Shown in pieces: positions 1 through 64,000 of a DNA stretch of 64,000 nucleotides. Below the pieces are notes generated by a model. It saw only the letters and a list, made by a program, of their open reading frames with translations, did no database searches and was not told the origin of the DNA. Source of the stretch: Desulfobulbaceae bacterium (GTDB lineage: Bacteria > Desulfobacterota > Desulfobulbia > Desulfobulbales > Desulfobulbaceae); the NCBI GenBank assembly GCA_023544645.1, contig JAMJFO010000001.1, positions 62,001 through 126,000 on the forward strand, given 5' to 3'. A program made the position numbers and the translations under genes. Every line of letters begins with the position of its first letter. Within the stretch, counting starts at the first letter, position 1.

Positions 1-625
1 ATTTTTCATCGAGGTTAACGATGAGGTCGGCATCATAGAGAACCTTGAAGTTTGTTGTTTCTTTATCCCGGGGCGTATGGTGGTGACCGATGATATCACA
101 CACCTCGTCGATCAGCCCGGGGTCGGCCTTGAGATCGCTCAATATCTGCCGGGCCACCGGCGGTCCTTCCGTGTGTTGATGGCGCGGAGCGGATGAATTA
201 AACTTTCTCTCCGCTTCCTTTATGCCGATATCGTGCAGGTACGCGGCCGCCATAATCACCGCCATGTTGCCTTTTTCGAGCTTGCCTATCTCCTCGGCAA
301 ATCCGGCAACCTGCTCGGCATGCTTTATCCTTCGGTGATCATCACCGAAATATTTGCGCATGGCGATGGCCAGTTTATCCTTGAACAGGTCATCACGTTT
401 GGCCAGGAGTTCCGGAGGCATGGAGCCCAGGCATTGGTCGGCATAGGGGCAGTAGGAGGCGCAGCCGAAGTCGATCCGGGGATTGAGCATCCGGTGTCCG
501 CATTGACGGCATTTCTGCTGACTGTCATCTTTGAAGAATTCGACGCTGTGTCCGCACTTCGGACACTTGGTCTCAAAAACATCCTCGCCGCTCCAGTAAC
601 GGCTGTCCTGACCCGGGCATTGCAT
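1..625 (-). CDS. HD-domain phosphohydrolase with N-terminal zinc ribbon (partial, 3' end outside window)
   Basis: The protein starts at the ATG at 625 and runs off the left edge after about 208 codons. The N-terminus has paired cysteines (CPKCGH, then CRQCGH) typical of a zinc ribbon, followed by a second Cys cluster (CASYCPYADQC). The second half carries an HD-domain pattern: KHAEQV, then AAYLHDIG and a later GHHHTP, expected to bind a metal and hydrolyse phosphate esters. The substrate cannot be told. It lies downstream of hcp on the same strand, so it may belong to the nitrosative-stress group, but a terminator-like hairpin region and a small ORF separate them. No in-frame stop is seen before the edge. 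Confidence 0.75.
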   Translation of the reverse strand, partial: MQCPGQDSRYWSGEDVFETKCPKCGHSVEFFKDDSQQKCRQCGHRMLNPRIDFGCASYCPYADQCLGSMPPELLAKRDDLFKDKLAIAMRKYFGDDHRRIKHAEQVAGFAEEIGKLEKGNMAVIMAAAYLHDIGIKEAERKFNSSAPRHQHTEGPPVARQILSDLKADPGLIDEVCDIIGHHHTPRDKETTNFKVLYDADLIVNLDEK

Positions 626-655
626 GGCGTCCTCTCCTGTTACGTAATATGGTGT

Positions 656-769
656 TTATGACCCGAACAGTTCTTTTTTCAGTTCATCTATGCCGATGCG
701 CTCCAGGAACCTGGCGCTGCGGGTCTTGAATTGTGCCTTGCTCTGATAGAAACTAAGACATTTTTTCAT
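656..769 (-). pseudogene. 37-codon ORF resembling the C-terminus of siroheme nitrite/sulfite reductase-like proteins
   Basis: A short frame starts with ATG at 769 and ends with TAA at 656. Its product (FYQSKAQFKTRSARFLERIG, then an acidic/basic helix ending in ELFGS) recalls the last helix of NirB/AsrC-like siroheme reductases, where a similar 'ERxxxFxERIGxExxK' ending follows the catalytic domain. No catalytic part is present upstream, there is no clear Shine-Dalgarno sequence and a stop codon lies four codons before the ATG. It may be a remnant left by deletion of a reductase gene behind hcp, or a small protein. The family resemblance is from memory and weak. Confidence 0.3.
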
Positions 770-779
770 CAGCGCCACT

Positions 780-880
780 GTTTCTCAATCATGTTTCCTG
801 CGGTTGTTCCCGTTTTTCCCGAACTGTCGGGAAGGCGGCAGCCAGGCCGGAAGGCCCGGCCGCCACCTGAGGGGGCTTGG
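780..880 (-). terminator. Hairpin-rich segment after hcp
   Basis: Two inverted repeats follow the hcp stop on the minus strand: a GC-rich hairpin around GGCCTTCCGGCC (roughly 845-870) and CCCGA-CAGT-TCGGG (about 819-832) followed by a run of A/G. They probably form the hcp terminator or processing site, but no clean U-tract follows. Confidence 0.4.
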
Positions 881-884
881 GTTA

Positions 885-2519
885 TCAGGCTGCAAGAATG
901 GTTGCCAGGTCTTCCTCCGGTGTTTCCGCCACCGGTTTGATGGCAAAGTTGTCCACCAGGACCTGGAGTACTGCCGGAGTAATAAATGCCGGCAGGGAAG
1001 GTCCGAGGCGGATGTCCTTGATTCCCAGGTGGAGCAGGGTGAGCAGAATGGCTACTGCTTTCTGTTCATACCAGGAAAGGATCATGGACAGGGGCAGGTC
1101 ATTAACATCGCATTCAAAGGCATCTGCCAGGGCCGCGGCGATTTTGATGGCCGAGTAGGCATCGTTGCACTGGCCCACATCAAGAAGGCGCGGAATGCCG
1201 CCGATGTCTCCGAGGTCCTTGTCAAAGAAACGAAACTTTCCGCAGGCAAGGGTCAGGACCATGCAGTCCTGCGGCACCTGCTCGACAAATTTGGTGTAGT
1301 AGTCGCGGCCGGGCTTGGCGCCGTCACAACCGCCGACCAGGAAAAAGTGCCGGATCGCCTTTGACTTCACCGCATCAATAACCTTGTCGGCTACACTGAG
1401 AACGGTGTTGCGGCCAAAGCCGACCATGACCGATCCATTGTCAACATCATCGGTAAAACCTTCCATGGCCAGGGCCTTTTCAATGACCGGGGTATAATCC
1501 TTGTTGGTGATATGTTTACAACCGGGCCAACCGACCAGGCCATTGGTGAAGACGCGGTCCTTGTAGGAATCCTGCGGTTTCTGGATACAGTTGGTCGTGA
1601 ACAGCACCGGTCCGGGAAAGTTGGGGAATTCCTTGTGCTGGTTCTGCCAGGCAGTCCCGAAATGTCCGTAGAAATGGTTGTATTTTTTCAACTCAGGATA
1701 GGCATGGGCCGGCAGCATCTCGCCATGGGTGTAGATGTCGATCCCTTTGCCCTCGGTCTGCTCCAGGAGCAGCTGCAGATCCTTCAGGTCGTGGCCGCTG
1801 ATCAGGATGCATTTGTTCTTCCGGTGGCCAAGGGGTACGGATGTCGGCTGCGGATGGCCATAGGTGCCGGTGTTGCCCGCGTCAAGAAGCTCCATGGTCC
1901 GCAGATTGATCTCGCCCGCCTTGAGGGCGGCGGCGACGCAGTCGTCGACGCTCAATCCCCTGGCCATCAGGGCAACAAGGGCGTCGTAAATGAAACCGGC
2001 AATGGCATCATCCTTCTGGCCGAGAATCCAGGCATGATCCGCATAGGCGGCAATACCCTTGAGTCCGTAGAGCAGGGTCTGCTTGAGCGAGCGGATGTTC
2101 TCGTCCTCGTCCAGCGACCGGATCAGGTCAAGAGCGGCTCCCTGGGCCACCAGGCCATCAATGGTCGCAGCCGGCGAAAAGGTTGCTGCGGCCTCGCTGA
2201 ATTCAATGTTGCCTCCGGCAGCAGCCACTTTTGTTTTCATGGATTCCCGCAGTTCCACCGCGCGGTTGATCAGTTCCTGGAAACGGGCCGGATCAAAATC
2301 AACATTGGTCAGGGTAGAGAAGATGGCCTGCATGGTAAAGTGGTCGGCGGCTTCATCAATGATTCCATGCTTCCGGCCTTCGGCGGCATACAGCGCCAGG
2401 CCCTGGACAGCATGGATCAGGAGATCCTGCAGGTCCGCTACTTCTTCATTTTTGCCGCATACGCCGAGTTTTTCACATGCGCCTGTTTTTGCCGTCTGTT
2501 CACATTGGTTGCAAAACAT
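885..2519 (-). CDS. hcp: Hybrid cluster protein (hydroxylamine reductase / NO reductase)
   Basis: 544 residues, the usual length of the family. The N-terminus MFCNQCEQTAKTGACEKLGV gives the closely spaced cysteines that bind the [4Fe-4S] (or [4Fe-4S]-like) cluster. Later conserved segments include FTTNCIQKP, GWPGCKHI, LVGGCDGAKPGRDYYT and LPLSMILSWYEQKAVAILL, which supply ligands of the hybrid Fe-S-O cluster. Known family members reduce NO or hydroxylamine in the cytoplasm and protect anaerobes from nitrosative stress. It is transcribed away from the HcpR-type regulator, and the shared intergenic region holds a palindromic operator placed like a class II activator site. The ATG at 2519 follows AAGGAGAATCGAC. 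Confidence 0.97.
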   Translation of the reverse strand: MFCNQCEQTAKTGACEKLGVCGKNEEVADLQDLLIHAVQGLALYAAEGRKHGIIDEAADHFTMQAIFSTLTNVDFDPARFQELINRAVELRESMKTKVAAAGGNIEFSEAAATFSPAATIDGLVAQGAALDLIRSLDEDENIRSLKQTLLYGLKGIAAYADHAWILGQKDDAIAGFIYDALVALMARGLSVDDCVAAALKAGEINLRTMELLDAGNTGTYGHPQPTSVPLGHRKNKCILISGHDLKDLQLLLEQTEGKGIDIYTHGEMLPAHAYPELKKYNHFYGHFGTAWQNQHKEFPNFPGPVLFTTNCIQKPQDSYKDRVFTNGLVGWPGCKHITNKDYTPVIEKALAMEGFTDDVDNGSVMVGFGRNTVLSVADKVIDAVKSKAIRHFFLVGGCDGAKPGRDYYTKFVEQVPQDCMVLTLACGKFRFFDKDLGDIGGIPRLLDVGQCNDAYSAIKIAAALADAFECDVNDLPLSMILSWYEQKAVAILLTLLHLGIKDIRLGPSLPAFITPAVLQVLVDNFAIKPVAETPEEDLATILAA

Positions 2520-2589
2520 GTCGATTCTCCTTGTTGGATTTATGGGTTACTATTAAAGTTAATTGTTTTTGTGCTGTTGTCATTGTTTA

Positions 2590-2637
2590 TGATGTAACTA
2601 TACGATAAATTGAGCACCTTCCCTTGACCTAGGTCAA
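2590..2637 (-). promoter_or_regulatory. hcp promoter with HcpR/CRP-FNR-type operator
   Basis: TTGACCTAGGTCAA at 2624-2637 is a perfect 14-bp palindrome. A -10 hexamer TATAGT lies at 2597-2602 on the minus strand, which puts the palindrome centre about 40 bp upstream of the predicted start, the position used by class II CRP/FNR activators. The same palindrome is 23 bp upstream of the hcpR start codon, so it could also autoregulate hcpR. HcpR sites of the TTGACC/GGTCAA type have been described in Desulfovibrio. Here the half-sites are separated by two bases. Confidence 0.65.
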
Positions 2638-2660
2638 AATAGATTTTTTTATTAAAAATA

Positions 2661-3329
2661 ATGACCGATAAAAAACAACTGATTGCTGACAGCATTCTTT
2701 TTTCCGGGCTGGCGGAGGAGGAACTTGACAAGGTCGCCGCCATAGCGGTGGTCAAATCCTTTGGCCGGGGCGAAGCGATTTTTTTTGAAGGCGATGAGGC
2801 GGACGGATTTTACATGGTGCTTGATGGCCGGGTAAAAATCTTCAAGATGTCCCTGGACGGCAAGGAACAGATTCTGCATATATTCGGCCCGGGGGAGCCC
2901 TTTGGCGAAGTGCCGGTCTTCCACGGCCAGCCCTTTCCAGCCAACGCCCTGGCCCTGGTCAAGTGCAGGCTTCTTTTTTTTCCGCGCCGGGAGTTTGTTG
3001 CGCTGGTCACTGGCAACCCGTCGCTGGCGCTCAATATGCTCGCCATGCTGTCGCTCCGGCTCAGGCGTTTTGCCAATCAGATCGAGAGCCTTTCCCTGAA
3101 GGAGGTTCCGGGCCGTTTGTCGTCATATCTTGTTTTTCTTGCCGAAGAACAGGGCTCCCGCACCCGGGTGAACCTTGACATACCCAAGGGACAGCTTGCC
3201 AGCCTGCTCGGTACCATCCCGGAAACCTTGTCCAGAATATTTGCCAGGATGACCGAGGAAGGGCTCATCCGGGTAGAAGGAAGGACTATTTATATTGATG
3301 ATTTTGAGGGATTGCAGGCAAGGGAATAG
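2661..3329 (+). CDS. hcpR: Crp/Fnr-family transcriptional regulator, HcpR-like
   Basis: 222 residues: an N-terminal cyclic-nucleotide-binding-type beta-barrel (about 15-125, with GEAIFFEGDEADGFYMVLDG), a long dimerisation helix (about 125-150) and a C-terminal winged helix (IPKGQLASLLGTIPETLSRI, about 175-195). There is no FNR-type N-terminal cysteine set. Divergent orientation to hcp plus the operator between them point to the NO-responsive HcpR group, in which some members bind haem. No good Shine-Dalgarno sequence precedes the ATG, so translation may be weak or leaderless. Confidence 0.85.
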   Translation: MTDKKQLIADSILFSGLAEEELDKVAAIAVVKSFGRGEAIFFEGDEADGFYMVLDGRVKIFKMSLDGKEQILHIFGPGEPFGEVPVFHGQPFPANALALVKCRLLFFPRREFVALVTGNPSLALNMLAMLSLRLRRFANQIESLSLKEVPGRLSSYLVFLAEEQGSRTRVNLDIPKGQLASLLGTIPETLSRIFARMTEEGLIRVEGRTIYIDDFEGLQARE

Positions 3330-3333
3330 GTAA

Positions 3334-4104
3334 TCAGTTTTCGCCATTGCGCATGGCCATTTTCACTGTCCCGGTTACCACGTATCTGCCGCCGACAACC
3401 TGTATTGCCGGGACCTGGCCGCTTAACGCAAACGCGTCATGGCCTTCCTTGAGATTCTGCCAGAAACCGATCCACGGGGATGAGCGGAATTTATCCATGT
3501 TGTCAGCGGTCATCCGGAAAGGGAAGATATGGACCGCGAATGACTGCTGTCCATTGCTCAGCGCAGCATGCGCCAGGGTATAAATTTCCTCCATGCGGTA
3601 GTCATTCATCGCAAAACAACCCATGGACGAACAGCTGCCATGGACCATGATATTGCTGCCGCTGCGATTGCGGTACGTGTCATATTCGTTGGGATAACCG
3701 ATGTTAAAGGAGAGGTGAAAGCTGCTTCTCGGGTTCATCTGGTCAGCGGACACAGTGTAAAAACCCTCAGGGCTCTGCCAGTCCCCTTCGTGAAGTTTGG
3801 GGCCCGGATAGCCTGAGAAGTCACAGACCGGATACGACCGGAACAGCTCATATCGTCCGTTTCTGTCCAGCCACACCTCGAGCTGTGCGGACAGTTTGAA
3901 AATGCGGATAAAGATCGGGGCGCCAAGTCGGAATCCTTTGGCATTCAGCTCCTTTGCCAGTGCGGGCGTCACCTTTGCCAGGACGGTTTCCACCTTTTCG
4001 TTTACCGGTGGCTTTTTTCCAAAGGACGATGCCATGGCGTTGCTCTGCCAGCAGGCAAGAGTAACGGCCAGCAAAAATATCAGGAACCGTTGAAAATGGT
4101 ACAT
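3334..4104 (-). CDS. L,D-transpeptidase family protein, YafK/DpaA-like
   Basis: 256 residues with an N-terminal hydrophobic signal segment (about 5-25, ending ANAMAS-type small residues). The YkuD catalytic motif is VHGSCSSMGCFAM, with the conserved His, Gly and nucleophilic Cys. The long HLSFNIGYPNEYD region upstream is typical of YafK (DpaA/LdtF), which cleaves the bond between peptidoglycan and Braun-type lipoprotein instead of forming crosslinks. It should act in the periplasm. It overlaps the end of yjbQ by 25 bp and is probably co-transcribed with it. The exact substrate in this organism is inferred. Confidence 0.85.
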   Translation of the reverse strand: MYHFQRFLIFLLAVTLACWQSNAMASSFGKKPPVNEKVETVLAKVTPALAKELNAKGFRLGAPIFIRIFKLSAQLEVWLDRNGRYELFRSYPVCDFSGYPGPKLHEGDWQSPEGFYTVSADQMNPRSSFHLSFNIGYPNEYDTYRNRSGSNIMVHGSCSSMGCFAMNDYRMEEIYTLAHAALSNGQQSFAVHIFPFRMTADNMDKFRSSPWIGFWQNLKEGHDAFALSGQVPAIQVVGGRYVVTGTVKMAMRNGEN

Positions 4105-4487
4105 ATGATGGTTCGTTTTTTGCGGGGACCGTCAAATTCACAGAAAAAAATATTCTGCCAGCGAGAAAGTCCCGGTTTTGCATCAATGATCGGTATCGTT
4201 TCCGATGGGCCGACCAACCCGGCCTTGAGGTGGGCATCGCCATTTCCGTCCTGGCGATCATGCTCCCATACCCCTTGTGGAATGAGCTTGCGAAGCAGGG
4301 CAATGACGTCGTTCTGCACCGACTGATCCCAGTTTTCCTGGATCATGATTGCCCCGGTTGCTCCCTGGGCATAGATTGAAACCAATCCGTTGGCGATTCC
4401 GCTTCGGGCAACGGCGTCGGCCACCTGGGGCGTGATGTCAACAAGCATTTCTCGGCTGTTTGTCGCAATCTCGATAAGTTGACGCAT
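4080..4487 (-). CDS. yjbQ: YjbQ/UPF0047 family protein (secondary thiamine-phosphate synthase fold)
   Basis: 135 residues from the ATG at 4487, and a TTG two codons earlier is possible. The signature GNGDAHLKAGLVGPSETIPI and the nearby WEHDRQD are the conserved YjbQ active-site segments, where His and Asp line a pocket. E. coli YjbQ has weak thiamine phosphate synthase activity but its true role is unclear. It lies 18 bp downstream of the rhodanese/MBL gene and overlaps the L,D-transpeptidase gene, forming a three-gene unit. Confidence 0.9.
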   Translation of the reverse strand: MRQLIEIATNSREMLVDITPQVADAVARSGIANGLVSIYAQGATGAIMIQENWDQSVQNDVIALLRKLIPQGVWEHDRQDGNGDAHLKAGLVGPSETIPIIDAKPGLSRWQNIFFCEFDGPRKKRTIICTIFNGS

Positions 4488-4505
4488 ATTCAACCGTAAA
4501 AAATG

Positions 4506-5660
4506 CTACGCTGCCCGCATCCTGGCATACGCGGTTGCGGCGCATTCATTTTTGCCGATATCCAGGGTATTCTGTTCTTCTTCATCAACCTGCTCCAGAT
4601 TGGCGTTAATGAGCCTGATTTTTTTGTATTCTTCGGGCTGGGGACGCATATTGTCCTTAATGAATTCAATAAATCCTTCAACCGTATCTATCTCATAGAT
4701 GGATCTGTTCCGGTCAAGGGCCTCACCCAGGGTGCATTGGAACATGAGACTGCTGTCAGCCTCCTCCCAGTCCATAAAATGACCGGGGAGAACAATGAGC
4801 TTTCTGTCCATTTTTTTGATTGTATTCATGGTGTTAAATAAAAGCGTGGCCCATTCCTCAGCCTTTCCGCCCAGGTCAGGGCGGCCAATGGATGTAATGA
4901 ACACTGTATCGCCGGTGATCAGATATCTGTCGTCGATCAGGCAGGTTGTGCTCCCCGGGGTGTGGCCGGGGGTGAAAAGAGCCTGCACTTGCGGACCATC
5001 CGCGGTAAAACCATAGGTCCTATTGTTTTCAAGCTTTGTGTAGGTAATTCTGGCGCCGGCAAAATCTTTATCGTTGGCAAGAAACTCAGCCCCGGTATGC
5101 TCAGAGATCATTCTGCTGCCGGCAATGTAGTCTGCCTGGAGATGGGTTTCAAAGGTTTTGATGATCCGGACTTTTTTTTCCCGGGCAAAGCCAAGATAGA
5201 AGTCAACGTTGCGGGAAGGATCAAACAACATTATTTCGTCTCCGGCAATCAGCCCGTAACTGCAGGACGCCTTGCCGGGCCGGATGAATTGATAAAGTTG
5301 ATAATCGCCCGAAGCCGTGACAAGTTTGGGGACAAGGAGATTTCCCCAGGTATTGATGCCGCCCCGCAGATAACCGACATCATCAAATCCGTTGTTATGG
5401 ATGATCTCAGCCACGTATTTCGCAGAAGCCTCCTTGGCGCAAACAATGCGGATCCTGCTGTTGGGAGGAATTTTCGCCATTGACTCCTTTTCGAACTCCA
5501 TGAATTCGAAATAAGGGATATTGAGCAGGGTGAAGGGGTACGGCCCTTCAACCCTGAATTTCTCGAATTCAGTGTTGTTCCTGACGTCAACGACAATCAT
5601 ATCCTTCTTGTCGGTCAGCCATTCGTAGAGTTCGTATGCTTTGTATTGAAACAGTGCCAT
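4506..5660 (-). CDS. Rhodanese-metallo-beta-lactamase fusion (persulfide dioxygenase-like, altered metal site)
   Basis: 384 residues. Residues about 5-115 form a rhodanese domain (VVDVRNNTEF, active-site Cys in IRIVCAKEASAKY). Residues about 120-330 form an MBL fold of the ETHE1/CstB type. In the family the first metal motif is THxHxDH; here it reads ETHLQADYIAG, so the second His is Gln and the last His is Tyr. The later ligands LFTPGHTPGS, LITGDTVF and VLPGHFMDW remain. The domain pair normally oxidises glutathione or low-molecular-weight persulfides and transfers sulfane sulfur. With two ligands changed, metal binding may be lost or rearranged. The C-terminal 50 residues are not recognised. 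Confidence 0.85.
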   Translation of the reverse strand: MALFQYKAYELYEWLTDKKDMIVVDVRNNTEFEKFRVEGPYPFTLLNIPYFEFMEFEKESMAKIPPNSRIRIVCAKEASAKYVAEIIHNNGFDDVGYLRGGINTWGNLLVPKLVTASGDYQLYQFIRPGKASCSYGLIAGDEIMLFDPSRNVDFYLGFAREKKVRIIKTFETHLQADYIAGSRMISEHTGAEFLANDKDFAGARITYTKLENNRTYGFTADGPQVQALFTPGHTPGSTTCLIDDRYLITGDTVFITSIGRPDLGGKAEEWATLLFNTMNTIKKMDRKLIVLPGHFMDWEEADSSLMFQCTLGEALDRNRSIYEIDTVEGFIEFIKDNMRPQPEEYKKIRLINANLEQVDEEEQNTLDIGKNECAATAYARMRAA

Positions 5661-5700
5661 CTGAAAAAAACTGTATCCATGTCTGTTGAGGTGAATCTGA

Positions 5701-5850
5701 TTGAGCGTAAGCGGTCACAGGGCGCCGCATTTCCTTTGTTATCGACCTGCCCGCATGCCTGGTGTGTAGCAGGCAGGCCTCTTTCGCGGACCTGCGGCCC
5801 CTGTAAGCACGGTAAATGCGGGTAAAAGGGCAATGCGTGAGCGCGCTCCA
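5701..5850. repeat. Intergenic dispersed repeat, copy 1
   Basis: About 150 bp that aligns almost without gaps to 54029-54178. Conserved blocks include GTAAGCGGTCAC, GCATTT, CCGCAT, TTTCGCG-ACCTGCG and AATGCGTG. CCGCATTT (5725-5732) can pair with AAATGCGG (5814-5821), enclosing a smaller GCCTG/CAGGC hairpin (5757-5774). It fills most of the 341-bp gap between the rhodanese/MBL start and the DUF2905 gene and could overlap the rhodanese/MBL promoter. No coding frame explains it. Confidence 0.7.
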
Positions 5851-6001
5851 ACCCGTATTATTTTCGCTTGAGTTTCTTCATCAATTATACGGAGTTAGCG
5901 CGCCGGTGTCCATATATTTTCAGGACTTGTTAATGAGAAATGGGCTCAGGGAGGAAAGAATCGCAATTCCCGGAAAAATTATTGCAATGCCGCCTTCCGG
6001 C

Positions 6002-6226
6002 TCATTTGCCCAGAAGTCGCAGGATCACATTGATCAGAATGGTCAGCAGAAGGCTGACGAGCAGGCAACTCATCAGGGGCAGATGTATCCGGACCTTGTT
6101 GAAGTTGAAATGCAGGTCCCCCGGAAGATTTCCGAGCCATGGAATTTTATCGGAAAACAGGAGCAGCAGTCCGCCGGCGAGCAGAAAAGCGCCGGTGACC
6201 AAGAGCAGTACGGCAATGCTTTTCAT
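6002..6226 (-). CDS. DUF2905 family small membrane protein
   Basis: 74 residues with two membrane helices (about 3-25 and 50-70) separated by the conserved turn KIPWLGNLPGDLHF. This loop is the family hallmark. The function is unknown; members are short inner-membrane proteins spread through bacteria. The gene stands alone between the dispersed repeat and the MORN protein gene. Confidence 0.9.
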   Translation of the reverse strand: MKSIAVLLLVTGAFLLAGGLLLLFSDKIPWLGNLPGDLHFNFNKVRIHLPLMSCLLVSLLLTILINVILRLLGK

Positions 6227-6373
6227 GTCACGGTGGTGCCTCCGCTGTGATTAAAGATTATCTGGGGCTCCGTAGTTGTAAAGGTGATTGGTAAAATTCT
6301 GCCCAAAAAGTTACAGGCTGTCTCGTGTTTATTCCGGATTGGTCCCTTAATATTAGCCGTGTTCCGTTGCCAA

Positions 6374-7267
6374 CTAGTTTATATAGGTGCCGTTGCGGAA
6401 TGTACCGGTATACTGAGTGCCGTCCGGGAGGGTGAGGGTTCCCTGTCCATCTATTACCCCGTATTGAAAGTCCCCGGAATATTTTTTGCCGTCCGGATAG
6501 GTCATTGTTCCCCTTCCGTGGGGCAGGTCATCGGCAAATTCACCGGTGTATTTTCTGCCGTCACTGTATGTTGCACTGCCCTGGCCGCTTTTGTGGTCAT
6601 TGAGCCATGAACCGACATATCTGCTGCCGTCGGCATAGGTCATGGTTCCCTGGCCGCTTCGTTGACCATTTTGCCACTCTCCTTCATATTTTGCGCCGTC
6701 ATTAAAGGTGTAAGTTCCCTGGCCCTCAGGAGTATCGTTGAGAAATTGACCTTCATACTTTTCACCATCGGGATAGGTCATGGTTCCTTGACCGTTTCGC
6801 TGGCCATCCTGCCATTCACCGGTATACGTGGATCCGTCATTGTAGGTCATAGTCCCCTGGCCACTGGGCTGTCCGGAAATAAATTCACCGGCATATACCT
6901 CGCCATTTGGAAACGTAAGGGTACCCATTCCTTCGATTTCCCCGTTTTTGAATTCACCTTGGTACTTTTTCCCGTCAGCATATGTCTCGACACCTTCGCC
7001 GTGCCGGAAACCTGCATAAAACTCTCCGGTGTACATCGTGCCATTTGGAAAAGTGTAGGTTCCTTTGCCGTCGGGCTTTTCTTCACTGAATTCGCCGACA
7101 TACTTTCCGCCGTCGCTGAAAACCATCACTCCCTTTCCTCTGAAACAACCTCCTTCAAGACATTCTCCGGTTATTTCAGTTTGTTCTGCAGTTTGTTCTG
7201 CCTCAATTTGGAAGGGAAGGAACAATAACGCAATAATGACAACCAAAAACTGTCTGAGTAAATACAT
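6374..7267 (-). CDS. Exported MORN-repeat protein
   Basis: 297 residues from the ATG at 7267, chosen because GGGAGA lies seven bases upstream; an ATG at 7306 lacks such a site. A signal peptide (MYLLRQFLVVIIALLFLPFQ) is followed by about ten tandem repeats of 23 residues with the MORN pattern G-x-G-T-x-T-Y-x-D-G-x-x-Y-x-G-E-F. No other domain is visible, so the mature protein is one elongated beta-hairpin ribbon, probably periplasmic. MORN repeats bind lipids or proteins in known cases. The role here is unknown. The near-identical repeats at DNA level could promote repeat-number change. Confidence 0.85.
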   Translation of the reverse strand: MYLLRQFLVVIIALLFLPFQIEAEQTAEQTEITGECLEGGCFRGKGVMVFSDGGKYVGEFSEEKPDGKGTYTFPNGTMYTGEFYAGFRHGEGVETYADGKKYQGEFKNGEIEGMGTLTFPNGEVYAGEFISGQPSGQGTMTYNDGSTYTGEWQDGQRNGQGTMTYPDGEKYEGQFLNDTPEGQGTYTFNDGAKYEGEWQNGQRSGQGTMTYADGSRYVGSWLNDHKSGQGSATYSDGRKYTGEFADDLPHGRGTMTYPDGKKYSGDFQYGVIDGQGTLTLPDGTQYTGTFRNGTYIN

Positions 7268-7392
7268 CAGTATTCTCCCTAAATATGGTAAGATAATAGT
7301 ATTCATTTTGTATTATTTAAAATGAATCATAACATATTGCAATTCATTATGCGAAAAGATACCATTTTAGAAACAGCCATGGGTCTGCCAAT

Positions 7393-7428
7393 AAAAAAGG
7401 CCCAGGAATCCTGATGGATCCGGACCTT
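7393..7428 (-). terminator. Rho-independent terminator of tRNA-Leu
   Basis: On the minus strand AAGGTCCGGATCC pairs across an ATCA loop with GGATTCCTGGGCCTT (one bulge), followed by TTTTTTATT. It starts 11 bases after the CCA end of the tRNA. Confidence 0.85.
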
Positions 7429-7438
7429 GTCAGGACTG

Positions 7439-7525
7439 TGGTGCCCGGGGCGAGAATCGAACTCGCACGAAGAGAACTTCGAGGGATTTTAAGTCCCTTG
7501 CGTCTACCAGTTCCGCCACCCGGGC
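7439..7525 (-). tRNA. tRNA-Leu (anticodon TAA)
   Basis: 87 nt including an encoded CCA. The acceptor stem GCCCGGG/CCCGGGC with A73 is intact. The anticodon arm AGGGA-CTTAAAA-TCCCT gives TAA. A long variable arm (CGAAGTTCTCTTCG) marks class II leucine tRNA, and the T arm is GCGAG-TTCGATT-CTCGC. Confidence 0.97.
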
Positions 7526-7536
7526 TGATGAGCGGC

Positions 7537-7565
7537 AATGTACCCGTCCGCCTCGATTTTGTCAA
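7537..7565 (-). promoter_or_regulatory. tRNA-Leu promoter
   Basis: Read on the minus strand: TTGACA (7560-7565), 17-bp spacer, TACATT (7537-7542), 11 bp before the tRNA 5' end. This is a near-consensus sigma-70 promoter. The rest of the 7566-7776 gap shows nothing further that can be supported apart from the leader of the K+ channel gene. Confidence 0.85.
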
Positions 7566-7776
7566 TTATGATGACCTGATAAATAATCGGTTAGTATGGC
7601 TGGACAGTCTTGTGGATGGACCACAGCCTCGGTTGATCCGCCGGCGGAGTATGTTTTTATGGAAACACTAATATCTGGGTGCCTTTCCCTCATGTTAATA
7701 GTGGCGCAGGATACTTCTGTTGTGCTATTTAATAATTGTTATGTGTCATTGCTTGCCAAAAATTTGAACTGAACAT

Positions 7777-8763
7777 ATGAGAGATCTCAAATTCATCATC
7801 CTTTTTTTTGCTGCTATCATGCTGGTGGGAACCACGGGCTACATGGTATTTGAGGATTTCAGCTTCTGGAACAGTGTCTATCTCACCGCCATTACCATCA
7901 CCACAGTGGGCTATGGCGATATAGTTCCGGTTCACTTTGTCGGCAGGGTCTTTACGATTTTGCTGGTGTTCTCCGGGGTCGGATTTGTTTTATACACGTT
8001 CAGCAGGCTCGCTGAAGCCATGGTCGAAGGCGGTTTGCGAAATATACTTGAGAGGAGAAAGATGGACAAGAAGGTCGCTCAGTTGCGAAACCATTATATT
8101 GTTTGCGGCTATGGGAGGATCGGCAAGGTTATCTGCCAGATCCTGAAGGAAAACAAACGGCCGTTCGTGGTTATCGAGAACGATGCGGAGGAAATCCGTA
8201 ATATCGAGGCCGAGGGGTTTCTTGCATTGCTGGGCGAAGCCGCGGACGATGAAATACTGATAAAAGCCGGCATCAAGGAAGCGCGGGGGCTTATCGGGGT
8301 CGTGTCCACTGATGCCGATAATGTTTTTATTACCCTGACCGCCCGGGGACTCAATCCCGGGCTTTTCATTCTTACCCGTTCAAGCGGCGCTGTCGGTTCA
8401 GACACCAAGCTGTTACGGGCCGGGGCCTCAAAGGTTATATCTCCTTACTACATCGGCGCCAGGCGCATGGCCCAGCTGGTTGTGCGGCCGACAGTCATTG
8501 ATTTCATTGATCTGACCATGCATGCAGGGGAGCTGGGGCTGCGGATGGAAGAAATGCTGATCAGCGAGAAAGCATCATTTGTTAACAAGAATCTGCTGGA
8601 GTCGGGCCTCAGGAAAAAGTATGATATCATCGTGGTGGCCATCAAGCGGCAGGGAGACGAGATGCTCTTCAACCCGAAACCGGATACGGTTATTCTGCCC
8701 GGCGATATCCTCATTGTCCTGGGCGAGCATGATCAGATCAGCGCTCTGGAAAAGGAGGTCTGA
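7777..8763 (+). CDS. Potassium channel with RCK (TrkA-N/TrkA-C) domains, MthK-like
   Basis: 328 residues. A first membrane helix (about 5-25), pore helix and selectivity filter TVGYGD (about 43-48), and a second helix (about 58-78) form a two-TM K+ channel subunit. The RCK_N domain follows ([15 protein letters not shown] nucleotide-binding loop, about 107-225) and then RCK_C (about 240-325, [20 protein letters not shown]). Gating by nucleotide or Ca2+ is expected from the family. The 3' end overlaps the convergent ybeY-pdxJ gene by 26 bp. Confidence 0.95.
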
Positions 8764-9934
8764 TCAGTGCCAGCATTTCCCGGACCGCCTGATCCAGTCC
8801 GACAAATACAGCGCGGCTGATCACGGCATGCCCGATGCTCAGCTCTTCAATTGTCTCCAGGGCCGCTACACGCGGGGTGTTGCGGTAATCCAGACCATGG
8901 CCGGCGTTGACCCTGAGTCCGGTGGCCGCTGCCGCGGCTGCTGATTCCGCGATCAGATTGAACTCGCGGTCCCTTGCATCCTCGGTGGCAGCGTCACAGT
9001 ACCTGCCGGTATGCAGCTCGACAAATGTTGCCCCGACTTCACCGGCGGCCTTGATCTGCTTGGCTTCCGGGTCAATGAACAGGCTGACCGGAATCCCGGC
9101 CTTGCGCATTTTTTCAATGGCCCTGGCAATTTTTTTGTGGTTGCGGGCAACGTCCAGGCCGCCTTCGGTTGTCAGTTCCTGCCGTTTTTCCGGCACCAGG
9201 GTTATCATGTCGGGTTTGGTTGCCAAGGCGATGGCGATCATTTCCTTGGCCGCGGCCATTTCCAGGTTGAGCTTGGTTTTAACTGTCTGCCTGAGCAGTT
9301 GCAGGTCACGGTCCTGGATATGCCGCCGGTCTTCGCGCAGGTGGACTACTATGCCGGATGCGCCGGCCAGTTCACAGATGCCCGCTGCCAGGACAGGATC
9401 GGGTTCGCTGGTTCCCCTTGCTTCGCGGATTGTGGCAACATGATCAACATTGATGGCAAGATGCGCCATGGTATTCCTCCCGGTTTGGTTCAGTCTATTC
9501 AGCAGTTTCTGTTCCTGCTCCCACATCGATAATGCTTCTTTTTCGGATCGTTCATGATCCTGGCCCAGGAGATGCAGGAGGCCGTGGATGATGAGCTCGG
9601 TAATACGCTCATCACGCGATTTGCCGGCCTGCTCCGCCTCACGCGCAGCTGTTTCAACGGATATGAGAATATCCCCGAGTTCGTTGCCGGGGATAACAAA
9701 GGGAAGCGCTGCTTCATTATCCCGGGCCGGGAAGGAAAGGACGTTGGTCGGACCTTTCCGGTTCCGGTATTTTTTGTTGAATGAGGCCATGTCCGCGTCA
9801 TTCATCAGGACGATGCTGAGATCCTTGCGTTTCAGACACAGGAGCCGCAGCAGCCGTTCAGCTCGCTTTTCAAGCGATGTGATGTTGAGGGAGGTCGCGG
9901 ATACGTCGGATTGCAGGATAATATGCAGCGGCAT
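8738..9934 (-). CDS. YbeY-PdxJ fusion: endoribonuclease YbeY joined to pyridoxine 5'-phosphate synthase
   Basis: 398 residues in one uninterrupted frame. Residues 1-150 are YbeY, with the zinc motif [11 protein letters not shown] and the upstream NVLSFPARD segment; YbeY acts in 16S rRNA 3' processing and ribosome quality control. Residues 154-398 are a complete PdxJ, starting [20 protein letters not shown], which makes pyridoxine 5'-phosphate from 1-deoxyxylulose 5-phosphate and 3-amino-2-oxopropyl phosphate. No stop codon separates them. The junction keeps GGGAGG six bases before the PdxJ Met codon (9472-9474), so PdxJ may also be made alone by internal initiation. The gene follows phoH by 21 bp, the usual place of ybeY. 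Confidence 0.93.
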
Positions 9935-9955
9935 GATCGATTTTTCCGCAGGTTA

Positions 9956-10963
9956 TCAGCGGGCGAGTTTTTTTCCGGGGCCGGGGGCGCCGGTTTTTTT
10001 TTCGTAGGCTTCGATGATTTCCTGCACCAGGGGGTGGCGAACAACATCTGATCTGGCAAAGGTGCAGAATTGTATTCCCAGGATGTTGCCGAGGGTCTGC
10101 TGGGCGTCAATGAGACCGGAGTGGGTTGATCCCGGCAGGTCTATCTGGGTAATATCCCCTGTCACCACGGCACGGGAGTCAAAGCCTATCCTGGTCAGGA
10201 ACATTTTCATCTGCTCCCGAGTGGTGTTCTGAGCTTCATCGAGAATGATAAAGGCATTGTTGAGAGTGCGTCCCCGCATGAAGGCCAGGGGGGCTATCTC
10301 GATGATGCCCCGTTCAATAAGTTCCAGGGTGCGGTCCTGTCCCAGCATATCATTGAGCGCGTCGGTGAGCGGCCGCAGATATGGATCGACTTTCTGGGCC
10401 ATGTCGCCGGGAAGGAAACCAAGTTTTTCCCCGGCCTCGACTGCCGGCCGGGTCAGGATTATTGAACGAACCTGTTCGCCGGCCAGAGCGGAAACAGCCA
10501 TGGCAACGGCAAGATAGGTTTTGCCGGTTCCTGCCGGACCGATGCCGAAAACAATATCATTCTTGCGGATGGCATCGATATAGGCTTTCTGATTGACACT
10601 CTTGGGCGAAATTACCCTGTTCCTTGAAGTAATATATACCTTGTCGAGGAAAATGTTTTCCAGTCTGGCCCGGGGTGATGATTCAAGGATCTTCAGGCCA
10701 AAGGCAATATCCTGGGTAAAGACCGGGTATCCATTGCCAATGAGCTGGTAGAGCTGTTCAAAGAGGGAGGCCGCAAGTTCAACGGCATGGTCCTGGCCGC
10801 TGATCTGCAATTGCTGGCCACGGGTATGGATGGTCACACCCGTGGCCAGTTCAACAGTCTGGAGATTCCGGTTAAGATCCCCGAACAGGGTCTGGGCGGT
10901 AGCGTTGTCCGGGAAATCGAGTTCGCGCAGGCCCGATGCGGTGCTGGAAGCAGATTGTTTCAA
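9956..10963 (-). CDS. phoH: PhoH-like ATPase
   Basis: 335 residues from the TTG at 10963, which has CAGGACGAG just upstream and begins 14 bp after the dsbA stop. A longer ATG-initiated frame (from 11110) would overlap dsbA by more than 130 bp and is unlikely. The Walker A motif is GPAGTGKTYLA and Walker B is FIILDEAQNTT. A KH-like N-terminal region (about 15-100) precedes the ATPase. PhoH with YbeY is a common pair in RNA metabolism. It sits in the operon dsbA(Sec)-phoH-ybeY/pdxJ. Confidence 0.93.
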   Translation of the reverse strand: MKQSASSTASGLRELDFPDNATAQTLFGDLNRNLQTVELATGVTIHTRGQQLQISGQDHAVELAASLFEQLYQLIGNGYPVFTQDIAFGLKILESSPRARLENIFLDKVYITSRNRVISPKSVNQKAYIDAIRKNDIVFGIGPAGTGKTYLAVAMAVSALAGEQVRSIILTRPAVEAGEKLGFLPGDMAQKVDPYLRPLTDALNDMLGQDRTLELIERGIIEIAPLAFMRGRTLNNAFIILDEAQNTTREQMKMFLTRIGFDSRAVVTGDITQIDLPGSTHSGLIDAQQTLGNILGIQFCTFARSDVVRHPLVQEIIEAYEKKTGAPGPGKKLAR

Positions 10964-10976
10964 CTCGTCCTGAGGA

Positions 10977-11840
10977 TTATTTTTTTGTCTTGGCCAGTTC
11001 CTGGTCAATGAGCGCCTGCAGCGCCTGGGGACTGCGGTCGTTGACCCGTATGCCGTTGACAAACATGGTCGGAGTGCCGCTGACTTCAGCTTCGCGGGCA
11101 TCCATGACATCCTTGATCAGACGCTGCTTGGTTGCCTCGCTGTTCATGTCAGCGTTGAAGGTGTCCATGTCCAGGCCGATTTCTTTAGCAGCATTGAGGA
11201 TGTTGGGCATGGTGATCGAACTCATGGCAAAGAGGGCGTCGTGCATTTGCCAGAACTTTCCCTGGTTGTGTGCTGCCAATGCGGCAAGGGCGGCTGGCTC
11301 AGCCATATTATGAATGTTGGTCAGCGGCAGGTTTTTGAAGGCTATTTTTACAGTCTGCGGATTTTTTTCGAGCACCTGCTCGAGCAGTGGCTGGATCGTG
11401 CCACAGTAGGGTCATTGGAAATCCGAAAACAGGGCCAGGACCACTGGGGCGTTTTCGTTGCCGAGAAAGGGAGCGCCGGTAATATCAATGGAGGCATTGA
11501 AGCTGACGGTGAGGCTGGAAAAGGTGTTATCCTGCTGGTTGATCAAGTAAAGCAGTTCTCCCCGGGGCGCGATATCGATGGCTGCAACGCCCTTGTCCAC
11601 GGAGATAGTTCCCTGTTTGTCACCGTTGGTGGAAAAAACGTGGACTTTGCTGTCATCACCAAGAATGAAAACCCGTTTGTTGTCCAGAGAGTGAACCATA
11701 TCAATGGGTTTGGCATCGATTTTCCAGGTCGCCTTGACCGAAGCGTCAATACCGATTGCCTGGGATGCCGGCGAAGGGATTGGCCCGGCCAGCAGCGGCA
11801 CCAAAAACAGCGCACTGATGGTAACAATTTTTTTGAGCAT
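10977..11840 (-). CDS. DsbA-like thioredoxin-fold selenoprotein (UGA = selenocysteine, UPYC active site)
   Basis: One 287-residue protein if the TGA at 11412-11414 is read as selenocysteine (residue 143). The reading frame continues without change: FSDFQ, then U, then PYCGTIQPLLEQVL, exactly where DsbA-family proteins have CPYC. Downstream are the DsbA helical insert and the cis-Pro loop SGTPTMFVNG. The ATG at 11840 has AAGGA eight bases upstream and opens a signal peptide (MLKKIVTISALFLVPLLAG), so the protein is periplasmic and should be an oxidoreductase. Residues 30-125 form an extra N-terminal beta-rich region of unknown role. A hairpin 22 nt after the UGA fits a bacterial SECIS. Sec-DsbA proteins are known in Deltaproteobacteria. 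Confidence 0.88.
11367..11411 (-). promoter_or_regulatory. Candidate bacterial SECIS element
   Basis: Immediately 3' of the UGA codon the mRNA can fold CACTGC-TCGA-GCAgGTG (11373-11389), with one bulged G and a possible AG/CT extension. Bacterial SECIS hairpins lie within the coding sequence at this distance and bind SelB. The apical-loop sequence has not been compared with a covariance model. Confidence 0.55.
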
Positions 11841-12040
11841 GATCAGATCCTTGTGTTGAAATGTAAAAACTTGGCTGGTTCGAGCAATGAATGACATGAA
11901 CCTCTTTTCGTCAGGACAGAACTATACTTCTTGTTTTCCTGATGCGCAAGTCGGGAAGAGAGGAAATAGTGTCGCTGGAGCTATTTTACAGCAGCAGGTT
12001 TAACCGGACAACTGTGTGCACGAGTGTATGCATAAGGAAG

Positions 12041-12994
12041 TCAGTTGATTTCTTCATCCTGCATGAGCGTATTGATCCTGCCAAGGACCCGGTCCAGTGA
12101 GCGCCATCCGGGGAAACGAAGAGAAAGGATTATTTCCTCGTTTTCAAATGCAGGGGTATGGTCGATGCGCATGGATGAAGGGAGTCCCAGGCGGGCAACC
12201 TTTTGTTGAAAGTCGTTTTCAGCCTGGGAGATTCTGGGGAAGCATTGTTCATGGAGCCACGACAGCAGCGCTGCCCCGTGTTGCGGAATATTGACAGATT
12301 GTCCAGCCTCATGCACAGCGGGGAAACGGGTAAGGATATCCTTCAGAGGGACATTTTTTCGCATGATCAATTCTCTGCTCAGGTCTATGAGCTTCTGCTG
12401 TTTTGATCCGCCAAAATGCAGATCTGTGATGAGCTGAATCAGCAATTCCTGATCCCCCGGGGAAAGGCCAAGCAGTTTCCGCGCGTTTCTCAGCTGGATG
12501 ACACCGTGGTGTAAGGCCTTCAGCGCCGGTATGCTCAAGGTGCGAAGCTGCAAAAGGTCATTGAGTATATGTTTCTGTGGTTTGTGGCCAAGTTTTCCCA
12601 GCAGCGGGATGGCGGCATCCATTGATGCTGCCGTGATCAGTTTCTCAAAAAAAATGATTTGTTCAACAATGCTGAGTTCTCTTCCGGTCAGCGCCTCTTC
12701 AAGAAGGAGAGAGAACACAGCCGTTTCTTCCAGATCCTCACGGAGTATCCTACAGAGAACAGGGTTCCCTGGATCAAGGATCCCGGCTGCGGCTAGCCGT
12801 TTCCTGCCGGCGATAATACAATAGGTGTTATTTTTTCGGCGGCGGAGGATGGGAGGGTTCAGTATGCCGAACTGTTTTATGCTTGCCAGTAATTCGTCAC
12901 CTGGAGCTTCTGCTGAAAGGGTGAGGCAATATGAGGTGTCCTCAATTTCAATGGCAGATATGGGAACGGATTGCAGCTGACTGAAGAAATTCAT
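12041..12994 (-). CDS. ParB/Spo0J N-terminal domain protein (orphan)
   Basis: 317 residues. The N-terminal 110 residues match the ParB/Srx fold: an opening PISAIEIEDT, then ASIKQFGILNPPILRRRKN and IIAGRKRLAAAGILD, the box II-like motif. A helical middle part (about 110-200) resembles the ParB helix-turn-helix region (GRELSIVEQIIFFEKLI). No parA is next to it; the neighbours are dsbA/phoH and ihfA. It may be a ParB-like regulator or CTPase of unknown DNA target, not the chromosomal ParB. Confidence 0.75.
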   Translation of the reverse strand: MNFFSQLQSVPISAIEIEDTSYCLTLSAEAPGDELLASIKQFGILNPPILRRRKNNTYCIIAGRKRLAAAGILDPGNPVLCRILREDLEETAVFSLLLEEALTGRELSIVEQIIFFEKLITAASMDAAIPLLGKLGHKPQKHILNDLLQLRTLSIPALKALHHGVIQLRNARKLLGLSPGDQELLIQLITDLHFGGSKQQKLIDLSRELIMRKNVPLKDILTRFPAVHEAGQSVNIPQHGAALLSWLHEQCFPRISQAENDFQQKVARLGLPSSMRIDHTPAFENEEIILSLRFPGWRSLDRVLGRINTLMQDEEIN

Positions 12995-13050
12995 GAGGAG
13001 GCTCAGGTGGTTGGGCTAATAGCTTTTGTATTTTGTACGTCTTTGCTGGT

Positions 13051-13082
13051 AAAAAAAAAGGGTGCCACCGGAGTGACACCCA
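13051..13082 (-). terminator. Rho-independent terminator after ihfA
   Basis: On the minus strand GGGTGTCA-CTCCGG-TGGCACCC is followed by nine T residues. It begins about 25 bp after the ihfA stop. Confidence 0.9.
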
Positions 13083-13105
13083 GCATAAATGGTGGTATGT
13101 AATGT

Positions 13106-13393
13106 TCAGCGCGAGTTGATTTTGTCGCGCAGGATGCCGGAAGGTTTAAATGTAATAACCCGCCGGGCATCAAGGGTCAATTCGTCGCCGGTCTGGGGGT
13201 TCCTTCCCCGGCGGGCTTTTTTGTCCTTTACATTGAATTTGCCGAAACCGCTCAGCAGGAGGTCCTCCCCGCTGATCAGCGCTTCCTTGGAAATAGCGAG
13301 GAAGGCTTCCACAGATGTTGTTGCCTGGGCCTTGGTCATGAGAGGGTGCGACTTGTATACCTGCTGTACAAGGTCGGCTTTTGTCAGGGTCAT
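13106..13393 (-). CDS. ihfA: HU/IHF family DNA-binding protein, IHF-alpha-like
   Basis: 95 residues, the standard length. The beta-arm segment GFGKFNVKDKKARRGRNPQT with the intercalating Pro (RNPQTGD) is typical of IHF-alpha. The partner subunit is not in the window. The ATG has GGAGG ten bases upstream. It is followed by a strong terminator and preceded by its own promoter, so it is monocistronic. Confidence 0.92.
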   Translation of the reverse strand: MTLTKADLVQQVYKSHPLMTKAQATTSVEAFLAISKEALISGEDLLLSGFGKFNVKDKKARRGRNPQTGDELTLDARRVITFKPSGILRDKINSR

Positions 13394-13465
13394 GATTGCT
13401 GAACCTCCGCGTAAAGGATAAGATATTGAAGTTCTTGTTTTTGTGAGTAGTATTACTCTATTTGT

Positions 13466-13493
13466 ATGATATGTTTTTTACGCAACTTGTCAA
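13466..13493 (-). promoter_or_regulatory. ihfA promoter
   Basis: Minus strand: TTGACA (13488-13493), 16-bp spacer, TATCAT (13466-13471), directly after the eno stop codon. A sigma-70-type promoter about 75 bp before the ihfA start codon. Confidence 0.65.
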
Positions 13494-13495
13494 TA

Positions 13496-14815
<1,320 letters not shown>

Positions 14816-14829
14816 TTAAAGTAAAGAGT

Positions 14830-16041
14830 TTATCCGCCAACCGCGCCGGCGATTTCGAAAATCGGCAGGTACATCGCTACAACCAGTCCGCCGATGATAC
14901 CGCCCAGGAAAACCATCATGAACGGCTCAATCATGGCGGTGAGATTATCCACAGCCTGATCCACCTCTTCATCGTAAAAGTCGGCGATTTTTTCCATCAT
15001 GGTGTCAAGGGCGCCGACTTGTTCGCCAACATTGATCATCTGGACGACCATGTTGGGAAAAACACCTGTTTCCTCGAGAGGTTCAGCAATTGCCCGACCC
15101 TCGGCAATGGCATCTCGAACTCTGAAAACAGCTATTTCGATAACTTTATTGCCGGCCGTCTTGCCAACCACCGTAAGGGCGTCAAGAATCGGGACTCCGC
15201 TCTGCAGCATGGTGCTCATGGTCCGGGTGAATTTTGCAACAGCAACCCGGCGGATAAGTGATCCGACGACCGGTAATTTAAGCATGATGGCATCTATTTT
15301 GATCTCACCCTTTTCTGTGGCATAGATTTTTTTGAATAAGAAGACGACAGCAGCGATACCCAGGAACAGCCAGATAAAATTGCTTTTAAAGCTATTGCTC
15401 ATGTTAACGACAATCTGGGTCGGCACCGGCAAGGCAGCGCCGAAATCGGCGAACATGCTTTCAAAAACAGGTATGACAAAAATAAGAATAACCACAAGGA
15501 TGACCAGAGAAATGCCCAGACAGATAGCCGGATAGGTCATGGCGCCTTTTATTTTTTTCTGCAGGGCCATGGCTTTTTCCATGAACGCAGCAAGGCGGGA
15601 GAGAATTGTATCGAGTATGCCGCCAAGCTCGCCGGCCTCAATCATGTTCGCATAGAGTGAATCAAAAGCCTTGGGATGTTTTCTCATTGCATCGGCAAGG
15701 GTGTTGCCGGTTTCAACATCGCTTTGAATTGTCAGCAGCATCTTTTTAAAAGTCGGATTTTCCTGTTGTTTGCTGAGAATTTGCAGGCACTGTACCAAAG
15801 GAAGGCCGGCGTCGATCATTGTGGACAGCTGTCGGGTGAAAATGACAATATCCTTTCCCGTGACCTTGGGTTGAAAAATTGTAACATTTTCAAAAAGGTC
15901 CTTGGGAGCTTCCTTGCACACCTTGACATCAATGCGCATCCGTTTGAGCTGGGCGCGGGCCCCGGCTTCATCAACAGACTCGATCTTACCCTTGCGCTTT
16001 TCACCGTAGGAATTGATTCCTTTCCAGATATATACAGGCAT
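14830..16041 (-). CDS. pilC: Type IV pilus / type II secretion inner-membrane platform protein PilC
   Basis: 403 residues with two GspF domains (about 65-190 and 270-390) and three membrane helices (about 170-192, 220-238 and 370-392). Conserved signatures are FTRQLSTMIDAGLPLVQCL and KFTRTMSTMLQSGVPILDAL in the two halves. It anchors the pilus assembly ATPases in the inner membrane. Other pil genes are not adjacent in this window, and the next gene downstream is eno. Confidence 0.95.
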   Translation of the reverse strand: MPVYIWKGINSYGEKRKGKIESVDEAGARAQLKRMRIDVKVCKEAPKDLFENVTIFQPKVTGKDIVIFTRQLSTMIDAGLPLVQCLQILSKQQENPTFKKMLLTIQSDVETGNTLADAMRKHPKAFDSLYANMIEAGELGGILDTILSRLAAFMEKAMALQKKIKGAMTYPAICLGISLVILVVILIFVIPVFESMFADFGAALPVPTQIVVNMSNSFKSNFIWLFLGIAAVVFLFKKIYATEKGEIKIDAIMLKLPVVGSLIRRVAVAKFTRTMSTMLQSGVPILDALTVVGKTAGNKVIEIAVFRVRDAIAEGRAIAEPLEETGVFPNMVVQMINVGEQVGALDTMMEKIADFYDEEVDQAVDNLTAMIEPFMMVFLGGIIGGLVVAMYLPIFEIAGAVGG

Positions 16042-16099
16042 TAACGGTTCTCCAGATGAGGTTCAGTGCTTCGGTCGATTAATATTTCAGGATATTTTG

Positions 16100-16128
16100 T
16101 TGACAGTTGTCACAATTCCTTTTATACA
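16100..16128 (+). promoter_or_regulatory. Promoter of the PxxKW gene
   Basis: TTGACA (16100-16105), 17-bp spacer, TATACA (16123-16128). The -35 element is part of a small inverted repeat TGACA-GT-TGTCA, a possible operator. Confidence 0.7.
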
Positions 16129-16238
16129 ATCGAGTTTCTCCCGGTTATGAAAATGACGGGAACGTAATTTAATCTATTGTATGGAAGTTTTTTCCTTGAT
16201 TCAAGAGAAAAGTGATATTTTTTCAGGAGGTTGGCATT

Positions 16239-16484
16239 ATGCAGGCCAGTGAAACCACAAAATATGCAAATCGTTCCTTTCAGCCGATTATAGATAAGTG
16301 TGAAGGCTGTGACAGGATTGTTGATGAAGGTAGTGTTAAATACTGCAGGACCTATAAGGATCCCGAGGCCAAATGGCACCTTGGCCTGTGCAATTTTGCA
16401 ACCCATGCCAAGCCGGAATTGAACCTGGTCAAGGTTCGGGTTAACCCGCTGAAAGCATCCAAGCGCGCCTCACGCAGAAAGTAA
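16239..16484 (+). CDS. PxxKW-family cysteine-rich protein
   Basis: 81 residues from the ATG at 16239, preceded by AGGAGG eight bases upstream; an in-frame GTG at 16212 is less likely. Four cysteines (CEGCDR, KYCRTY, GLCNFA) and the DPEAKW segment define this small family, found mostly in sulfate-reducing Deltaproteobacteria. The C-terminus is very basic (KASKRASRRK). A metal or cluster site is likely; the function is unknown. Confidence 0.85.
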   Translation: MQASETTKYANRSFQPIIDKCEGCDRIVDEGSVKYCRTYKDPEAKWHLGLCNFATHAKPELNLVKVRVNPLKASKRASRRK

Positions 16485-16488
16485 TATT

Positions 16489-16521
16489 CAAGGGGGCGTG
16501 GTTCACCCGGCCCCCTTGTTC
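16489..16521 (+). terminator. Terminator between the PxxKW gene and ugd
   Basis: AAGGGGGC pairs with GCCCCCTT across a 12-base loop, followed by a broken T-rich stretch. It lies between two convergent stop codons and may serve both genes. Confidence 0.7.
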
Positions 16522-16525
16522 ATCT

Positions 16526-17836
16526 CTATTTTCTTCCCACCCCTGTGTAATGAAATCCCTCGGATTTTAATTTTTCCGGCTCATATACGTTCCTGAGATC
16601 AATAAAAACGGGATACTTCATAACTGAGCGGATTTTTTTCAGGTCCAGGGCTCTGTACTGGTTCCATTCCGTCATCAAAATCACTGCGTCGGCATTCTTG
16701 CAGGCATCGTAGGCGTCTTTCGCGTATTCAACCTCGGCAGGAAGATATTTTGCTGCTTCCTGCATGCCTTTGGGGTCATGCGCCCTGACCATCGCCCCTT
16801 TTTCGATCAGGGCCGGAATTATCGTCACCGCCGGTGCATCGCGCATATCATCGGTTTCGGGTTTGAAGGTCAATCCCAGGACCGCCAGAGTCTTGCCGGC
16901 CACTGACCCGCCGAGGCTTTCGCGTATTTTTTTGACCATCCGGGCTTTCTGGGCCGAGTTTACTTCCACCGCTGCTTCCACGATCCGCAGTGATTCTCCG
17001 TGTTCCTGGACAATGCGCAGCAGGGCCAGGGTGTCTTTGGGAAAACACGATCCTCCGTAGCCGGGGCCGGGATGGAGAAATTTGCTTCCTATCCGTCCGT
17101 CCATGCCGATAGCCTTGGCAAGCGCGGATATATCCGCATCCACAGCTTCGCAAATATTGGCGATTTCGTTGATAAAGCTTATTTTGACCGCCAGGAAGGC
17201 ATTGGCGGCATACTTGGTAAGCTCTGCGGTCTCAATGGTTGTGCTGACGATCGGGGTGTCCAGCAGATAGAGGGGTTTATAGATTTCCTGGAGCACCTGC
17301 CGGGCCCTGTCGGTCTGAACCCCGATAACCACCCGGTCCGGGCGCATGAAGTCGTTGATCGCGGCCCCTTCGCGCAAAAACTCCGGATTGGACGCCACGT
17401 CAAAATCGGCGTCCGGATTGGTCTGCCGGATTACCCGTTCGACCTGCCTGGCCGTGCCCACCGGAACGGTGCTCTTGTCAATTATAACCGTATATCCAGT
17501 GAGGTTGCCGGCAAGTTCCCTGGCTGCCTCAAAAATATAGGTGAGGTCGGCGTATCCGTCACCTCTTCTACTGGAAGGCGTCCCGACCGCGATGAAAACC
17601 GCCTCCGCCCCCGGAACCGCTTCGACAAAATCCGTGGTGAAGCGCAATCTTTTCTCTCCGACATTTTTGTTGACCAGAGCGTCAAGTCCGGGTTCATAAA
17701 TGGGGACCTTGCCTTTGCGCAGCTGTCTGATTTTGTCTTCATCCTTGTCAACGCAGGTGACATGATGACCGAATTCGGCCAGACAGGTACCGGTGACGAG
17801 ACCGACATAGCCTGTCCCGATAATGGTTATGTTCAT
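16526..17836 (-). CDS. ugd: UDP-glucose 6-dehydrogenase
   Basis: 436 residues. The N-terminus MNITIIGTGYVGLVTGTCLA is the NAD-binding Rossmann motif. The catalytic Cys is in GYGGSCFPKDT, and VASNPEFLREGAA is also conserved. It oxidises UDP-glucose to UDP-glucuronate for polysaccharide or LPS synthesis. AAGGAGAGTTC precedes the ATG. It follows yggS by 12 bp and tatD upstream. Confidence 0.97.
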   Translation of the reverse strand: MNITIIGTGYVGLVTGTCLAEFGHHVTCVDKDEDKIRQLRKGKVPIYEPGLDALVNKNVGEKRLRFTTDFVEAVPGAEAVFIAVGTPSSRRGDGYADLTYIFEAARELAGNLTGYTVIIDKSTVPVGTARQVERVIRQTNPDADFDVASNPEFLREGAAINDFMRPDRVVIGVQTDRARQVLQEIYKPLYLLDTPIVSTTIETAELTKYAANAFLAVKISFINEIANICEAVDADISALAKAIGMDGRIGSKFLHPGPGYGGSCFPKDTLALLRIVQEHGESLRIVEAAVEVNSAQKARMVKKIRESLGGSVAGKTLAVLGLTFKPETDDMRDAPAVTIIPALIEKGAMVRAHDPKGMQEAAKYLPAEVEYAKDAYDACKNADAVILMTEWNQYRALDLKKIRSVMKYPVFIDLRNVYEPEKLKSEGFHYTGVGRK

Positions 17837-17848
17837 GAACTCTCCTTA

Positions 17849-18535
17849 TTAAGTCCGTTGTCCGAAGATGGCCGTGCCCACTCGCACCAGGGTCGCCCCT
17901 TCTTCAATTGCAACCGGATAATCGGCTGACATGCCCATGGATAAAATCAGCGGGGCCTCATCGGTAAAATATCCTTTTCCGCTGAACTCGTCCGCTATTT
18001 TCTTCAGTGCCCGGAAATAAGGGCGAGATAATTCCGGGTTGTCGGTATACGGTGGTATGGTCATCAGGCCCCGTATCCTGAGATGCGTCAGTTTGCCGAT
18101 TTCCCTGATCAACTGCTCGGCATCCTGCGGCAGGACTCCTGATTTCTGTTTTTCCCGGCCGACATTAACCTGGATCAGGATATCGAGGGTTTGGTCCAGT
18201 CCGGCAGCGTGACGGTTCAGTGACCGCGCAAGTTTGAGCCGGTCTACGGTCTCTATGAGCCGGAAAAGACGGACCGCAATTTTTGTCTTGTTGCTCTGCA
18301 GGTGGCCGATAAAATGCCAGGAGATGGCCGGATCAAGTTGTTCGATTTTGGATTGGGCTTCCTGGACAAAATTTTCGCCGAACAGTTTCTGGCCGCATTG
18401 CCGGGCTTTTTCCACTGTTGCGGCATCCATGCGCTTGGAGACCGCCAGCAGCTGGATGTCGTCGGGATCGCGCCCGCATCTTTCCGCGGCCAGGGCAATG
18501 TTCCTGCGTATCTTTTCGAGGTTCGCGCAGATCAT
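17849..18535 (-). CDS. yggS: YggS-family pyridoxal-phosphate homeostasis protein
   Basis: 228 residues with a single alanine-racemase-like TIM barrel. PLP-binding Lys is in LLAVSKRMD, and FGENFVQEAQSK, WHFIGHLQSNK and LSMGMSADYPVAIEEG are family signatures. It binds PLP and affects B6 and amino-acid balance without a proven enzymatic reaction. Its start codon overlaps the tatD stop by 4 bp (ATGA), indicating translational coupling. Confidence 0.95.
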   Translation of the reverse strand: MICANLEKIRRNIALAAERCGRDPDDIQLLAVSKRMDAATVEKARQCGQKLFGENFVQEAQSKIEQLDPAISWHFIGHLQSNKTKIAVRLFRLIETVDRLKLARSLNRHAAGLDQTLDILIQVNVGREKQKSGVLPQDAEQLIREIGKLTHLRIRGLMTIPPYTDNPELSRPYFRALKKIADEFSGKGYFTDEAPLILSMGMSADYPVAIEEGATLVRVGTAIFGQRT

Positions 18536-19368
18536 CGGCCGGTTTTCCCTGACGGGAGGCAGAAGAGATTTTCCGAGTTGGCTGTAGTCTGCCGGGCAAC
18601 CTCATCCAGGGAGATTCCCCGTAAGTCGGCGATTTTCTGCGCGGTATGGAGAAGGTATTCAGGTTTGTTGATTTTTCCCCTATAGGGGACCGGGGCGAGA
18701 AAGGGGCCGTCGGTTTCCAGGATCATTTTTTCCAGAGGTATTTCCCTTGCCACCTGCTGCATACTTTCGCTTTTATTGAAGGTAACAATGCCCGGGATAG
18801 AAATGTACAGGCCGAGTTCCATCACCCTGGACGCCAGTTCAAGATCGCCGGAAAAGCAATGCATGACGCCGAGCATCGGGTAAGGGGCGTGGGATTTCAG
18901 GATGGCCAGGGTGTCGTCATGGGCGTCCCGGTCATGGATAATGATCGGAAGGTTCAGCTCCTTTGCCATGTCGATCTGGGTCCCGAAGGCAGCGATCTGG
19001 ACAGGGCGCGGCGCATAGTTTCGCGCGAAATCGAGACCGATCTCCCCGTAGCCGATGACCTTGTTTGTTTTCTCTTCGGCAAGCAGATGCAGGCGGCGGT
19101 AGGTTTCCGGGTTGCCGCTTTCAGCATTGTGCGGGTGGATGCCGATGGTGGCCCAGATACCGGGAAAGCGTTTGGCCAGCGCGACTGCTTCACATGAACT
19201 GGGAAGGTCTATGCCCACGGTTATAATCCTGGTTATACCGCTGTCTGCTGCATCGCGGACAACGGTGTCCAGATCATCCTCATACGCCTTCATATCGAGG
19301 TGACAGTGGGTGTCGATGAGGGATGAATTCAGGGCGAGTTGCGGCTTGTCGATCTTTTTCTTTTTCAT
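18532..19368 (-). CDS. tatD: TatD-family metal-dependent deoxyribonuclease
   Basis: 278 residues from the ATG at 19368 (AGGAAACAAC upstream). Metal ligands are visible in DTHCHLDM, GEIGLDF, IIHDRDAHDD, GVMHCFSGD and ILETDGPFLAP. TatD proteins are Mg/Mn-dependent nucleases acting on damaged DNA and in RNA turnover. It is first in an operon with yggS and ugd. Confidence 0.95.
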   Translation of the reverse strand: MKKKKIDKPQLALNSSLIDTHCHLDMKAYEDDLDTVVRDAADSGITRIITVGIDLPSSCEAVALAKRFPGIWATIGIHPHNAESGNPETYRRLHLLAEEKTNKVIGYGEIGLDFARNYAPRPVQIAAFGTQIDMAKELNLPIIIHDRDAHDDTLAILKSHAPYPMLGVMHCFSGDLELASRVMELGLYISIPGIVTFNKSESMQQVAREIPLEKMILETDGPFLAPVPYRGKINKPEYLLHTAQKIADLRGISLDEVARQTTANSENLFCLPSGKTGR

Positions 19369-19455
19369 GTTGTTTCCTGGCAACTCTCATACCAGAATCA
19401 CTGACCGGGCGCAACTGTCAATCCGTTGCTTTTACCGGGGACGGCTGAAAGGCTG

Positions 19456-19484
19456 TTGACAAAGAAAGCGTATTTTTTTACAAC
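19456..19484 (+). promoter_or_regulatory. Putative promoter of the nitroreductase gene
   Basis: TTGACA (19456-19461), 17-bp spacer, TACAAC (19479-19484). It lies 34 bp before the proposed start codon; the -10 is only moderate. Confidence 0.5.
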
Positions 19485-19517
19485 AGGTTAACTTGAGTTA
19501 CTTCAATGCGGTGTGCC

Positions 19518-20042
19518 ATGGAACAGCCTGTACAGAATGCCATACGAAATCGCCGGAGTATTCGTGAATTTACCGGCCAGCCGGTATCTCGCAAGGTTCT
19601 GCATACAATTGTCCAGGCCGGTATCTGGGCTCCTTCGGGATTGAATAACCAACCCTGGCGTTTTATCCTGGTCCGGGACCGGGATGTCCGGGAAAAGCTT
19701 GCCCCGCATACTACCTATTCGCATATTATACTTGGCGCCCCGGCTCTGATCGTTGTTTTGCTGGACAGGGAAGCCATGTATAGTGAGGTCAAGGATCACC
19801 AGGCCGCCGGCGCCTGCATTCAGAATATGCTGCTGGCTGCCGAAGAGCTTGGGCTGGGTGCAGTCTGGCTGGGACAGATCCTGCAGAACAGTGACAAGGT
19901 CAATGCGCTGTTGTCACTTGACGAAACGTTTGAACTGATGGCTGTCCTGGCGCTAGGTTATCCCCTGCACCGCAACCAGAAATCGCAGCGAAAACCCCTC
20001 GCTGACTTTATTCTTCAAGAAATCGGAGGAGATCAGGAATGA
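19518..20042 (+). CDS. Nitroreductase-family FMN oxidoreductase
   Basis: 174 residues from the ATG at 19518, which fits the usual family N-terminus (AIRNRRSIREFTGQPV); an ATG four codons earlier is possible. The FMN pocket segments are WAPSGLNNQPWRFI and AAEELGLGAVWLG. Substrates range from nitroaromatics to quinones and cannot be assigned. The stop codon overlaps the start of the next gene by 4 bp. Confidence 0.92.
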   Translation: MEQPVQNAIRNRRSIREFTGQPVSRKVLHTIVQAGIWAPSGLNNQPWRFILVRDRDVREKLAPHTTYSHIILGAPALIVVLLDREAMYSEVKDHQAAGACIQNMLLAAEELGLGAVWLGQILQNSDKVNALLSLDETFELMAVLALGYPLHRNQKSQRKPLADFILQEIGGDQE

Positions 20043-20521
20043 AAACATTTGGAAAAAAGATGTACATGGCAATGCTTTTCTGGGCTATTGCCCTGCTTCC
20101 GTTGGCCGGCTGTGCGGATAGGATGACATCCTCCGAGGAAATGCCGGACCTGTCTTCGATATCGGCTTTTGCCGGCGACCTGAAAGATATTGAACTTCCG
20201 GTGGAGCTTGAATGGAAGCGCGACAAATCCATGACCATCAAAACAGAGTCCTTTAATGGCGGTATCTGGCATTATGAAGGACGGGTTGAGCCTCTTTCGC
20301 TCAAGGATTACATGGTCAATGCCATGCATAATAACAAGTGGAAGCTGGTTGGCGAATCCACTTCCCAGGATATTTTTCTTGCCTTTGTCAAGCCCAACAA
20401 GACCTGCATGATCGTTATCTCAGACAGCAGGTTCGGCAAGACCAGGCTCACCCTGTATGTAACCATTGACCGTACTGCCGCCGCGGGATTGAATCCCTTC
20501 GGTGAGGCGGTTGGGCGGTAG
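20039..20521 (+). CDS. Putative lipoprotein of unknown function
   Basis: 160 residues. A signal peptide with lipobox LPLAGC places the mature N-terminal Cys at about residue 25, so it is a lipoprotein. The mature part is a small mixed fold (VELEWKRDKSMTIKTESFNG, then NNKWKLVGEST) also seen in other Deltaproteobacteria, but I cannot give it a reliable family name. It is translationally coupled to the nitroreductase (ATGA overlap). Confidence 0.8.
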   Translation: MKTFGKKMYMAMLFWAIALLPLAGCADRMTSSEEMPDLSSISAFAGDLKDIELPVELEWKRDKSMTIKTESFNGGIWHYEGRVEPLSLKDYMVNAMHNNKWKLVGESTSQDIFLAFVKPNKTCMIVISDSRFGKTRLTLYVTIDRTAAAGLNPFGEAVGR

Positions 20522-20532
20522 ACCGCCTGCAG

Positions 20533-20572
20533 ACCAGGGGGGAAACGCTGCTCCCGCCGGTCTCTCCCTGGT
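20533..20572 (+). terminator. Terminator after the lipoprotein gene
   Basis: ACCAGGG (20533-20539) pairs with CCCTGGT (20566-20572) across a GC-rich loop, followed by ATCGATTTTGTT. The U-tract is short. Confidence 0.55.
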
Positions 20573-20642
20573 ATCGATTTTGTTATTATGACTGATCTCT
20601 CCCGGTTGCCGGATATCCGGGTAACCTGACGGTGAAGCAGAT

Positions 20643-21845
20643 ATGACCGGCCTGCAAGGGAAAAAAATATTATTCGGCGTCACCGGGAGTATTGCGGTCT
20701 TCAAGGCCGCAGCCTGGGTTCACGCCCTGGTCAAGGAAGAGGCTCTGGTTACGGTGATCATGACCCGCGCCGCAACCAGGTTTGTTTCCGAGCTCACCTT
20801 TGAGGCCCTGACCGCCAATCCAGTCCATGTCGAAATGTTCGGCCATGCAGTCCGGACCCCCATGGCCCATATATCCCTGGCCAGGGATGCCGACTGCATC
20901 TGCATAGCTCCAGCCACAGCCAACACCATTGCCCGCCTTGCCAACGGCATGGCTGATGACCTGCTTGCCACCTCGGTGCTGGCAGCGTCCGGCAAACCGG
21001 TGATGGTTTTTCCGGCAATGAACTGCAATATGTATATGCATCCGGCGACCCGGGACAACCTGCAACGGTTGAGGGAGTTGGGGTACATTGTTGTTGAACC
21101 CGATGCCGGCGCTCTGGCCTGCGGTGACGAGGGGCCGGGCCGGCTGCCGGAGTGGGACAGGGCAAGGGAGCAGTTGCTGGCCTGTCTCTGCCAACAGGAT
21201 CTGGCCGGTCAGCAGGTTCTTATTACCGCCGGACCCACAAGGGAGGTCCTTGATCCGGCCCGTTTCCTCAGTAATCGTTCTTCCGGAAAAATGGGATTTG
21301 CCTTGGCGAGAACCGCCCGCAGGAGAGGGGCAAAAGTGGTCCTGGTTACCGGTCCGGTTTCACTGGAAGATCCGCCCGGCGTTGAGGTGGTTCACGTAAC
21401 CTCTGCCCGGGAAATGTATGAGGAGGTCATTCAGCGCAGCTCTCAGGCATCAATTATCGTTAAGTCTGCGGCAGTGGCCGACTTCCGCCCGGCACAAGCA
21501 GAACTCCACAAGGTGAAGAAACGCTCGGCGCCCGACTCTCTGGCCCTGGAAGCTAATCCTGATATCCTGGCCGAGCTTGGCAGAAATCGTCACCCCGGCC
21601 AGCTGCTGGTGGGGTTTGCCGCGGAAAGCCGGGATCACCAGGAAGAGGCCGGGCGAAAGCTCAGGGAAAAAAACCTGGACCTGGTGGTGGCCAACGATAT
21701 CAGTGGCGAAAATACCGGGTTTGGGGCGGACACCAATCAGGTGACGCTGGTCGATCATCAAGGGGCGCATCCGCTGCCCCTTCTTTCCAAGGAACAGGCC
21801 GCCGACCGGATATGGGATCATATTGTCACGCTTGTGGCAAAGTAG
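20643..21845 (+). CDS. coaBC: Bifunctional phosphopantothenoylcysteine decarboxylase / phosphopantothenate-cysteine ligase
   Basis: 400 residues. The CoaC half (1-185) has the FMN flavoprotein start KKILFGVTGSIAVFKAA, the catalytic His in VRTPMAHISLA and the PAMNCNMY loop. The CoaB half has ITAGPTREVLDPARFLSNRS, KSAAVADFRP and the KKR segment that acts on CTP. Together they turn 4'-phosphopantothenate into 4'-phosphopantetheine for coenzyme A. It is monocistronic. Confidence 0.97.
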   Translation: MTGLQGKKILFGVTGSIAVFKAAAWVHALVKEEALVTVIMTRAATRFVSELTFEALTANPVHVEMFGHAVRTPMAHISLARDADCICIAPATANTIARLANGMADDLLATSVLAASGKPVMVFPAMNCNMYMHPATRDNLQRLRELGYIVVEPDAGALACGDEGPGRLPEWDRAREQLLACLCQQDLAGQQVLITAGPTREVLDPARFLSNRSSGKMGFALARTARRRGAKVVLVTGPVSLEDPPGVEVVHVTSAREMYEEVIQRSSQASIIVKSAAVADFRPAQAELHKVKKRSAPDSLALEANPDILAELGRNRHPGQLLVGFAAESRDHQEEAGRKLREKNLDLVVANDISGENTGFGADTNQVTLVDHQGAHPLPLLSKEQAADRIWDHIVTLVAK

Positions 21846-21867
21846 CGACCCTTTCCGCCCCTTTTTT

Positions 21868-23037
21868 TCAGCCGTTCAGCGCATATTCATATATGGCGAT
21901 AATATCATCGCGCGAAGGCCGGCGTGGATTGTTTTCGATCGGAACCGCCACTTTCAAAGCAATATCAGCCATTTCAGGGATTTTATCCCCGGGAACATTG
22001 ATGTCGGCCAGGGTTGCCGGTATATTCAGGTCCATGTTGAGCTGGAACAGGCCGTCCGCAACCATGGCCGCTGCTTCGCGAAGCGGCATGCCGCCGGTGT
22101 CGAATCCGAAAATGGCGGCCAGATGAGCATGTTTTTCGAGGTTGCCGATCAGGTTGTATTCGGTAACGTAGGGAAGGAGAACAGCATTGGCCAGTCCATG
22201 GGCAATACCGAACATTCCGCCCAGGGGGTAGGCCATGGCATGCACGAGGCCGACGCCGGCCATGGCCAGCGACTTGCCGCCCAGTAAGCTTGCCATCAGC
22301 ATATTGGTCCGGGCTTCCAGGTTCCTGCCGTCGGCATAGGCGGCCCTGATATTGCCGGTGATAAGATCAATGGCCTCCAGGGAATACATTTCCGATATGG
22401 GATGGGCCTTGATCGAAGTGTATGCCTCCAGGGCATGGGCCAGGGCATCAAGGCCGGTGCTGGCTGTTACGCCCGGGGGCAGGCTGAGGGTCAGTTCAGG
22501 GTCGAGGATGGCGGCATCCGGATAAAGAGGGTCGCCGTTCATCCCGCCCTTGGAGCCGGTTTCCTCGTTGATGAACACCGCGGTAAAGGTTACTTCGGCG
22601 CCGGTTCCTGCCGAGGTAGGCACCATGATTTTGGGTACGCCGGGTTTCCCTATTTTGCCCAGTCCCAGATAATCGGCCGCCTTGCCGCCATTGGTCAGGA
22701 GAATGGATGCCGCCTTGGCAATGTCCATGGCAGAACCGCCTCCGGCCCCCACGACGCAGTCGCAGTTGTTCTGTCTGGCGGTTTCAGCGGCAAGGTCCGC
22801 CAGTTTCAGGCCAGGCTCGGGGTCGACCCTGTTGAAGACGGTGCAGCTGATGCCGGCCTTGTCCAGTATTCCGGTAATCAGTGAATCTATCCCCGCTTTC
22901 TCCAGTCCCGGATCGATAACCACCAGGGGGATGGTGCCGTTGAAACTGCTGATGATTCGGGGAAGGGAATTGATCATCCCCTGGCCGAAATGGATCTGAG
23001 TGGGCTGGGTAATTGTGAAGGAATGTGGTATTGTCAT
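21868..23037 (-). CDS. Iron-containing alcohol dehydrogenase
   Basis: 389 residues of the group III ADH family. NAD-binding residues are in GAGGGSAMDIAKA, and the Fe2+ ligands in GLDALAHALEAY and HAMAYPLGGMFGIAHGLANA. Such enzymes oxidise ethanol, propanediol or longer alcohols, or reduce aldehydes; the substrate is not decidable. It stands alone. A near-palindrome GTAGCC-GG-GGCTAC at 23116-23129 upstream may be its operator. Confidence 0.95.
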   Translation of the reverse strand: MTIPHSFTITQPTQIHFGQGMINSLPRIISSFNGTIPLVVIDPGLEKAGIDSLITGILDKAGISCTVFNRVDPEPGLKLADLAAETARQNNCDCVVGAGGGSAMDIAKAASILLTNGGKAADYLGLGKIGKPGVPKIMVPTSAGTGAEVTFTAVFINEETGSKGGMNGDPLYPDAAILDPELTLSLPPGVTASTGLDALAHALEAYTSIKAHPISEMYSLEAIDLITGNIRAAYADGRNLEARTNMLMASLLGGKSLAMAGVGLVHAMAYPLGGMFGIAHGLANAVLLPYVTEYNLIGNLEKHAHLAAIFGFDTGGMPLREAAAMVADGLFQLNMDLNIPATLADINVPGDKIPEMADIALKVAVPIENNPRRPSRDDIIAIYEYALNG

Positions 23038-23115
23038 GGTAACAGCTCCTGATAAGAATGCCGGTTCCCCGGGTGACCGGTTGCCTGTTTATTGTATCGG
23101 ATGTTGATCCGCTAT

Positions 23116-23129
23116 GTAGCCGGGGCTAC
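23116..23129. promoter_or_regulatory. Palindrome between adh and darP
   Basis: GTAGCCGGGGCTAC, a 6-bp perfect inverted repeat with a 2-bp spacer, extended by near-symmetric CTAT/TATAG flanks. It lies between two divergent genes and is a plausible repressor site. Confidence 0.35.
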
Positions 23130-23180
23130 TATAGCACTCTTTGTCTGCAAAGAAAACGGACAACAGAATAATTTAACAGT

Positions 23181-23768
23181 ATGGGAGTTGCGCCGGCCAT
23201 GAATGTCGAGATGAGCAGATCGGAACAGAAGCGACGGATGAAGCAGCTGGAGAAACTGGTCGCCGAGCTCAGCGGCCTTCCGTCATCCGTTATCAACCAG
23301 CTGCCCTGCGCCGAGGAAGTCCGCACTCTTTTTCATGAGGCTGCAACCATGAAAGGCGGGACACGCAACCGCCATATTAAATACATAACCAAGCTGCTCA
23401 AGGAGGAACCGGTTGAAGAACTGTATACCTTTCTGTCAGAGCGGACCGGGGTGGCCCTGCAGGAGAAAAAAGAGTTCCAGGAGGTTGAGTATCTGCGGGA
23501 GGCTCTCCTCAGTGAGGCCATCGAGCAGTACCGGGAAGCCAGACATAATCATCTGGAGTTTGCAGAGAATTGGCCGAGCAGCGTCGCGGAGGCGATATGC
23601 CGTGAGTATCCGGGAATCGACAGAATCCTGCTGACCAGGCTTGCCTGGATGTATGCCAGAACGAGGAACCGCAAGCACAGTCGGGAGTTGTTCCGGCTCA
23701 TCCGTGCCGCCCATGAGCAGGCCCTTTTTCACGCGAAAAACAATAACGACAGCAAAAACGGGAAATGA
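23181..23768 (+). CDS. darP: DarP/YjgA-family ribosome-associated protein (DUF615)
   Basis: 195 residues, highly charged and helical. SRSEQKRRMKQLEKLVAELS followed by LPSSVINQLPC and the TRNRHIKYITKLLKEE segment match the YjgA/DarP pattern. In E. coli DarP binds pre-50S particles and supports late assembly of the peptidyl transferase centre. An ATG at 23199 with GGGAG upstream is an alternative start. The next gene begins one base after the stop. Confidence 0.8.
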   Translation: MGVAPAMNVEMSRSEQKRRMKQLEKLVAELSGLPSSVINQLPCAEEVRTLFHEAATMKGGTRNRHIKYITKLLKEEPVEELYTFLSERTGVALQEKKEFQEVEYLREALLSEAIEQYREARHNHLEFAENWPSSVAEAICREYPGIDRILLTRLAWMYARTRNRKHSRELFRLIRAAHEQALFHAKNNNDSKNGK

Positions 23769-23769
23769 A

Positions 23770-24219
23770 ATGGAATATCAGGCAGGGCAGGCAGGCAGGG
23801 TTTTTTATGTTCGTTTTGATGATGGCGAAGATCTGCACCAGGGAATACGTGAACTGGTTGCCAGGGAGAAGGTTCAATGCGGCTGGTTTCAGATTTTCGG
23901 CGGTTTGCGCCGGGCCGGGGTCGTCACCGGACCCCGGGAGCCGGTTATGCCGCCGGACCCGGTCTGGAGGGATGTCCGGGATACGAGGGAGGTCATCGGA
24001 ACCGGAAGTGTCCTCTGGGATGATGACAAGCCCCTCATTCACCTCCACGCGGCAATGGGACATCATGGGGAGACATTGACCGGCTGCGTGCGCAAAGACA
24101 CCAGGGTTTACCTGGTTATAGAAATGATCCTGCTGGAGGTGACGGACATTGATGTGACCCGTCCCTGGTTCGAGCAGGGAGGATTTAACCGGCCTGCGTT
24201 CACTGGGGGACAGAGGTAG
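23770..24219 (+). CDS. PPC/DUF296 domain protein
   Basis: 149 residues. The PCC/PPC fold is indicated by the DGEDLHQGIRELVAREKV start, the glycine-rich ECGW-like CGWFQIFGGLR and the metal-site PLIHLHAAMGHHGETLTGC. Plant homologues are AT-hook DNA-binding proteins, while bacterial ones are trimers of unknown function. It is co-transcribed with darP. Confidence 0.88.
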   Translation: MEYQAGQAGRVFYVRFDDGEDLHQGIRELVAREKVQCGWFQIFGGLRRAGVVTGPREPVMPPDPVWRDVRDTREVIGTGSVLWDDDKPLIHLHAAMGHHGETLTGCVRKDTRVYLVIEMILLEVTDIDVTRPWFEQGGFNRPAFTGGQR

Positions 24220-24255
24220 GAACGAGGCCGGTTTGGGCAGATATTGTGCGGCCGG

Positions 24256-26160
24256 TTATTTTGCCGGGTCCACCTTGAGGATTTTGTCGCCGGGCTGCAT
24301 TGCCTGGCCTGTTTTCGCTGAAATGGAGGCAACGGTGCCTGCCACCTCACTGACCACCGGTGTCTGCATTTTCATGGCCTCCAGGATGGCAACCCGATCG
24401 CCTTTTGCAATTTCCTGCCCTTCCTTGACGGTGATTTCGCAGACATTGCCCTTGAACGGTGCGCGAATATCACCGGATATGGCCAGTTCGGCAATTTCTT
24501 CCTTGGAAAGGGCCTGGACTGCCGCCGCACCGGCCGGCAGCTCCGGCTCAAAAAGAAAGATCCGTTGATGGTGATCGACATTGAGGTAGAGATTGGCCTC
24601 GCCTGATTTATCCCTCTGCGAGGGACCGACTTCGATCATGTGTTCCTTGCCGCTATGATCCCTGAAAACAAGGGTCTCGCCGAGGGCAAAACCGCCTTCC
24701 CGCAGAAAGATCGCCGGAGGAAGGACATAGGAACGGCCGAATTTTTCTTCAAACTTGAAGAATTCCACCGCGTCGTTGGGGTGCTGCAGGTAGGTTACCA
24801 GCTGCTGGTCCGTCGGTTCCTGGCCAAGCCGTTCGGTGAGAGTGGCGCGTTCCTGCTCGATATCCATGTCGTCGATATCCTCAATGCCGCCTTCTTTTTC
24901 CAGGATCTCCTTCCAGTTGTCGCCGAAGACCTTTTCATAGATCCAGTCAGCCGGCTGATAGAAGGGAAAGGGGCCGTACTTGCCCAGCAGCAGGTTTTTC
25001 AGGTCACCTGACGGGTTGCCGTAGCGTTCTCCGTCAACCACGTTGCTGACCGCCGTGGTCCACAGAATCTGGGAGCCGGGGGTAACGCTCCACCAGTTGC
25101 CCAGTTCTATCTGCACCGTGGGCAGCTCCTTGTGGAGGATATCCGGCATCTGTTTAAGAAAGCCGCCCTTGTCGGCCTGCTCCAGGCTGCTGCCCATGGC
25201 GCCGCCCGGCAGTTTATGGATCTGGACGGTGGGCAGGAAACCCTTGATCTGTGATTCGAACTGGCCGTAGTGGATACGCTCGTCCCGGATAACGTCCGAG
25301 GTCCTGATGACCGCCTCTTCATCAATGGCGATGGCTGTTTTGTCGTACTCTTTGAGTGTCTGGATCACGGTCAGGATCGGCGGCGGACCATAAAAACCCG
25401 TAAAGGCGTGGTCGGAAGCATCGACTATGGCGGCTCCGTTCAGAACAGCTTCGGTGATCCGGCTGATATCGTTGCCGTCGGTGTTGTGGCCGTGATAATG
25501 GATGATGAGATCAGGGTACGCCTGCTTGATGGCATTGACCAGCTCCCCGATTCGTTTTGGTGTGCCCAGCCCGCCGTGGTTTTTGATGCAGAGGATTATA
25601 TCTTCGCCGGTTACATCGAGTATTTCCTGTACCTTGGACACATAAAACTCATCGGTATGTTCGGGGCCGGTGGAAAAACAGATGCACGGTTCATTGATTT
25701 TTCCGGCTTTGGCGACCTCCTCGAAGACCGCGGTCATATTGGGAATGTGGTTCATGAAGTCAAAGGTTCGCCATACGTCGACATACTTGGCAAACTCGCG
25801 GACCGCAAAACGGATGACATTCTGGGGATAGGGACGATAGCCGAACAGGTTTACCCCCCGGCACAGGGTCTGAAACATGGTGTTCGGCATTTTTTCCCGC
25901 AGCAGTTCCAGCTTGAGAAAGGGGTCAACCTGTTTGCGGAGGATGTCAACATGCACCGAGGCGCCGCCGGTGATCTCCAGGGAAAAATACCCGGCGTCCT
26001 CTCTGGCCGGCGCGGCCAGAAGATCGGTGTGGAGGAGGATCCGATTCTTGTAGTCGGACTGGGACATGTCCCGGGCCGTATTGGTAATGTAATATCCGTC
26101 AGCCTGGCGCAGCGTACTGAGCACCTCGGCAGTGTTCATGGCTGTCGTAATCTTGGTCAT
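24256..26160 (-). CDS. pycB: Pyruvate carboxylase subunit B (carboxyltransferase plus biotin carrier)
   Basis: 634 residues. Residues about 20-300 form the TIM-barrel carboxyltransferase domain (TARDMSQSDYKNR, HYHGHNTDGNDI), then the conserved PYC_OADA domain, and about 565-634 the biotinyl domain with EAMKMQTP. The absence of partner sodium-pump subunits nearby and the pairing with pycA favour two-subunit pyruvate carboxylase over oxaloacetate decarboxylase. It provides oxaloacetate for anaplerosis. It lies 58 bp after pycA. Confidence 0.93.
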   Translation of the reverse strand: MTKITTAMNTAEVLSTLRQADGYYITNTARDMSQSDYKNRILLHTDLLAAPAREDAGYFSLEITGGASVHVDILRKQVDPFLKLELLREKMPNTMFQTLCRGVNLFGYRPYPQNVIRFAVREFAKYVDVWRTFDFMNHIPNMTAVFEEVAKAGKINEPCICFSTGPEHTDEFYVSKVQEILDVTGEDIILCIKNHGGLGTPKRIGELVNAIKQAYPDLIIHYHGHNTDGNDISRITEAVLNGAAIVDASDHAFTGFYGPPPILTVIQTLKEYDKTAIAIDEEAVIRTSDVIRDERIHYGQFESQIKGFLPTVQIHKLPGGAMGSSLEQADKGGFLKQMPDILHKELPTVQIELGNWWSVTPGSQILWTTAVSNVVDGERYGNPSGDLKNLLLGKYGPFPFYQPADWIYEKVFGDNWKEILEKEGGIEDIDDMDIEQERATLTERLGQEPTDQQLVTYLQHPNDAVEFFKFEEKFGRSYVLPPAIFLREGGFALGETLVFRDHSGKEHMIEVGPSQRDKSGEANLYLNVDHHQRIFLFEPELPAGAAAVQALSKEEIAELAISGDIRAPFKGNVCEITVKEGQEIAKGDRVAILEAMKMQTPVVSEVAGTVASISAKTGQAMQPGDKILKVDPAK

Positions 26161-26218
26161 TGTATTATATCCTCAATATGTTCAGAAACTGGTTAGAACG
26201 CAATTTTCAGGGAAATAT

Positions 26219-27667
26219 CTATGCGGCATAAGTGTTCTTTCCCTTGTGGTGAATCTCGGCAATGAGCCGGGCCAGCTTGTTGACTTCGCTGGTGAAATCC
26301 TCGTAATCAAAGAGATGGGTGTGGGTGTCAAGGTATGAAGTGTCAAAATCGCCCTTGCGGAAATCCGAGTCATTGACCAGGTTCAGGTAAAACGGGATGG
26401 TCGTTTTGGGCCCGGTGATAACGAAATTGGTCAGACAGCGTTTGAGCCGGTCAACGGTTTCGTTCCATGACCAGCCGAATACGGTAAGCTTGACCAGCAG
26501 GGAGTCATATTCCTCGGGTATGGTGAGCCCCTGGTAGCAGAAGCCGTCGAGGCGTACGCCGTATCCGCCGGGCGACTGGTAGACACTGATGGTCTTGCCG
26601 CCTTCCGGCATGAAATTATTTTTGGGGTCCTCGGCGTTGATCCGCATCTCGATGGCATGGCCGCGCAGAAAGATATCCTGCTGTTCAAAGAGCAGTTCCC
26701 GGCCCAGCGCCACTTTTATCTGGGTGCGGACAATATCGATACCCGCTATCATTTCGGTTACGGTGTGTTCCACCTGGAGCCTGGTATTGATCTCCATGAA
26801 GTAGTAATTGTTGTCGCTGTCCAGCAGGAATTCAACAGTGCCGGCATTGGTGTAGTTGGCTGCTTTTGCCGCCTTGACCGCAGTCTCACAGATTTCCTCG
26901 GTCAGTTCGGGCGACAGGTGAAAGGCCGGGGCGATTTCCACCAGTTTCTGGTTGCGGCGCTGGATGGAGCAGTCACGGGTGCCCAGGTGAACCGTTTTGC
27001 CCTGGTTGTCGGCAATAATCTGTACTTCGACGTGCTTGGGAGTGAGCACCACCTTTTCCAGGTAGACCGAATCGTCGTTAAAGGCGGCCAGGGCTTCCTG
27101 GCGGGCGACCGAGTACTGGTCGCGCAGCTCCCTGTCATTATTAACGCGCCTGATCCCGCGGCCGCCGCCGCCGGCAGTGGCTTTAAGCATCAATGGATAT
27201 CCGTATTTTTCAGCAAACTCCCTCGCTTCCTCCAGACCGGCTTCGCCGGCGGAGAGATTCTGCGTGCCCGGCACCATGGGGATGCCTGCCTCAGCCATGA
27301 TCCGACGGGCTGTGACCTTGTTCCCCAGTTTCTCGATGACCTCGGAGGAAGGTCCGATAAAGATAATGCCTGCCTCGTCGCAGGCCTTTGCCAGCAGCGG
27401 GTTTTCGGCCAGGAAACCGTAGCCGGGATGAATGGCGGTGGCCCCGGCGCGTTTCGCGGCCTTGATGACCTTGTCGATATTCAGGTAGTCTGAACGCGGA
27501 CCGTCCCCTATCCATACGGCTTCGTTGGCGATACGGATATGCCTGGAATGCTGGTCAGGTGTTTCATAAATGGCGACCGCCTCATGATTCAGCTCCTGGA
27601 TTGCCCGGATTATCCGAATGGCAATCTCCCCACGGTTGGCAACAAGAATTTTTGTTTTAGCGCTCAA
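26219..27667 (-). CDS. pycA: Pyruvate carboxylase subunit A (biotin carboxylase)
   Basis: 482 residues. ATP-grasp biotin carboxylase with KILVANRGEIAIRIIRA at the N-terminus, the glycine-rich ATP loop KATAGGGGRGIR, the catalytic GTVEFLLD and EINTRLQVEHTVTEM. It carboxylates the biotin carried by subunit B. It is first in the pycA-pycB operon. The 240 bp upstream hold no gene; a weak minus-strand promoter (TTGCTT, 16 bp, TATGCT near 27800-27830) is possible. Confidence 0.93.
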   Translation of the reverse strand: MSAKTKILVANRGEIAIRIIRAIQELNHEAVAIYETPDQHSRHIRIANEAVWIGDGPRSDYLNIDKVIKAAKRAGATAIHPGYGFLAENPLLAKACDEAGIIFIGPSSEVIEKLGNKVTARRIMAEAGIPMVPGTQNLSAGEAGLEEAREFAEKYGYPLMLKATAGGGGRGIRRVNNDRELRDQYSVARQEALAAFNDDSVYLEKVVLTPKHVEVQIIADNQGKTVHLGTRDCSIQRRNQKLVEIAPAFHLSPELTEEICETAVKAAKAANYTNAGTVEFLLDSDNNYYFMEINTRLQVEHTVTEMIAGIDIVRTQIKVALGRELLFEQQDIFLRGHAIEMRINAEDPKNNFMPEGGKTISVYQSPGGYGVRLDGFCYQGLTIPEEYDSLLVKLTVFGWSWNETVDRLKRCLTNFVITGPKTTIPFYLNLVNDSDFRKGDFDTSYLDTHTHLFDYEDFTSEVNKLARLIAEIHHKGKNTYAA

Positions 27668-27907
27668 TGTTTTTACCCTTTTTGTTATTCAACAGTATCT
27701 GATTAATGAATTTTTACAAAACCCCGGCAGAATGCGTTGTGACGAAAAAAAAGACGTAGCGGATTGTCGATGAACGGGGAGTTAAGTACATATATTTAGC
27801 ATAATCCTTCATGCTTGACAAGCAATAGCTGGGGGGTTCCGATATGAAATCGCAAAACAGCCAGAGAGGAATTTGCAGCGCCTGGTCCGGTCAGGGGCAG
27901 GAGGCAG

Positions 27908-30052
27908 TCACCGGTTATCAGTGTTAAACAGAAGTGAATGGACAGTGGAGCCGAGTTTTTCCAGAGAGTATGGTTTGGGTACAACTCCGGAGAATCCATA
28001 GCTGGTGAATTCGGCCATGATCGGATCATTTGAATAGCCGCTGGACACAATGGCCTTGACCTGCGGATCAATGGCCTGGAGTCTGGCGATTGTTTCTTTA
28101 CCTCCCATCTTGCCCGGAATGGTCAGGTCAAGTATGACCGCATCAAACCGGGAGGCATCCCCCAGGGCCGCTTCATATTTCTGCAGGGCATCCTCACCGT
28201 CACATGATTCAACAACATCATACCCAAGCAGGTTCAGCATCTGTACGCCCACCTGCCGGACAACTTCATCGTCATCCATGAGGAGAATCCTGCCGCTGCC
28301 TTTTATGGCTTCCGGCGTAACAGTTTTCTTCCGTTCCAGTTTCCCTGTTGAAACAGGCAGGTAGATCTCCATAGTCGTGCCGCGTCCCGGTTCGGAATCA
28401 ACAGTGATCAGACCGTTGTGGTTGCGGATTATGGAATAGGCAGTGGCAAGACCGAGACCGCTTCCTCTTTTTTTGGTGGTAAAGTAGGGGTCAAATATCC
28501 TGGGGAGATATTCCCTGGCAATGCCGACACCCTGATCCTTGATTGCGATTTTTACATATTTTCCGCCGGTGAGGAGCTCGGGCAGGTGTTCGTCCTGGAT
28601 ATAGTTGCTGATGTTGATATGTATCGTCCCGCCGTCAGGCATGGCCTGGTCGCTGTTGATAATAAGGTTTTCCAGGACCTGGCTTATCTGGCCGCTGTCA
28701 ACATCGACCGGGCTGATTTCACCTTCAACTTCCAGAGACCAGTTTGTATTGGATCCGCTGAGAGTAAAGGGTGCGACTTCATTTATAATATCGACCACCG
28801 ATGCGGTTTCTTTTACCGGCGCTCCTCCCTTGGAAAAGGTCAGCAGCTGCCTGGTCAGTTCCTGGGCCCGGTGGGCGGCGTTTTCCGTATTTTTGAGCAG
28901 TTTGGCCAGGTCGCCTTCAGGGGCCTGAAGCTGGGCCAGCAGGATATTGCCGAGAATCCCGGTGAGAAGGTTGTTGAAGTCATGGGCGATGCCGCCGGCA
29001 AGGAGGCCGACTGATTCAAGCTTCTGGGCGCGCCGCAGTTCCTCCTCCATTTTCAGTTTTTCGGTGATATTGCGGAAGACGCTGCGCAGGGCCATGGGTT
29101 TGCCGTCGACAAATCTGCAGTTGACCTTTCCTTCGACACTGATTTCCTGGCCTGATTTGCTGATGAAAACGGTCTGGCAGGTAAATTCCCGGCCGTCCCG
29201 GAGAATATTCTCAAAACTTTTTCTGCAGCGGTCAACCTCATCCGGATGCAGGAGATCAAGTATTCTGCGGCCGGTCACCTCCTCCTCGGTGTACCCGAGG
29301 GTTTCCCGCCAGGCTTTGTTGACCACCAGGATTCTCCCCTGGGGATCAATGCTCTGCAGCATATCCGTTGCGTTTTCAAAGAGATCGCGGAAACGGTCCT
29401 CACTTTCCAGCAGGGCCATCTCGGATCTCCTTCTCCGGGTGGTATCCATATACAGGATTACAACTCGCTGCAGGATTCCCTGTTTGTCAAAAACAGGGGT
29501 GCCGATAATTTCGTAATACCGGTTGCGGCACACCCAGGACCGGACCCGGACACTTTTGCGTCGTTCCAGGACCATTCTGAACAGGCAGTCTTCTTCATTG
29601 GTTTCATCAGCGCAAACAGCTTCCCGGCAGGTCCTGCCGATGACATCCTGCTCCTGTATCACAAAAAGACCGGTCATCTTTTTGTTATAGGCAATGATCT
29701 CCCCCCTGGCGTTGAGAACCTGGATTGCCTCGCCCACTGATTCAAATATGGCCTGGATATCCTTTTTTGCGGTTTCCAGGTCAAGGTTGGTTTGCCGCAG
29801 GTGTTCGAGTATCTGGATAAAGGTGTTGCTGATGATGCCGATGGGGTCGAGGTGGATCAGGGTGTCGTCGTCCAGCTCATCGGGCTGCAGAGGAATTGTC
29901 CCGATTACCTTCAGGAGCTGGTCAACTTTTTCTCTGATATATGCATTTGCCTCGTGGTTTTTCTCCACCAGCATCTGGTTTTCGGCATTGGCAAGACGAA
30001 GCTGCTCCTGCAATTCGGCAATGGTAAGGTGGTCAATCTTGTCTGGTCCCAT
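27908..30052 (-). CDS. Cytoplasmic PAS hybrid sensor histidine kinase with receiver domain
   Basis: About 714 residues from the ATG at 30052; a TTG at 30073 is an alternative. Order: N-terminal coiled coil (about 5-50), PAS (about 95-205), PAS (about 215-335), HisKA with the H-box GGIAHDFNNLLTGI, HATPase (IKDQGVGIAREYLPRIF and GSGLGLATAYSII) and a C-terminal receiver (LLMDDDEVV, phospho-Asp in VILDLTIPGKMGG). No membrane helix is seen, so the signal is cytoplasmic. It follows yedF by 17 bp, suggesting a link to sulfur or selenium supply. Confidence 0.92.
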   Translation of the reverse strand: MGPDKIDHLTIAELQEQLRLANAENQMLVEKNHEANAYIREKVDQLLKVIGTIPLQPDELDDDTLIHLDPIGIISNTFIQILEHLRQTNLDLETAKKDIQAIFESVGEAIQVLNARGEIIAYNKKMTGLFVIQEQDVIGRTCREAVCADETNEEDCLFRMVLERRKSVRVRSWVCRNRYYEIIGTPVFDKQGILQRVVILYMDTTRRRRSEMALLESEDRFRDLFENATDMLQSIDPQGRILVVNKAWRETLGYTEEEVTGRRILDLLHPDEVDRCRKSFENILRDGREFTCQTVFISKSGQEISVEGKVNCRFVDGKPMALRSVFRNITEKLKMEEELRRAQKLESVGLLAGGIAHDFNNLLTGILGNILLAQLQAPEGDLAKLLKNTENAAHRAQELTRQLLTFSKGGAPVKETASVVDIINEVAPFTLSGSNTNWSLEVEGEISPVDVDSGQISQVLENLIINSDQAMPDGGTIHINISNYIQDEHLPELLTGGKYVKIAIKDQGVGIAREYLPRIFDPYFTTKKRGSGLGLATAYSIIRNHNGLITVDSEPGRGTTMEIYLPVSTGKLERKKTVTPEAIKGSGRILLMDDDEVVRQVGVQMLNLLGYDVVESCDGEDALQKYEAALGDASRFDAVILDLTIPGKMGGKETIARLQAIDPQVKAIVSSGYSNDPIMAEFTSYGFSGVVPKPYSLEKLGSTVHSLLFNTDNR

Positions 30053-30069
30053 GAAATAGCGGTCTCCGG

Positions 30070-30345
30070 TCAATCTGCCAACTTCTGTTGTTTGTGCCGC
30101 ATGATCCTGATCTCGTAAAATCCTTCTTTTTTTTCAACGAAGTGGTCATATCCCATGCTGGCGACTGCATCGGGTATGGTTGCGGTGGCATCCCGGTTAT
30201 CGGTTTTGATTAATATTTCGATGCGGCCTTCCTTTAATGCCTCCCGCAGTTCATGCACTTCCCGCAGAGTAAACAGCAGGCAGGATGGGCATATCTGGCC
30301 GCGAATATCATAGACAACGATGTTTTCTGCATCCCTGGCTTTCAT
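30070..30345 (-). CDS. yedF: TusA/YedF-like sulfurtransferase-fold protein
   Basis: 91 residues from the ATG at 30345. The TusA signature appears as DIRGQICPSCLLFTLREV: the reactive Cys is present, but the usual CPxP is CPSC, giving a possible redox pair. The ATG overlaps the yedE stop (ATGA). TusA/YedF proteins pass sulfane sulfur, and the YedE-YedF pair has been linked to selenium metabolism, which fits the selenoprotein in this window but does not prove it. Confidence 0.85.
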   Translation of the reverse strand: MKARDAENIVVYDIRGQICPSCLLFTLREVHELREALKEGRIEILIKTDNRDATATIPDAVASMGYDHFVEKKEGFYEIRIMRHKQQKLAD

Positions 30346-31475
30346 GCCGATACCTCCGGTCTCATGGAAAGGACCAATGTGACGAGTAATCTGCTTCCGA
30401 TGTAGGATCCGGGAATGATCCCGATCAGGAATAAAAGACTCTGCATGCTCAGAATGGGAACTCCACCGAACAGGTGCCAGATATTGCATCCAGGGGTCAT
30501 CCTCGATCCCAGGGCAAGGATGATGCCCCCGGCAAGAGCGGAGACATACTGGCGTGCCGGTACCCTGAAGTAAACCCTGAATTCACCAATCCTGAGGGCG
30601 GCAATCATCGCGCCAAGGACGATGCCGGCAATAAGGGGAAACTGGATGTAGGCTATGGCATCGAAAAAAGGACCGGGTCCGCCATGGAGTTCAACCTGGC
30701 TGACCGGCGCCGTATATTTGAGCGGCACCGTATTATAGAAAGCCACCTGGGATACATGCATCGGAACCGGGATATTTGTGAGGTAGGAGGCAGCCTTGGC
30801 ATAGGCGTTGGTGATGCCGAAGGGCATGCCGATGAGGGTATAGGAAAGGGTTCCCAGTATGGCGAGGTAGAGGGCTGCTTTCCACGGCTGGATATATCCT
30901 TCCGCCGGTGAAGCCACCTCCCACCGGCGCTGTGCATGCCAGCGAAGGAAAAGGTATGCCGCCAGCCCGGTCACCGGCAGCAGGAGGAGAATCGGATCGC
31001 AACCCAGGGCCTGGGGTAGGGTGATGTGGCCCTGCAGGAATGAAAATTTTTTACTGACAGCTGTCCACCAGGGGTGCATTTCAGCATATAAGCCGCTGCC
31101 GATGATCAGTCCGGCAAAAGCGGTGGCGCTGATCATACTGCCGCCGCCCATTTTATACAGGGTTCCGACAACGCATCCTCCGGCCAGCACCATGCCGATG
31201 CCGAAGATCACTCCTCCGGCAATATTTCCCAGGGACGGCGATCCGAGCAGAGGGAAGGGGTACAGGGGAAGAAGGCCGATCCGCCGCATGAGTTCAAACA
31301 GGACCATGCTCGCGACCACCAGCAGAAGGAGGGTGCGGAGCATTACGGTTTTCCTGAACAGGAACAGATCGCGGAACATTCCGGCCACGCAGAAGTCGGA
31401 ACGGTACATGATGGCTCCGGCAACAAGTCCGAGGGCAAGGTTGACAATGATGATAAAAAGAATCGCTGGCGTCAT
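30342..31475 (-). CDS. yedE: YeeE/YedE-family membrane transporter
   Basis: 377 residues with about nine to ten membrane helices. Conserved cysteine motifs are present: YRSDFCVAGMFRD, LAGGCVVGTLYKMGGG and SRMTPGCNIWHLFGG. In TsuA (YeeE) equivalent cysteines relay thiosulfate across the membrane. Thiosulfate, another sulfur compound or a selenium compound are possible substrates. It is translationally coupled to yedF and upstream of the PAS kinase, forming a transporter-carrier-sensor unit. Confidence 0.9.
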   Translation of the reverse strand: MTPAILFIIIVNLALGLVAGAIMYRSDFCVAGMFRDLFLFRKTVMLRTLLLLVVASMVLFELMRRIGLLPLYPFPLLGSPSLGNIAGGVIFGIGMVLAGGCVVGTLYKMGGGSMISATAFAGLIIGSGLYAEMHPWWTAVSKKFSFLQGHITLPQALGCDPILLLLPVTGLAAYLFLRWHAQRRWEVASPAEGYIQPWKAALYLAILGTLSYTLIGMPFGITNAYAKAASYLTNIPVPMHVSQVAFYNTVPLKYTAPVSQVELHGGPGPFFDAIAYIQFPLIAGIVLGAMIAALRIGEFRVYFRVPARQYVSALAGGIILALGSRMTPGCNIWHLFGGVPILSMQSLLFLIGIIPGSYIGSRLLVTLVLSMRPEVSA

Positions 31476-31663
31476 TCCGCAGTCCTGGTCAGTTTGGACT
31501 CATTATACTGCAACTGATGAATAGGTCAAAACAATGATGTTTTTTTTGTGTGGATATTCGGCCCGGAATGAAAATGTGCCATGCAGGTAAAAGGAAAAAC
31601 ACTGGCCGGGCGTTATGCTGTTTCAGCAAGCTGCCAGGTTGATCCGTTCAGGACTATGCCTGG

Positions 31664-32371
31664 TTATTTCTTTGCCAGCTGCCTCAAGTAGTTGATCCAG
31701 CCATCAAGACTGCTGCCGTTCTTGACTGACAGCTCAAGGATCTTCAGCCCGGGGTTCAGGGCGGCAGCCTCCTTCCTTGCTTCGTCAAGGGAGAAGTCGA
31801 AATAGGGCAGGAGGTCTGTTTTGGTGATCAGGAACGCCTGGGAGCTGATAAATGCCCTGGGATACTTGGCAGGCTTGTCTGAGCCTTCCGGTACGGAAAC
31901 GAGAACGATCCGTTGATGTTCGCCCAGGTCAAAGGTGGCGGGACACACCAGGTTGCCGACGTTCTCAATGAATATGACGTCAAACGAATCGCTACCGCTG
32001 TCATGCTGCAGTTGGTGCAGTCCCTTGTGGACCATGGGCGCGTCAAGGTGACAGGCGCCGCCCGTGGTCAGCTGAACGGCTGGTATGCCCTTGGCTCGAA
32101 TGCGATCTGCGTCGCGTTCAGTTTCAATGTCGCCCTCGATGACCCCGATCCGCATTTCCCCGGCGAGGATGTCAATGGTATGTTCAAGAAGGGTGGTTTT
32201 GCCCGCCCCCGGGCTGCTGATCATGTTGACGGCAACCGCTCCCATGGCTGCAAAGTGCCGGCGGTTCTCTTCGGCTTGACGGGTGTTTGCCTCGAGCAGG
32301 CTCCGGTGTACATCCACCGTTCTGGTTGTTTGTTCCGGGTCAGGGGTATGACAGCCGCAGATATCGCACAT
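31664..32371 (-). CDS. hypB: Hydrogenase nickel incorporation GTPase HypB
   Basis: 235 residues. The N-terminal MCDICGCH is the high-affinity metal site, the P-loop is SSPGAGKTTLLE, and the G-domain metal ligands lie in TGGACHLDA. It donates nickel to the hydrogenase large subunit with HypA. It is last in the hya-hyp group, 3 bp after hypA. Confidence 0.97.
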   Translation of the reverse strand: MCDICGCHTPDPEQTTRTVDVHRSLLEANTRQAEENRRHFAAMGAVAVNMISSPGAGKTTLLEHTIDILAGEMRIGVIEGDIETERDADRIRAKGIPAVQLTTGGACHLDAPMVHKGLHQLQHDSGSDSFDVIFIENVGNLVCPATFDLGEHQRIVLVSVPEGSDKPAKYPRAFISSQAFLITKTDLLPYFDFSLDEARKEAAALNPGLKILELSVKNGSSLDGWINYLRQLAKK

Positions 32372-32374
32372 TAT

Positions 32375-32713
32375 TCACTCCATTTCCACTTGGGTCAGTA
32401 CCAGTTCATCGCCGCCTTCGGGGCTAAGCCTGGTTGAGTCGCATCGGGGACAGGTTTTGGTGGAGAAATCCGCAACGAGCCGGCAGTCGAGACATCGCTG
32501 CACAGGCTCGGTCAGGGTTATCTCAAGTGCTGCTTTTTTGGTCAAGCTGTTTTCGCCGGCCAGGGTTTCAAAGCCGAAGGAGAAGGAATCGGCCACGATG
32601 CCGGACAGCCTGCCGATGCTGACCCGGACCGTAATAATTGCTGTCGCCCCGTGTTCGTCGGCGAGTTGGCAAAGTTGATTCATCAGTCCCTGGGCCAGGG
32701 AAAATTCATGCAC
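32375..32713 (-). CDS. hypA: Hydrogenase nickel metallochaperone HypA
   Basis: 112 residues. The N-terminal MHEFSLAQGL gives the nickel site (Met1-His2-Glu3), and the zinc site is CLDC...CPRCDS. It delivers Ni with HypB. Its start overlaps the hyaD end by 8 bp. Confidence 0.96.
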   Translation of the reverse strand: MHEFSLAQGLMNQLCQLADEHGATAIITVRVSIGRLSGIVADSFSFGFETLAGENSLTKKAALEITLTEPVQRCLDCRLVADFSTKTCPRCDSTRLSPEGGDELVLTQVEME

Positions 32714-33215
32714 TGGTCAATGTTTCTCTGGGTTGAAGGATAGTATCGTGGCGGGCCAGGGATTCGAGGAGAAGAGCGGCGACCTCGGCAAGTTTTGGCT
32801 GGAGGCAGGACGATAGTCCTATGGCAATATCCAGGTTCTCGGGGACAATGGTTATCATTTCCGTTTGCTCGGGAGCCCTGTCGCGCAGTTTGCACAGCGC
32901 CAGGATGTCCAGGAGGCCTACCTGGTGAGGCGACATCCGGGTGTGGATGTTGCCGGTCCGGACATCATCGTCAGTAAAACGATGAATCGATCCCGGCACG
33001 TCTTTGACGGCCACTGTATCAATGACATAGAGAATGTCCGCATCCTCCATGAACGGGGCCAGCATGATGCCGGCAGTTCCGCCGTCCAGGACCGATACAT
33101 GATCCGGAATAACATAATGACTGGTCAGGTATTCAATGAAGTGAACACCAAAACCTTCGTCCCGCATCAGCAGGTTGCCGATGCCGAGAATGCCGATTCT
33201 TTTTTGTTTATGCAT
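32706..33215 (-). CDS. hyaD: Hydrogenase maturation protease (HyaD/HybD family)
   Basis: 169 residues. GILGIGNLLMRDEGFGVHF contains the Ni-binding Glu/Asp, and DGGTAGIMLAPFM the second. It removes the C-terminal peptide of HyaB after nickel insertion. The ATG sits only 8 bp after a strong GC hairpin with a U-tract and has no Shine-Dalgarno sequence, so its expression may be limited relative to hyaABC. Confidence 0.95.
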   Translation of the reverse strand: MHKQKRIGILGIGNLLMRDEGFGVHFIEYLTSHYVIPDHVSVLDGGTAGIMLAPFMEDADILYVIDTVAVKDVPGSIHRFTDDDVRTGNIHTRMSPHQVGLLDILALCKLRDRAPEQTEMITIVPENLDIAIGLSSCLQPKLAEVAALLLESLARHDTILQPRETLTSA

Positions 33216-33247
33216 AAAAAGGGGGAGCAGGTTTGCTGCCTGCTCCC
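33216..33247 (-). terminator. Hairpin with U-tract between hyaC and hyaD (attenuator or processing site)
   Basis: Minus strand: GGGAGCAGG-CAGCAAA-CCTGCTCCC then CCTTTTTATG, where the ATG is the hyaD start. It has full intrinsic-terminator form but lies inside the operon, so partial readthrough could lower maturation-gene expression relative to structural genes. Confidence 0.75.
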
Positions 33248-33255
33248 GGTCATAT

Positions 33256-33903
33256 TCATGGGTTGTCGGATGAAATGTATTTCGTCCCGTTGAAAATTGA
33301 TGATATCAGGCCTTCCCTGGTTTTGATATCGTTCCAGATCACAATATAGATATGCGCAACGGCAAATATTATAAAATACCACATGATTAAAAAATGGAGA
33401 TGACGTCCCTGCTGCTGGGACCCGAGGAAAAACAGTCCCCATTTCTGCCAGGCGGCGCTTTCCGGATACAGCATGTAGAATCCGGCCAGCATCTGTATCA
33501 GGGCCATAATAAAGGTGATGATGTAGATAATTCCGGCCAGAACATTATGCCCGATACGCGGCCGATGCTCCTCCGTGAAGTAGAGATAGAGCTTGGCGGT
33601 ATGGAACATGTTGCTGATATTTCTCGGTGTCACTGGAAGAAAATCCCAGAATCGCTCCTGCTTGTTGCCGAAGACCAGGAGATACAGCCTTGCCAGAATA
33701 GCGCCGGTAAAGACGAAGCCGGCAATAAAATGAATGTAGCGCATCGTTGCCACGGGAAAAGAGGTCTCGCCCTCGATCAACGTGTTGGTCCACGGAAAGT
33801 GAATGTAAAATCCCGTCACCACCAGCACGACAATGGAAAGCGCAAAACTCCAGTGAAACAGCCGCAGCAGGATGCTCCAGGCGTAATGTTGTTCGTAGCG
33901 CAT
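33256..33903 (-). CDS. hyaC: [NiFe]-hydrogenase cytochrome b subunit
   Basis: 215 residues with four membrane helices (about 10-35, 55-80, 125-150 and 175-200) and conserved haem His residues (LLRLFHWSFA, MRYIHFIAGF, FLIMWYFIIFAVAHIYIVI). It anchors HyaAB and passes electrons from H2 oxidation to the quinone pool. It follows hyaB by 36 bp. Confidence 0.95.
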   Translation of the reverse strand: MRYEQHYAWSILLRLFHWSFALSIVVLVVTGFYIHFPWTNTLIEGETSFPVATMRYIHFIAGFVFTGAILARLYLLVFGNKQERFWDFLPVTPRNISNMFHTAKLYLYFTEEHRPRIGHNVLAGIIYIITFIMALIQMLAGFYMLYPESAAWQKWGLFFLGSQQQGRHLHFLIMWYFIIFAVAHIYIVIWNDIKTREGLISSIFNGTKYISSDNP

Positions 33904-33939
33904 AGTATCCTCCTTTACATCGGTTGATGGAGGGGTCCG

Positions 33940-35640
33940 TTACAGAACCTTGACCTTGACGGCTTCATTGCCTTCCGGGTCCAGCATGTGTACCGCGCAG
34001 GCGATACAGGGGTCAAACGAGTGGATTGTCCGCAGTACTTCCAGCGGCTTCTCCGGATCGGCAATGGGGTTGCCCACCAGGGATGCCTCGTATGGACCAG
34101 CCTTGTCCTTGTCGTCACGCGGGCCGGCATTCCAGGTGGAAGGGACAACGCACTGATAGTTCTTGATGACTCCGTCCTGGATGACAATCCAGTGAGAAAG
34201 CGCACCCCTGGGGGCCTCGTGGATACCAAAACCCTGGATCTCCCCCTTGGGGAAGGTCGGCTTGTTGAAAATCGCAAGATCGCCTCTGCCGATATTGTCA
34301 ACCAGCAGCTGCCAGTGCTTGAGGGCAAGGTCGGAAAGCATGGCTGCCCGTATCGCCCGGCCGGCATGACGGCCCAGGGTGGAGTGCAGCGCGCCGGGAC
34401 CGACCTGGGCTCCGGCCAGGGTCGACACCTGGGAGAGGACATGGTCGACATAGGTCCTGGTGAGCTCGTGGCCCTGGGCATACCCGATGAGAACCTGGGC
34501 CAGCGGTCCAACCTGCATCGGTTCACCCATGAATCGCGGCGCCTTGAGCCAGGTGTATTTGCCCTCATCCTGGAAATTCGTATATTTCGGCACGGTCTCT
34601 TCCTCGTAGGGATGCCGCGTCCAGTCGCCGTCGTACCAGGACCGGGCTATGCACTCGACGACATTTTCCTTTAAGTAGGAATCATTGAAGCTGGTAAACG
34701 GTTTCACCGTGCCGAGATCGCCGTTCATGATGGTGCCGCCGGGGAGATCAAAGGAGGTGGCCTTGGCATCGAGCACCATATCGGGAAATGCCATGTAGTT
34801 GGTTACTCCGGCCCCGTAGGGAAGCCAATCTGCGTACAGGGCGCCCACGGCAATGACATCCGGCACATATACCTGCTTGATGAATCCCTGCACCTCCTCC
34901 ACCAGCTGTTTGATCCAGTAGAGCCGCTCCATGTTGAGCGTGTTTTCGTTGTCCGGGTTGATGGCGGTTGTCACGCCGCCGACTGACAGGTTCTGGACAT
35001 GCGGCGTTTTGCCGGAAAAGATGGCCAGGGCCTGGTTGGCCTTGCGCTGGTAATCCAGAGCTTCAAGGTAGTGGGAAACAGCCATCAGGTTCGCCTCGGG
35101 CGGCAGAGCCATTGCCGAATGCCCCCAGTAGGCATTGGCAAAGGGCCCGAGCTGGCCGCTGTCGACTATGGCCTGGACCTTTTCCTTTACCGCCTTGAAA
35201 CGGTTGGCGCTGTTGCCGGGCCAGTCGGAAAGGCTCTCCGCCAGCTGAACGGTCTTGCCGATGTCGGCCGACAGGGCGGACACCACATCGACCCAGTCCA
35301 GTGCCGACAGGGCGTAAAAATGAACAATGTGGTCGTGCAGGGCATGGATTGACTGGATCATGTTGCGGATGTACTGCGCGTTCATCGGTATCTCCAGGCC
35401 CAGGGCGTTTTCAACGCACCTGACCGAAGCCAGGGCATGCACCGTGGTGCAGACCCCGCAGATCCGCTGGGTGAAAAGCCAGGCGTCCCTGGGGTCGCGT
35501 CCCTGGAGGATAACTTCGATCCCGCGCCACATCTGGCCGGATGACCACGCTTTGGAGATGAACCCGTTGTCTACCTCTGCATCTATTCTCAAGTGGCCTT
35601 CGATCCTGGTAACAGGGTCAACCACAATTCGCTGTGCCAT
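33940..35640 (-). CDS. hyaB: [NiFe]-hydrogenase large subunit
   Basis: 566 residues. Both Ni-Fe ligand motifs are intact: RICGVCTTVHALASVRCVEN and DPCIACAVHMLDPEG near the C-terminus. The residues after the final His form the peptide cut by HyaD. The Cys in DPCIAC is an ordinary cysteine, so this is not a [NiFeSe] enzyme. It oxidises H2 in the periplasm as a group 1 uptake hydrogenase with HyaA and HyaC. Confidence 0.98.
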   Translation of the reverse strand: MAQRIVVDPVTRIEGHLRIDAEVDNGFISKAWSSGQMWRGIEVILQGRDPRDAWLFTQRICGVCTTVHALASVRCVENALGLEIPMNAQYIRNMIQSIHALHDHIVHFYALSALDWVDVVSALSADIGKTVQLAESLSDWPGNSANRFKAVKEKVQAIVDSGQLGPFANAYWGHSAMALPPEANLMAVSHYLEALDYQRKANQALAIFSGKTPHVQNLSVGGVTTAINPDNENTLNMERLYWIKQLVEEVQGFIKQVYVPDVIAVGALYADWLPYGAGVTNYMAFPDMVLDAKATSFDLPGGTIMNGDLGTVKPFTSFNDSYLKENVVECIARSWYDGDWTRHPYEEETVPKYTNFQDEGKYTWLKAPRFMGEPMQVGPLAQVLIGYAQGHELTRTYVDHVLSQVSTLAGAQVGPGALHSTLGRHAGRAIRAAMLSDLALKHWQLLVDNIGRGDLAIFNKPTFPKGEIQGFGIHEAPRGALSHWIVIQDGVIKNYQCVVPSTWNAGPRDDKDKAGPYEASLVGNPIADPEKPLEVLRTIHSFDPCIACAVHMLDPEGNEAVKVKVL

Positions 35641-35657
35641 TCGTCTCCTCCCTCAGG

Positions 35658-36761
35658 TTATTCCTGATCTTCCGATGATGTGTTGCACCTGCCGCAACCG
35701 ATAATTTTCTTGCCGATGCCGACCGCGGCATGGATACCGACCGCGGCAGCTGTGACGCCGAGGATCTTTATGCCGGCGCTGTTGGCTCCGGTCACGATTC
35801 CGTCACCCCAGGGCATGTCGACGCCGGGCAGACGCTCGTAGAAGGGGGTCATGGTATCCCAGAATTGCGGTTCCGTGCAGCCGATACAGCCGTGCCCCTG
35901 GCCCACCGGCCATGAACCCACATCATTGAAGCGGACGGCGGGACAGTTGGCAAAGGTGCCGGGTCCCTTGCAGCCGACCTTGTACAGGCAATAACCCTGT
36001 TTGTGTCCTTCATCACCGAATTGTTCGGCAAAACGGCCTTCATCAAAATGCGCCCGGCGTTCGCACTGGTCGTGGATCTTGCGGCCATAGGCAAAAAGCG
36101 GCCGGCCGAGGGCGTCAGTGCGCGGCGGTTTGCCAAACGTCAGCAGATGGAGAACCGTGCCGAGAAAGCTGATGGGATTGGGCGGACAGCCGGAAATATT
36201 GATGACCGGGGTTCCCTTGACAAGATCCCTCACCCCGACCGCGCCGGTGGGGTTGGGATCTGCCGCCTGGATTCCCCCGAAGGTTGCGCAGGTTCCAATA
36301 GCTATGACGGCCATGGACTTGGGGGCAACATCGGCCAGGATGTCCATGGCGGTACGACCGGCGATCTTGCAGTAGATGCCGTCGTCCTTGGTGGGAATCC
36401 CGCCTTCGACGACGCAGATAAACTTGCCCTGGTACTTGTTGATGGTCTCCTGCAGAACCTCTTCAGCCTGGTGCCCGGCGGCAGCCATGACCGTTTCATG
36501 GTAGTCCAGGGAGATGATGTCAAGGATCAGCCGGCCGATGTCAGGGTGCGACGCCCTGAGCAGTGTTTCCGTACACCCGGTGCATTCCTGAAAATGAAGC
36601 CAGATCACCGGCGGTCTCTGGTCCGAGGCCGCGGCTTCGACCAGTTTGGGCACCATGGCCTCGGAAAGGCCCATGGCGGCCGCGGCCATGGTACAACCTT
36701 TGATAAAGGTCCGTCGATTGACCTTTACGCTGCATTCCTTGCCAAAATCATGTCGTGACAT
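35658..36761 (-). CDS. hyaA: [NiFe]-hydrogenase small subunit with Tat signal
   Basis: 367 residues from the ATG at 36761, which has AGGAGG upstream. The Tat signal is VNRRTFIKGCTMAAAAMG. Proximal cluster ligands are in ECTGCTETLL and GTCATFGG. The two extra cysteines of O2-tolerant enzymes are glycines here (CTGC, FGGIQ), so a standard O2-sensitive proximal [4Fe-4S] cluster is expected. The medial and distal clusters are indicated by CLYKVGCKGPGTFANCPAV and GHGCIGCTEPQFWD. A weak C-terminal hydrophobic helix (about 325-355) may anchor it in the membrane. Confidence 0.97.
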   Translation of the reverse strand: MSRHDFGKECSVKVNRRTFIKGCTMAAAAMGLSEAMVPKLVEAAASDQRPPVIWLHFQECTGCTETLLRASHPDIGRLILDIISLDYHETVMAAAGHQAEEVLQETINKYQGKFICVVEGGIPTKDDGIYCKIAGRTAMDILADVAPKSMAVIAIGTCATFGGIQAADPNPTGAVGVRDLVKGTPVINISGCPPNPISFLGTVLHLLTFGKPPRTDALGRPLFAYGRKIHDQCERRAHFDEGRFAEQFGDEGHKQGYCLYKVGCKGPGTFANCPAVRFNDVGSWPVGQGHGCIGCTEPQFWDTMTPFYERLPGVDMPWGDGIVTGANSAGIKILGVTAAAVGIHAAVGIGKKIIGCGRCNTSSEDQE

Positions 36762-37235
36762 TCTTCCCTCCTTTTTTCCCTGCAAAAGGCTTGGGGTTAA
36801 CTGTCAAATTCCTGCGGGATGCAGGGCGTTAAACAGACAGATCTGCACCGGATAAAACCCGGTGGCAAAAGTGGAGAAAACTATCTTAAACCTGGACCTT
36901 CATGCCGTTCACCGGTCAATAAAATGCTGATGTCTGGTGTCATTTAATGACATTAGTCTCCTGGTGGAAGTCGAGAAAAAAAATCTGATTTCTGGTCCAG
37001 AGGTATATTTTATACACAATGGCAACACCGGAGCAGCCGGTCGGGCATATATATGTGAGTTGTATTCCCTATCGGGAAAAATATGTTGTGTCGAGGGGAG
37101 CGGGAAAGAAGTGGCTGGACCGGTCCGGCAAGGGAAGCGGATAAGTGCGGAAATACAGTAATTGTTGACATGTATAAAAGAAATTCCATCATGCCTCCGG
37201 GCAAAAAAAAACAAGAAGTGAGAAATAATGCTGAA
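36762..37235. other. hypE-hyaA intergenic region, hyaA side
   Basis: No supportable gene in about 470 bp. It should hold the hyaA promoter, but no clear sigma-70 box was found. Two inverted repeats are clear: CACCGG-GTTTTAT-CCGGTG (36846-36864), about 85 bp before the start codon, and TGTCATT-T-AATGACA (36938-36952), about 180 bp upstream. They are candidate operator or leader-hairpin elements. Weak reading frames in both directions show no homology that I recognise. Confidence 0.5.
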
Positions 37236-37253
37236 TTGGCACCCTTCTTGTGC
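37236..37253 (+). promoter_or_regulatory. Sigma-54-like promoter
   Basis: TTGGCACCCTTCTTGTGC matches the -24/-12 pattern TGGCAC-N5-TTGC with one mismatch (TTGT), and the GG-N10-G spacing is correct. It points rightwards, towards a 27-codon ORF, against the direction of hypE. No upstream activator site was recognised. Confidence 0.4.
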
Positions 37254-37287
37254 TGCATAGGTTTATACTATGGGCGAAGGGGGAGGA

Positions 37288-37371
37288 ATGTCAAATTTTT
37301 TCGGCATTTTTTTTGTTTATTTTGGTGGGAAAAAAGGGTCGATTATTGATGGTATCTGGAATCATGGTTAA
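37288..37371 (+). CDS. Candidate 27-residue hydrophobic small protein
   Basis: ATG at 37288 preceded by GAAGGGGGAGGA, ending in TAA at 37369-37371. The product begins MSNFFGIFFVYFGGKKGS and ends in a polar tail, so it could be a single short membrane segment. It lies about 25 bp after the expected start of a sigma-54-type transcript and its last bases overlap the hypE stop in the opposite direction. An AT-rich chance ORF cannot be excluded. Confidence 0.3.
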   Translation: MSNFFGIFFVYFGGKKGSIIDGIWNHG

Positions 37372-38399
37372 CAGATTCTCGGCAGGGGCTCACCGCTGAG
37401 CGGGTTGATGATGCGCGCTCCGCCAATGGCGGTGTTCATGACCACCTTGGCGTGCGAACCCATGGATTTTGCGCCGGCCCCCGTGACATGACCCAACATT
37501 ACCGCATCCCGCCCTTCCCTGGTTGCGCGCATTGCTGCCAGCAGAGCCTCGGCATGCGCAGGATCGGCAATAACAACACATTTTCCCTCGTTGGCCAGGT
37601 GCAGGGGGTCGAGCCCCAGCATTTCACATGCTGTATCCACCCCCGGCCGGATGGGGAGATTTTTTTCGTTTATTTCGATCCGGACATTTGATTTGATCGC
37701 AATTTCCGACAGAACCGTTGCCACCCCGCCCCGGGTCGGGTCCCGCAGGCAGCGGACGGCGCCCGGCGCCTGCTGCAGCATCGCTGCGACCAGGCGATGC
37801 AGGGGAGCGGAGTCGCTCTGTATACTGCTCTGGAGGGCAAGTCCGGCCCGCGCCGCCATGATGGTGACGCCATGATCGCCAATGGTGCCGGAAAGCAGGA
37901 CAGCGTCGCCCTCCCTGGCCATGCCCGAACCAAGGACAAGGCCATCGGGAACGGTGCCGACGCCGGAGGTGGTGATGAATATTTTGTCGGCCTTTCCCCG
38001 GGGAACGACCTTGGTGTCGCCAGTCACCACCGGGACGCCGCTTTCGCGCGAGGCCTGGCCGATGGAGGTTGCTATCCGTTCAAGGTCAGCCATGGCAAAG
38101 CCTTCCTCAATAATAAGGGCCAGGCTGAGGCCGATGGGGTGGGCGCCCTGCATGGCCAGGTCGTTTATGGTGCCGTGTACGGCAAGTTTGCCGATATCCC
38201 CGCCGGGAAAGAAAAGAGGGTCGACAACGTAGCCGTCGGTGGTGAACGCCAGTCTGGCCGCACCGGACTGGAGGACGGCGCTGTCCTCAAACTGGGCAAG
38301 AATGGGATTGTCCAGGCGGGGCAGGAATATTTCTTCAATGAGGTTGCGGCTGGCAACGCCGCCGCTGCCATGATCAAGCAGGATTTTTTTACTGCTCAT
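37368..38399 (-). CDS. hypE: Carbamoyl dehydratase HypE
   Basis: 343 residues of the PurM-like family. N-terminal LLDHGSGGVASRNLIEEIFL and the ATP-binding region DTKVVPRGKADKIFITTSGV are typical. The C-terminal PRIC carries the cysteine that receives the carbamoyl group and is dehydrated to a cyano ligand for the Ni-Fe site. The gene overlaps hypD by 4 bp. Confidence 0.98.
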   Translation of the reverse strand: MSSKKILLDHGSGGVASRNLIEEIFLPRLDNPILAQFEDSAVLQSGAARLAFTTDGYVVDPLFFPGGDIGKLAVHGTINDLAMQGAHPIGLSLALIIEEGFAMADLERIATSIGQASRESGVPVVTGDTKVVPRGKADKIFITTSGVGTVPDGLVLGSGMAREGDAVLLSGTIGDHGVTIMAARAGLALQSSIQSDSAPLHRLVAAMLQQAPGAVRCLRDPTRGGVATVLSEIAIKSNVRIEINEKNLPIRPGVDTACEMLGLDPLHLANEGKCVVIADPAHAEALLAAMRATREGRDAVMLGHVTGAGAKSMGSHAKVVMNTAIGGARIINPLSGEPLPRIC

Positions 38400-39490
38400 A
38401 CGCTGCCATACTTGCTGTAGGCCGCGCAGGTGCCTTCACTGGATACCATGCAGGGCCCCACCGGACTGGTCGGGGTGCAGCGGGTGTTGAACAGCGGACA
38501 CTGAGGCGGTCTGACCTTGCCGGTCAGAATTTCGCCGCAGCGGCATCCCCTGGGTTCGGGCACGGAGACCGGTTTCAGGTCAAAATATTTCCGGGCATCG
38601 TGCTCTTTGAATTCTTCCCTGAGGGCGAGTCCGCTGCCGGGTATGGTGCCCAGACCCCGCCAGTCGGCATCGCAGGGTGCAAAAACCAGATCGATCATGG
38701 CCCTGGCCCTGGCGTTGCCGTTTTTGGTGACGACCCGGTTGTAGGTGTTTTCCACCTCGGCTCGCCCTTCGCGCGCCTGGCTGACAATCCTGTACACGGC
38801 GCTGAGGATGTCGATGGGTTCAAAGCCGGCAATGACGCAGGGTATATGGAACTGTTCGGTTATCGGCTGGTAGGCCTGCTCGCCGATAATGGCGCTTACA
38901 TGGCCCGGACAGAGAAGGCCGTCGATGGCCAGCTCCGGATCGCCAAGCAGGGCGTCAAGGGCCGGCGGCACGACTTTGTGCGATACCAGGAGCATCAAGT
39001 TGCCCAGTTTCTTCTGTCTGGCTTCAAGCACTGTTGCGGCGATAACCGGAATAGTGGTCTCAAAGCCGATGGCCGGGAAAATAACCGGCCTGTCCGTTGA
39101 TTCGGCAATTTTCAAGGCATCGGCCGGGGAATAGACAATTTCCACCTGGGCGCCCTCGGCCCGTGCTTCGGCGAGGTTTTTTCCATTGCTTCCGGGAACC
39201 CTCACCAGGTCGCCGAAGGTGGCGAGAATAACCCCGGGTGTTGATGCAAGGTCGATGATCTGGTCAATGTCTCCTCCACTGGTAACGCAGACCGGGCAGC
39301 CGGGTCCGGAGATCAGCTCGACTTCATCGGGAAGGAGAGAGCGGATGCCATGGCGGAAGATGGCCATGGTATGGGTGCCGCAGACCTCCATGATCCGCAG
39401 GGGGCCGGGAACCGTTTCCCGGATGCGTTCGCTCAGCCTGCCGGCAAGTTCGCGGTCGCGGAAACCGTCAGCTATCTGTCCCGATAACAT
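38396..39490 (-). CDS. hypD: Hydrogenase Fe(CN)2CO assembly scaffold HypD
   Basis: 364 residues. Signatures: MEVCGTHTMAIFRHGIRSLL, SGPGCPVCVTS, PAIGFETT and the C-terminal [4Fe-4S] site residues in CRCGEILTG and SEGTCAAYSKYG. With HypC it holds iron while CN and CO are added. The start overlaps hypC by 23 bp. Confidence 0.98.
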   Translation of the reverse strand: MLSGQIADGFRDRELAGRLSERIRETVPGPLRIMEVCGTHTMAIFRHGIRSLLPDEVELISGPGCPVCVTSGGDIDQIIDLASTPGVILATFGDLVRVPGSNGKNLAEARAEGAQVEIVYSPADALKIAESTDRPVIFPAIGFETTIPVIAATVLEARQKKLGNLMLLVSHKVVPPALDALLGDPELAIDGLLCPGHVSAIIGEQAYQPITEQFHIPCVIAGFEPIDILSAVYRIVSQAREGRAEVENTYNRVVTKNGNARARAMIDLVFAPCDADWRGLGTIPGSGLALREEFKEHDARKYFDLKPVSVPEPRGCRCGEILTGKVRPPQCPLFNTRCTPTSPVGPCMVSSEGTCAAYSKYGSV

Positions 39491-39728
39491 TGTCGGCCAT
39501 CTCTTTGAGAAGTTTCAGGTTGGTTTCAGCCTCGGCCGGATCAAGAGTGTGGATGGCAAAACCGGCATGGACAATGACATAATCGCCAACCCGGGGCCAG
39601 CGGTCCACCACGTCCAGCCGCACTTCCTTGCGCAGACCGTTTTCATCGACCACGGCTATGGGAAACGAAAGGGGATCGTCCTGGTTGCCATGAATTTCAT
39701 TAACCCGCATGGGAATAGCCAGACACAT
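39468..39728 (-). CDS. hypC: Hydrogenase assembly chaperone HypC
   Basis: 86 residues. The N-terminal MCLAIPMRV provides the Cys2 that binds iron with HypD, and VGDYVIVHAGFAIHTLD is conserved. It overlaps hypF by 29 bp and hypD by 23 bp. Confidence 0.97.
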   Translation of the reverse strand: MCLAIPMRVNEIHGNQDDPLSFPIAVVDENGLRKEVRLDVVDRWPRVGDYVIVHAGFAIHTLDPAEAETNLKLLKEMADNVIGTDS

Positions 39729-42030
39729 GGGCGCCTCCTATGACAGCCTGTCCCAGGGCCAGACCGCCGTCATTGGCCGGCACCTGAACATTGGTGTGGA
39801 GTTTGAGATGAGTAAGGGAGAAGAAGTCAATAAATCCTTCCGTAAGTATTCTGTTCTGGACACTGCCGCCACTGAGGACGACAGTATCTATTCCGGTCTG
39901 CCTGCTTAAGAAGCCTATCATATTGCCGAAGCTCGATACAAGAAATAGATGAAAAAAGAGGGCGAGTTCAGAAACGGACCAGGAACCGGCAGCCATTTTC
40001 CCGGTCAGAATCTGAATCAGCTCCGGGGTGCGAATTTCCAGGAGTCCGTCTTTTTCATGAAAAAATTCAGTTCCGCCGATATCCGTAAAACTGTTGGCTT
40101 CGAGCAGTGAACGCCGGCCAAGCGCCCTGGATGCCGCAGCCTCCAGTTCCATGGCTGCCTGGCCCTCGAAGGTATTGAATTGACAGATGCCCAGCAGGGA
40201 ACTGACCCCGTCAAACAGTCTGCCGCAGCTGGATGTTGGGGGGCAATTGACTCCCTTGTCGATCATTTCCCGGATGAACTGCTGCTGCCGCTCGTCTATC
40301 TCCGCCAGGTTTACAGCAGCCCGGGGATCGTTTATTCCCGAGGCCTGCAGCGCGGCCAGGGCCATCCGCCATGGCTGTCTGGCAGCCCGGTCTCCCCCGG
40401 GCAGGGGGAGCGGGGACAGGCGCCCCAGCCGTTTATATTCATGAAGGCTGCAGTGCAGAACCTCTCCGCCCCAGACCGTGCCGTCCGGGCCGTACCCGGT
40501 GCCGTCCAGGATGATGGCCAGTGATTCGTCCAGGCCGTGCTCCGCCATTACCGAGGCGGCGTGGGCCCAGTGGTGCTGAACCCGGGTTATCGGCAGGTTC
40601 AGGTCCTCGGCAAACCTGGTGCTCAGGTAGTCGGGGTGCAGATCAGCGGCAACAGCCTGCGGCTCGATCTCCAGCAGGTCCTTCAGCCGCTCAAAGGTCT
40701 GGTGGAAAAAATCAGGGGTGGAAAGGTTGTTGAGATCGCCGATGTGCTGGCTCATGAAGGCATCGCGGTCCCGGGCAAGGCAGAAACAGTTCTTCAGTTC
40801 GCCGCCCACCGCCAGGATCGGTTCCAGGCGCCGGGCGAGCCGGACCGGGGCCGGCGCGTATCCCCTTGATCGGCGAAGGAACCTGGGGCTATGGCCGATG
40901 ACGCGGATCACTGAGTCATCCACCCGGGTATGGATGATCCGGTTGTGCAGCAGGAACCCGTCACAGAATGATCCCAGCCGTTGCAGGGCGTCGTCATTGT
41001 CCTTGCATAACGGCTCCCCGGCAGCGTTGCCGCTGGTCATGACCAGGCATGCCGGCGCTTGGGGACGGGCAAAAAGGAGATGATGGAGGGGAGTGTAGGG
41101 AAGCATTACCCCCAGTTCATCCAGGCCCGGGGCAAGATTGTCGGCAAGGCCGCAGTCGTCTTTTTTTTGCAGCAGGACAATGGGGCAGGAGTTTGATGCC
41201 AGCAGCTGGTGCGCAGTTGGTGATATATGGCACAACTGACGGGCTGTCTCCAGGTCCCTGATCATGATTGCCAGGGGTTTGGCCGGACGATTTTTTCGTT
41301 CCCGGAGTCGGGCGACCGCCCGGGTTGAGTAGGCGCTGGCTGCCAGGTGAAAACCACCCAGCCCCTTGATGCCGACGACCCGATGGTCGGCCAGGGCCTG
41401 GACGGCCCGGTCCAGAGGTGTGCCGCCGGCCGGGGAAAGGCTGTTGTTGTCCCGCCATTCCAGTTCCGGCCCGCAGACGGGGCAGGCATTGGGCTGGGCA
41501 TGAAACCGCCGGTCCTGTGGATCAGTGTATTCCGTACTACATTCCGGACACATGCTGAAGTACGCCATGGTCGTCCGGGGGCGGTCATAGGGCAGGGAAC
41601 GGATGATCGTGTAGCGCGGTCCGCAGTTGGTGCAGTTGGTGAAGGGATACAGGAGGCGCCTGTCGGCAGGATCGGTTATTTCCCGCCGGCAGTCTGCGCA
41701 GGTGGCAATGTCGGGGGAAACATGGGTTTTGCTCTGCCCGCCGGTATCGCTTTCAATGATCAAAAACGATGAAGGCTGTTCCGTCAGGGTGATGTCGGAA
41801 CGGCGCAGGGTGACGATCCGGGCCAGGGGCGGAGGATGGTTCTTGATGGAATCAACCAGGGCGTCTATGTCTGCGGCCTCTCCGGCAACCCTGATGACAA
41901 CACCTTCAGCGCTGTTGGTTATGTGGCCGGCAAGGTTGAACCGGTGGGCGAGCCGGTAAACGAACGGGCGGAATCCCACCCCCTGGACTGTCCCGTTGAC
42001 CCGGATCTCGGCTGCCGCTCTAGCCCGCAT
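39700..42030 (-). CDS. hypF: Carbamoyltransferase HypF
   Basis: 776 residues in the usual order: acylphosphatase domain (GTVQGVGFRPFVYRLA, about 10-95), two zinc fingers (CADC...CTNC and CPEC...CPVC, about 110-190), YrdC-like domain (about 200-390) and Kae1-like domain with HHWAHAASVMAEHG and the final VVLSGGSVQNR. It transfers carbamoyl from carbamoyl phosphate to the HypE cysteine. It is first in hypF-C-D-E. Confidence 0.98.
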   Translation of the reverse strand: MRARAAAEIRVNGTVQGVGFRPFVYRLAHRFNLAGHITNSAEGVVIRVAGEAADIDALVDSIKNHPPPLARIVTLRRSDITLTEQPSSFLIIESDTGGQSKTHVSPDIATCADCRREITDPADRRLLYPFTNCTNCGPRYTIIRSLPYDRPRTTMAYFSMCPECSTEYTDPQDRRFHAQPNACPVCGPELEWRDNNSLSPAGGTPLDRAVQALADHRVVGIKGLGGFHLAASAYSTRAVARLRERKNRPAKPLAIMIRDLETARQLCHISPTAHQLLASNSCPIVLLQKKDDCGLADNLAPGLDELGVMLPYTPLHHLLFARPQAPACLVMTSGNAAGEPLCKDNDDALQRLGSFCDGFLLHNRIIHTRVDDSVIRVIGHSPRFLRRSRGYAPAPVRLARRLEPILAVGGELKNCFCLARDRDAFMSQHIGDLNNLSTPDFFHQTFERLKDLLEIEPQAVAADLHPDYLSTRFAEDLNLPITRVQHHWAHAASVMAEHGLDESLAIILDGTGYGPDGTVWGGEVLHCSLHEYKRLGRLSPLPLPGGDRAARQPWRMALAALQASGINDPRAAVNLAEIDERQQQFIREMIDKGVNCPPTSSCGRLFDGVSSLLGICQFNTFEGQAAMELEAAASRALGRRSLLEANSFTDIGGTEFFHEKDGLLEIRTPELIQILTGKMAAGSWSVSELALFFHLFLVSSFGNMIGFLSRQTGIDTVVLSGGSVQNRILTEGFIDFFSLTHLKLHTNVQVPANDGGLALGQAVIGGAHVSGYSHAG

Positions 42031-42088
42031 TTCTCACACGTGATCCGATACGCCGGGGCGAAGGTTCAAGTCTGCAGGAAAGCAAGTG

Positions 42089-43009
42089 TCAGTTTGATTC
42101 CTTCTGCTTGAGCTTCCTGGCGTAGGTGGCCGCCTCCATCCCTGCCACACAGCCTTCCCCGACCGCCTTGGCCATCTGGTACGGGGGGCCGACAATATCG
42201 CCCGCCGCGTAGACGCCGGGAATGTTTGTTTCCTGTTTGCGGCCGGTGCCGATATACTTGAAGGATTCGGTGTCCAGCTCCACCCCGATCTGGGTGGCCA
42301 GTTCCAGGGCGCCCTTGGAGCCGAGTTCAACGAACACTCCGTCGACCGGAATGGTTTGGTCGTTTTCCAGGCGCAGGCCGGTGACGGCGGTCTCTCCTTC
42401 AATGGCTTTGACCCAGGTGTTTTCCAGCACCTCCACCTCGCTTTGCTCGAGACGCTTCTGCAGTTCCGGTGAAACATCGAGTTTCCTGGTGATCAGGTAC
42501 ACCTTGTCGGCATATCCGAGCAGGGTCAGCGCTCCGTCCACAGCCGCGCTGCGGTCGCCGACAACCGCCACCGTGGCGTTGCGGTAAAAATTAGCATCAC
42601 AATCAACGCAGTAGCTGACGCCCATGCCCACCAGTTCTCTTTCCCCGGGGACGGCCAGTTTCTTCTTGGAAACACCCATGGCAAAAATAATTGTCCGGGT
42701 TGTTATTTCGTCTCCGGCTTCAAGCTCAAGTTGAAACAGGTCGTCTGCCTGGCTGATCTTGAGCACATCCTGCGGTTCGATCCTGGTTCCGAATCTGGTG
42801 ACCTGCCGGTGCCCTGCCTCCAGCAGGTCCCTTCCGGCCTGCACACCGTCAATGCAGGCATAGTTTTCAACATGGGCAGCCTGGAGCGCACTGTTTTCAA
42901 GGCGCCCCAGCATCAGGACATCGGTTTTTTTCCGGGAAGCGTGGATGGCGGCCTGGATGCCGGCCGGACCGGCACCGATAATAACCACATCGTAGATCGG
43001 GGCAGTCAT
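42089..43009 (-). CDS. Thioredoxin reductase-like FAD oxidoreductase
   Basis: 306 residues from the ATG at 43009 (AAGGAGAATTCC upstream). FAD-binding VVIIGAGPAGIQAAIHASRK, the redox pair YCVDCDANFY (CVDC instead of the common CATC) and the second FAD motif GVYAAGDIVGPPYQMAKAVG are present. The NAD(P)-binding loop reads VAVVGDRSAAVDGAL, where the GxGxxA/G pattern is altered (GDRSAA), so pyridine-nucleotide use is doubtful and a ferredoxin- or flavin-linked type is possible. Confidence 0.85.
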   Translation of the reverse strand: MTAPIYDVVIIGAGPAGIQAAIHASRKKTDVLMLGRLENSALQAAHVENYACIDGVQAGRDLLEAGHRQVTRFGTRIEPQDVLKISQADDLFQLELEAGDEITTRTIIFAMGVSKKKLAVPGERELVGMGVSYCVDCDANFYRNATVAVVGDRSAAVDGALTLLGYADKVYLITRKLDVSPELQKRLEQSEVEVLENTWVKAIEGETAVTGLRLENDQTIPVDGVFVELGSKGALELATQIGVELDTESFKYIGTGRKQETNIPGVYAAGDIVGPPYQMAKAVGEGCVAGMEAATYARKLKQKESN

Positions 43010-43379
43010 TGGAATTCTCCTTGTGAAAATTAGAAAGAAATCATTTACAGAATACATGCGGATGCAGAATTTGCAAGGCCCGGAGCCATGTAAGTCATTG
43101 ATCCACTGTTTTGTACACCATCTTCATATCAAGGTCGACAGAATTATGTTTTTCCGTTATGGTATTTGGTTAATGTATAATGCGGCTTGAACCGATGGCA
43201 ATTCCAGCCGGCCGTTCTTCGCGCCGGAACGATATTCTGCCCGTGAGGATCAGAGAGTGAGCGGCAGAGGACAAATCTGTCCGCACAGTATCCTTTTTCC
43301 GGGGCGGAATCATTCGGAACTTTTTTTTTAAAAATCAACGGTATTGAACCGGTTGCATAGTTTATAAGGAACATTCACG
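43010..43379 (+). promoter_or_regulatory. Intergenic region and tolQ leader with terminator-like hairpin
   Basis: A plus-strand -10 TATAAT lies at 43176-43181 with a poor -35. The predicted transcript (from about 43188) contains GGACA-AATC-TGTCC (43269-43282) and ends in TTCCG...CGGAA (43297-43319) followed by nine T residues, all before the tolQ start at 43380. This arrangement suits an attenuated leader or a small RNA of about 140 nt. No gene is seen in the rest of the gap. Confidence 0.45.
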
Positions 43380-44069
43380 GTGAATATTTCTCTGGTACAG
43401 ATGATGCTGCACGCCGGCCTCATGGTCAAGGCGGTTATGATAACTCTTCTTATTTTCTCGGTTGTTTCCTGGAGCATTATCATCATGAAACAGCTGATGT
43501 TCAAGAGGGCCCGGCAGAATTCCGACGACTTCCTGGACCGATTCTGGGAAAGCAAAACCCTGAACGAGGCATACCAATCGGCCGGGGAGTTCCCCTTGAG
43601 TCCGGAAGCCGCGGTGTTCGTCTCCGGTTTTAATGAGCTGAAAAAAATAAGCGCCGCCCGCGAAGGCAGGGAAGGGGAAACCCTGGAAAGCCGGCTGGCG
43701 ACCCTGGATAATGTCAAGCGGGCCATCCGCAAGGCCCATGTCATGGAAATCGACAGGATGGGAAGATCCCTGGCGTTTCTCGCCACCACCGGCAGCGCGA
43801 CTCCGTTCATCGGCCTGTTCGGCACTGTCTGGGGCATCATGACATCCTTCCACGATATCGGCATGCGCGGATCAGCTTCCCTGGCTGTTGTGGCGCCGGG
43901 AATTTCCGAGGCCCTGGTGGCAACAGCGGCAGGTTTGGCGGTTGCGATTCCCGCCGTTATTTTTTATAATTTTTATGCAAATAAACTTGGCGAACTTGAA
44001 TCCGATATTGAATATTTCTCAACGGATTTTCTCAACCTGATCGAACGTGATTTTCTGACCCGTGCATAA
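43380..44069 (+). CDS. tolQ: TolQ/ExbB-family proton channel subunit
   Basis: 229 residues with a GTG start (AAGGA ten bases upstream). Three membrane helices (about 15-38, 128-150 and 165-190) and the conserved ATTGSATPFIGLFGTVWGIM segment, whose Thr lines the proton path. With TolR it converts the proton gradient into force on TolA during envelope constriction. It is first in tolQRAB-cpoB. Confidence 0.95.
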   Translation: MNISLVQMMLHAGLMVKAVMITLLIFSVVSWSIIIMKQLMFKRARQNSDDFLDRFWESKTLNEAYQSAGEFPLSPEAAVFVSGFNELKKISAAREGREGETLESRLATLDNVKRAIRKAHVMEIDRMGRSLAFLATTGSATPFIGLFGTVWGIMTSFHDIGMRGSASLAVVAPGISEALVATAAGLAVAIPAVIFYNFYANKLGELESDIEYFSTDFLNLIERDFLTRA

Positions 44070-44095
44070 CCATTTTTCCTGGAGCAAATAAGACG

Positions 44096-44521
44096 ATGGC
44101 CATGGGCACAAGAAACGGCGGCGGTCACCGGGGCGTGATGGCGGAAATAAATGTTACGCCGCTGGTTGATGTCATGCTGGTGCTGCTGATCATTTTCATG
44201 GTCACCGCGCCGATGATGACCCAGGGTCTTGAGGTCAACCTGCCGGAAACCACGACCAAGGCTTTGCGGCAGAAAGAAGAGCCTTTGATGATCTCAATGG
44301 ACAAGGATGGAAACATTAAATTGGGCAATGTATCCGCAAGTCCGCAATACCTGTGGGAACAACTGAACGGTATGAGTGAGGAGGAAAAGAAGAATCCGAT
44401 CTTTCTCCGCGCCGACAAGGATGTGCCGTATGGAAAGGTGGTTGTCCTGATGGCCGATATCAAGCGGGCCGGTTTTGAAAAGCTTGGCATGTTGACCCAG
44501 CCGGAAGATTCTAAGCGCTAG
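44096..44521 (+). CDS. tolR: TolR/ExbD-family protein
   Basis: 141 residues. One N-terminal membrane helix (about 22-42) with the essential Asp in VTPLVDVMLVLLIIFMV, then a periplasmic domain ending DIKRAGFEKLGML. It partners TolQ. It begins 26 bp after tolQ. Confidence 0.95.
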   Translation: MAMGTRNGGGHRGVMAEINVTPLVDVMLVLLIIFMVTAPMMTQGLEVNLPETTTKALRQKEEPLMISMDKDGNIKLGNVSASPQYLWEQLNGMSEEEKKNPIFLRADKDVPYGKVVVLMADIKRAGFEKLGMLTQPEDSKR

Positions 44522-44532
44522 GGGGTGTTGAT

Positions 44533-45420
44533 CTGAACGGGGCAAGTTTCAACGAGCTGGATTTTTATCTGCAGCAGCGGCGTGATGACCGGCAGTGGCT
44601 GCAGCCGGTTATCCTTGCGTTGGTGGTCCATGTTATCACCTTTACGCTGTCGGCGACCCTGCCGGAAATACTGGACCGGAAGCCGCTCCTTGACCAGGTG
44701 GTGACCGTCAATCTGGTATCGCTGCCCGAGCCCGCCGGTCTTCCGCAGCAGAAAGCGCCGCCGCCGCCGGCTGAAGTCACAAAGCCGGAACCGGTCGTTG
44801 AACCGGAAGCAGCGGTCAAGATTCCCGTTGAACCCCAGGCGGTCCCGCCGCCGGCGGAACCGGTTATACCGGTTTCCCTGAAGCCGATCAAGCGAAAGGT
44901 CCAGAAGGCTGATCCCAAGAAAATCGCCGAAGATGAAGCACGGCGAAAGCGTGAACTGGAACGGCAGAAAGCCCTGGCCCGGGTAAGACAGGAAGAGAAA
45001 ATAGCCAGGGATGCGGCCCAGGATGCCAGGGCCGCCCTGGCCGAAATGCTCCGCCGCCAGGGTATTCAACAGTCAGCCCCTGCTTCCGGGCGAAGGTCGT
45101 CGGGCGACGCAAGGGTCAACTCAATCGTTGAGCAGAACTATTACGCGGCGCTTTACGACAGGGTGCAGCAGTTCTGGGTTCTGCCGGAAATGCGGCAGTG
45201 GAATCCTTCATTGGAAACCATTGTGGTGGCAACTATCCGGAGAGATGGGTCTATTGCCAAGACAGTGGTCGAGAAAAAATCCACGGACCCGTTTTTTGAT
45301 CAGCTTGCCATGAAAACTTTGCAGAAGGCGGTCCCTCTGCCCGGTTTTCCAAAACTCATGACCCAGAACTCGATTGAGATAGGTCTCCGGTTCCGGCCGG
45401 GCGAACTGCTGTCCATGTAG
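44533..45420 (+). CDS. tolA: TolA/TonB-family energy transducer
   Basis: About 295 residues if translation starts at CTG 44533, which has AGGGGGTG seven bases upstream; the first ATG/GTG/TTG in frame is the TTG at 44620, which would cut into the membrane helix. The N-terminus (NELDFYLQQRRDDRQWLQ) precedes one membrane helix (about 30-50), then a Pro-rich and Lys/Arg-rich periplasmic stalk (about 70-190) and a TonB C-terminal domain (YYAALYDRVQQFWVLPEMR to the end). It links the inner membrane motor to TolB. Confidence 0.87.
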   Translation: MNGASFNELDFYLQQRRDDRQWLQPVILALVVHVITFTLSATLPEILDRKPLLDQVVTVNLVSLPEPAGLPQQKAPPPPAEVTKPEPVVEPEAAVKIPVEPQAVPPPAEPVIPVSLKPIKRKVQKADPKKIAEDEARRKRELERQKALARVRQEEKIARDAAQDARAALAEMLRRQGIQQSAPASGRRSSGDARVNSIVEQNYYAALYDRVQQFWVLPEMRQWNPSLETIVVATIRRDGSIAKTVVEKKSTDPFFDQLAMKTLQKAVPLPGFPKLMTQNSIEIGLRFRPGELLSM

Positions 45421-45454
45421 GGCCTGTCTGCTTCGAGGAAAGTAGTCCGCCGAC

Positions 45455-45469
45455 GTATCAGTCTGATAC
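45455..45469. promoter_or_regulatory. Inverted repeat between tolA and tolB
   Basis: GTATCAG-T-CTGATAC, a perfect 7-bp inverted repeat with a 1-bp spacer, in the 131-bp gap between tolA and tolB. It may be an operator for a separate tolB promoter or a weak hairpin. Confidence 0.35.
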
Positions 45470-45551
45470 AGGGTGATATGCATGGCGTTCGTTGAAATTT
45501 CCCGGTTTTTATGAGCGCATAACGTTTAACGTCTAATCAATAATCTGGACT

Positions 45552-46865
45552 ATGATTTGTATAAAAAGAACAACCGAAATGAAATATCTATTCGCTCTTC
45601 TCTTCTGCCTGCTGGTATTTCTTCTGGGCAGCTTCTCTCCGGCCGCGGCTGAAAGGGTCTATCTTGATATCACGGCCCAGGATATGCGCAAGGTTGTGGT
45701 GGCGGTGCCCTGGTTTACCGGGGCATCCGGGGCGGCGGATCAAGACCGGGCCCGGGCCATGGCGGAGCTCCTGGCCAGGGGGCTGGAATTTCACGGATTT
45801 ATCGAGATCCTTGATTCCCAGCGTTATGGGGGGAGGAGTGATGCCGACTGGAAAACGCTCGGCGCTGATTATGTCGTCCTGGGCAGGTATGAAATCCAGG
45901 ACTCGGGATTGATAGTCGAAGGGCGTCTGCTTGATGTCGGTGCGGACCGGATGCTGGCCGGCCGCCGTTATCGGGGAGATGTGAGCCAGCAGGAGGACAT
46001 GGTCCTCAGGCTCTGTGACCACCTGGTCGAGGAGTTTACCGGTGAGGAGGGAATCAGCAGGTCCAGGTTAGCTTTTGTGTCCGATGCCAGCGGCAAAAAA
46101 GAGGTATATGTAGCCAGCGTGCTGGGCATGAATATGCGCCAGGTCACCCGGCACAAGCACCTGGCGGTGTCGCCGCGTTTTTCACCGGATGGAATCTATC
46201 TGGCCTATTCTTCCTATCACAGCGGAAATCAGAATCTGTATCTGACCGATCTGCGGCAGAACCAGGTGACCCGGGCGATATCCCGGCGCAAAGGCATGAA
46301 TCTTGCCCCGGCCTGGTCGCCCGACGGCAGGTCAATGATCGTAACCCTCAGCAAAGATGGGAGTCCCGACCTGTACAGGATCGACCGGGAGGGTAAAGTT
46401 CTCGAGCGCCTTACCCAGGGGGCCGGAATCAATGTTTCAGCATCATGGTCTCCCGACGGCAAGTCCATTGTTTTTGTATCGGATCGCAGTGGAAGGCCCC
46501 AGTTATATATTATGAACGTCAAATCAAAACAGGTCCGACGCCTTACCTTTGAGGGCAGCGAAAACAGTGAGCCGGCCTGGTCGCCCAAAGGTGATTTGAT
46601 TGCCTTTACCGGGCAGCGGGGCGGGGGCTACCAGATATTCGTCATCAATCCCGATGATCCTCTTTCGGCCAGGCAGGTGTCTTCCGGGTGGGGGGAGTTC
46701 GAGTCGCCCACCTGGTCTCCGGATGGAAAACAGATCGCCTTTTCACGCAGAAGGGACGGCAAACAACAGATATGTGTCATGCAGAAAGACGGCAGAGACA
46801 TCCGGGTTCTTTTTGATATACCGGGCAACCAGACATATCCCCAATGGACGGTTCCCATGGATTAA
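45552..46865 (+). CDS. tolB: Tol-Pal system beta-propeller protein TolB
   Basis: 437 residues. A signal peptide (MKYLFALLFCLLVFLLGSFS from Met10) leads to an N-terminal alpha/beta domain (about 35-165) and a six-bladed propeller with repeated ASWSPDGKSIVF / PTWSPDGKQIAF motifs. It is periplasmic and bridges TolA and Pal. The ATG at 45579 is an equally possible start. Confidence 0.95.
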   Translation: MICIKRTTEMKYLFALLFCLLVFLLGSFSPAAAERVYLDITAQDMRKVVVAVPWFTGASGAADQDRARAMAELLARGLEFHGFIEILDSQRYGGRSDADWKTLGADYVVLGRYEIQDSGLIVEGRLLDVGADRMLAGRRYRGDVSQQEDMVLRLCDHLVEEFTGEEGISRSRLAFVSDASGKKEVYVASVLGMNMRQVTRHKHLAVSPRFSPDGIYLAYSSYHSGNQNLYLTDLRQNQVTRAISRRKGMNLAPAWSPDGRSMIVTLSKDGSPDLYRIDREGKVLERLTQGAGINVSASWSPDGKSIVFVSDRSGRPQLYIMNVKSKQVRRLTFEGSENSEPAWSPKGDLIAFTGQRGGGYQIFVINPDDPLSARQVSSGWGEFESPTWSPDGKQIAFSRRRDGKQQICVMQKDGRDIRVLFDIPGNQTYPQWTVPMD

Positions 46866-46963
46866 CGGCCTTTTCCGGAGCCGGATGTGATATGTATATT
46901 GATTAATAATATTTTGGTGTTATCCTGATAAAACAATGTAAAAGACCAGTGAGAGGAATGCGA

Positions 46964-47959
46964 ATGAAACGGGTAATAAATCTGGCTGTCGCGGGTTGTG
47001 CAGTTCTGCTTCTCTGCCAATGCGCGACCAGGGATGAGGTTCGGGAGTTGAATTACCGCATTCGGGCGGTGAACCAGAAGGTTGATGATGTCCGCAGCTC
47101 AACTGTTGACCAGATGCAGAAAAAACAGGCCAGTTCCGTCAGCCGTATCGACGTGATGCAGGAGGAAATAACCCAGCTGCAGGCCAAACTGGAAGAAAAC
47201 GCCCATCAGGAGATTCTTTTTCGCGAACAGGCCAAGGAAAGCGCTGTCGGTATGCAGGCCATGCTGGAAAGCATGAAGGCTGAGAATGACAGCCGGATAA
47301 AAATGCTCGAAGACAGGATAGGTCAGCTGGAGAGGAATCTCAACAAGATGAGTGACGCCCGCATCCGCGAGGCGGAAGAGCGCGCCCGGGCGGCAGCCAG
47401 AAGAGCTGAGGAGGCCAGGAGGAGAACGGTGGTTGCTGCGGAAGCCTCCGGCGGCATCGTCAAGGTGGTGCCGGAAAACCGTAAGGTAAAGCTTGATGAC
47501 AGCAAGAGGGTGGAAGCGGCGGTGACTGTTCCTGACCAGCCTGTTACCGTCGAGCAGCCGTCTATTGCCGCGCCGGTTGAAAAGGAGGTCGGCGGGGATC
47601 TGTTTAACCAGGCCATGAGCCTGTATAAGGATAACAAGTATACCGAGGCATACAAGCTCTTTGAGCAGGTGCTTTCGCAGAACCCCAGGGGCGACGAAGC
47701 CGCGGAAACCCTGTTTTTCATGGGGGAAAGCCTGTTCGCCCGCGGCGAATATGATCTGGCTATTCTCGACTACCAGAAGGTTATTTCCAATCATGGTCAG
47801 CATCGGCGGACGCCGACGGCCCTGCTCAAACAGGGAATGTCTTTCGAAAAGCTGACGGATCTTGAAACAGCCAAGATTATCTATAAGAAGCTGATCGCGG
47901 AATATCCTGACAGCGCCGAAGCAGATTCTGCCCAGCAGCAGTTGACAACGCTGCAGTAG
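46964..47959 (+). CDS. cpoB: Cell division coordinator CpoB/YbgF-like lipoprotein
   Basis: 331 residues from the ATG at 46964 (GAGAGG upstream). The N-terminus ends in LLLCQCATRDEV, so lipidation at the second Cys is plausible. A long coiled coil (about 20-155) is followed by a linker and three C-terminal TPRs (AMSLYKDNKYTEAYKLFEQV onwards). CpoB couples peptidoglycan synthesis with Tol constriction. The usual pal gene between tolB and cpoB is absent here. Confidence 0.88.
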   Translation: MKRVINLAVAGCAVLLLCQCATRDEVRELNYRIRAVNQKVDDVRSSTVDQMQKKQASSVSRIDVMQEEITQLQAKLEENAHQEILFREQAKESAVGMQAMLESMKAENDSRIKMLEDRIGQLERNLNKMSDARIREAEERARAAARRAEEARRRTVVAAEASGGIVKVVPENRKVKLDDSKRVEAAVTVPDQPVTVEQPSIAAPVEKEVGGDLFNQAMSLYKDNKYTEAYKLFEQVLSQNPRGDEAAETLFFMGESLFARGEYDLAILDYQKVISNHGQHRRTPTALLKQGMSFEKLTDLETAKIIYKKLIAEYPDSAEADSAQQQLTTLQ

Positions 47960-47975
47960 GCGTGCCTGGCGTCAG

Positions 47976-48740
47976 GTGTCGAAACAAAGACTTGATATCC
48001 TGCTGGTGGAGAGCGGACTGGTCGAGAGCATTGAGTCCGCCAGAGCCCTTGTCGGGGCCGGTCGGATTCTGGTGGACGGACATCTTGCCGACAAGGCGGG
48101 TATGCAGTTCAGGTCCGGCTGCACGGTCGAAATCAAGGAAAGACAGCGCTACGTCAGCCGGGGCGGCCGGAAGCTTGAAGCGGGGCTGCAATATTTCGGG
48201 ATAAATCCGCGCGGGATGATCTGTGCGGATATCGGCTGCTCCACCGGGGGCTTTACCGATTGTCTCCTGCAGCACGGGGCGGCGAGGGTATACAGCGTTG
48301 ACGTCGGTTACGGCGTTCTTGACTGGAAACTGCGCCAGGATGACCGGGTTGTTGTGCTGGAGCGCAAGAACGCCCGTTATCTGACCAGGAAAGACATACC
48401 GGAACCGGTGCAGCTGGCAGTGATCGACGCTTCGTTCATTTCGCTGGAACTGCTGCTGGAACCGGTCAGCAGGTTGTTTGAAGGTGCTATTGCAATACTT
48501 GCCCTGGTCAAGCCGCAGTTTGAATTGCCGCGGGACAAGGTCACGTCCGGGGGAGTTATCAGGGAAAGCGCGTTGCACGAGGAAGCGCTGGAGAAAGTTC
48601 GAGCTTTTGTGCCTGCTGTTGGGCTTGAGTGCCGCGGTATTGTAGCCTCGCCCATCAGAGGGGCCAAGGGCAACCGGGAATTTCTGATGCATATTGTCAG
48701 CAAGGAAGAAAATAAAGGAACAACACTTGAAACAGAGTGA
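47976..48740 (+). CDS. tlyA: TlyA-family rRNA methyltransferase
   Basis: 254 residues with a GTG start. An S4 RNA-binding domain (about 1-60, RLDILLVESGLVESIESARA) precedes a FtsJ-like methyltransferase (ADIGCSTGGFTDCLL SAM motif, DVGYGVLDWKLR). TlyA methylates rRNA 2'-O positions (C1409 of 16S and sometimes C1920 of 23S). It is 16 bp after cpoB. Confidence 0.95.
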   Translation: MSKQRLDILLVESGLVESIESARALVGAGRILVDGHLADKAGMQFRSGCTVEIKERQRYVSRGGRKLEAGLQYFGINPRGMICADIGCSTGGFTDCLLQHGAARVYSVDVGYGVLDWKLRQDDRVVVLERKNARYLTRKDIPEPVQLAVIDASFISLELLLEPVSRLFEGAIAILALVKPQFELPRDKVTSGGVIRESALHEEALEKVRAFVPAVGLECRGIVASPIRGAKGNREFLMHIVSKEENKGTTLETE

Positions 48741-48760
48741 GTTTGAATAAGGAGAGTGTT

Positions 48761-49219
48761 ATGAGCAAACTGAACGGAACAAAGTTGTTGGCCAAGATGG
48801 CGCTGGGGGCTGCTTTCCTCCTGATGTCGGTGGCAGGAGTCCATGGCGCCGAATATGTCAGCGTGGCCAAGGACGGGGTGAATCTCCGCTCGGGACCGGA
48901 TACCAAATATAGCGTGCTGTACGAACTGCCCGAAGGATATCCCCTGAAGGTTATCTCCAGAAATGGACAATGGCTCAAGGTCAGTGATTTTGAAAACGAC
49001 CAGGGCTGGATATTTTCACCACTGGTTTCGACCAATACGCACGTGATCGTAACCGTTAATGAGGGCAATGTCCGTTCCGGTCCCGGCATTAATAACGAGA
49101 AAACAGGGGTGGTCGTTCGTGAGGTTCTTCTCAGGAAAGTCGGAGAACAGGGAGACTGGATACAGTTTGACCATCCCAAGCTGAAAGGCTGGATTCACCG
49201 CAAACTGGTCTGGCCCTGA
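48761..49219 (+). CDS. Periplasmic protein with two bacterial SH3 domains
   Basis: 152 residues from the ATG at 48761 (AAGGAGA upstream). Signal peptide to about residue 29, then two SH3b domains (SVAKDGVNLRSGPDTKYSVL and TVNEGNVRSGPGINNEKTGV). Such domains bind peptidoglycan. No catalytic domain is present. The 3' end overlaps the convergent helicase gene by 25 bp. Confidence 0.9.
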   Translation: MSKLNGTKLLAKMALGAAFLLMSVAGVHGAEYVSVAKDGVNLRSGPDTKYSVLYELPEGYPLKVISRNGQWLKVSDFENDQGWIFSPLVSTNTHVIVTVNEGNVRSGPGINNEKTGVVVREVLLRKVGEQGDWIQFDHPKLKGWIHRKLVWP

Positions 49220-52170
49220 CCAGTTTCTTTGGCTGCCGGGACTAATAAGGCAATAGTTTTCCCGAAATTCACCGGCAGCCGTACGATGTTCCCCGCCTTG
49301 TTGCGGAACAGCAGGTACTGCTGCCGGAGCCCGAAGAGAAAAAGGTCCCGGGTGATCTCCACATCTTTGCGGCAGTATTTTTCCAGCAGGTCCATTCGTC
49401 CCTGGGCAAACCATTTAAGAGCCAGCAGGCCGTTGCCGGTTTTCTTGATCCCCAGAGTGTGTTCCGCCAGCCGGTCCAGGCTCAGACGGTAGCCCAGCTG
49501 GCCGCTGATTTCTTCAAGGATGTCCAGAGAGGGCAACCGCCCGAGCCTGCGTGAGGTGTAGGCCGAGAGGACCCGGTTGTCAAAACGCTTGTTGTTGAAG
49601 CCGATGATCAGGTCCAGACTGAAAAGATGGTCAAGCAGCTTGTCGACCTGGTGTTCCGCAAAACTGAAAAAGCGGTCCTTCCCCCCATCATAGAGCACGG
49701 CAACGCTTATGCCCATGCGTTCAGCGCGGTGCCAGCCGCCGACGTCCTGGGCCGATCGCCTGGTCTCCACGTCAAAGACCCCGTAATTCTCGGGCAGGAT
49801 ATACGCCGGGTTTTGGTGCGGTTTCGCGTCCCGGTTCGGTTCTTCTTCCCTGACCGTTATAGATTTCCCGGGCCGGGTGGTTGCTCGGTCCCGCTCCGGC
49901 TGCAGCAGTCCGGCAAGTACCTTGATACAGGCCTGTTTGTCTATGGGCCGATTGCCTGATCCGCACTTGGGGGAATGCACGCAGGAAGGGCATCCGGTTT
50001 CGCAGGGGCAGTCGCGGACGGCCGCCAGAGTCTTGCGCATCAGTTCGTTGATCAGCGAAAATCCTTTCCGGGTCAGGCCGACTCCGCCGCTGTAGCCGTC
50101 GTAGATGAAGATGGCAGGCTTCTCCAATTCCTCATGCCAGGGATGGGAGATGCCGCCGATATCATTGCGGTCGCACAGTACCAGCAGGGGGAGCATGGCA
50201 ATCATGGCATGTTCCACCGCATGGATTCCTCCCATGAAATGCACGCGCTGCTTCTCTAAACGCTGCTTGAGCTCCGGTGGTATTTCCAGCCACAATCCTT
50301 CGGTTTCAAAGATCTGGGGCGGCAGATCCAGGGGATATCTGCCGATGACCTTCTGGGTCCCCAGCAGATGTTTGTGATACCCGGTAATGGTCTCGGTGAC
50401 CCGCAATTGTCCGAAATGTACCATTGCCGGACCAATCCGGCAGCTTTGCAGAGTCCGGAGTATCTCGGTGGTTTTGTCGGACAGGACCCTGGTGAAATAG
50501 TGGCCTTTGAAGGGAGTGATCAGAATCTCATGTCCTTCAAGATCAAGGCTTTCCACCAGCCAGCTCCGGGCCATGTGCAGGTATACCGCCCCTGTGTGGC
50601 ATTCCTTGAGCGCCCGGAATCCATCGATTACGCCGAGTATTTCACGGCTGCCCCGGCGTCTGATCTGGAAACGGCTGCCGCCGCCCCGCAGACTGACGTT
50701 GCGCTGGGGATATTTTCGGGCCGCAAACCATGTTGTGCCGTCAGCAGAACAGAGCAGGTCGCCCTGCCTGGTCAAGGCATCAAGGTGACGCCGGCAGATG
50801 TTTGCCGGGCACAGCTTGTCGTCGGCGGTAAGGGGAGCTTCCGCGGCCGCGCAGGTGAGATGCTGCCTGGCGATGGCAGGGTTGTCCGGATTGAGCACCA
50901 CTGCTTCCACGTCGCGGCTGAAAAAATCGTGGGGATGGCGCATGAAATGCTGGTCAAGGGCATCCTCGTGTCCGATGAGGGCCACCAGCGATTCCTCGTT
51001 GCCGCGGCCGACACGGCCGGCCCGCTGCCAGGTGGCCATTATCGAGCCGGGATAGCCGACCAGGATGCAGATGTCCAGATTGCCGATATCAATGCCCAGT
51101 TCTAGCGCTGAGGTGGATATGACACCGAGCAGGCTGCCGTCGGCGAGTTGCTGTTCGATCCGGCGGCGGTCCTCGGGCAGGAAGCCGGCCCGGTAGGATG
51201 CGATTTTTTCCTGTAGATTGCCGATCCTTCGCCCGGTCCACATGGTGATCAGCTCGGTCATTTTCCTGGACTGGGTGTAGACTATGGTCCGCAGGCCTCT
51301 CCTGACAGCGGCTTCCAGGAGCATGGTTGCGGCGTACGGGGCTGAATCCATGGGGTTGAACAGGATCATATTCCTCGGCGGCCTGGGGGCGCCGGAGCGG
51401 ATAATCGTCGTAACCGGTGAGCCGATGAGGTTGGATCCAAGCTCTTTCGGATTGCCCACCGTTGCCGATGACAGGATAAAGACCGGATCGGATCCGTACA
51501 GGCGGCAGATCCGTTTCAGCCGCCGGATTACCCAGGACATGTGCGAGCCGAAAACGCCGCGGTAGGTATGCACCTCGTCAATTACCACATGGGTCAGGTT
51601 GCTGAACAGGTTGCCCCAGAGGTCGTGGTACGGCAGCATGGCCAGATGCAGCATGTCCGGATTGGTGACCAGCACACCCGGCAGATTGTCCCGGATTTTT
51701 TTCCGCAGGTAGGAGGAGGTGTCTCCGTCATAGATGGCAGCGCCGGCCATCCCTCGGCTCTGAAAGTGTTCGGGGAGCAATGCGGCTATGGTTTCAATGG
51801 TCCGCACCTGGTCCTGGGCCAGCGCCTTAAGCGGAAAAAGATACAGCGCCCGGGCATGGGGACGGGAGATGATGGTATTGAAAACCGGCAGGTTATAGAT
51901 CAGCGACTTGCCGCTGGCGGTGGGGGTGGCCACGAGTATGTCTTCACCGGCGAGAATATGGCGGATGGCCTCGGCCTGATGCGAAAACAGGCTGTCAATG
52001 TCAAGTTTTTTCAGCAGGGTGAGAACCGGTCCGGCCAGGCCCTTCGGGGCAGGGGCGCATTTCTTCTCTGTCGGCGGGAAACGACGGCTGGCCACGACCT
52101 GGGGGCCGAAGCGTTCTGAACCGAGCAGGGCGGCAAGATATTCGGCAACCGGCTCAAGGTCGGAATTCAT
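49195..52170 (-). CDS. MrfA-like DEVH helicase fused to a MrfB-like DEDDy exonuclease
   Basis: 991 residues. Helicase part: Walker A ATPTASGKSLIYNLP (about 80), DEVH box VIDEVHTYRGVFG (about 200), motif VI QRAGRVGRGNEES (about 390) and a DUF1998 domain with the Cys cluster CPCETGCPSCVHSPKC (about 720). The C-terminal 200 residues are an RNase H-like 3'-5' exonuclease with VFDVETRR, IIGFNNKRFD and EKYCRKDVEITRD, which supply DEDDy acidic residues and Tyr. In Bacillus subtilis MrfA and MrfB are separate proteins of a mitomycin-lesion repair pathway; here they form one chain. It is convergent with the SH3b gene. Confidence 0.92.
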   Translation of the reverse strand: MNSDLEPVAEYLAALLGSERFGPQVVASRRFPPTEKKCAPAPKGLAGPVLTLLKKLDIDSLFSHQAEAIRHILAGEDILVATPTASGKSLIYNLPVFNTIISRPHARALYLFPLKALAQDQVRTIETIAALLPEHFQSRGMAGAAIYDGDTSSYLRKKIRDNLPGVLVTNPDMLHLAMLPYHDLWGNLFSNLTHVVIDEVHTYRGVFGSHMSWVIRRLKRICRLYGSDPVFILSSATVGNPKELGSNLIGSPVTTIIRSGAPRPPRNMILFNPMDSAPYAATMLLEAAVRRGLRTIVYTQSRKMTELITMWTGRRIGNLQEKIASYRAGFLPEDRRRIEQQLADGSLLGVISTSALELGIDIGNLDICILVGYPGSIMATWQRAGRVGRGNEESLVALIGHEDALDQHFMRHPHDFFSRDVEAVVLNPDNPAIARQHLTCAAAEAPLTADDKLCPANICRRHLDALTRQGDLLCSADGTTWFAARKYPQRNVSLRGGGSRFQIRRRGSREILGVIDGFRALKECHTGAVYLHMARSWLVESLDLEGHEILITPFKGHYFTRVLSDKTTEILRTLQSCRIGPAMVHFGQLRVTETITGYHKHLLGTQKVIGRYPLDLPPQIFETEGLWLEIPPELKQRLEKQRVHFMGGIHAVEHAMIAMLPLLVLCDRNDIGGISHPWHEELEKPAIFIYDGYSGGVGLTRKGFSLINELMRKTLAAVRDCPCETGCPSCVHSPKCGSGNRPIDKQACIKVLAGLLQPERDRATTRPGKSITVREEEPNRDAKPHQNPAYILPENYGVFDVETRRSAQDVGGWHRAERMGISVAVLYDGGKDRFFSFAEHQVDKLLDHLFSLDLIIGFNNKRFDNRVLSAYTSRRLGRLPSLDILEEISGQLGYRLSLDRLAEHTLGIKKTGNGLLALKWFAQGRMDLLEKYCRKDVEITRDLFLFGLRQQYLLFRNKAGNIVRLPVNFGKTIALLVPAAKETGQGQTSLR

Positions 52171-52336
52171 GTTGCAGCCAGCGTGAATTTCATGTTTATC
52201 ATTGGGAACATTTATTTTAGTATAAAAGGTTACTCACCTGGTTGTGATCAATTTCGGGATATGTCAGCACGATTGCCATGCGTTCTGTCTGCATGAAAAC
52301 CGTGCCGCTTATCCTCAATAACGGAAGCCGGAAAAA

Positions 52337-54019
52337 ATGATAACGATAGCTACCCTCGGACCAGAAAATTCACATGCCTGGCAGGCGGCAATGCGCTATG
52401 CCCCCAAGGCCAGAATCATTACCTGCCCGCACACCAGCGCCCTGATCGACGGGTTTTCGCGCGGTGATTTCCAGCTGGCAATAGTACCTATTTATAACAC
52501 CAGGGAAGGGGAGAATAAAGAGTATTTCAGACTGTTCGACAAGATCAGGTCCGGTTTCTGGATCGACAACATTGTTCTGCCCTCACATCTGTCACTCGGT
52601 GTTGCCCATGCCGGCGTGAAAAAGGAGGACCTGCGCCTGCTGGTCGGCAAAGGACCTGTCTTCCGCCAGTGCGAGGAGTACGTGGCCGAGACCTTTTCCG
52701 CTCTTCCGCGGCTCAGTGTGCAGGATATAGAACAGGCAATGCGGGAGATACGGGAAAATACCATTGCTGACCGCGGGATCATTGAAACCGAAGAGATGCT
52801 CAAGGCCAACGGCCTGCACATCCTGGAGCGTGAAGTCGCCCCGCACAACCGGACCCGCTACGCGGTGCTCGGTCCGGAGCTGGCGGTGGAAACAGGCTAT
52901 GATGCTACGGCTTTCATCACCAAACCCCTGGATGACCGGGTCGGCATCCTGGTGGATATACTCAACGAGTTTTCCCGCCGGGGAATAAATATCCTGGATC
53001 TGCGTTCAGAGAGCGACATCAAAACCCAGAAGCTGCAGATCTATATCGAGGCGGAAGGACATATCCAGGACAAGACTGTATCCGACGCCATAGAGCATGT
53101 TGAAAACCGGATTATCGGCCAGCCCGGCATGGTCAGGCTGCTGGGCAGTTTTCCCCGCATCGACATGCGGACCAAGTTCATCCGGTCCTTTGGTTTTATC
53201 GGTACCGGCGACATGAGCAAATGGTTTGCCGAGCGGTTGGAAAACGAGGGCTATCGCATCCTGATGACCGGCAGGTCAACGGAACTGCGGCCCGAGGAAA
53301 TGATACCGCAGGTCGATGTCGTGATCGTCTGTGTGCCCATCAGCGCAACCTCGGACACGGTGCGGAAGTATGGGGCGCTGATCGAAGCCGGCAAGGCCCT
53401 TGTTCTCCTGGCCGGGGAGTCCGAAAAAACTCTGGAAACGGCGCTGGAGGCGACCAATGAGGATGTAGAGGTGCTGCTGGTCCATAATCTGTGGGGGCCC
53501 CAGGCGGCCACCATGAAGGACAAGAATGCCATTGTTGTCCGTACTGCGCGCAGCGGCAGGTTGTGCAACGAGTTTGAGACATTTCTCTATAAGCACGGCG
53601 CGGATATTTACCAGGACTCGGCGGCCCGTCACGACCTGCTCATGGGAATAGGCCAGAAGCTGCCCACCATCATATCGGTGGCGCTGGCCATGACCCTGGA
53701 GGAGCACGGCATTACCAGCGATGACATTGCCAGTCACTGTACCCTGACCTCTTTGTATCCCATCCTGGCCATGGCCAGGGTTCATTCGCAGAATCCGCGC
53801 ACCTATGCCGAAATCCTGTCAACCAGCGGTGACAGCCGCCGGATCGTGCATGATTTTGCCAAAAACCTGCGGGAGGTCATCGGTCTGGCCGATGATGCCC
53901 GCATTCCTGATCTGTGCGGTCTTATCGACAGGAACTGCACTCATCTTACCGAAGAATTTCTGCAGGCCAGGATGCTCCAGGCCAAGGCGGTTGACGAGGT
54001 GCTGGGCAAAATGATTTGA
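52337..54019 (+). CDS. Fused prephenate dehydratase-ACT-prephenate dehydrogenase
   Basis: 560 residues. About 1-180 is a PDT-like domain (TIATLGPENSHAWQAAM, LAIVPIYNTREGENK, and HNRTRYAVLG where the catalytic TRF is TRY). About 190-275 is an ACT domain (DRVGILVDILNEFSRRGINI, with the ESRP-like LRSES). About 280-560 is a TyrA domain (FGFIGTGDMSKWFAERL NAD motif, NLWGPQA in place of the usual HPMFGP, and a helical dimer domain). It could route prephenate to both phenylpyruvate and 4-hydroxyphenylpyruvate. Key residues differ from the standard motifs, so activities need testing. Confidence 0.85.
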   Translation: MITIATLGPENSHAWQAAMRYAPKARIITCPHTSALIDGFSRGDFQLAIVPIYNTREGENKEYFRLFDKIRSGFWIDNIVLPSHLSLGVAHAGVKKEDLRLLVGKGPVFRQCEEYVAETFSALPRLSVQDIEQAMREIRENTIADRGIIETEEMLKANGLHILEREVAPHNRTRYAVLGPELAVETGYDATAFITKPLDDRVGILVDILNEFSRRGINILDLRSESDIKTQKLQIYIEAEGHIQDKTVSDAIEHVENRIIGQPGMVRLLGSFPRIDMRTKFIRSFGFIGTGDMSKWFAERLENEGYRILMTGRSTELRPEEMIPQVDVVIVCVPISATSDTVRKYGALIEAGKALVLLAGESEKTLETALEATNEDVEVLLVHNLWGPQAATMKDKNAIVVRTARSGRLCNEFETFLYKHGADIYQDSAARHDLLMGIGQKLPTIISVALAMTLEEHGITSDDIASHCTLTSLYPILAMARVHSQNPRTYAEILSTSGDSRRIVHDFAKNLREVIGLADDARIPDLCGLIDRNCTHLTEEFLQARMLQAKAVDEVLGKMI

Positions 54020-54028
54020 CCGGCGCGC

Positions 54029-54178
54029 TTGACCGTAAGCGGTCACCGGTGAACGCATTTTTTTAGTCATCTGCCTGTCCGCATACCTGCTGTTGAGCGG
54101 CCGGCCTTATTTCGCGAACCTGCGTCACCGTGCAACTGCGAGAAATGTAGGCAAAAGCGTAATGCGTGTTGCTCTATT
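54029..54178. repeat. Intergenic dispersed repeat, copy 2
   Basis: Aligns over its length with 5701-5850, with only about one gap and roughly two-thirds or more identical bases by eye. Here the first block forms its own hairpin GACCG-TAAG-CGGTC. The outer GCATTT/AAATG pairing is kept with a G-U in place of a G-C pair. It lies between the prephenate enzyme and a zinc-ribbon gene; the remaining 54179-54274 shows nothing else. Confidence 0.7.
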
Positions 54179-54274
54179 CCATGAGTATTTACGGTTGACC
54201 AGCCTATGCACAATGGTTACTCTTATTTCTGCGTTTAAATATTTCGTTGTTATCAATACATCCCGGAGTGGAAA

Positions 54275-54937
54275 GTGCATATGAAATCAGTCTCTGTTTT
54301 TGATCTCCTTGAAGAGGTCCATACCTGTCCTCACTGCAAAGTAAGACTTACCTTGTGCCACGCGCCGCCGATCCATGTCGGTGACGGGCTTGGCTGGGGT
54401 TCGGAATACCTGTTCATTTGTCTTAACGACGAATGCAATCTGTTTGCCTCGGGCTGGGAACACATCGAGAACCAGTACGGTCATGTAGGGTCATACCGAT
54501 ATATGAAACTGCCGGACAGCGATGAAAGCTATAATATGATGGTCGCCGGCAAAGATGCGTTCACCGGCAGCATCGTCGATCCAGAGCAGATCAAGGCATC
54601 AAACAAACGTTACCGGAAAGAGCAGGAGGCCATTGCCCGGCTGGACACCTGTGTTGCCGAGAAGAACATGGAGCCGCTCCTCTATCTTCTGCTGAATGAT
54701 CATGTCGCGTTGGACGTGCGCAAACGTGCGGTAGGATTGTTGACAGAGCTCAATGATCCGGCCTGCGTTGAACCTCTGCGCAACCACGATTTTAAGGACA
54801 CACATCTTGAGCAGTCGGTCAATATGGCCATTTCGGGTATACTTGGCGCCAATTTTATCAAGGAATGTCCGTTCTGCGCCGAACTGGTCAAGGTCCGGGC
54901 AAAGATCTGCAAACATTGCCAAAAGGAGCTTGGCTGA
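54275..54937 (+). CDS. Zinc-ribbon protein with HEAT-like middle region, unknown function
   Basis: 220 residues, GTG start with GGAG six bases upstream (ATG two codons later possible). An N-terminal four-Cys zinc ribbon (TCPHC ... CLNDEC), a helical middle (about 105-190, ALDVRKRAVGLLTELNDPAC, like a HEAT repeat) and a C-terminal zinc ribbon (CPFCAEL ... CKHC). No enzyme motif is seen. It sits directly before the tRNA-His gene. Confidence 0.8.
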   Translation: MHMKSVSVFDLLEEVHTCPHCKVRLTLCHAPPIHVGDGLGWGSEYLFICLNDECNLFASGWEHIENQYGHVGSYRYMKLPDSDESYNMMVAGKDAFTGSIVDPEQIKASNKRYRKEQEAIARLDTCVAEKNMEPLLYLLLNDHVALDVRKRAVGLLTELNDPACVEPLRNHDFKDTHLEQSVNMAISGILGANFIKECPFCAELVKVRAKICKHCQKELG

Positions 54938-54952
54938 AAGCTGACTTTCTGC

Positions 54953-54981
54953 TTGCCAAACTGCCCGCATGCTATTATAAA
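54953..54981 (+). promoter_or_regulatory. tRNA-His promoter
   Basis: TTGCCA (54953-54958), 17-bp spacer, TATAAA (54976-54981), 13 bp before the tRNA. Confidence 0.75.
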
Positions 54982-54993
54982 TGGGTCCCGTGT

Positions 54994-55071
54994 GGTGGGA
55001 GTAGCTCAGCTGGTGGCAGCACCTGGTTGTGGCCCAGGAGGTCGTGGGTTCAAGTCCCATCTCTCACCCCA
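54994..55071 (+). tRNA. tRNA-His (anticodon GTG)
   Basis: Includes the extra G(-1) at 54994 opposite C73, the acceptor stem GTGGGAG/CTCTCAC, anticodon arm CCTGG-TTGTGGC-CCAGG and an encoded CCA (55069-55071). A mobile element follows directly, so the 3' part of this gene is the natural candidate attachment site. Confidence 0.97.
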
Positions 55072-55081
55072 GTAAAATATT

Positions 55082-55117
55082 AAGGGATTCAGGTGGTTAG
55101 CTTGAATCCCTTTTTTA
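55082..55117 (+). terminator. tRNA-His terminator
   Basis: GGGATTCA (55084-55091) pairs with TGAATCCC (55103-55110), followed by six T residues. Confidence 0.9.
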
Positions 55118-55166
55118 TTTTGTTTATTGGCCCCATATGCTGTCCCATGCGATTTCCCAAAAGCAT

Positions 55167-55200
55167 AAAAAAAGCCCCTGCCGAATGGCAAGGGCTTTTC
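55167..55200 (-). terminator. Terminator at the left end of the element
   Basis: AAAAGCCCCTGCC-GAAT-GGCAAGGGCTTTT, flanked by an A-run on the left, giving a U-tract on the minus strand. It follows the stop of the 87-residue gene by about 20 bp. Confidence 0.85.
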
Positions 55201-55220
55201 CGTCTGGCTCTCTTCAGGGT

Positions 55221-55484
55221 CTACCCGTTGACCGCCTTCTTTTCGACTTCGGAATAATACAGCCGCCGCATTTCGGCAAAGTCTTTCCGCAGGTCGGCAA
55301 GGACCATGCCCAGGCCGATCAATACCTCCTGTGAAACTTCCTCCTGGTTGAATGATTCGCTCATTCTGAGCACAGCGTCAGTGATAAAGTGCAAACGCGG
55401 CTGAATGTCGATCATTGCAAGCTCTAACTCAGCGTTGATAAATTTTGCCCCCTGGTTGCTTGCAAGCTCCATCTTCTTTCCCAT
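55221..55484 (-). CDS. Small helical protein of unknown function (element)
   Basis: 87 residues from the ATG at 55484, preceded by GGAGGT seven bases upstream. It is mainly alpha-helical (FINAELELAMIDIQPRLHFI, then VLADLRKDFAEMRRLYYSE) with no cysteines or recognisable motif. It is the last gene of the element before tRNA-His and has its own terminator. Not recognised. Confidence 0.7.
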   Translation of the reverse strand: MGKKMELASNQGAKFINAELELAMIDIQPRLHFITDAVLRMSESFNQEEVSQEVLIGLGMVLADLRKDFAEMRRLYYSEVEKKAVNG

Positions 55485-55590
55485 TTTCTGAACCTCCATA
55501 AAAAAATGCCTTGAGTGTTGTCAAGCTTATAACGGCTCCCAGGCCCTCACGGGTTCCCGGACACTCAAGGCAAAATAATATTCCCCAAAT

Positions 55591-55620
55591 AAAAAAGACC
55601 TGGTTTCAGGTGCCGGTCTT
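55591..55620 (-). terminator. Terminator of a minus-strand unit in the element
   Basis: AAGACC (55595-55600) pairs with GGTCTT (55615-55620), followed on the minus strand by TTTTTTATTT. A short minus-strand frame (…LLDYVEELDSEVIFNDYE…) stops at 55627, just before it, but has no start codon and an in-frame stop at 55741. Confidence 0.6.
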
Positions 55621-55631
55621 GCACCGTTATA

Positions 55632-56103
55632 ATTTGACATTTTCATAATCGTTGAAAATGACCTCGCTGTCAAGCTCTTCCACATAGTCAAGCAGGCAGA
55701 AGCCCAAACCGGGGCCGGGACGCGGACAGTGTGCCGGGAGCTAGCCAACCGGCACAACGAGGGGGCGGCGGCGGGGGATCGGGTCGATGGGGGCCAATTA
55801 AGGCAGCGAGTTGTCAGGCATGAGGGCGGCTATATCGGTACGAAACGTACCTATACCCCTTCCCCCTCCCCGGAACCTCCCGAAGAGGAAGAGAAGCCCC
55901 CGGCCAAACCGCCCGCCTATTCATGCGCGTTGCAGTTTTCCGGAATTGCTATCTCTCAGCTTTCCAGGATACCGGCAGACGATCCGAAGCGGCAAGAGGC
56001 TTTCCAGGAGGGGAGCGGCAGGCCGCGTCCTACAATTCCCGGTGCCACATGGCCCAGGCAAAACAAACCCCGCTGTTGTGACTCCCGGCTGCTAATCCTC
56101 TGA
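55632..56103 (+). pseudogene. Degenerate plus-strand reading frame in the element
   Basis: An open frame runs from 55632 to the TGA at 56101-56103 with no ATG; the first usual start is GTG 55729. Its middle reads like a real protein: ENDLAVKLFHIVKQAEAQ, CRELANRHNEGAAAGDRVDG, a Pro/Glu linker and AISQLSRIPADDPKRQEAFQ, after which it becomes Pro/Arg-rich as if frameshifted. The start and the C-terminus both look broken, and the 3' end runs into the terminase small subunit gene from the opposite side. It may be a decayed element gene. Its GC content is visibly higher than that of its surroundings. Confidence 0.4.
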
Positions 56104-56559
56104 CCTGGCTCCAATGTCCATGTTGGCAATTGCATTCCTGCACTTGGCAATTTCCTTCCGGATAAAGTCAACGTCCTTGCTTTCCAGGACCGGAACCCGT
56201 TTTTTAATGCTCAGGGGGATAGAATCAAGAATTGAAATAATTTGCTTGCCAACCTTTGCCAGTGTTTCAGTGACAAGGTCCGTTGGCACAAGGTGGCCTT
56301 CCTTCAAGTCGTTTTCAAGTTTCAATTTCCTGGTCTGTTCCTGTGCCAGCACAGCCCGTTCTTGTGACAGGTCAAGCTGATCCGCGTCAGAAGTCACGCC
56401 ATAGAGGATCGGTAATGCCTCGGAGCTTTCAAACAGGATCGCGCACCCCGGTTTCTTGGAGTCCTGTATTGGCCTTATTCCGGCCTCTGTCAAGCGTTTT
56501 TTGAGTGTTCGGTAGCTCATGCCGGTGAGGCTCGATAGATGGTTTAAACTGACATTCAT
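56092..56559 (-). CDS. Terminase small subunit, Nu1-like
   Basis: 155 residues. The N-terminal winged helix-turn-helix (VSLNHLSSLTGMSYRTLKKR) is followed by the helical segment RAVLAQEQTRKLKLENDLKE and GHLVPTDLVTETLAKVGKQI, the pattern of Nu1/DUF1441 DNA-packaging proteins. It should recognise packaging sites on DNA and recruit a large subunit, but none is encoded here. In phage satellites a lone small subunit redirects the helper's packaging motor. It is the most distal clear gene of the element. Confidence 0.8.
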   Translation of the reverse strand: MNVSLNHLSSLTGMSYRTLKKRLTEAGIRPIQDSKKPGCAILFESSEALPILYGVTSDADQLDLSQERAVLAQEQTRKLKLENDLKEGHLVPTDLVTETLAKVGKQIISILDSIPLSIKKRVPVLESKDVDFIRKEIAKCRNAIANMDIGARSED

Positions 56560-57070
56560 TTTAAATTCCTCTGATGATGCCCTTAGGCTTTTCCGAAAGT
56601 TGCGAAGGCGGGCGCGCGGCGAACTACCCCCGGCGCAACTCGCCAGAAGGACCCGTTAATATATAAGTAACGATATATTAGGAAGTTGACTGCAAAATTA
56701 ATCATAATGATTGTTGGATTGATAAACAAATACATTCTATACCTGTACTGTGGATATGACTACACCTTGAATCAAAAGAATCTCATGAGTTGATGCAGGA
56801 TGATATTTCATAATTGATATGCATTTATGACATTCGACAGGAAATGATTTGCAATCTTCCAGCATGTTATGCTCTTACTGCAGTCATTGGTATAGCCATT
56901 CGGCCATTCGCCCAGGGCGGTATATCCCATACCCCTAAAAGCAGAAAGCCCCCAGGGCGGCACATTCCCCAGGGGTTTTCCACTGTGCTCATGCGGGAAC
57001 CAAGGCCAAAAAGGAAAAAGCCTTTTGCGAGCGCATGAGGTCAAACCGTCTCGCACCTACGGCTTGTTTC
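56560..57070. other. Non-coding segment upstream of the terminase gene
   Basis: No convincing gene in about 510 bp. A perfect inverted repeat TAATATAT-AAGTAACG-ATATATTA lies at 56657-56680, about 100 bp before the terminase start, and may be an operator. AAGGC...GCCTTTT (57003-57026) and a GC-rich AACCCC/GGGGCTT pairing (about 56940-56982) look like terminators for the upstream gene. A 249-bp minus-strand frame here (56808-57056) has no Shine-Dalgarno site and an unnatural composition. Confidence 0.5.
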
Positions 57071-57577
57071 CTACTGAAGCATGACCCCTGCCGATTTGGC
57101 TGAATTTTTCAACTCTTCAAGCTCGGATTCAACCTTACCCAGGTCACGATTCAGCTTTTCAAGCTCGGCTTTCCTTTCAGCAAGGGGCGGTCCTGCTTCC
57201 GGCCACTCCATATCCTGAATGATCCGGGCAAGGGATTCCGTCAGCTGATTTTGAAACAAGCCGTAGATTGCCACAGGCAATATGCTATTGATACCCCCGG
57301 CTGAGTGCGGCGCAAGCAGTTGCGCATTTCCGGCCCGTGGCGTCATGCCGTTTTTGTGGAAAGACTCGTTTATCAGCCGGGAAAGACGGTCAATGTAATC
57401 CTGCTTTCCCATGTCAACGGTCCGATTCAGCATCTCAAGTGCGTCTTCCTTCGGAAGGGGCAAGCCGTTCAGTTCGTCGATCCGTTGCAACAGCTTCTCT
57501 CTCGCGGCCTCCCTTTCGCGGACCATTGCAGCAAGGTCGCCCAGGGCCGCTTTCAGCTTTAAAAATGGATTTGCCAT
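57071..57577 (-). CDS. Coiled-coil protein of unknown function (element)
   Basis: 168 residues from the ATG at 57577 with GGGGAGGGG upstream. An N-terminal helical region (AMVREREAAREKLLQRIDEL), a more hydrophobic middle (about 100-125, INSILPVAIYGLFQNQL) and a C-terminal coiled coil (LAERKAELEKLNRDLGKVES). The arrangement resembles structural or scaffold-like phage proteins, but no family is recognised. It starts one base after the previous gene. Confidence 0.72.
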   Translation of the reverse strand: MANPFLKLKAALGDLAAMVREREAAREKLLQRIDELNGLPLPKEDALEMLNRTVDMGKQDYIDRLSRLINESFHKNGMTPRAGNAQLLAPHSAGGINSILPVAIYGLFQNQLTESLARIIQDMEWPEAGPPLAERKAELEKLNRDLGKVESELEELKNSAKSAGVMLQ

Positions 57578-57578
57578 T

Positions 57579-57761
57579 TTAAACCCCTCCCCGTTTCTCA
57601 CCCTGAATCCGAATCAGGCCCTTTGACTGTGCGATTTTGAAGGCAATATAATCGTCAAAATTTCCATTGAATTCGGTCCGGATTGAGATGTCTTGTTCCC
57701 ATGCGCGTTTCGCGTCGGGTTCGATGATTGCTCTTTCATTGGCATACTGTTCTTTCTCCAT
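57579..57761 (-). CDS. 60-residue protein of unknown function (element)
   Basis: 60 residues. AAGGAGCAGAACACC precedes the ATG, a good Shine-Dalgarno site. The protein is acidic then basic (ERAIIEPDAKRAWEQDISIR, YIAFKIAQSKG) with no motif. It is probably translated with the coiled-coil gene that follows. Confidence 0.6.
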   Translation of the reverse strand: MEKEQYANERAIIEPDAKRAWEQDISIRTEFNGNFDDYIAFKIAQSKGLIRIQGEKRGGV

Positions 57762-57872
57762 GGTGTTCTGCTCCTTTTGAAATTGTTGAATAAAAAATTG
57801 TTCCTATGTTTCAATGATGACATAAGGTTGTCCCGGTGAATAGGCTTTTGCAGTCAATACACATATTGACCC

Positions 57873-58166
57873 CTATTCGTCTGAAACGTCATTCCGCAGT
57901 ATCTTTGCCAATTCATATTCACAAACCGGTAATGATTTCCCACTCGCCTTCCGTGCTTTGCAAAGAGCCTCATTGAATGCGGTCGGCCTACGCAGGTAGG
58001 CCCCGCCGGTACGTTCCCACGTATTTTCAAAGCGGCAAATAGCCCTCCCGAAGGCAATCACCCGCAGGTGGTAGGACCGGCCACGGACATAATTGAAAGC
58101 CTCCCGCAAGTGCCGGTTCCGCCTGGAAAGCTCTCCACGATTCAGTAATTGATCAAGAATCCTCAT
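57873..58166 (-). CDS. 97-residue basic protein of unknown function (element)
   Basis: 97 residues from the ATG at 58166, which overlaps the previous stop (ATGA) and has GGAGG/AGGAG upstream. It is rich in Arg and aromatic residues (LREAFNYVRGRSYHLRVIA, FGRAICRFENTWERTGG), so nucleic-acid binding is possible. Not recognised. Confidence 0.7.
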   Translation of the reverse strand: MRILDQLLNRGELSRRNRHLREAFNYVRGRSYHLRVIAFGRAICRFENTWERTGGAYLRRPTAFNEALCKARKASGKSLPVCEYELAKILRNDVSDE

Positions 58167-58627
58167 TGCTCCTGTTCCTCCACAATCTCCCGAAGCTGAC
58201 GGATTGATCCTGGCAACCGCCCGAACCGCCGCGCCTTGTAGAGGCAAAGCCAAAGCTGTGAATGAATCAGGCTTTCGGGTGGCTCTTTGCTGTCTTTAAG
58301 CCTCGGCCAGAAGTGATTTTCAAACTCGGTTATCTTCTGCCGGAACCTCTTCACCTTTTCGTGAGTGTTCCCGCCATCGACAAAGGAGAAGCCGATCCGC
58401 AGGAACCCATTTCTTTCATGCCGCCTGAAAAGGTTAATTTCCGCCTCTCTGCCCACTCCCGCGCTATTCAAGCCTAATGCCTTGCCCAGGTCCTCGCCGC
58501 CATAGAAAGCCCTGTCCAGGCCGTCAGATAGCCATTCATTGACCTCTTGCCCGCCATGCTCCCGGACGATCCGGGAAACGGTCAATAAAAGCTCAACAGG
58601 GCTCTTTATGTCGGCCTTACTGCCCAT
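58163..58627 (-). CDS. 154-residue protein of unknown function (element)
   Basis: 154 residues. ELLLTVSRIVREHGGQEVNE and RKITEFENHFWPRLKD-like segments are helical; a FLRIGFSFVDGG strand lies between. It starts 3 bp after the S49 peptidase gene ends and is translationally coupled to the next gene. Not recognised. Confidence 0.72.
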   Translation of the reverse strand: MGSKADIKSPVELLLTVSRIVREHGGQEVNEWLSDGLDRAFYGGEDLGKALGLNSAGVGREAEINLFRRHERNGFLRIGFSFVDGGNTHEKVKRFRQKITEFENHFWPRLKDSKEPPESLIHSQLWLCLYKARRFGRLPGSIRQLREIVEEQEQ

Positions 58628-58629
58628 TG

Positions 58630-59430
58630 TTACCCGCGAACCACTTCTTCAAAGGTGCTTACTTCGTCCGCCATGCCAAGCTTGACCGCTTTATCACCCA
58701 TGCGGATTCCACCCCTGCCGAACTCGTTCAGGACAGTTTCAACAGACACCTTCCGATTTTCCGCCACGTCTTCAATGAAGACTTGTGCCAAGGCGTCAAC
58801 CCTGCGCTGAAGTTCGTTGCGCCCGCTTTCTGTTCCGGGGTCCGCCTGCTTCAAGGGTGACTGAGAGCTGATAAGCTTGACAACGCCGTCTTCCCGGTCG
58901 GTCCTTACCCCCAGGATAGCCCCGATTGATCCAAGTTCAGCGGTCTTTGAAACAATGATCCGCCCGGCCGCTGAAGCCATCCAATAGGCCGCGCTTGCTG
59001 CCATGCCATCAACATAAGCAATGACCGGCTTCTTTGACTTCTTGATCATCTCCGCCATTTCTGAAATGCCTGTGGCCTGACCGCCCGGACTGTCAAACAC
59101 CATGACAAGCCTTTCCGCCCTTTTTTCATCTTGGACCGCCGCGAAGTCCCTTGACAGGTTTTCCAAGGTCTGCAGTCCGAAGTACCTTGTCATCAAATTT
59201 GCATACCGGAAAATAGGGCCAACCACGTTCAAGACGGCAACAGAGCCCCTCATTGTCACGTTCGGGCGGTACCACTCCCCGGATTTTGCCGCCAATGCCT
59301 GCAGGTCCCAATCTTTAACGCTCGATATTTCGTCAAGCATTGATGTTGCCGCCGCGTCCAGCATTGCCAAAGGTCGCCCGGCAATAAAGTAGCTTGCTAC
59401 AGCCTGTGAATAACCGTTTTCAATTTTCAT
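58630..59430 (-). CDS. S49-family (SppA/prohead protease-like) serine peptidase
   Basis: 266 residues from the ATG at 59430 (GGAG eight bases upstream; a longer frame to 59619 lacks support). Signatures: VMVFDSPGGQATGISEMAEM, the catalytic Ser in YVDGMAASAAYWMA, ELGSIGAILGV and the Lys in SQSPLKQADPG. There is no signal peptide or membrane helix, as in phage S49 proteases that cleave scaffold or capsid protein. No capsid or portal gene accompanies it, so the target may be a helper-phage protein. Confidence 0.85.
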   Translation of the reverse strand: MKIENGYSQAVASYFIAGRPLAMLDAAATSMLDEISSVKDWDLQALAAKSGEWYRPNVTMRGSVAVLNVVGPIFRYANLMTRYFGLQTLENLSRDFAAVQDEKRAERLVMVFDSPGGQATGISEMAEMIKKSKKPVIAYVDGMAASAAYWMASAAGRIIVSKTAELGSIGAILGVRTDREDGVVKLISSQSPLKQADPGTESGRNELQRRVDALAQVFIEDVAENRKVSVETVLNEFGRGGIRMGDKAVKLGMADEVSTFEEVVRG

Positions 59431-59447
59431 CTCCTGATCTCCATTTA

Positions 59448-59930
59448 TTAAAGTTGCGCCCTGCGCAGGGCATAAAATTTCTTCCTTCCTTCGGTCCTGC
59501 AAACAGTCAACCTGCCTTCGGCAACCAAGGCGGAAAGCTTCTCCTGTGCTCGCCGGGGGGCTATCCCTTCCAGGTCTGCAAGTTGCTTGACGGTAATTTC
59601 CGGGTGGTCCATGAACCAATCACCCAGGGCAGGAGGAAAAGGCTTTTCAGGTTCATCGACAAAATCATGCAGGTTAAAGCCCCGTTCCTCTGCTACCAGT
59701 TCGATGAATCTGGACAGGATCGCCCCGGTTATCCATTGCTTGCCGGAAAAATAATAAATCCACTGGACAAGATCGGCCTCGCTTTGCAGGGTGTCCATGT
59801 GGATATCACAGCCGAAGTCATCCAGGTTGAAGCGGATCGCGTTTGGCCTCTTGATTCGGCGAATTTGCCGGTCCTCGGGGAATCTGGTTCTCATAATTTC
59901 GGCCATGGTTTTGAATTCAACTCTGTCCAT
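59448..59930 (-). CDS. Winged-helix protein sharing its C-terminus with the primase-helicase
   Basis: 160 residues from the ATG at 59930 (GAGG upstream). The N-terminal two-thirds is not recognised. The C-terminal 50 residues (ITVKQLADLEGIAPRRAQEK, then LVAEGRLTVCRTEGRKKFYA) parallel the end of the primase-helicase (ITVKQAADVFDVNERTARR, LVDQGRLIICRSEGPLKYY). Its promoter region is the iteron array, so it may bind the repeats, initiate replication or repress its own gene. Confidence 0.75.
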   Translation of the reverse strand: MDRVEFKTMAEIMRTRFPEDRQIRRIKRPNAIRFNLDDFGCDIHMDTLQSEADLVQWIYYFSGKQWITGAILSRFIELVAEERGFNLHDFVDEPEKPFPPALGDWFMDHPEITVKQLADLEGIAPRRAQEKLSALVAEGRLTVCRTEGRKKFYALRRAQL

Positions 59931-59953
59931 ATTTCCTCGCGTGTATGAAAAAG

Positions 59954-60172
59954 TGTCAAAAGGTATACAAATATCTATATATATACTTGTTATTGTGTTG
60001 TTTTTTCTTTTTGACACTGTATGTCAAAAGCTTGTCAAAAGGTGTCAAAAGTAATGATTTCAATATTTTACCACCTTTTGACAGGGTTTTGACACCATTG
60101 TCAAAAGGTATGTCAAAAGCTATTTTTCTGTTATTACAGATAGTTATCATCATTTTCATGGACCTTTTGACA
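59954..60172. repeat. Iteron array, probable replication origin of the element
   Basis: About ten copies of TGTCAAAAG(G): forward at 59954, 60022, 60033, 60043, 60099 and 60111; reverse (CTTTTGACA forms) at about 60007-60016, 60074-60083, 60086-60094 and 60163-60172; a degenerate GGCAAAAGC near 60188. Several forward copies are spaced 10-11 bp apart, one helical turn. AT-rich DNA (about 59965-60006 and 60120-60160) flanks them. They lie between the primase-helicase stop and the winged-helix gene. Confidence 0.8.
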
Positions 60173-60197
60173 ATATTATGTGTGTAAGTGGCAAAAG

Positions 60198-62102
60198 CTA
60201 AAATATATTGGATGGGGAGTAGTATTTTAGGGGACCTTCCGACCGGCAAATTATCAACCTGCCCTGGTCAACAAGTTCACCAATCATCCGGCGGGCGGTT
60301 CTTTCGTTGACGTCGAAAACATCCGCCGCCTGCTTGACCGTGATTTCAACATTCGTCTTGAAAAATTCGCTTAGCATCATCGGTCCAATATCAATCTGCT
60401 GCTGTTCCGGGGGAAAAAGCTTCCACGTCATGTTTCGCCGGTTGAATTCAAGTGGATAATCTTCCTCGTTGACCTCCCGGCCCGTAACGTGCATGATGCC
60501 TTGGTTGCCGTCCCTGGTACACACAATAAGGGTGTCAGCTACGCCCTGGATACCTGTTGAACCGCTCATTTCGTCTATTGGGCTTGAATTCTTGGCCCCT
60601 GGACTTCCCTTCCTGGTATGGTGAACACAAACTACCGGGACCCCGTAGTGAATACTGAACCGTTGTAAACGCTCATAGTCTTCATATTCGGCTTGATACA
60701 GGTTACGCTTTCCGCCGTTCGACTTCGGACGCACTTTCTGAAGGGTATCGACCACGACAATCCCTGTGTTTTTATCGGATTGAACAATTCGTTCCAGCTC
60801 CCGGACAAAGCCGTTGCCGATCCGGGGGAAGTCGGTAAAGATGTGGAGGTTGTCCGGGTATGTATCAAAATAGCCTTCCATGCTTTGCATACGGTCTTTG
60901 GCCCTGCGATATGAATCCTCAAGAGCCAGATAATACGCACTTCCCTTTTTGGTCCTGGCATACTCCCAGGCCGGAAACCCCATTGCTACGGCATAGCAAA
61001 GCCCCAACATCATCCAGCTTTTCCCGAATTTCGGACGCCCGGCAATTATGGTCAGGCCCTCTGGAATAATCCCTTCAGCGGCCCATTTGATAGGAGGGTA
61101 GTCAGTTTCCATGATTTCCCGTGCCGTTAGAGACTTGACCCGGGGTTTCTCCTGAAGCAATGCCGCCTTTGTGGGACCGTCCCCAAGCTCTGACCGCATA
61201 TCGTTGAAGTCGGTTCCCTCGATACCTTCCGGATAAATCAGGTCGGCCCCGATTGCGTCTGCCGCTTCCTTCCCTGCTTCAAGACCGGTATTTTTTCCTA
61301 TCTCTTCGGCCTTCTTCCAGTCATTGTCAGCCGCAATAATGATAGGCTTCGGGTTTTTCCAGTCCGGGTAAATTTCCCGGACTGTTTTAGCTACAGAAAG
61401 AAGGTTTCCGGCATCAATGGCAACATAGGCTTTACAACCGGTCAATTCGTTAACAGTCGCCGCTGTAGCCCAACCTTCAGCAATGAAAATCTTGTCCTCT
61501 TTACCTTCTATGATGCTGAAACAGCCCTTTTTCTGGCCGTACTTGTACAGAAGCTTTGTGGGCTCGTTTTCACCCCTCTGGCTTTTATCAAATATCCGCT
61601 GTATAGAAACGTGGTTGCCGTTCCGGTCAACTATCTTGATAATCAAGGCCCCGGTTGACTTTTCAAAGCGGGCTTCATGGGATTGTACCCTCTTGGTTAT
61701 AAGTACCGGGTGATCATTGGGGACCGGTCCAGCCGCTTCCCATACTGTTGAAGAATCCTCTGCCGCTTTCTCCTGGCGTTTTGCCCGCTCCCTTTCATCT
61801 TCCTGGCGTTTTTTTTCGGCAATAAGAGAGTTAGCCAGTCTTTCCCCCGGGGATTGATTGCAGGCGCTATCCTGGCCGTCAGCGGGGTATCTGTATTTCT
61901 GGCCGTTCTTATGGTTTTCGAAAAAAGCCCAGGTTATTTCCTGCAAGCTGTTGCCTGTGATTTTGTAAGAACCGGATTTTTTGCCGCCCTTATCGCCGTC
62001 AACGGGGGCATGATGAAATCCCGCATTAATTTTTATTTGGCCAGCATCACCCCGGAAGCCTATTCCCTGTGCGCCTGCTAGTATTTCATTTAAAGTTGCC
62101 AT
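60198..62102 (-). CDS. TOPRIM primase fused to RepA/DnaB-like helicase with C-terminal winged helix
   Basis: 634 residues from the ATG at 62102 (AGGA upstream). N-terminal region to about 190, TOPRIM domain (IFIAEGWATAATVNELTG, IIIAADND), then a RecA-like ATPase of the AAA_25/RepA type (Walker A GRPKFGKSW, Walker B TGIVVVDTLQKV, VCVHHTRKGSPG), and a C-terminal winged helix (about 585-634). The combination primase-helicase-DNA binding is the plan of P4 alpha-type satellite replication proteins. The iterons lie directly after its stop. Confidence 0.9.
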   Translation of the reverse strand: MATLNEILAGAQGIGFRGDAGQIKINAGFHHAPVDGDKGGKKSGSYKITGNSLQEITWAFFENHKNGQKYRYPADGQDSACNQSPGERLANSLIAEKKRQEDERERAKRQEKAAEDSSTVWEAAGPVPNDHPVLITKRVQSHEARFEKSTGALIIKIVDRNGNHVSIQRIFDKSQRGENEPTKLLYKYGQKKGCFSIIEGKEDKIFIAEGWATAATVNELTGCKAYVAIDAGNLLSVAKTVREIYPDWKNPKPIIIAADNDWKKAEEIGKNTGLEAGKEAADAIGADLIYPEGIEGTDFNDMRSELGDGPTKAALLQEKPRVKSLTAREIMETDYPPIKWAAEGIIPEGLTIIAGRPKFGKSWMMLGLCYAVAMGFPAWEYARTKKGSAYYLALEDSYRRAKDRMQSMEGYFDTYPDNLHIFTDFPRIGNGFVRELERIVQSDKNTGIVVVDTLQKVRPKSNGGKRNLYQAEYEDYERLQRFSIHYGVPVVCVHHTRKGSPGAKNSSPIDEMSGSTGIQGVADTLIVCTRDGNQGIMHVTGREVNEEDYPLEFNRRNMTWKLFPPEQQQIDIGPMMLSEFFKTNVEITVKQAADVFDVNERTARRMIGELVDQGRLIICRSEGPLKYYSPSNIF

Positions 62103-62121
62103 ATGACTGTCCTGTCCAGGG

Positions 62122-62322
62122 TTATTTGTTGCAGCTTGCGGCCGGGGGGAACAACTGCCGCAGTTCGTCCAGCTCAAGGCTCCGGCAATCGTGCAAAACC
62201 TTGCCTTTGGAGTCCTTCACGAAATAAGCATCCTTTCCGGGCATCTTGACACGTACCACTTTCAGGCCCTGCCGCCTGGCAGCCGCCATGATAGAGAAAA
62301 TGATTTTGCTGTTATTGCTCAT
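62122..62322 (-). CDS. 66-residue protein of unknown function (element)
   Basis: 66 residues with GGGGG seven bases before the ATG. Basic N-terminal half (AAARRQGLKVVRVKMPGKDA) then an acidic end. It lies between the excisionase-like gene and the primase gene, 15 bp after the former. Not recognised. Confidence 0.6.
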   Translation of the reverse strand: MSNNSKIIFSIMAAARRQGLKVVRVKMPGKDAYFVKDSKGKVLHDCRSLELDELRQLFPPAASCNK

Positions 62323-62337
62323 GGTCGGCCCCCAGGG

Positions 62338-62574
62338 TTAAGAGGCTTTGACAAAAACGGTGTCCCGTTTCAGCCAATCAATAGTTGACTGTTTCGGGTA
62401 GCGGATTCCTACGCCTTTGATGCGGACGTAATCAGGCCCGGTCCCAACGCTGCGCTTGTTGGCAAGGGTTTTGACCGACCCGGCAAGGCCGAGTTTTACG
62501 AGGTCTTCGGGGGAATTTAACGGTTGGAGTTTTTCTTGAATTTCATCAAGAAATGAATTGTTGAGCTTTGACAT
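62338..62574 (-). CDS. AlpA/excisionase-like winged-helix protein
   Basis: 78 residues. The segment DLVKLGLAGSVKTLANKRSV followed by GVGIRYPKQSTIDWLKRD matches the MerR-like fold of AlpA/Xis proteins: a helix-turn-helix, a wing and a WL motif. It would promote excision or activate integrase. Its Shine-Dalgarno sequence AAGGAGG lies inside a long hairpin. Confidence 0.7.
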   Translation of the reverse strand: MSKLNNSFLDEIQEKLQPLNSPEDLVKLGLAGSVKTLANKRSVGTGPDYVRIKGVGIRYPKQSTIDWLKRDTVFVKAS

Positions 62575-62578
62575 GGTT

Positions 62579-62640
62579 CAACCTCCTTAGGGTTTATCTG
62601 TGTTCCTTGGTTATAAGGAAGATAAACCATAAGGAGGTTG
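62579..62640 (-). promoter_or_regulatory. Long hairpin burying the Shine-Dalgarno site of the excisionase-like gene
   Basis: Left arm 62579-62598 and right arm 62621-62640 are complementary at 19 of 20 positions, with an inner TTCCTT-GGTTAT-AAGGAA inverted repeat in the loop. On the minus strand the 3' arm contains CTAAGGAGGTTG, five bases before the ATG, so the Shine-Dalgarno site would be base-paired in the mRNA. This suggests control at translation, or a DNA cruciform/operator. Confidence 0.65.
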
Positions 62641-62871
62641 CAAGTCAAGCTAAGTACTTGAAATTAGGTAAATTTTCGGTAAATTTTCGGTAAATTTTTA
62701 TTGCTTAAATAAATGCTTTAACGTTAAAATTTATAGCATGAGTTTTTTCAGAATTTTTTTTAAATTATTTTTTTTCGCCAAAATTTTTTCAATCCCGTCC
62801 GCCAGCTTTTCCAGGGTTGATTTTGCCCCAGGTAAGGAAGAAATTTTCAAACCGGATTCTTGATTGTCTCT
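62641..62871. repeat. Integrase-excisionase control region with tandem repeats
   Basis: GGTAAATTTTC is repeated three times head to tail (62667-62699, last copy ending in T), one helical turn per repeat. Palindromes AAGTACTT (62652-62659) and TTTAACGTTAAA (62717-62728) flank it. The rest is AT-rich and holds no gene. Likely binding sites for excisionase, integrase or a repressor. Confidence 0.6.
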
Positions 62872-64000
62872 TCATCGGCCGACCTCCCGCGCTTCGGTGT
62901 TGTCGTGTTGCCGTTTTTGGTCAAATGCCTCAGCCATGGCCCGGACCGCATCTTGTTTCTGATCCGGCAAAAGGTGGCTGTATCGCTCCGTCATTGAAAT
63001 ACTCTTGTGTCGGGCAAGTTTTTGGATGGTGTAAAGCGGGGTTCCCTGCATGGCCAGCCATGAACAAAAAGTATGCCGCAGGGTATGAAAGACCACTCTA
63101 TACGTTGCATCTCTTGGCCCCAGGCCCTCATTAAATCCCAGGTCTTCCACGGTCCGGGGGAAGGTGTCGGAAATCTTGAACTGCAAGCCGCCTTTTGTGT
63201 CCGGGAAGACATAGTCTTCCGGCTTCGCGTCTTCCGGGATTCTTTCAAGAAGCATTTCCTTGACGGGATCGGTCATGTAAACCTGTTGCGATTCCTGCCC
63301 CTTGGTTGTCGGCAGGTGGACAACCTTGCTCTTGAAATCAAGGTCGCGCCATTTCAAGCCCCGGACCTCCCCGGACCTCAATCCACAATGAAGGGCAATA
63401 AGGACCTGGTCATGTGTCATTGGTGAACGTTTCGCCAGTTCATTAAGCAGCTGGCTTGCTTCGTCATGGGTCAAGAATCTGAGCCGCTTATTATTCACTT
63501 TTGGAAAATCAACTCTATTTGTCGGTACGGTCCCGCTGTAATATCCCCAGGAAATAGCTTTCCGGAATATTGTCCGGATAATGGTCAAGGTGTGGTGAAT
63601 GGTCTTTGGTGCAAGGCCCTTTTTGGCAAGGCTGCGCTTGAATCGTTCCAGTGATAAGGGGTCAATCTCCCGGAGTGGAGTATTGCCGAAAATAGGCTTA
63701 ATATGGTTGTTGTACCGGGAAGTATTTGCAAGCTGAGTGCTCTTGTTGAGTCCGGCAAGGTATTCTTGAGCAACGGTATCAAGGGAGATGTTCAGTTTTT
63801 CTTCCTTTTCCGCCGCCTGCTTCTCGGCTTTTTCCCGCTCAATGTCCATCAGGCGCATTTCTTTGAGGGATTGCGGCCTTTTTCCTGTCTGGATATTGCC
63901 AAGCAGTTCCGCCCGGATCTTTGCCGCCTTCTGCGCGTTCATTCCCCTGCTTGACCACCCGGCCCCCTCTTCAAAGTACCTTTTGAGGGTTGAATTGTAA
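62872..64000 (-). CDS. int: Tyrosine recombinase/integrase (partial, 5' end outside window)
   Basis: The frame is open from 64000 to the stop at 62872. An internal ATG at 63942 exists, but sequence before it (STLKRYFEEGAGWSSRGMNA, then AAKIRAELLGNIQTG) belongs to the Arm DNA-binding domain of this integrase class, so the true start lies beyond the edge. SAM-like core-binding domain about 63500-63800. Catalytic residues are Arg in HCGLRSGEVRGL, HTLRH and the Tyr in MTERYSHL. It would insert the element, possibly at tRNA-His. Confidence 0.93.
   Translation of the reverse strand, partial: YNSTLKRYFEEGAGWSSRGMNAQKAAKIRAELLGNIQTGKRPQSLKEMRLMDIEREKAEKQAAEKEEKLNISLDTVAQEYLAGLNKSTQLANTSRYNNHIKPIFGNTPLREIDPLSLERFKRSLAKKGLAPKTIHHTLTIIRTIFRKAISWGYYSGTVPTNRVDFPKVNNKRLRFLTHDEASQLLNELAKRSPMTHDQVLIALHCGLRSGEVRGLKWRDLDFKSKVVHLPTTKGQESQQVYMTDPVKEMLLERIPEDAKPEDYVFPDTKGGLQFKISDTFPRTVEDLGFNEGLGPRDATYRVVFHTLRHTFCSWLAMQGTPLYTIQKLARHKSISMTERYSHLLPDQKQDAVRAMAEAFDQKRQHDNTEAREVGR

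Follow-up and report, generated by a model that had tools for sequence, protein, structure and literature searches.

The minus-strand block of phage-type genes beside tRNA-His at the right-hand end of this 64-kb stretch of Desulfobulbaceae DNA (64,000 nucleotides, hereafter the window) raises the question of whether it is an ordinary prophage, a decayed one or a phage satellite and, in the last case, of how such an element would exploit its helper. We find that the block is very likely a satellite, rather than an ordinary prophage, as the sequence-only reading had proposed: it has both attachment sites and genes for replication and packaging specificity, and it lacks TerL, portal, coat and tail genes. 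It is also likely that we are dealing with a complete, integrated and probably functional 9.2-kb satellite of a phage with a lambda-type head, whose protease and scaffold tail would reprogram the helper prohead.

The window covers bases 62001-126000 of contig 65, which is 177,736 bp long. The element is inserted whole in tRNA-His and is flanked by a 75-bp direct repeat with one mismatch (99% by BLAST), the left copy of which consists of the final 23 bases of the tRNA gene and the 52 bases past it, that is, the 3' end and terminator. Its integrase adjoins attR, and the intact tRNA-His lies at the opposite end. The right attachment site, which the sequence-only reading had placed beyond position 64000, was indeed found there upon extension (Table 1); it is followed by chromosomal genes that look ordinary as judged from their translations, and none of the capsid, portal, tail or TerL genes whose presence just past 64000 would have marked an ordinary prophage was found. 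An ordinary prophage running on past the window is therefore excluded. Among the six relatives examined, tRNA-His and the same left-hand gene are conserved and the right flank differs.

Table 1. Features of the element and its integration site (strand and window coordinates; attR and the end of the integrase gene lie past position 64000).
Feature	Coordinates	Strand	Details
tRNA-His (GTG)	54995..55071	+	integration target, stays intact; ARAGORN
attL, 75-bp direct repeat	55049..55123		k-mer match and sequence
o92	55221..55499	-	ORF, last gene before attL; no significant Pfam/PHROGs match
Perfect 12-bp inverted repeat, TGCCTTGAGTGT/ACACTCAAGGCA	55507..55572		just upstream of o92
Nu1-type terminase small subunit (TerS), 155 aa	56092..56559	-	PF07471 5e-15; PHROG 57 6.5e-22; PHROG 141 1.8e-10
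o176, 168 aa from ATG 57577	57071..57577	-	alpha-helical; common to three satellite-like elements
o60, 60 aa	57579..57761	-	stand-alone homologue of gpC-type C-terminal tail; strong Shine-Dalgarno
o97	57873..58166	-	ORF; ATG overlaps o154 stop (ATGA)
o154	58163..58627	-	predicted helical; homologue in L245 adjoining S49 (phmmer 5.3e-6, alignment and model)
S49 prohead protease domain, 266 aa	58630..59430 (ATG 59430)	-	PHROG 53 (head maturation protease) 3.2e-60
Winged-helix protein, 160 aa	59448..59930	-	start by RBS
Iteron array, putative replication origin	59931..60197		8 TGTCAAAAG and 10 TGTCAAAA; 267-bp gap, 30% GC
Primase-helicase, 634 aa	60198..62102	-	Toprim_3 3.8e-9; RecA-fold AAA_25 2e-25; C-terminal winged helix
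Small protein, 66 aa	62122..62322	-	ORF
Small excisionase-like protein, 78 aa	62338..62574	-	PHROG 2528 at 0.008, no Pfam match; strong Shine-Dalgarno
Tyrosine integrase, 408 aa complete	62872..64000, gene extends to 64098	-	L005 8872-10098; PF00589 1.4e-30; PHROG 1
attR, 75-bp direct repeat	64259..64333		259 bp beyond window (L005:10259-10333)

With gene starts revised by Shine-Dalgarno position, the minus-strand order reads integrase, 78-aa protein, 66-aa protein, primase-helicase, iterons, winged-helix protein, S49, o154, o97, o60, o176, TerS and o92, and thus contains the integrase, TOPRIM primase-helicase, iterons, S49 peptidase and Nu1-like TerS that had been recognized initially. The ORF previously taken for an AlpA/Xis-like protein is likewise present, but that identity is at most hinted at by its marginal PHROG match. 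The iteron array fills the gap between the primase-helicase, whose helicase part is of the RecA/DnaB type (AAA_25/DnaB-like), and the winged-helix gene; its eight copies of TGTCAAAAG fall within 59954-60172, with none elsewhere in the window, and in dinucleotide shuffles of the window the motif averaged 0.62 copies and never exceeded 4. The C-terminal domains of the winged-helix protein and the primase-helicase are 43% identical over 56 aa (E 1e-11), and since the two proteins flanking the array share the same C-terminal winged helix, both plausibly bind it. Initiator and array also go together in a viral contig (L037): its helicase part, which shares 50% identity with ours, has an extension at the C-terminus, and a different iteron array of its own follows immediately downstream.

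In lambda-type heads, GpA is the TerL, gpB the portal, gpC the protease/scaffold and gpE the coat. By homology, the "S49 peptidase" of the element is a gpC-type prohead protease cut down to its protease domain: it covers positions 10-271 of the 414-position profile, the scaffold half being absent, and retains both GMAASAAYW and SSQSPLK, and with them the conserved Ser and a Lys that is probably catalytic. Alignment with SppA (3rst) shows S146 and the SSQSPxK motif to be conserved and leads us to a presumptive assignment of the catalytic Lys. The phage proteins closest by tblastn carry one of three annotations (S49 peptidase, capsid assembly protease C, head maturation protease), and homologous protease/scaffold proteins of 412-487 aa occur in three prophage loci of the same bacterial order (L080, L081 and L083), which display the full lambda-type arrangement of TerL, portal, protease/scaffold and coat. 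A cellular SppA identity was ruled out, since PHROG 53 is matched at 3e-60 and SppA more weakly; a 633-aa SppA-type gene is present elsewhere in the host genome.

The region between the protease and TerS had been described as five unrecognized genes, of which we retain four with good starts (o154, o97, o60 and o176), and one of these can now be recognized. Against a profile of 23 phage tails built without it, o60 scores 49.7 bits (E 9.7e-15 over 705 window ORFs), the next best window ORF reaching E 0.68; it has no Pfam or PHROGs family match. The resemblance is confined to the final 45-50 residues of gpC-type proteins, and it is at the very C-terminal end that the phage proteins match. Judged by this homology, o60 encodes on its own the tail end of the phage protein to which S49 also corresponds. 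The tail is kept in 18 of 20 phage proteins in the protease clade around S49 and in 5 of 7 in the clade around the protease of the satellite-like element L245, while no protease of the satellite-like elements (ours, L092 and L245) retains it in its own ORF; among those compared, only ours has a separate tail gene. In P22, the scaffold is a coat-binding protein whose C-terminal part forms a helix-loop-helix (PMC3185693). In SaPIs, a common motif lets CpmB compete with the scaffold of 80alpha, and Rcm has been proposed to work in the same way (PMC12409344). By analogy with the scaffolds of P22, phi29 and 80alpha, rather than with lambda-type heads, o60 may bind the helper coat. Like CpmB and Rcm, it is a small satellite protein with a helper-scaffold motif, but, unlike them, it is a direct homologue of the tail end of a fused protease-scaffold protein and travels with the protease domain.

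S49, o154 and o97 follow one another almost without a gap, and a single base separates o60 from o176. No family was found for o154, o97 (searched as a longer frame) or o176 in Pfam, PHROGs and NCBIfam, o176 gave no match in phage records, plasmids or viral contigs by tblastn or scanning, and structure searches with the o176 and o154 models returned nothing significant; the AF2 model of o176 consists of four long helices (pLDDT 74). Weak o176 matches in three genomes of the phylum were dismissed as coiled-coil noise by their look, the short loci containing no S49.

The third head-type gene encodes TerS, relatives of which occur among prophage and phage loci (L113, 2e-19; L172, 2e-17) that also encode gpC proteases; TerS and the protease are both components of the lambda-type head module. 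The earlier claim that TerL, portal, capsid and tail genes are missing was borne out, as profile searches of the entire element in all frames gave no credible match to TerL, portal or coat, with profiles that strongly detect known prophages, and tail genes were found neither within the element nor beyond it. Neither S49 nor TerS gave a match when viral contigs were scanned with each protein singly, nor did TerS by tblastn against phage records.

To place the element among its relatives, we scanned 84,980 species genomes and, several times, IMG/VR with S49 profiles and screened the loci with TerL and portal profiles. No close relative was found, and only two elements have further genes besides S49 in common with ours: L092, a 7.4-kb Zoogloeaceae MAG contig encoding a primase, a TerS-type HTH protein, an o176 homologue (phmmer 5e-10), a 91-aa protein and S49; and L245 (IMG/VR), with tRNA-Leu followed by an integrase, a helicase, a TerS-type HTH protein, an o154 homologue, S49 and an o176 homologue (profile 1.9e-7). 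No TerL, portal or coat gene was detected within the stretches examined of these metagenomic contigs, at least one end of which is undefined. Relatives of o154 and o176 were found only in such elements lacking TerL and portal, o176 in L092 and both in L245. In a quick FastTree run on a protease domain of about 200 residues, the L092 protease groups with L183 (support 0.93) and that of L245 falls in a phage clade (0.995), with our protease apart; the placement of the L092 and L245 proteases in different phage clades suggests that the protease was captured repeatedly while o154 and o176 were kept. A further element, in Methylohalomonas lacus (L093), combines integrase, primase, S49, capsid E and tape measure genes and has no TerL or portal. 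Three small contigs (L305, L314 and L327) were rejected as lone-protease elements, because ORF inspection revealed terminase and portal genes.

Comparable truncations occur on unrelated Vibrio plasmids. On NZ_CP104556.1 and NZ_CP150861.1 (17 kb), a gpC relative of 275 aa consists of the protease alone, its motifs being intact, and neither a TerL, a portal nor a recognized coat was detected on them; in NZ_CP104556.1 the protease is followed by two small proteins that correspond solely to the DNA-binding part of TerS (PHROG 141, 9e-11; PHROG 57, 1e-5) and then by a tape measure gene. No tail gene was found adjoining the truncated protease, the 60-aa ORF at that place being the TerS HTH, and a 223-aa helical Vibrio ORF has no detectable kinship to o176. 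The 11-kb plasmid NZ_CP083365.1 encodes a coat (PHROG 29), a protease of full length (434 aa) and a TerS fragment, and in this gene content it resembles the PISP plasmid TG93 from the literature (PMC13230959). Vibrio satellite plasmids with gpE, protease and TerS have already been published (PMC13230959); truncated lone proteases are apparently undescribed in the open-access papers searched.

As regards known satellite classes, the proposal of a PICI/P4-like satellite holds in part: the satellite stands, but the narrower label is tentative, given the weak AlpA match, the RecA/DnaB-type helicase part and the absence of P4 markers. Like the Gram-negative PICIs EcCICFT073 and PmCI172 (PMC6092414), it combines an integrase, replication genes with an iteron-type origin, TerS and an att site in about 10 kb, and structural genes are absent in both; it differs from them in its weak AlpA and RecA-fold helicase and in carrying a protease domain and a scaffold tail in place of known interference genes. 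Of the features by which PICIs are recognized, we find a specific attachment site at the tRNA-His 3' end with its 75-bp repeat, a replication initiator adjacent to a putative iteron origin identified by sequence, and a TerS homologue, which some PICIs, not all, possess. Many published PICIs carry capsid-E homologues (PMC13230959). The coat, portal and TerL that define cfPICIs are absent from the element; the two have phage head genes in common, but cfPICIs encode coat, portal, TerL and connectors and ours encodes none of them. PISP TG93 (PMC13230959) likewise has a gpC-type protease and TerS and lacks TerL, portal and a complete tail; it is, however, a plasmid with capsid E and a full-length protease, whereas our element is integrated and coat-less, has a truncated protease, and contains neither plasmid maintenance genes nor capsid E. 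P4 shares tRNA integration, a primase-helicase initiator with nearby iterons and the use of the helper's head, but its helicase belongs to another family and it has no TerS; no family match to Sid, Psu, delta, epsilon or alpha was obtained in the element with Pfam, PHROGs or NCBIfam.

From this anatomy, the integrase and att sites would carry the element in and out of tRNA-His, and its architecture suggests that it replicates itself from the iteron array via the primase-helicase. Cnr of P4 sets copy number or transcription, and the winged-helix protein flanking the array probably does the same in a Cnr-like manner. On PICI and SaPI precedent, the Nu1-type TerS would swap into the helper terminase and direct packaging of satellite DNA. 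The protease domain, free of the scaffold half that targets it to the prohead, may act together with o60 on helper prohead assembly: o60 would most likely compete for the scaffold site of the coat, as CpmB and Rcm do in SaPIs, and the free protease would remove or process the helper scaffold, with the prohead redirected to the satellite and helper yield reduced. We somewhat favor such a role of S49 and o60 in prohead hijacking; redirection of capsid size specifically is a tentative proposal, and o154 and o176 as partners of the protease or o60 are speculation.

Satellites are known to hijack capsids by means of external scaffolds (Sid, TcaP), scaffold mimics (CpmB, Rcm) or coat homologues (Ccm, capsid E). 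If true, a prohead protease taken up in detached form by several unrelated satellites, with a free scaffold tail in the present one, would represent another mechanism. It is possible, if rather doubtful as a whole, that several unrelated satellites detached the prohead protease independently and that S49 and o60 here dismantle and replace the helper scaffold in a hijacking strategy not described before. The element also adds a satellite with defined ends from an order of Desulfobacterota, and a search of open-access papers gave no relevant report of phage satellites for Desulf- taxa.

The foremost rival, as initially recognized, is still a decayed lambda-type prophage, deleted to its ends and retaining the protease domain, scaffold tail and TerS as accidental leftovers. 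The derivation of S49, o60 and TerS from one phage head module fits this scenario, as does the finding that S49 and o60 correspond to the N-terminal part and the C-terminal end, respectively, of a single phage protein. Yet the element has kept its att sites, integrase and replication genes intact, and its ORFs are tightly packed with good RBSs; TerS follows the protease, whereas lambda has it first; the unrelated o154 and o97 intervene between S49 and o60; and no remains of TerL, portal or coat persist in any frame. The relatives weaken decay further, since other elements pair o154 and o176 with proteases of other phage clades and the Vibrio plasmids bear the same protease truncation, there as lone proteases beside TerS fragments. 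Together these observations argue for a recruited hijacking module, and we consider decay improbable.

A satellite that does not reshape heads, its protease serving for maturation in trans or as an anti-helper weapon and packaging relying on TerS only, is unlikely, though less so than decay. The intact catalytic motifs agree with it, and PICMI satellites are reported to encode no capsid-remodelling genes (PMC10803314); a helper with a lambda-type head, however, already has its own protease, and this reading would leave both the separate scaffold tail gene and the recurrent capture by unrelated satellites unexplained. Very improbable, finally, is a non-phage genomic island with phage-derived replication genes that moves otherwise and holds its head genes incidentally. 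Its replication module does resemble those of small tRNA islands of the phylum, some without a recognized packaging gene (L066, with integrase and primase), but against it, the element carries three distinct genes from the head module of a single phage type and lacks conjugation genes.

The proposed check for a host prophage with a matching TerL came out negative: neither a GpA-type TerL nor a gpB-type portal was found in the host assembly (draft, 3.85 Mb, 153 contigs) by searches that were positive in three control genomes, among them E. coli, so that the helper, if any, is not a lambda-type prophage resident in the assembly. GpA-type TerL is present in 9 of 74 genomes of the host's family.

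Besides our tRNA-His satellite, the tRNA-Arg-borne L077 is another unusual satellite from the same phylum. It combines an integrase, a small HTH gene and a primase with a 94-aa TerS of the P27 type and a 497-aa coat protein of the HK97 type, and encodes neither a lambda-type TerL nor a lambda-type portal. L064, also a tRNA-Arg element, carries an integrase, a primase, an HNH gene, a gene with weak similarity to TerS and an ORF of 1202 aa with the appearance of a tape measure, and no head genes were recognized in it. tRNA 3'-end repeats delimit four further small elements (L060, L061, L066 and L070), in which related primases are found.

Coordinates and sizes of the elements and of the L037 array
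Feature	Location	Size	Observations
L077 element	G252 contig 148, 3562-12930	9.3 kb	at tRNA-Arg
L064 element	G333 contig 32, about 150-13385	13 kb	at tRNA-Arg
L060 element		11.6 kb	tRNA 3'-end repeats; integrase seen
L061 element		8.5 kb	tRNA 3'-end repeats; integrase seen
L066 element		6.6 kb	tRNA 3'-end repeats; integrase seen
L070 element		13.5 kb	tRNA 3'-end repeats
L093 element	NZ_JANUCT010000004.1 (Methylohalomonas lacus), about 3500-15900
L037 iteron-like array	7180-7450		repeat CCCACTAAAGACCCACTA; directly after helicase related to ours

In the L093 element an integrase gene is followed in order by those for a primase, a 360-aa protease, capsid E and a tape measure, with neither TerL nor portal; the element looks like a chromosomal counterpart of the Vibrio PISP satellite plasmids. 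On the 56.6-kb Vibrio anguillarum plasmid pVaJ360 (L365, NZ_CP034674.1), S49 copies lie at 8408, 25673 and 42926, and the whole appears to consist of roughly three units of the 17.3-kb satellite plasmid with the lone protease, joined head to tail. This apparent multimer could be natural or could have been produced by the assembly.

That the helicase of the viral contig L037 is accompanied by an array of its own suggests that initiator-iteron pairing is general. In the window, three GGTAAATTTTC(G)-like repeats lie in tandem at 62660-62700, between the integrase and the small excisionase-like gene, and represent a possible operator.
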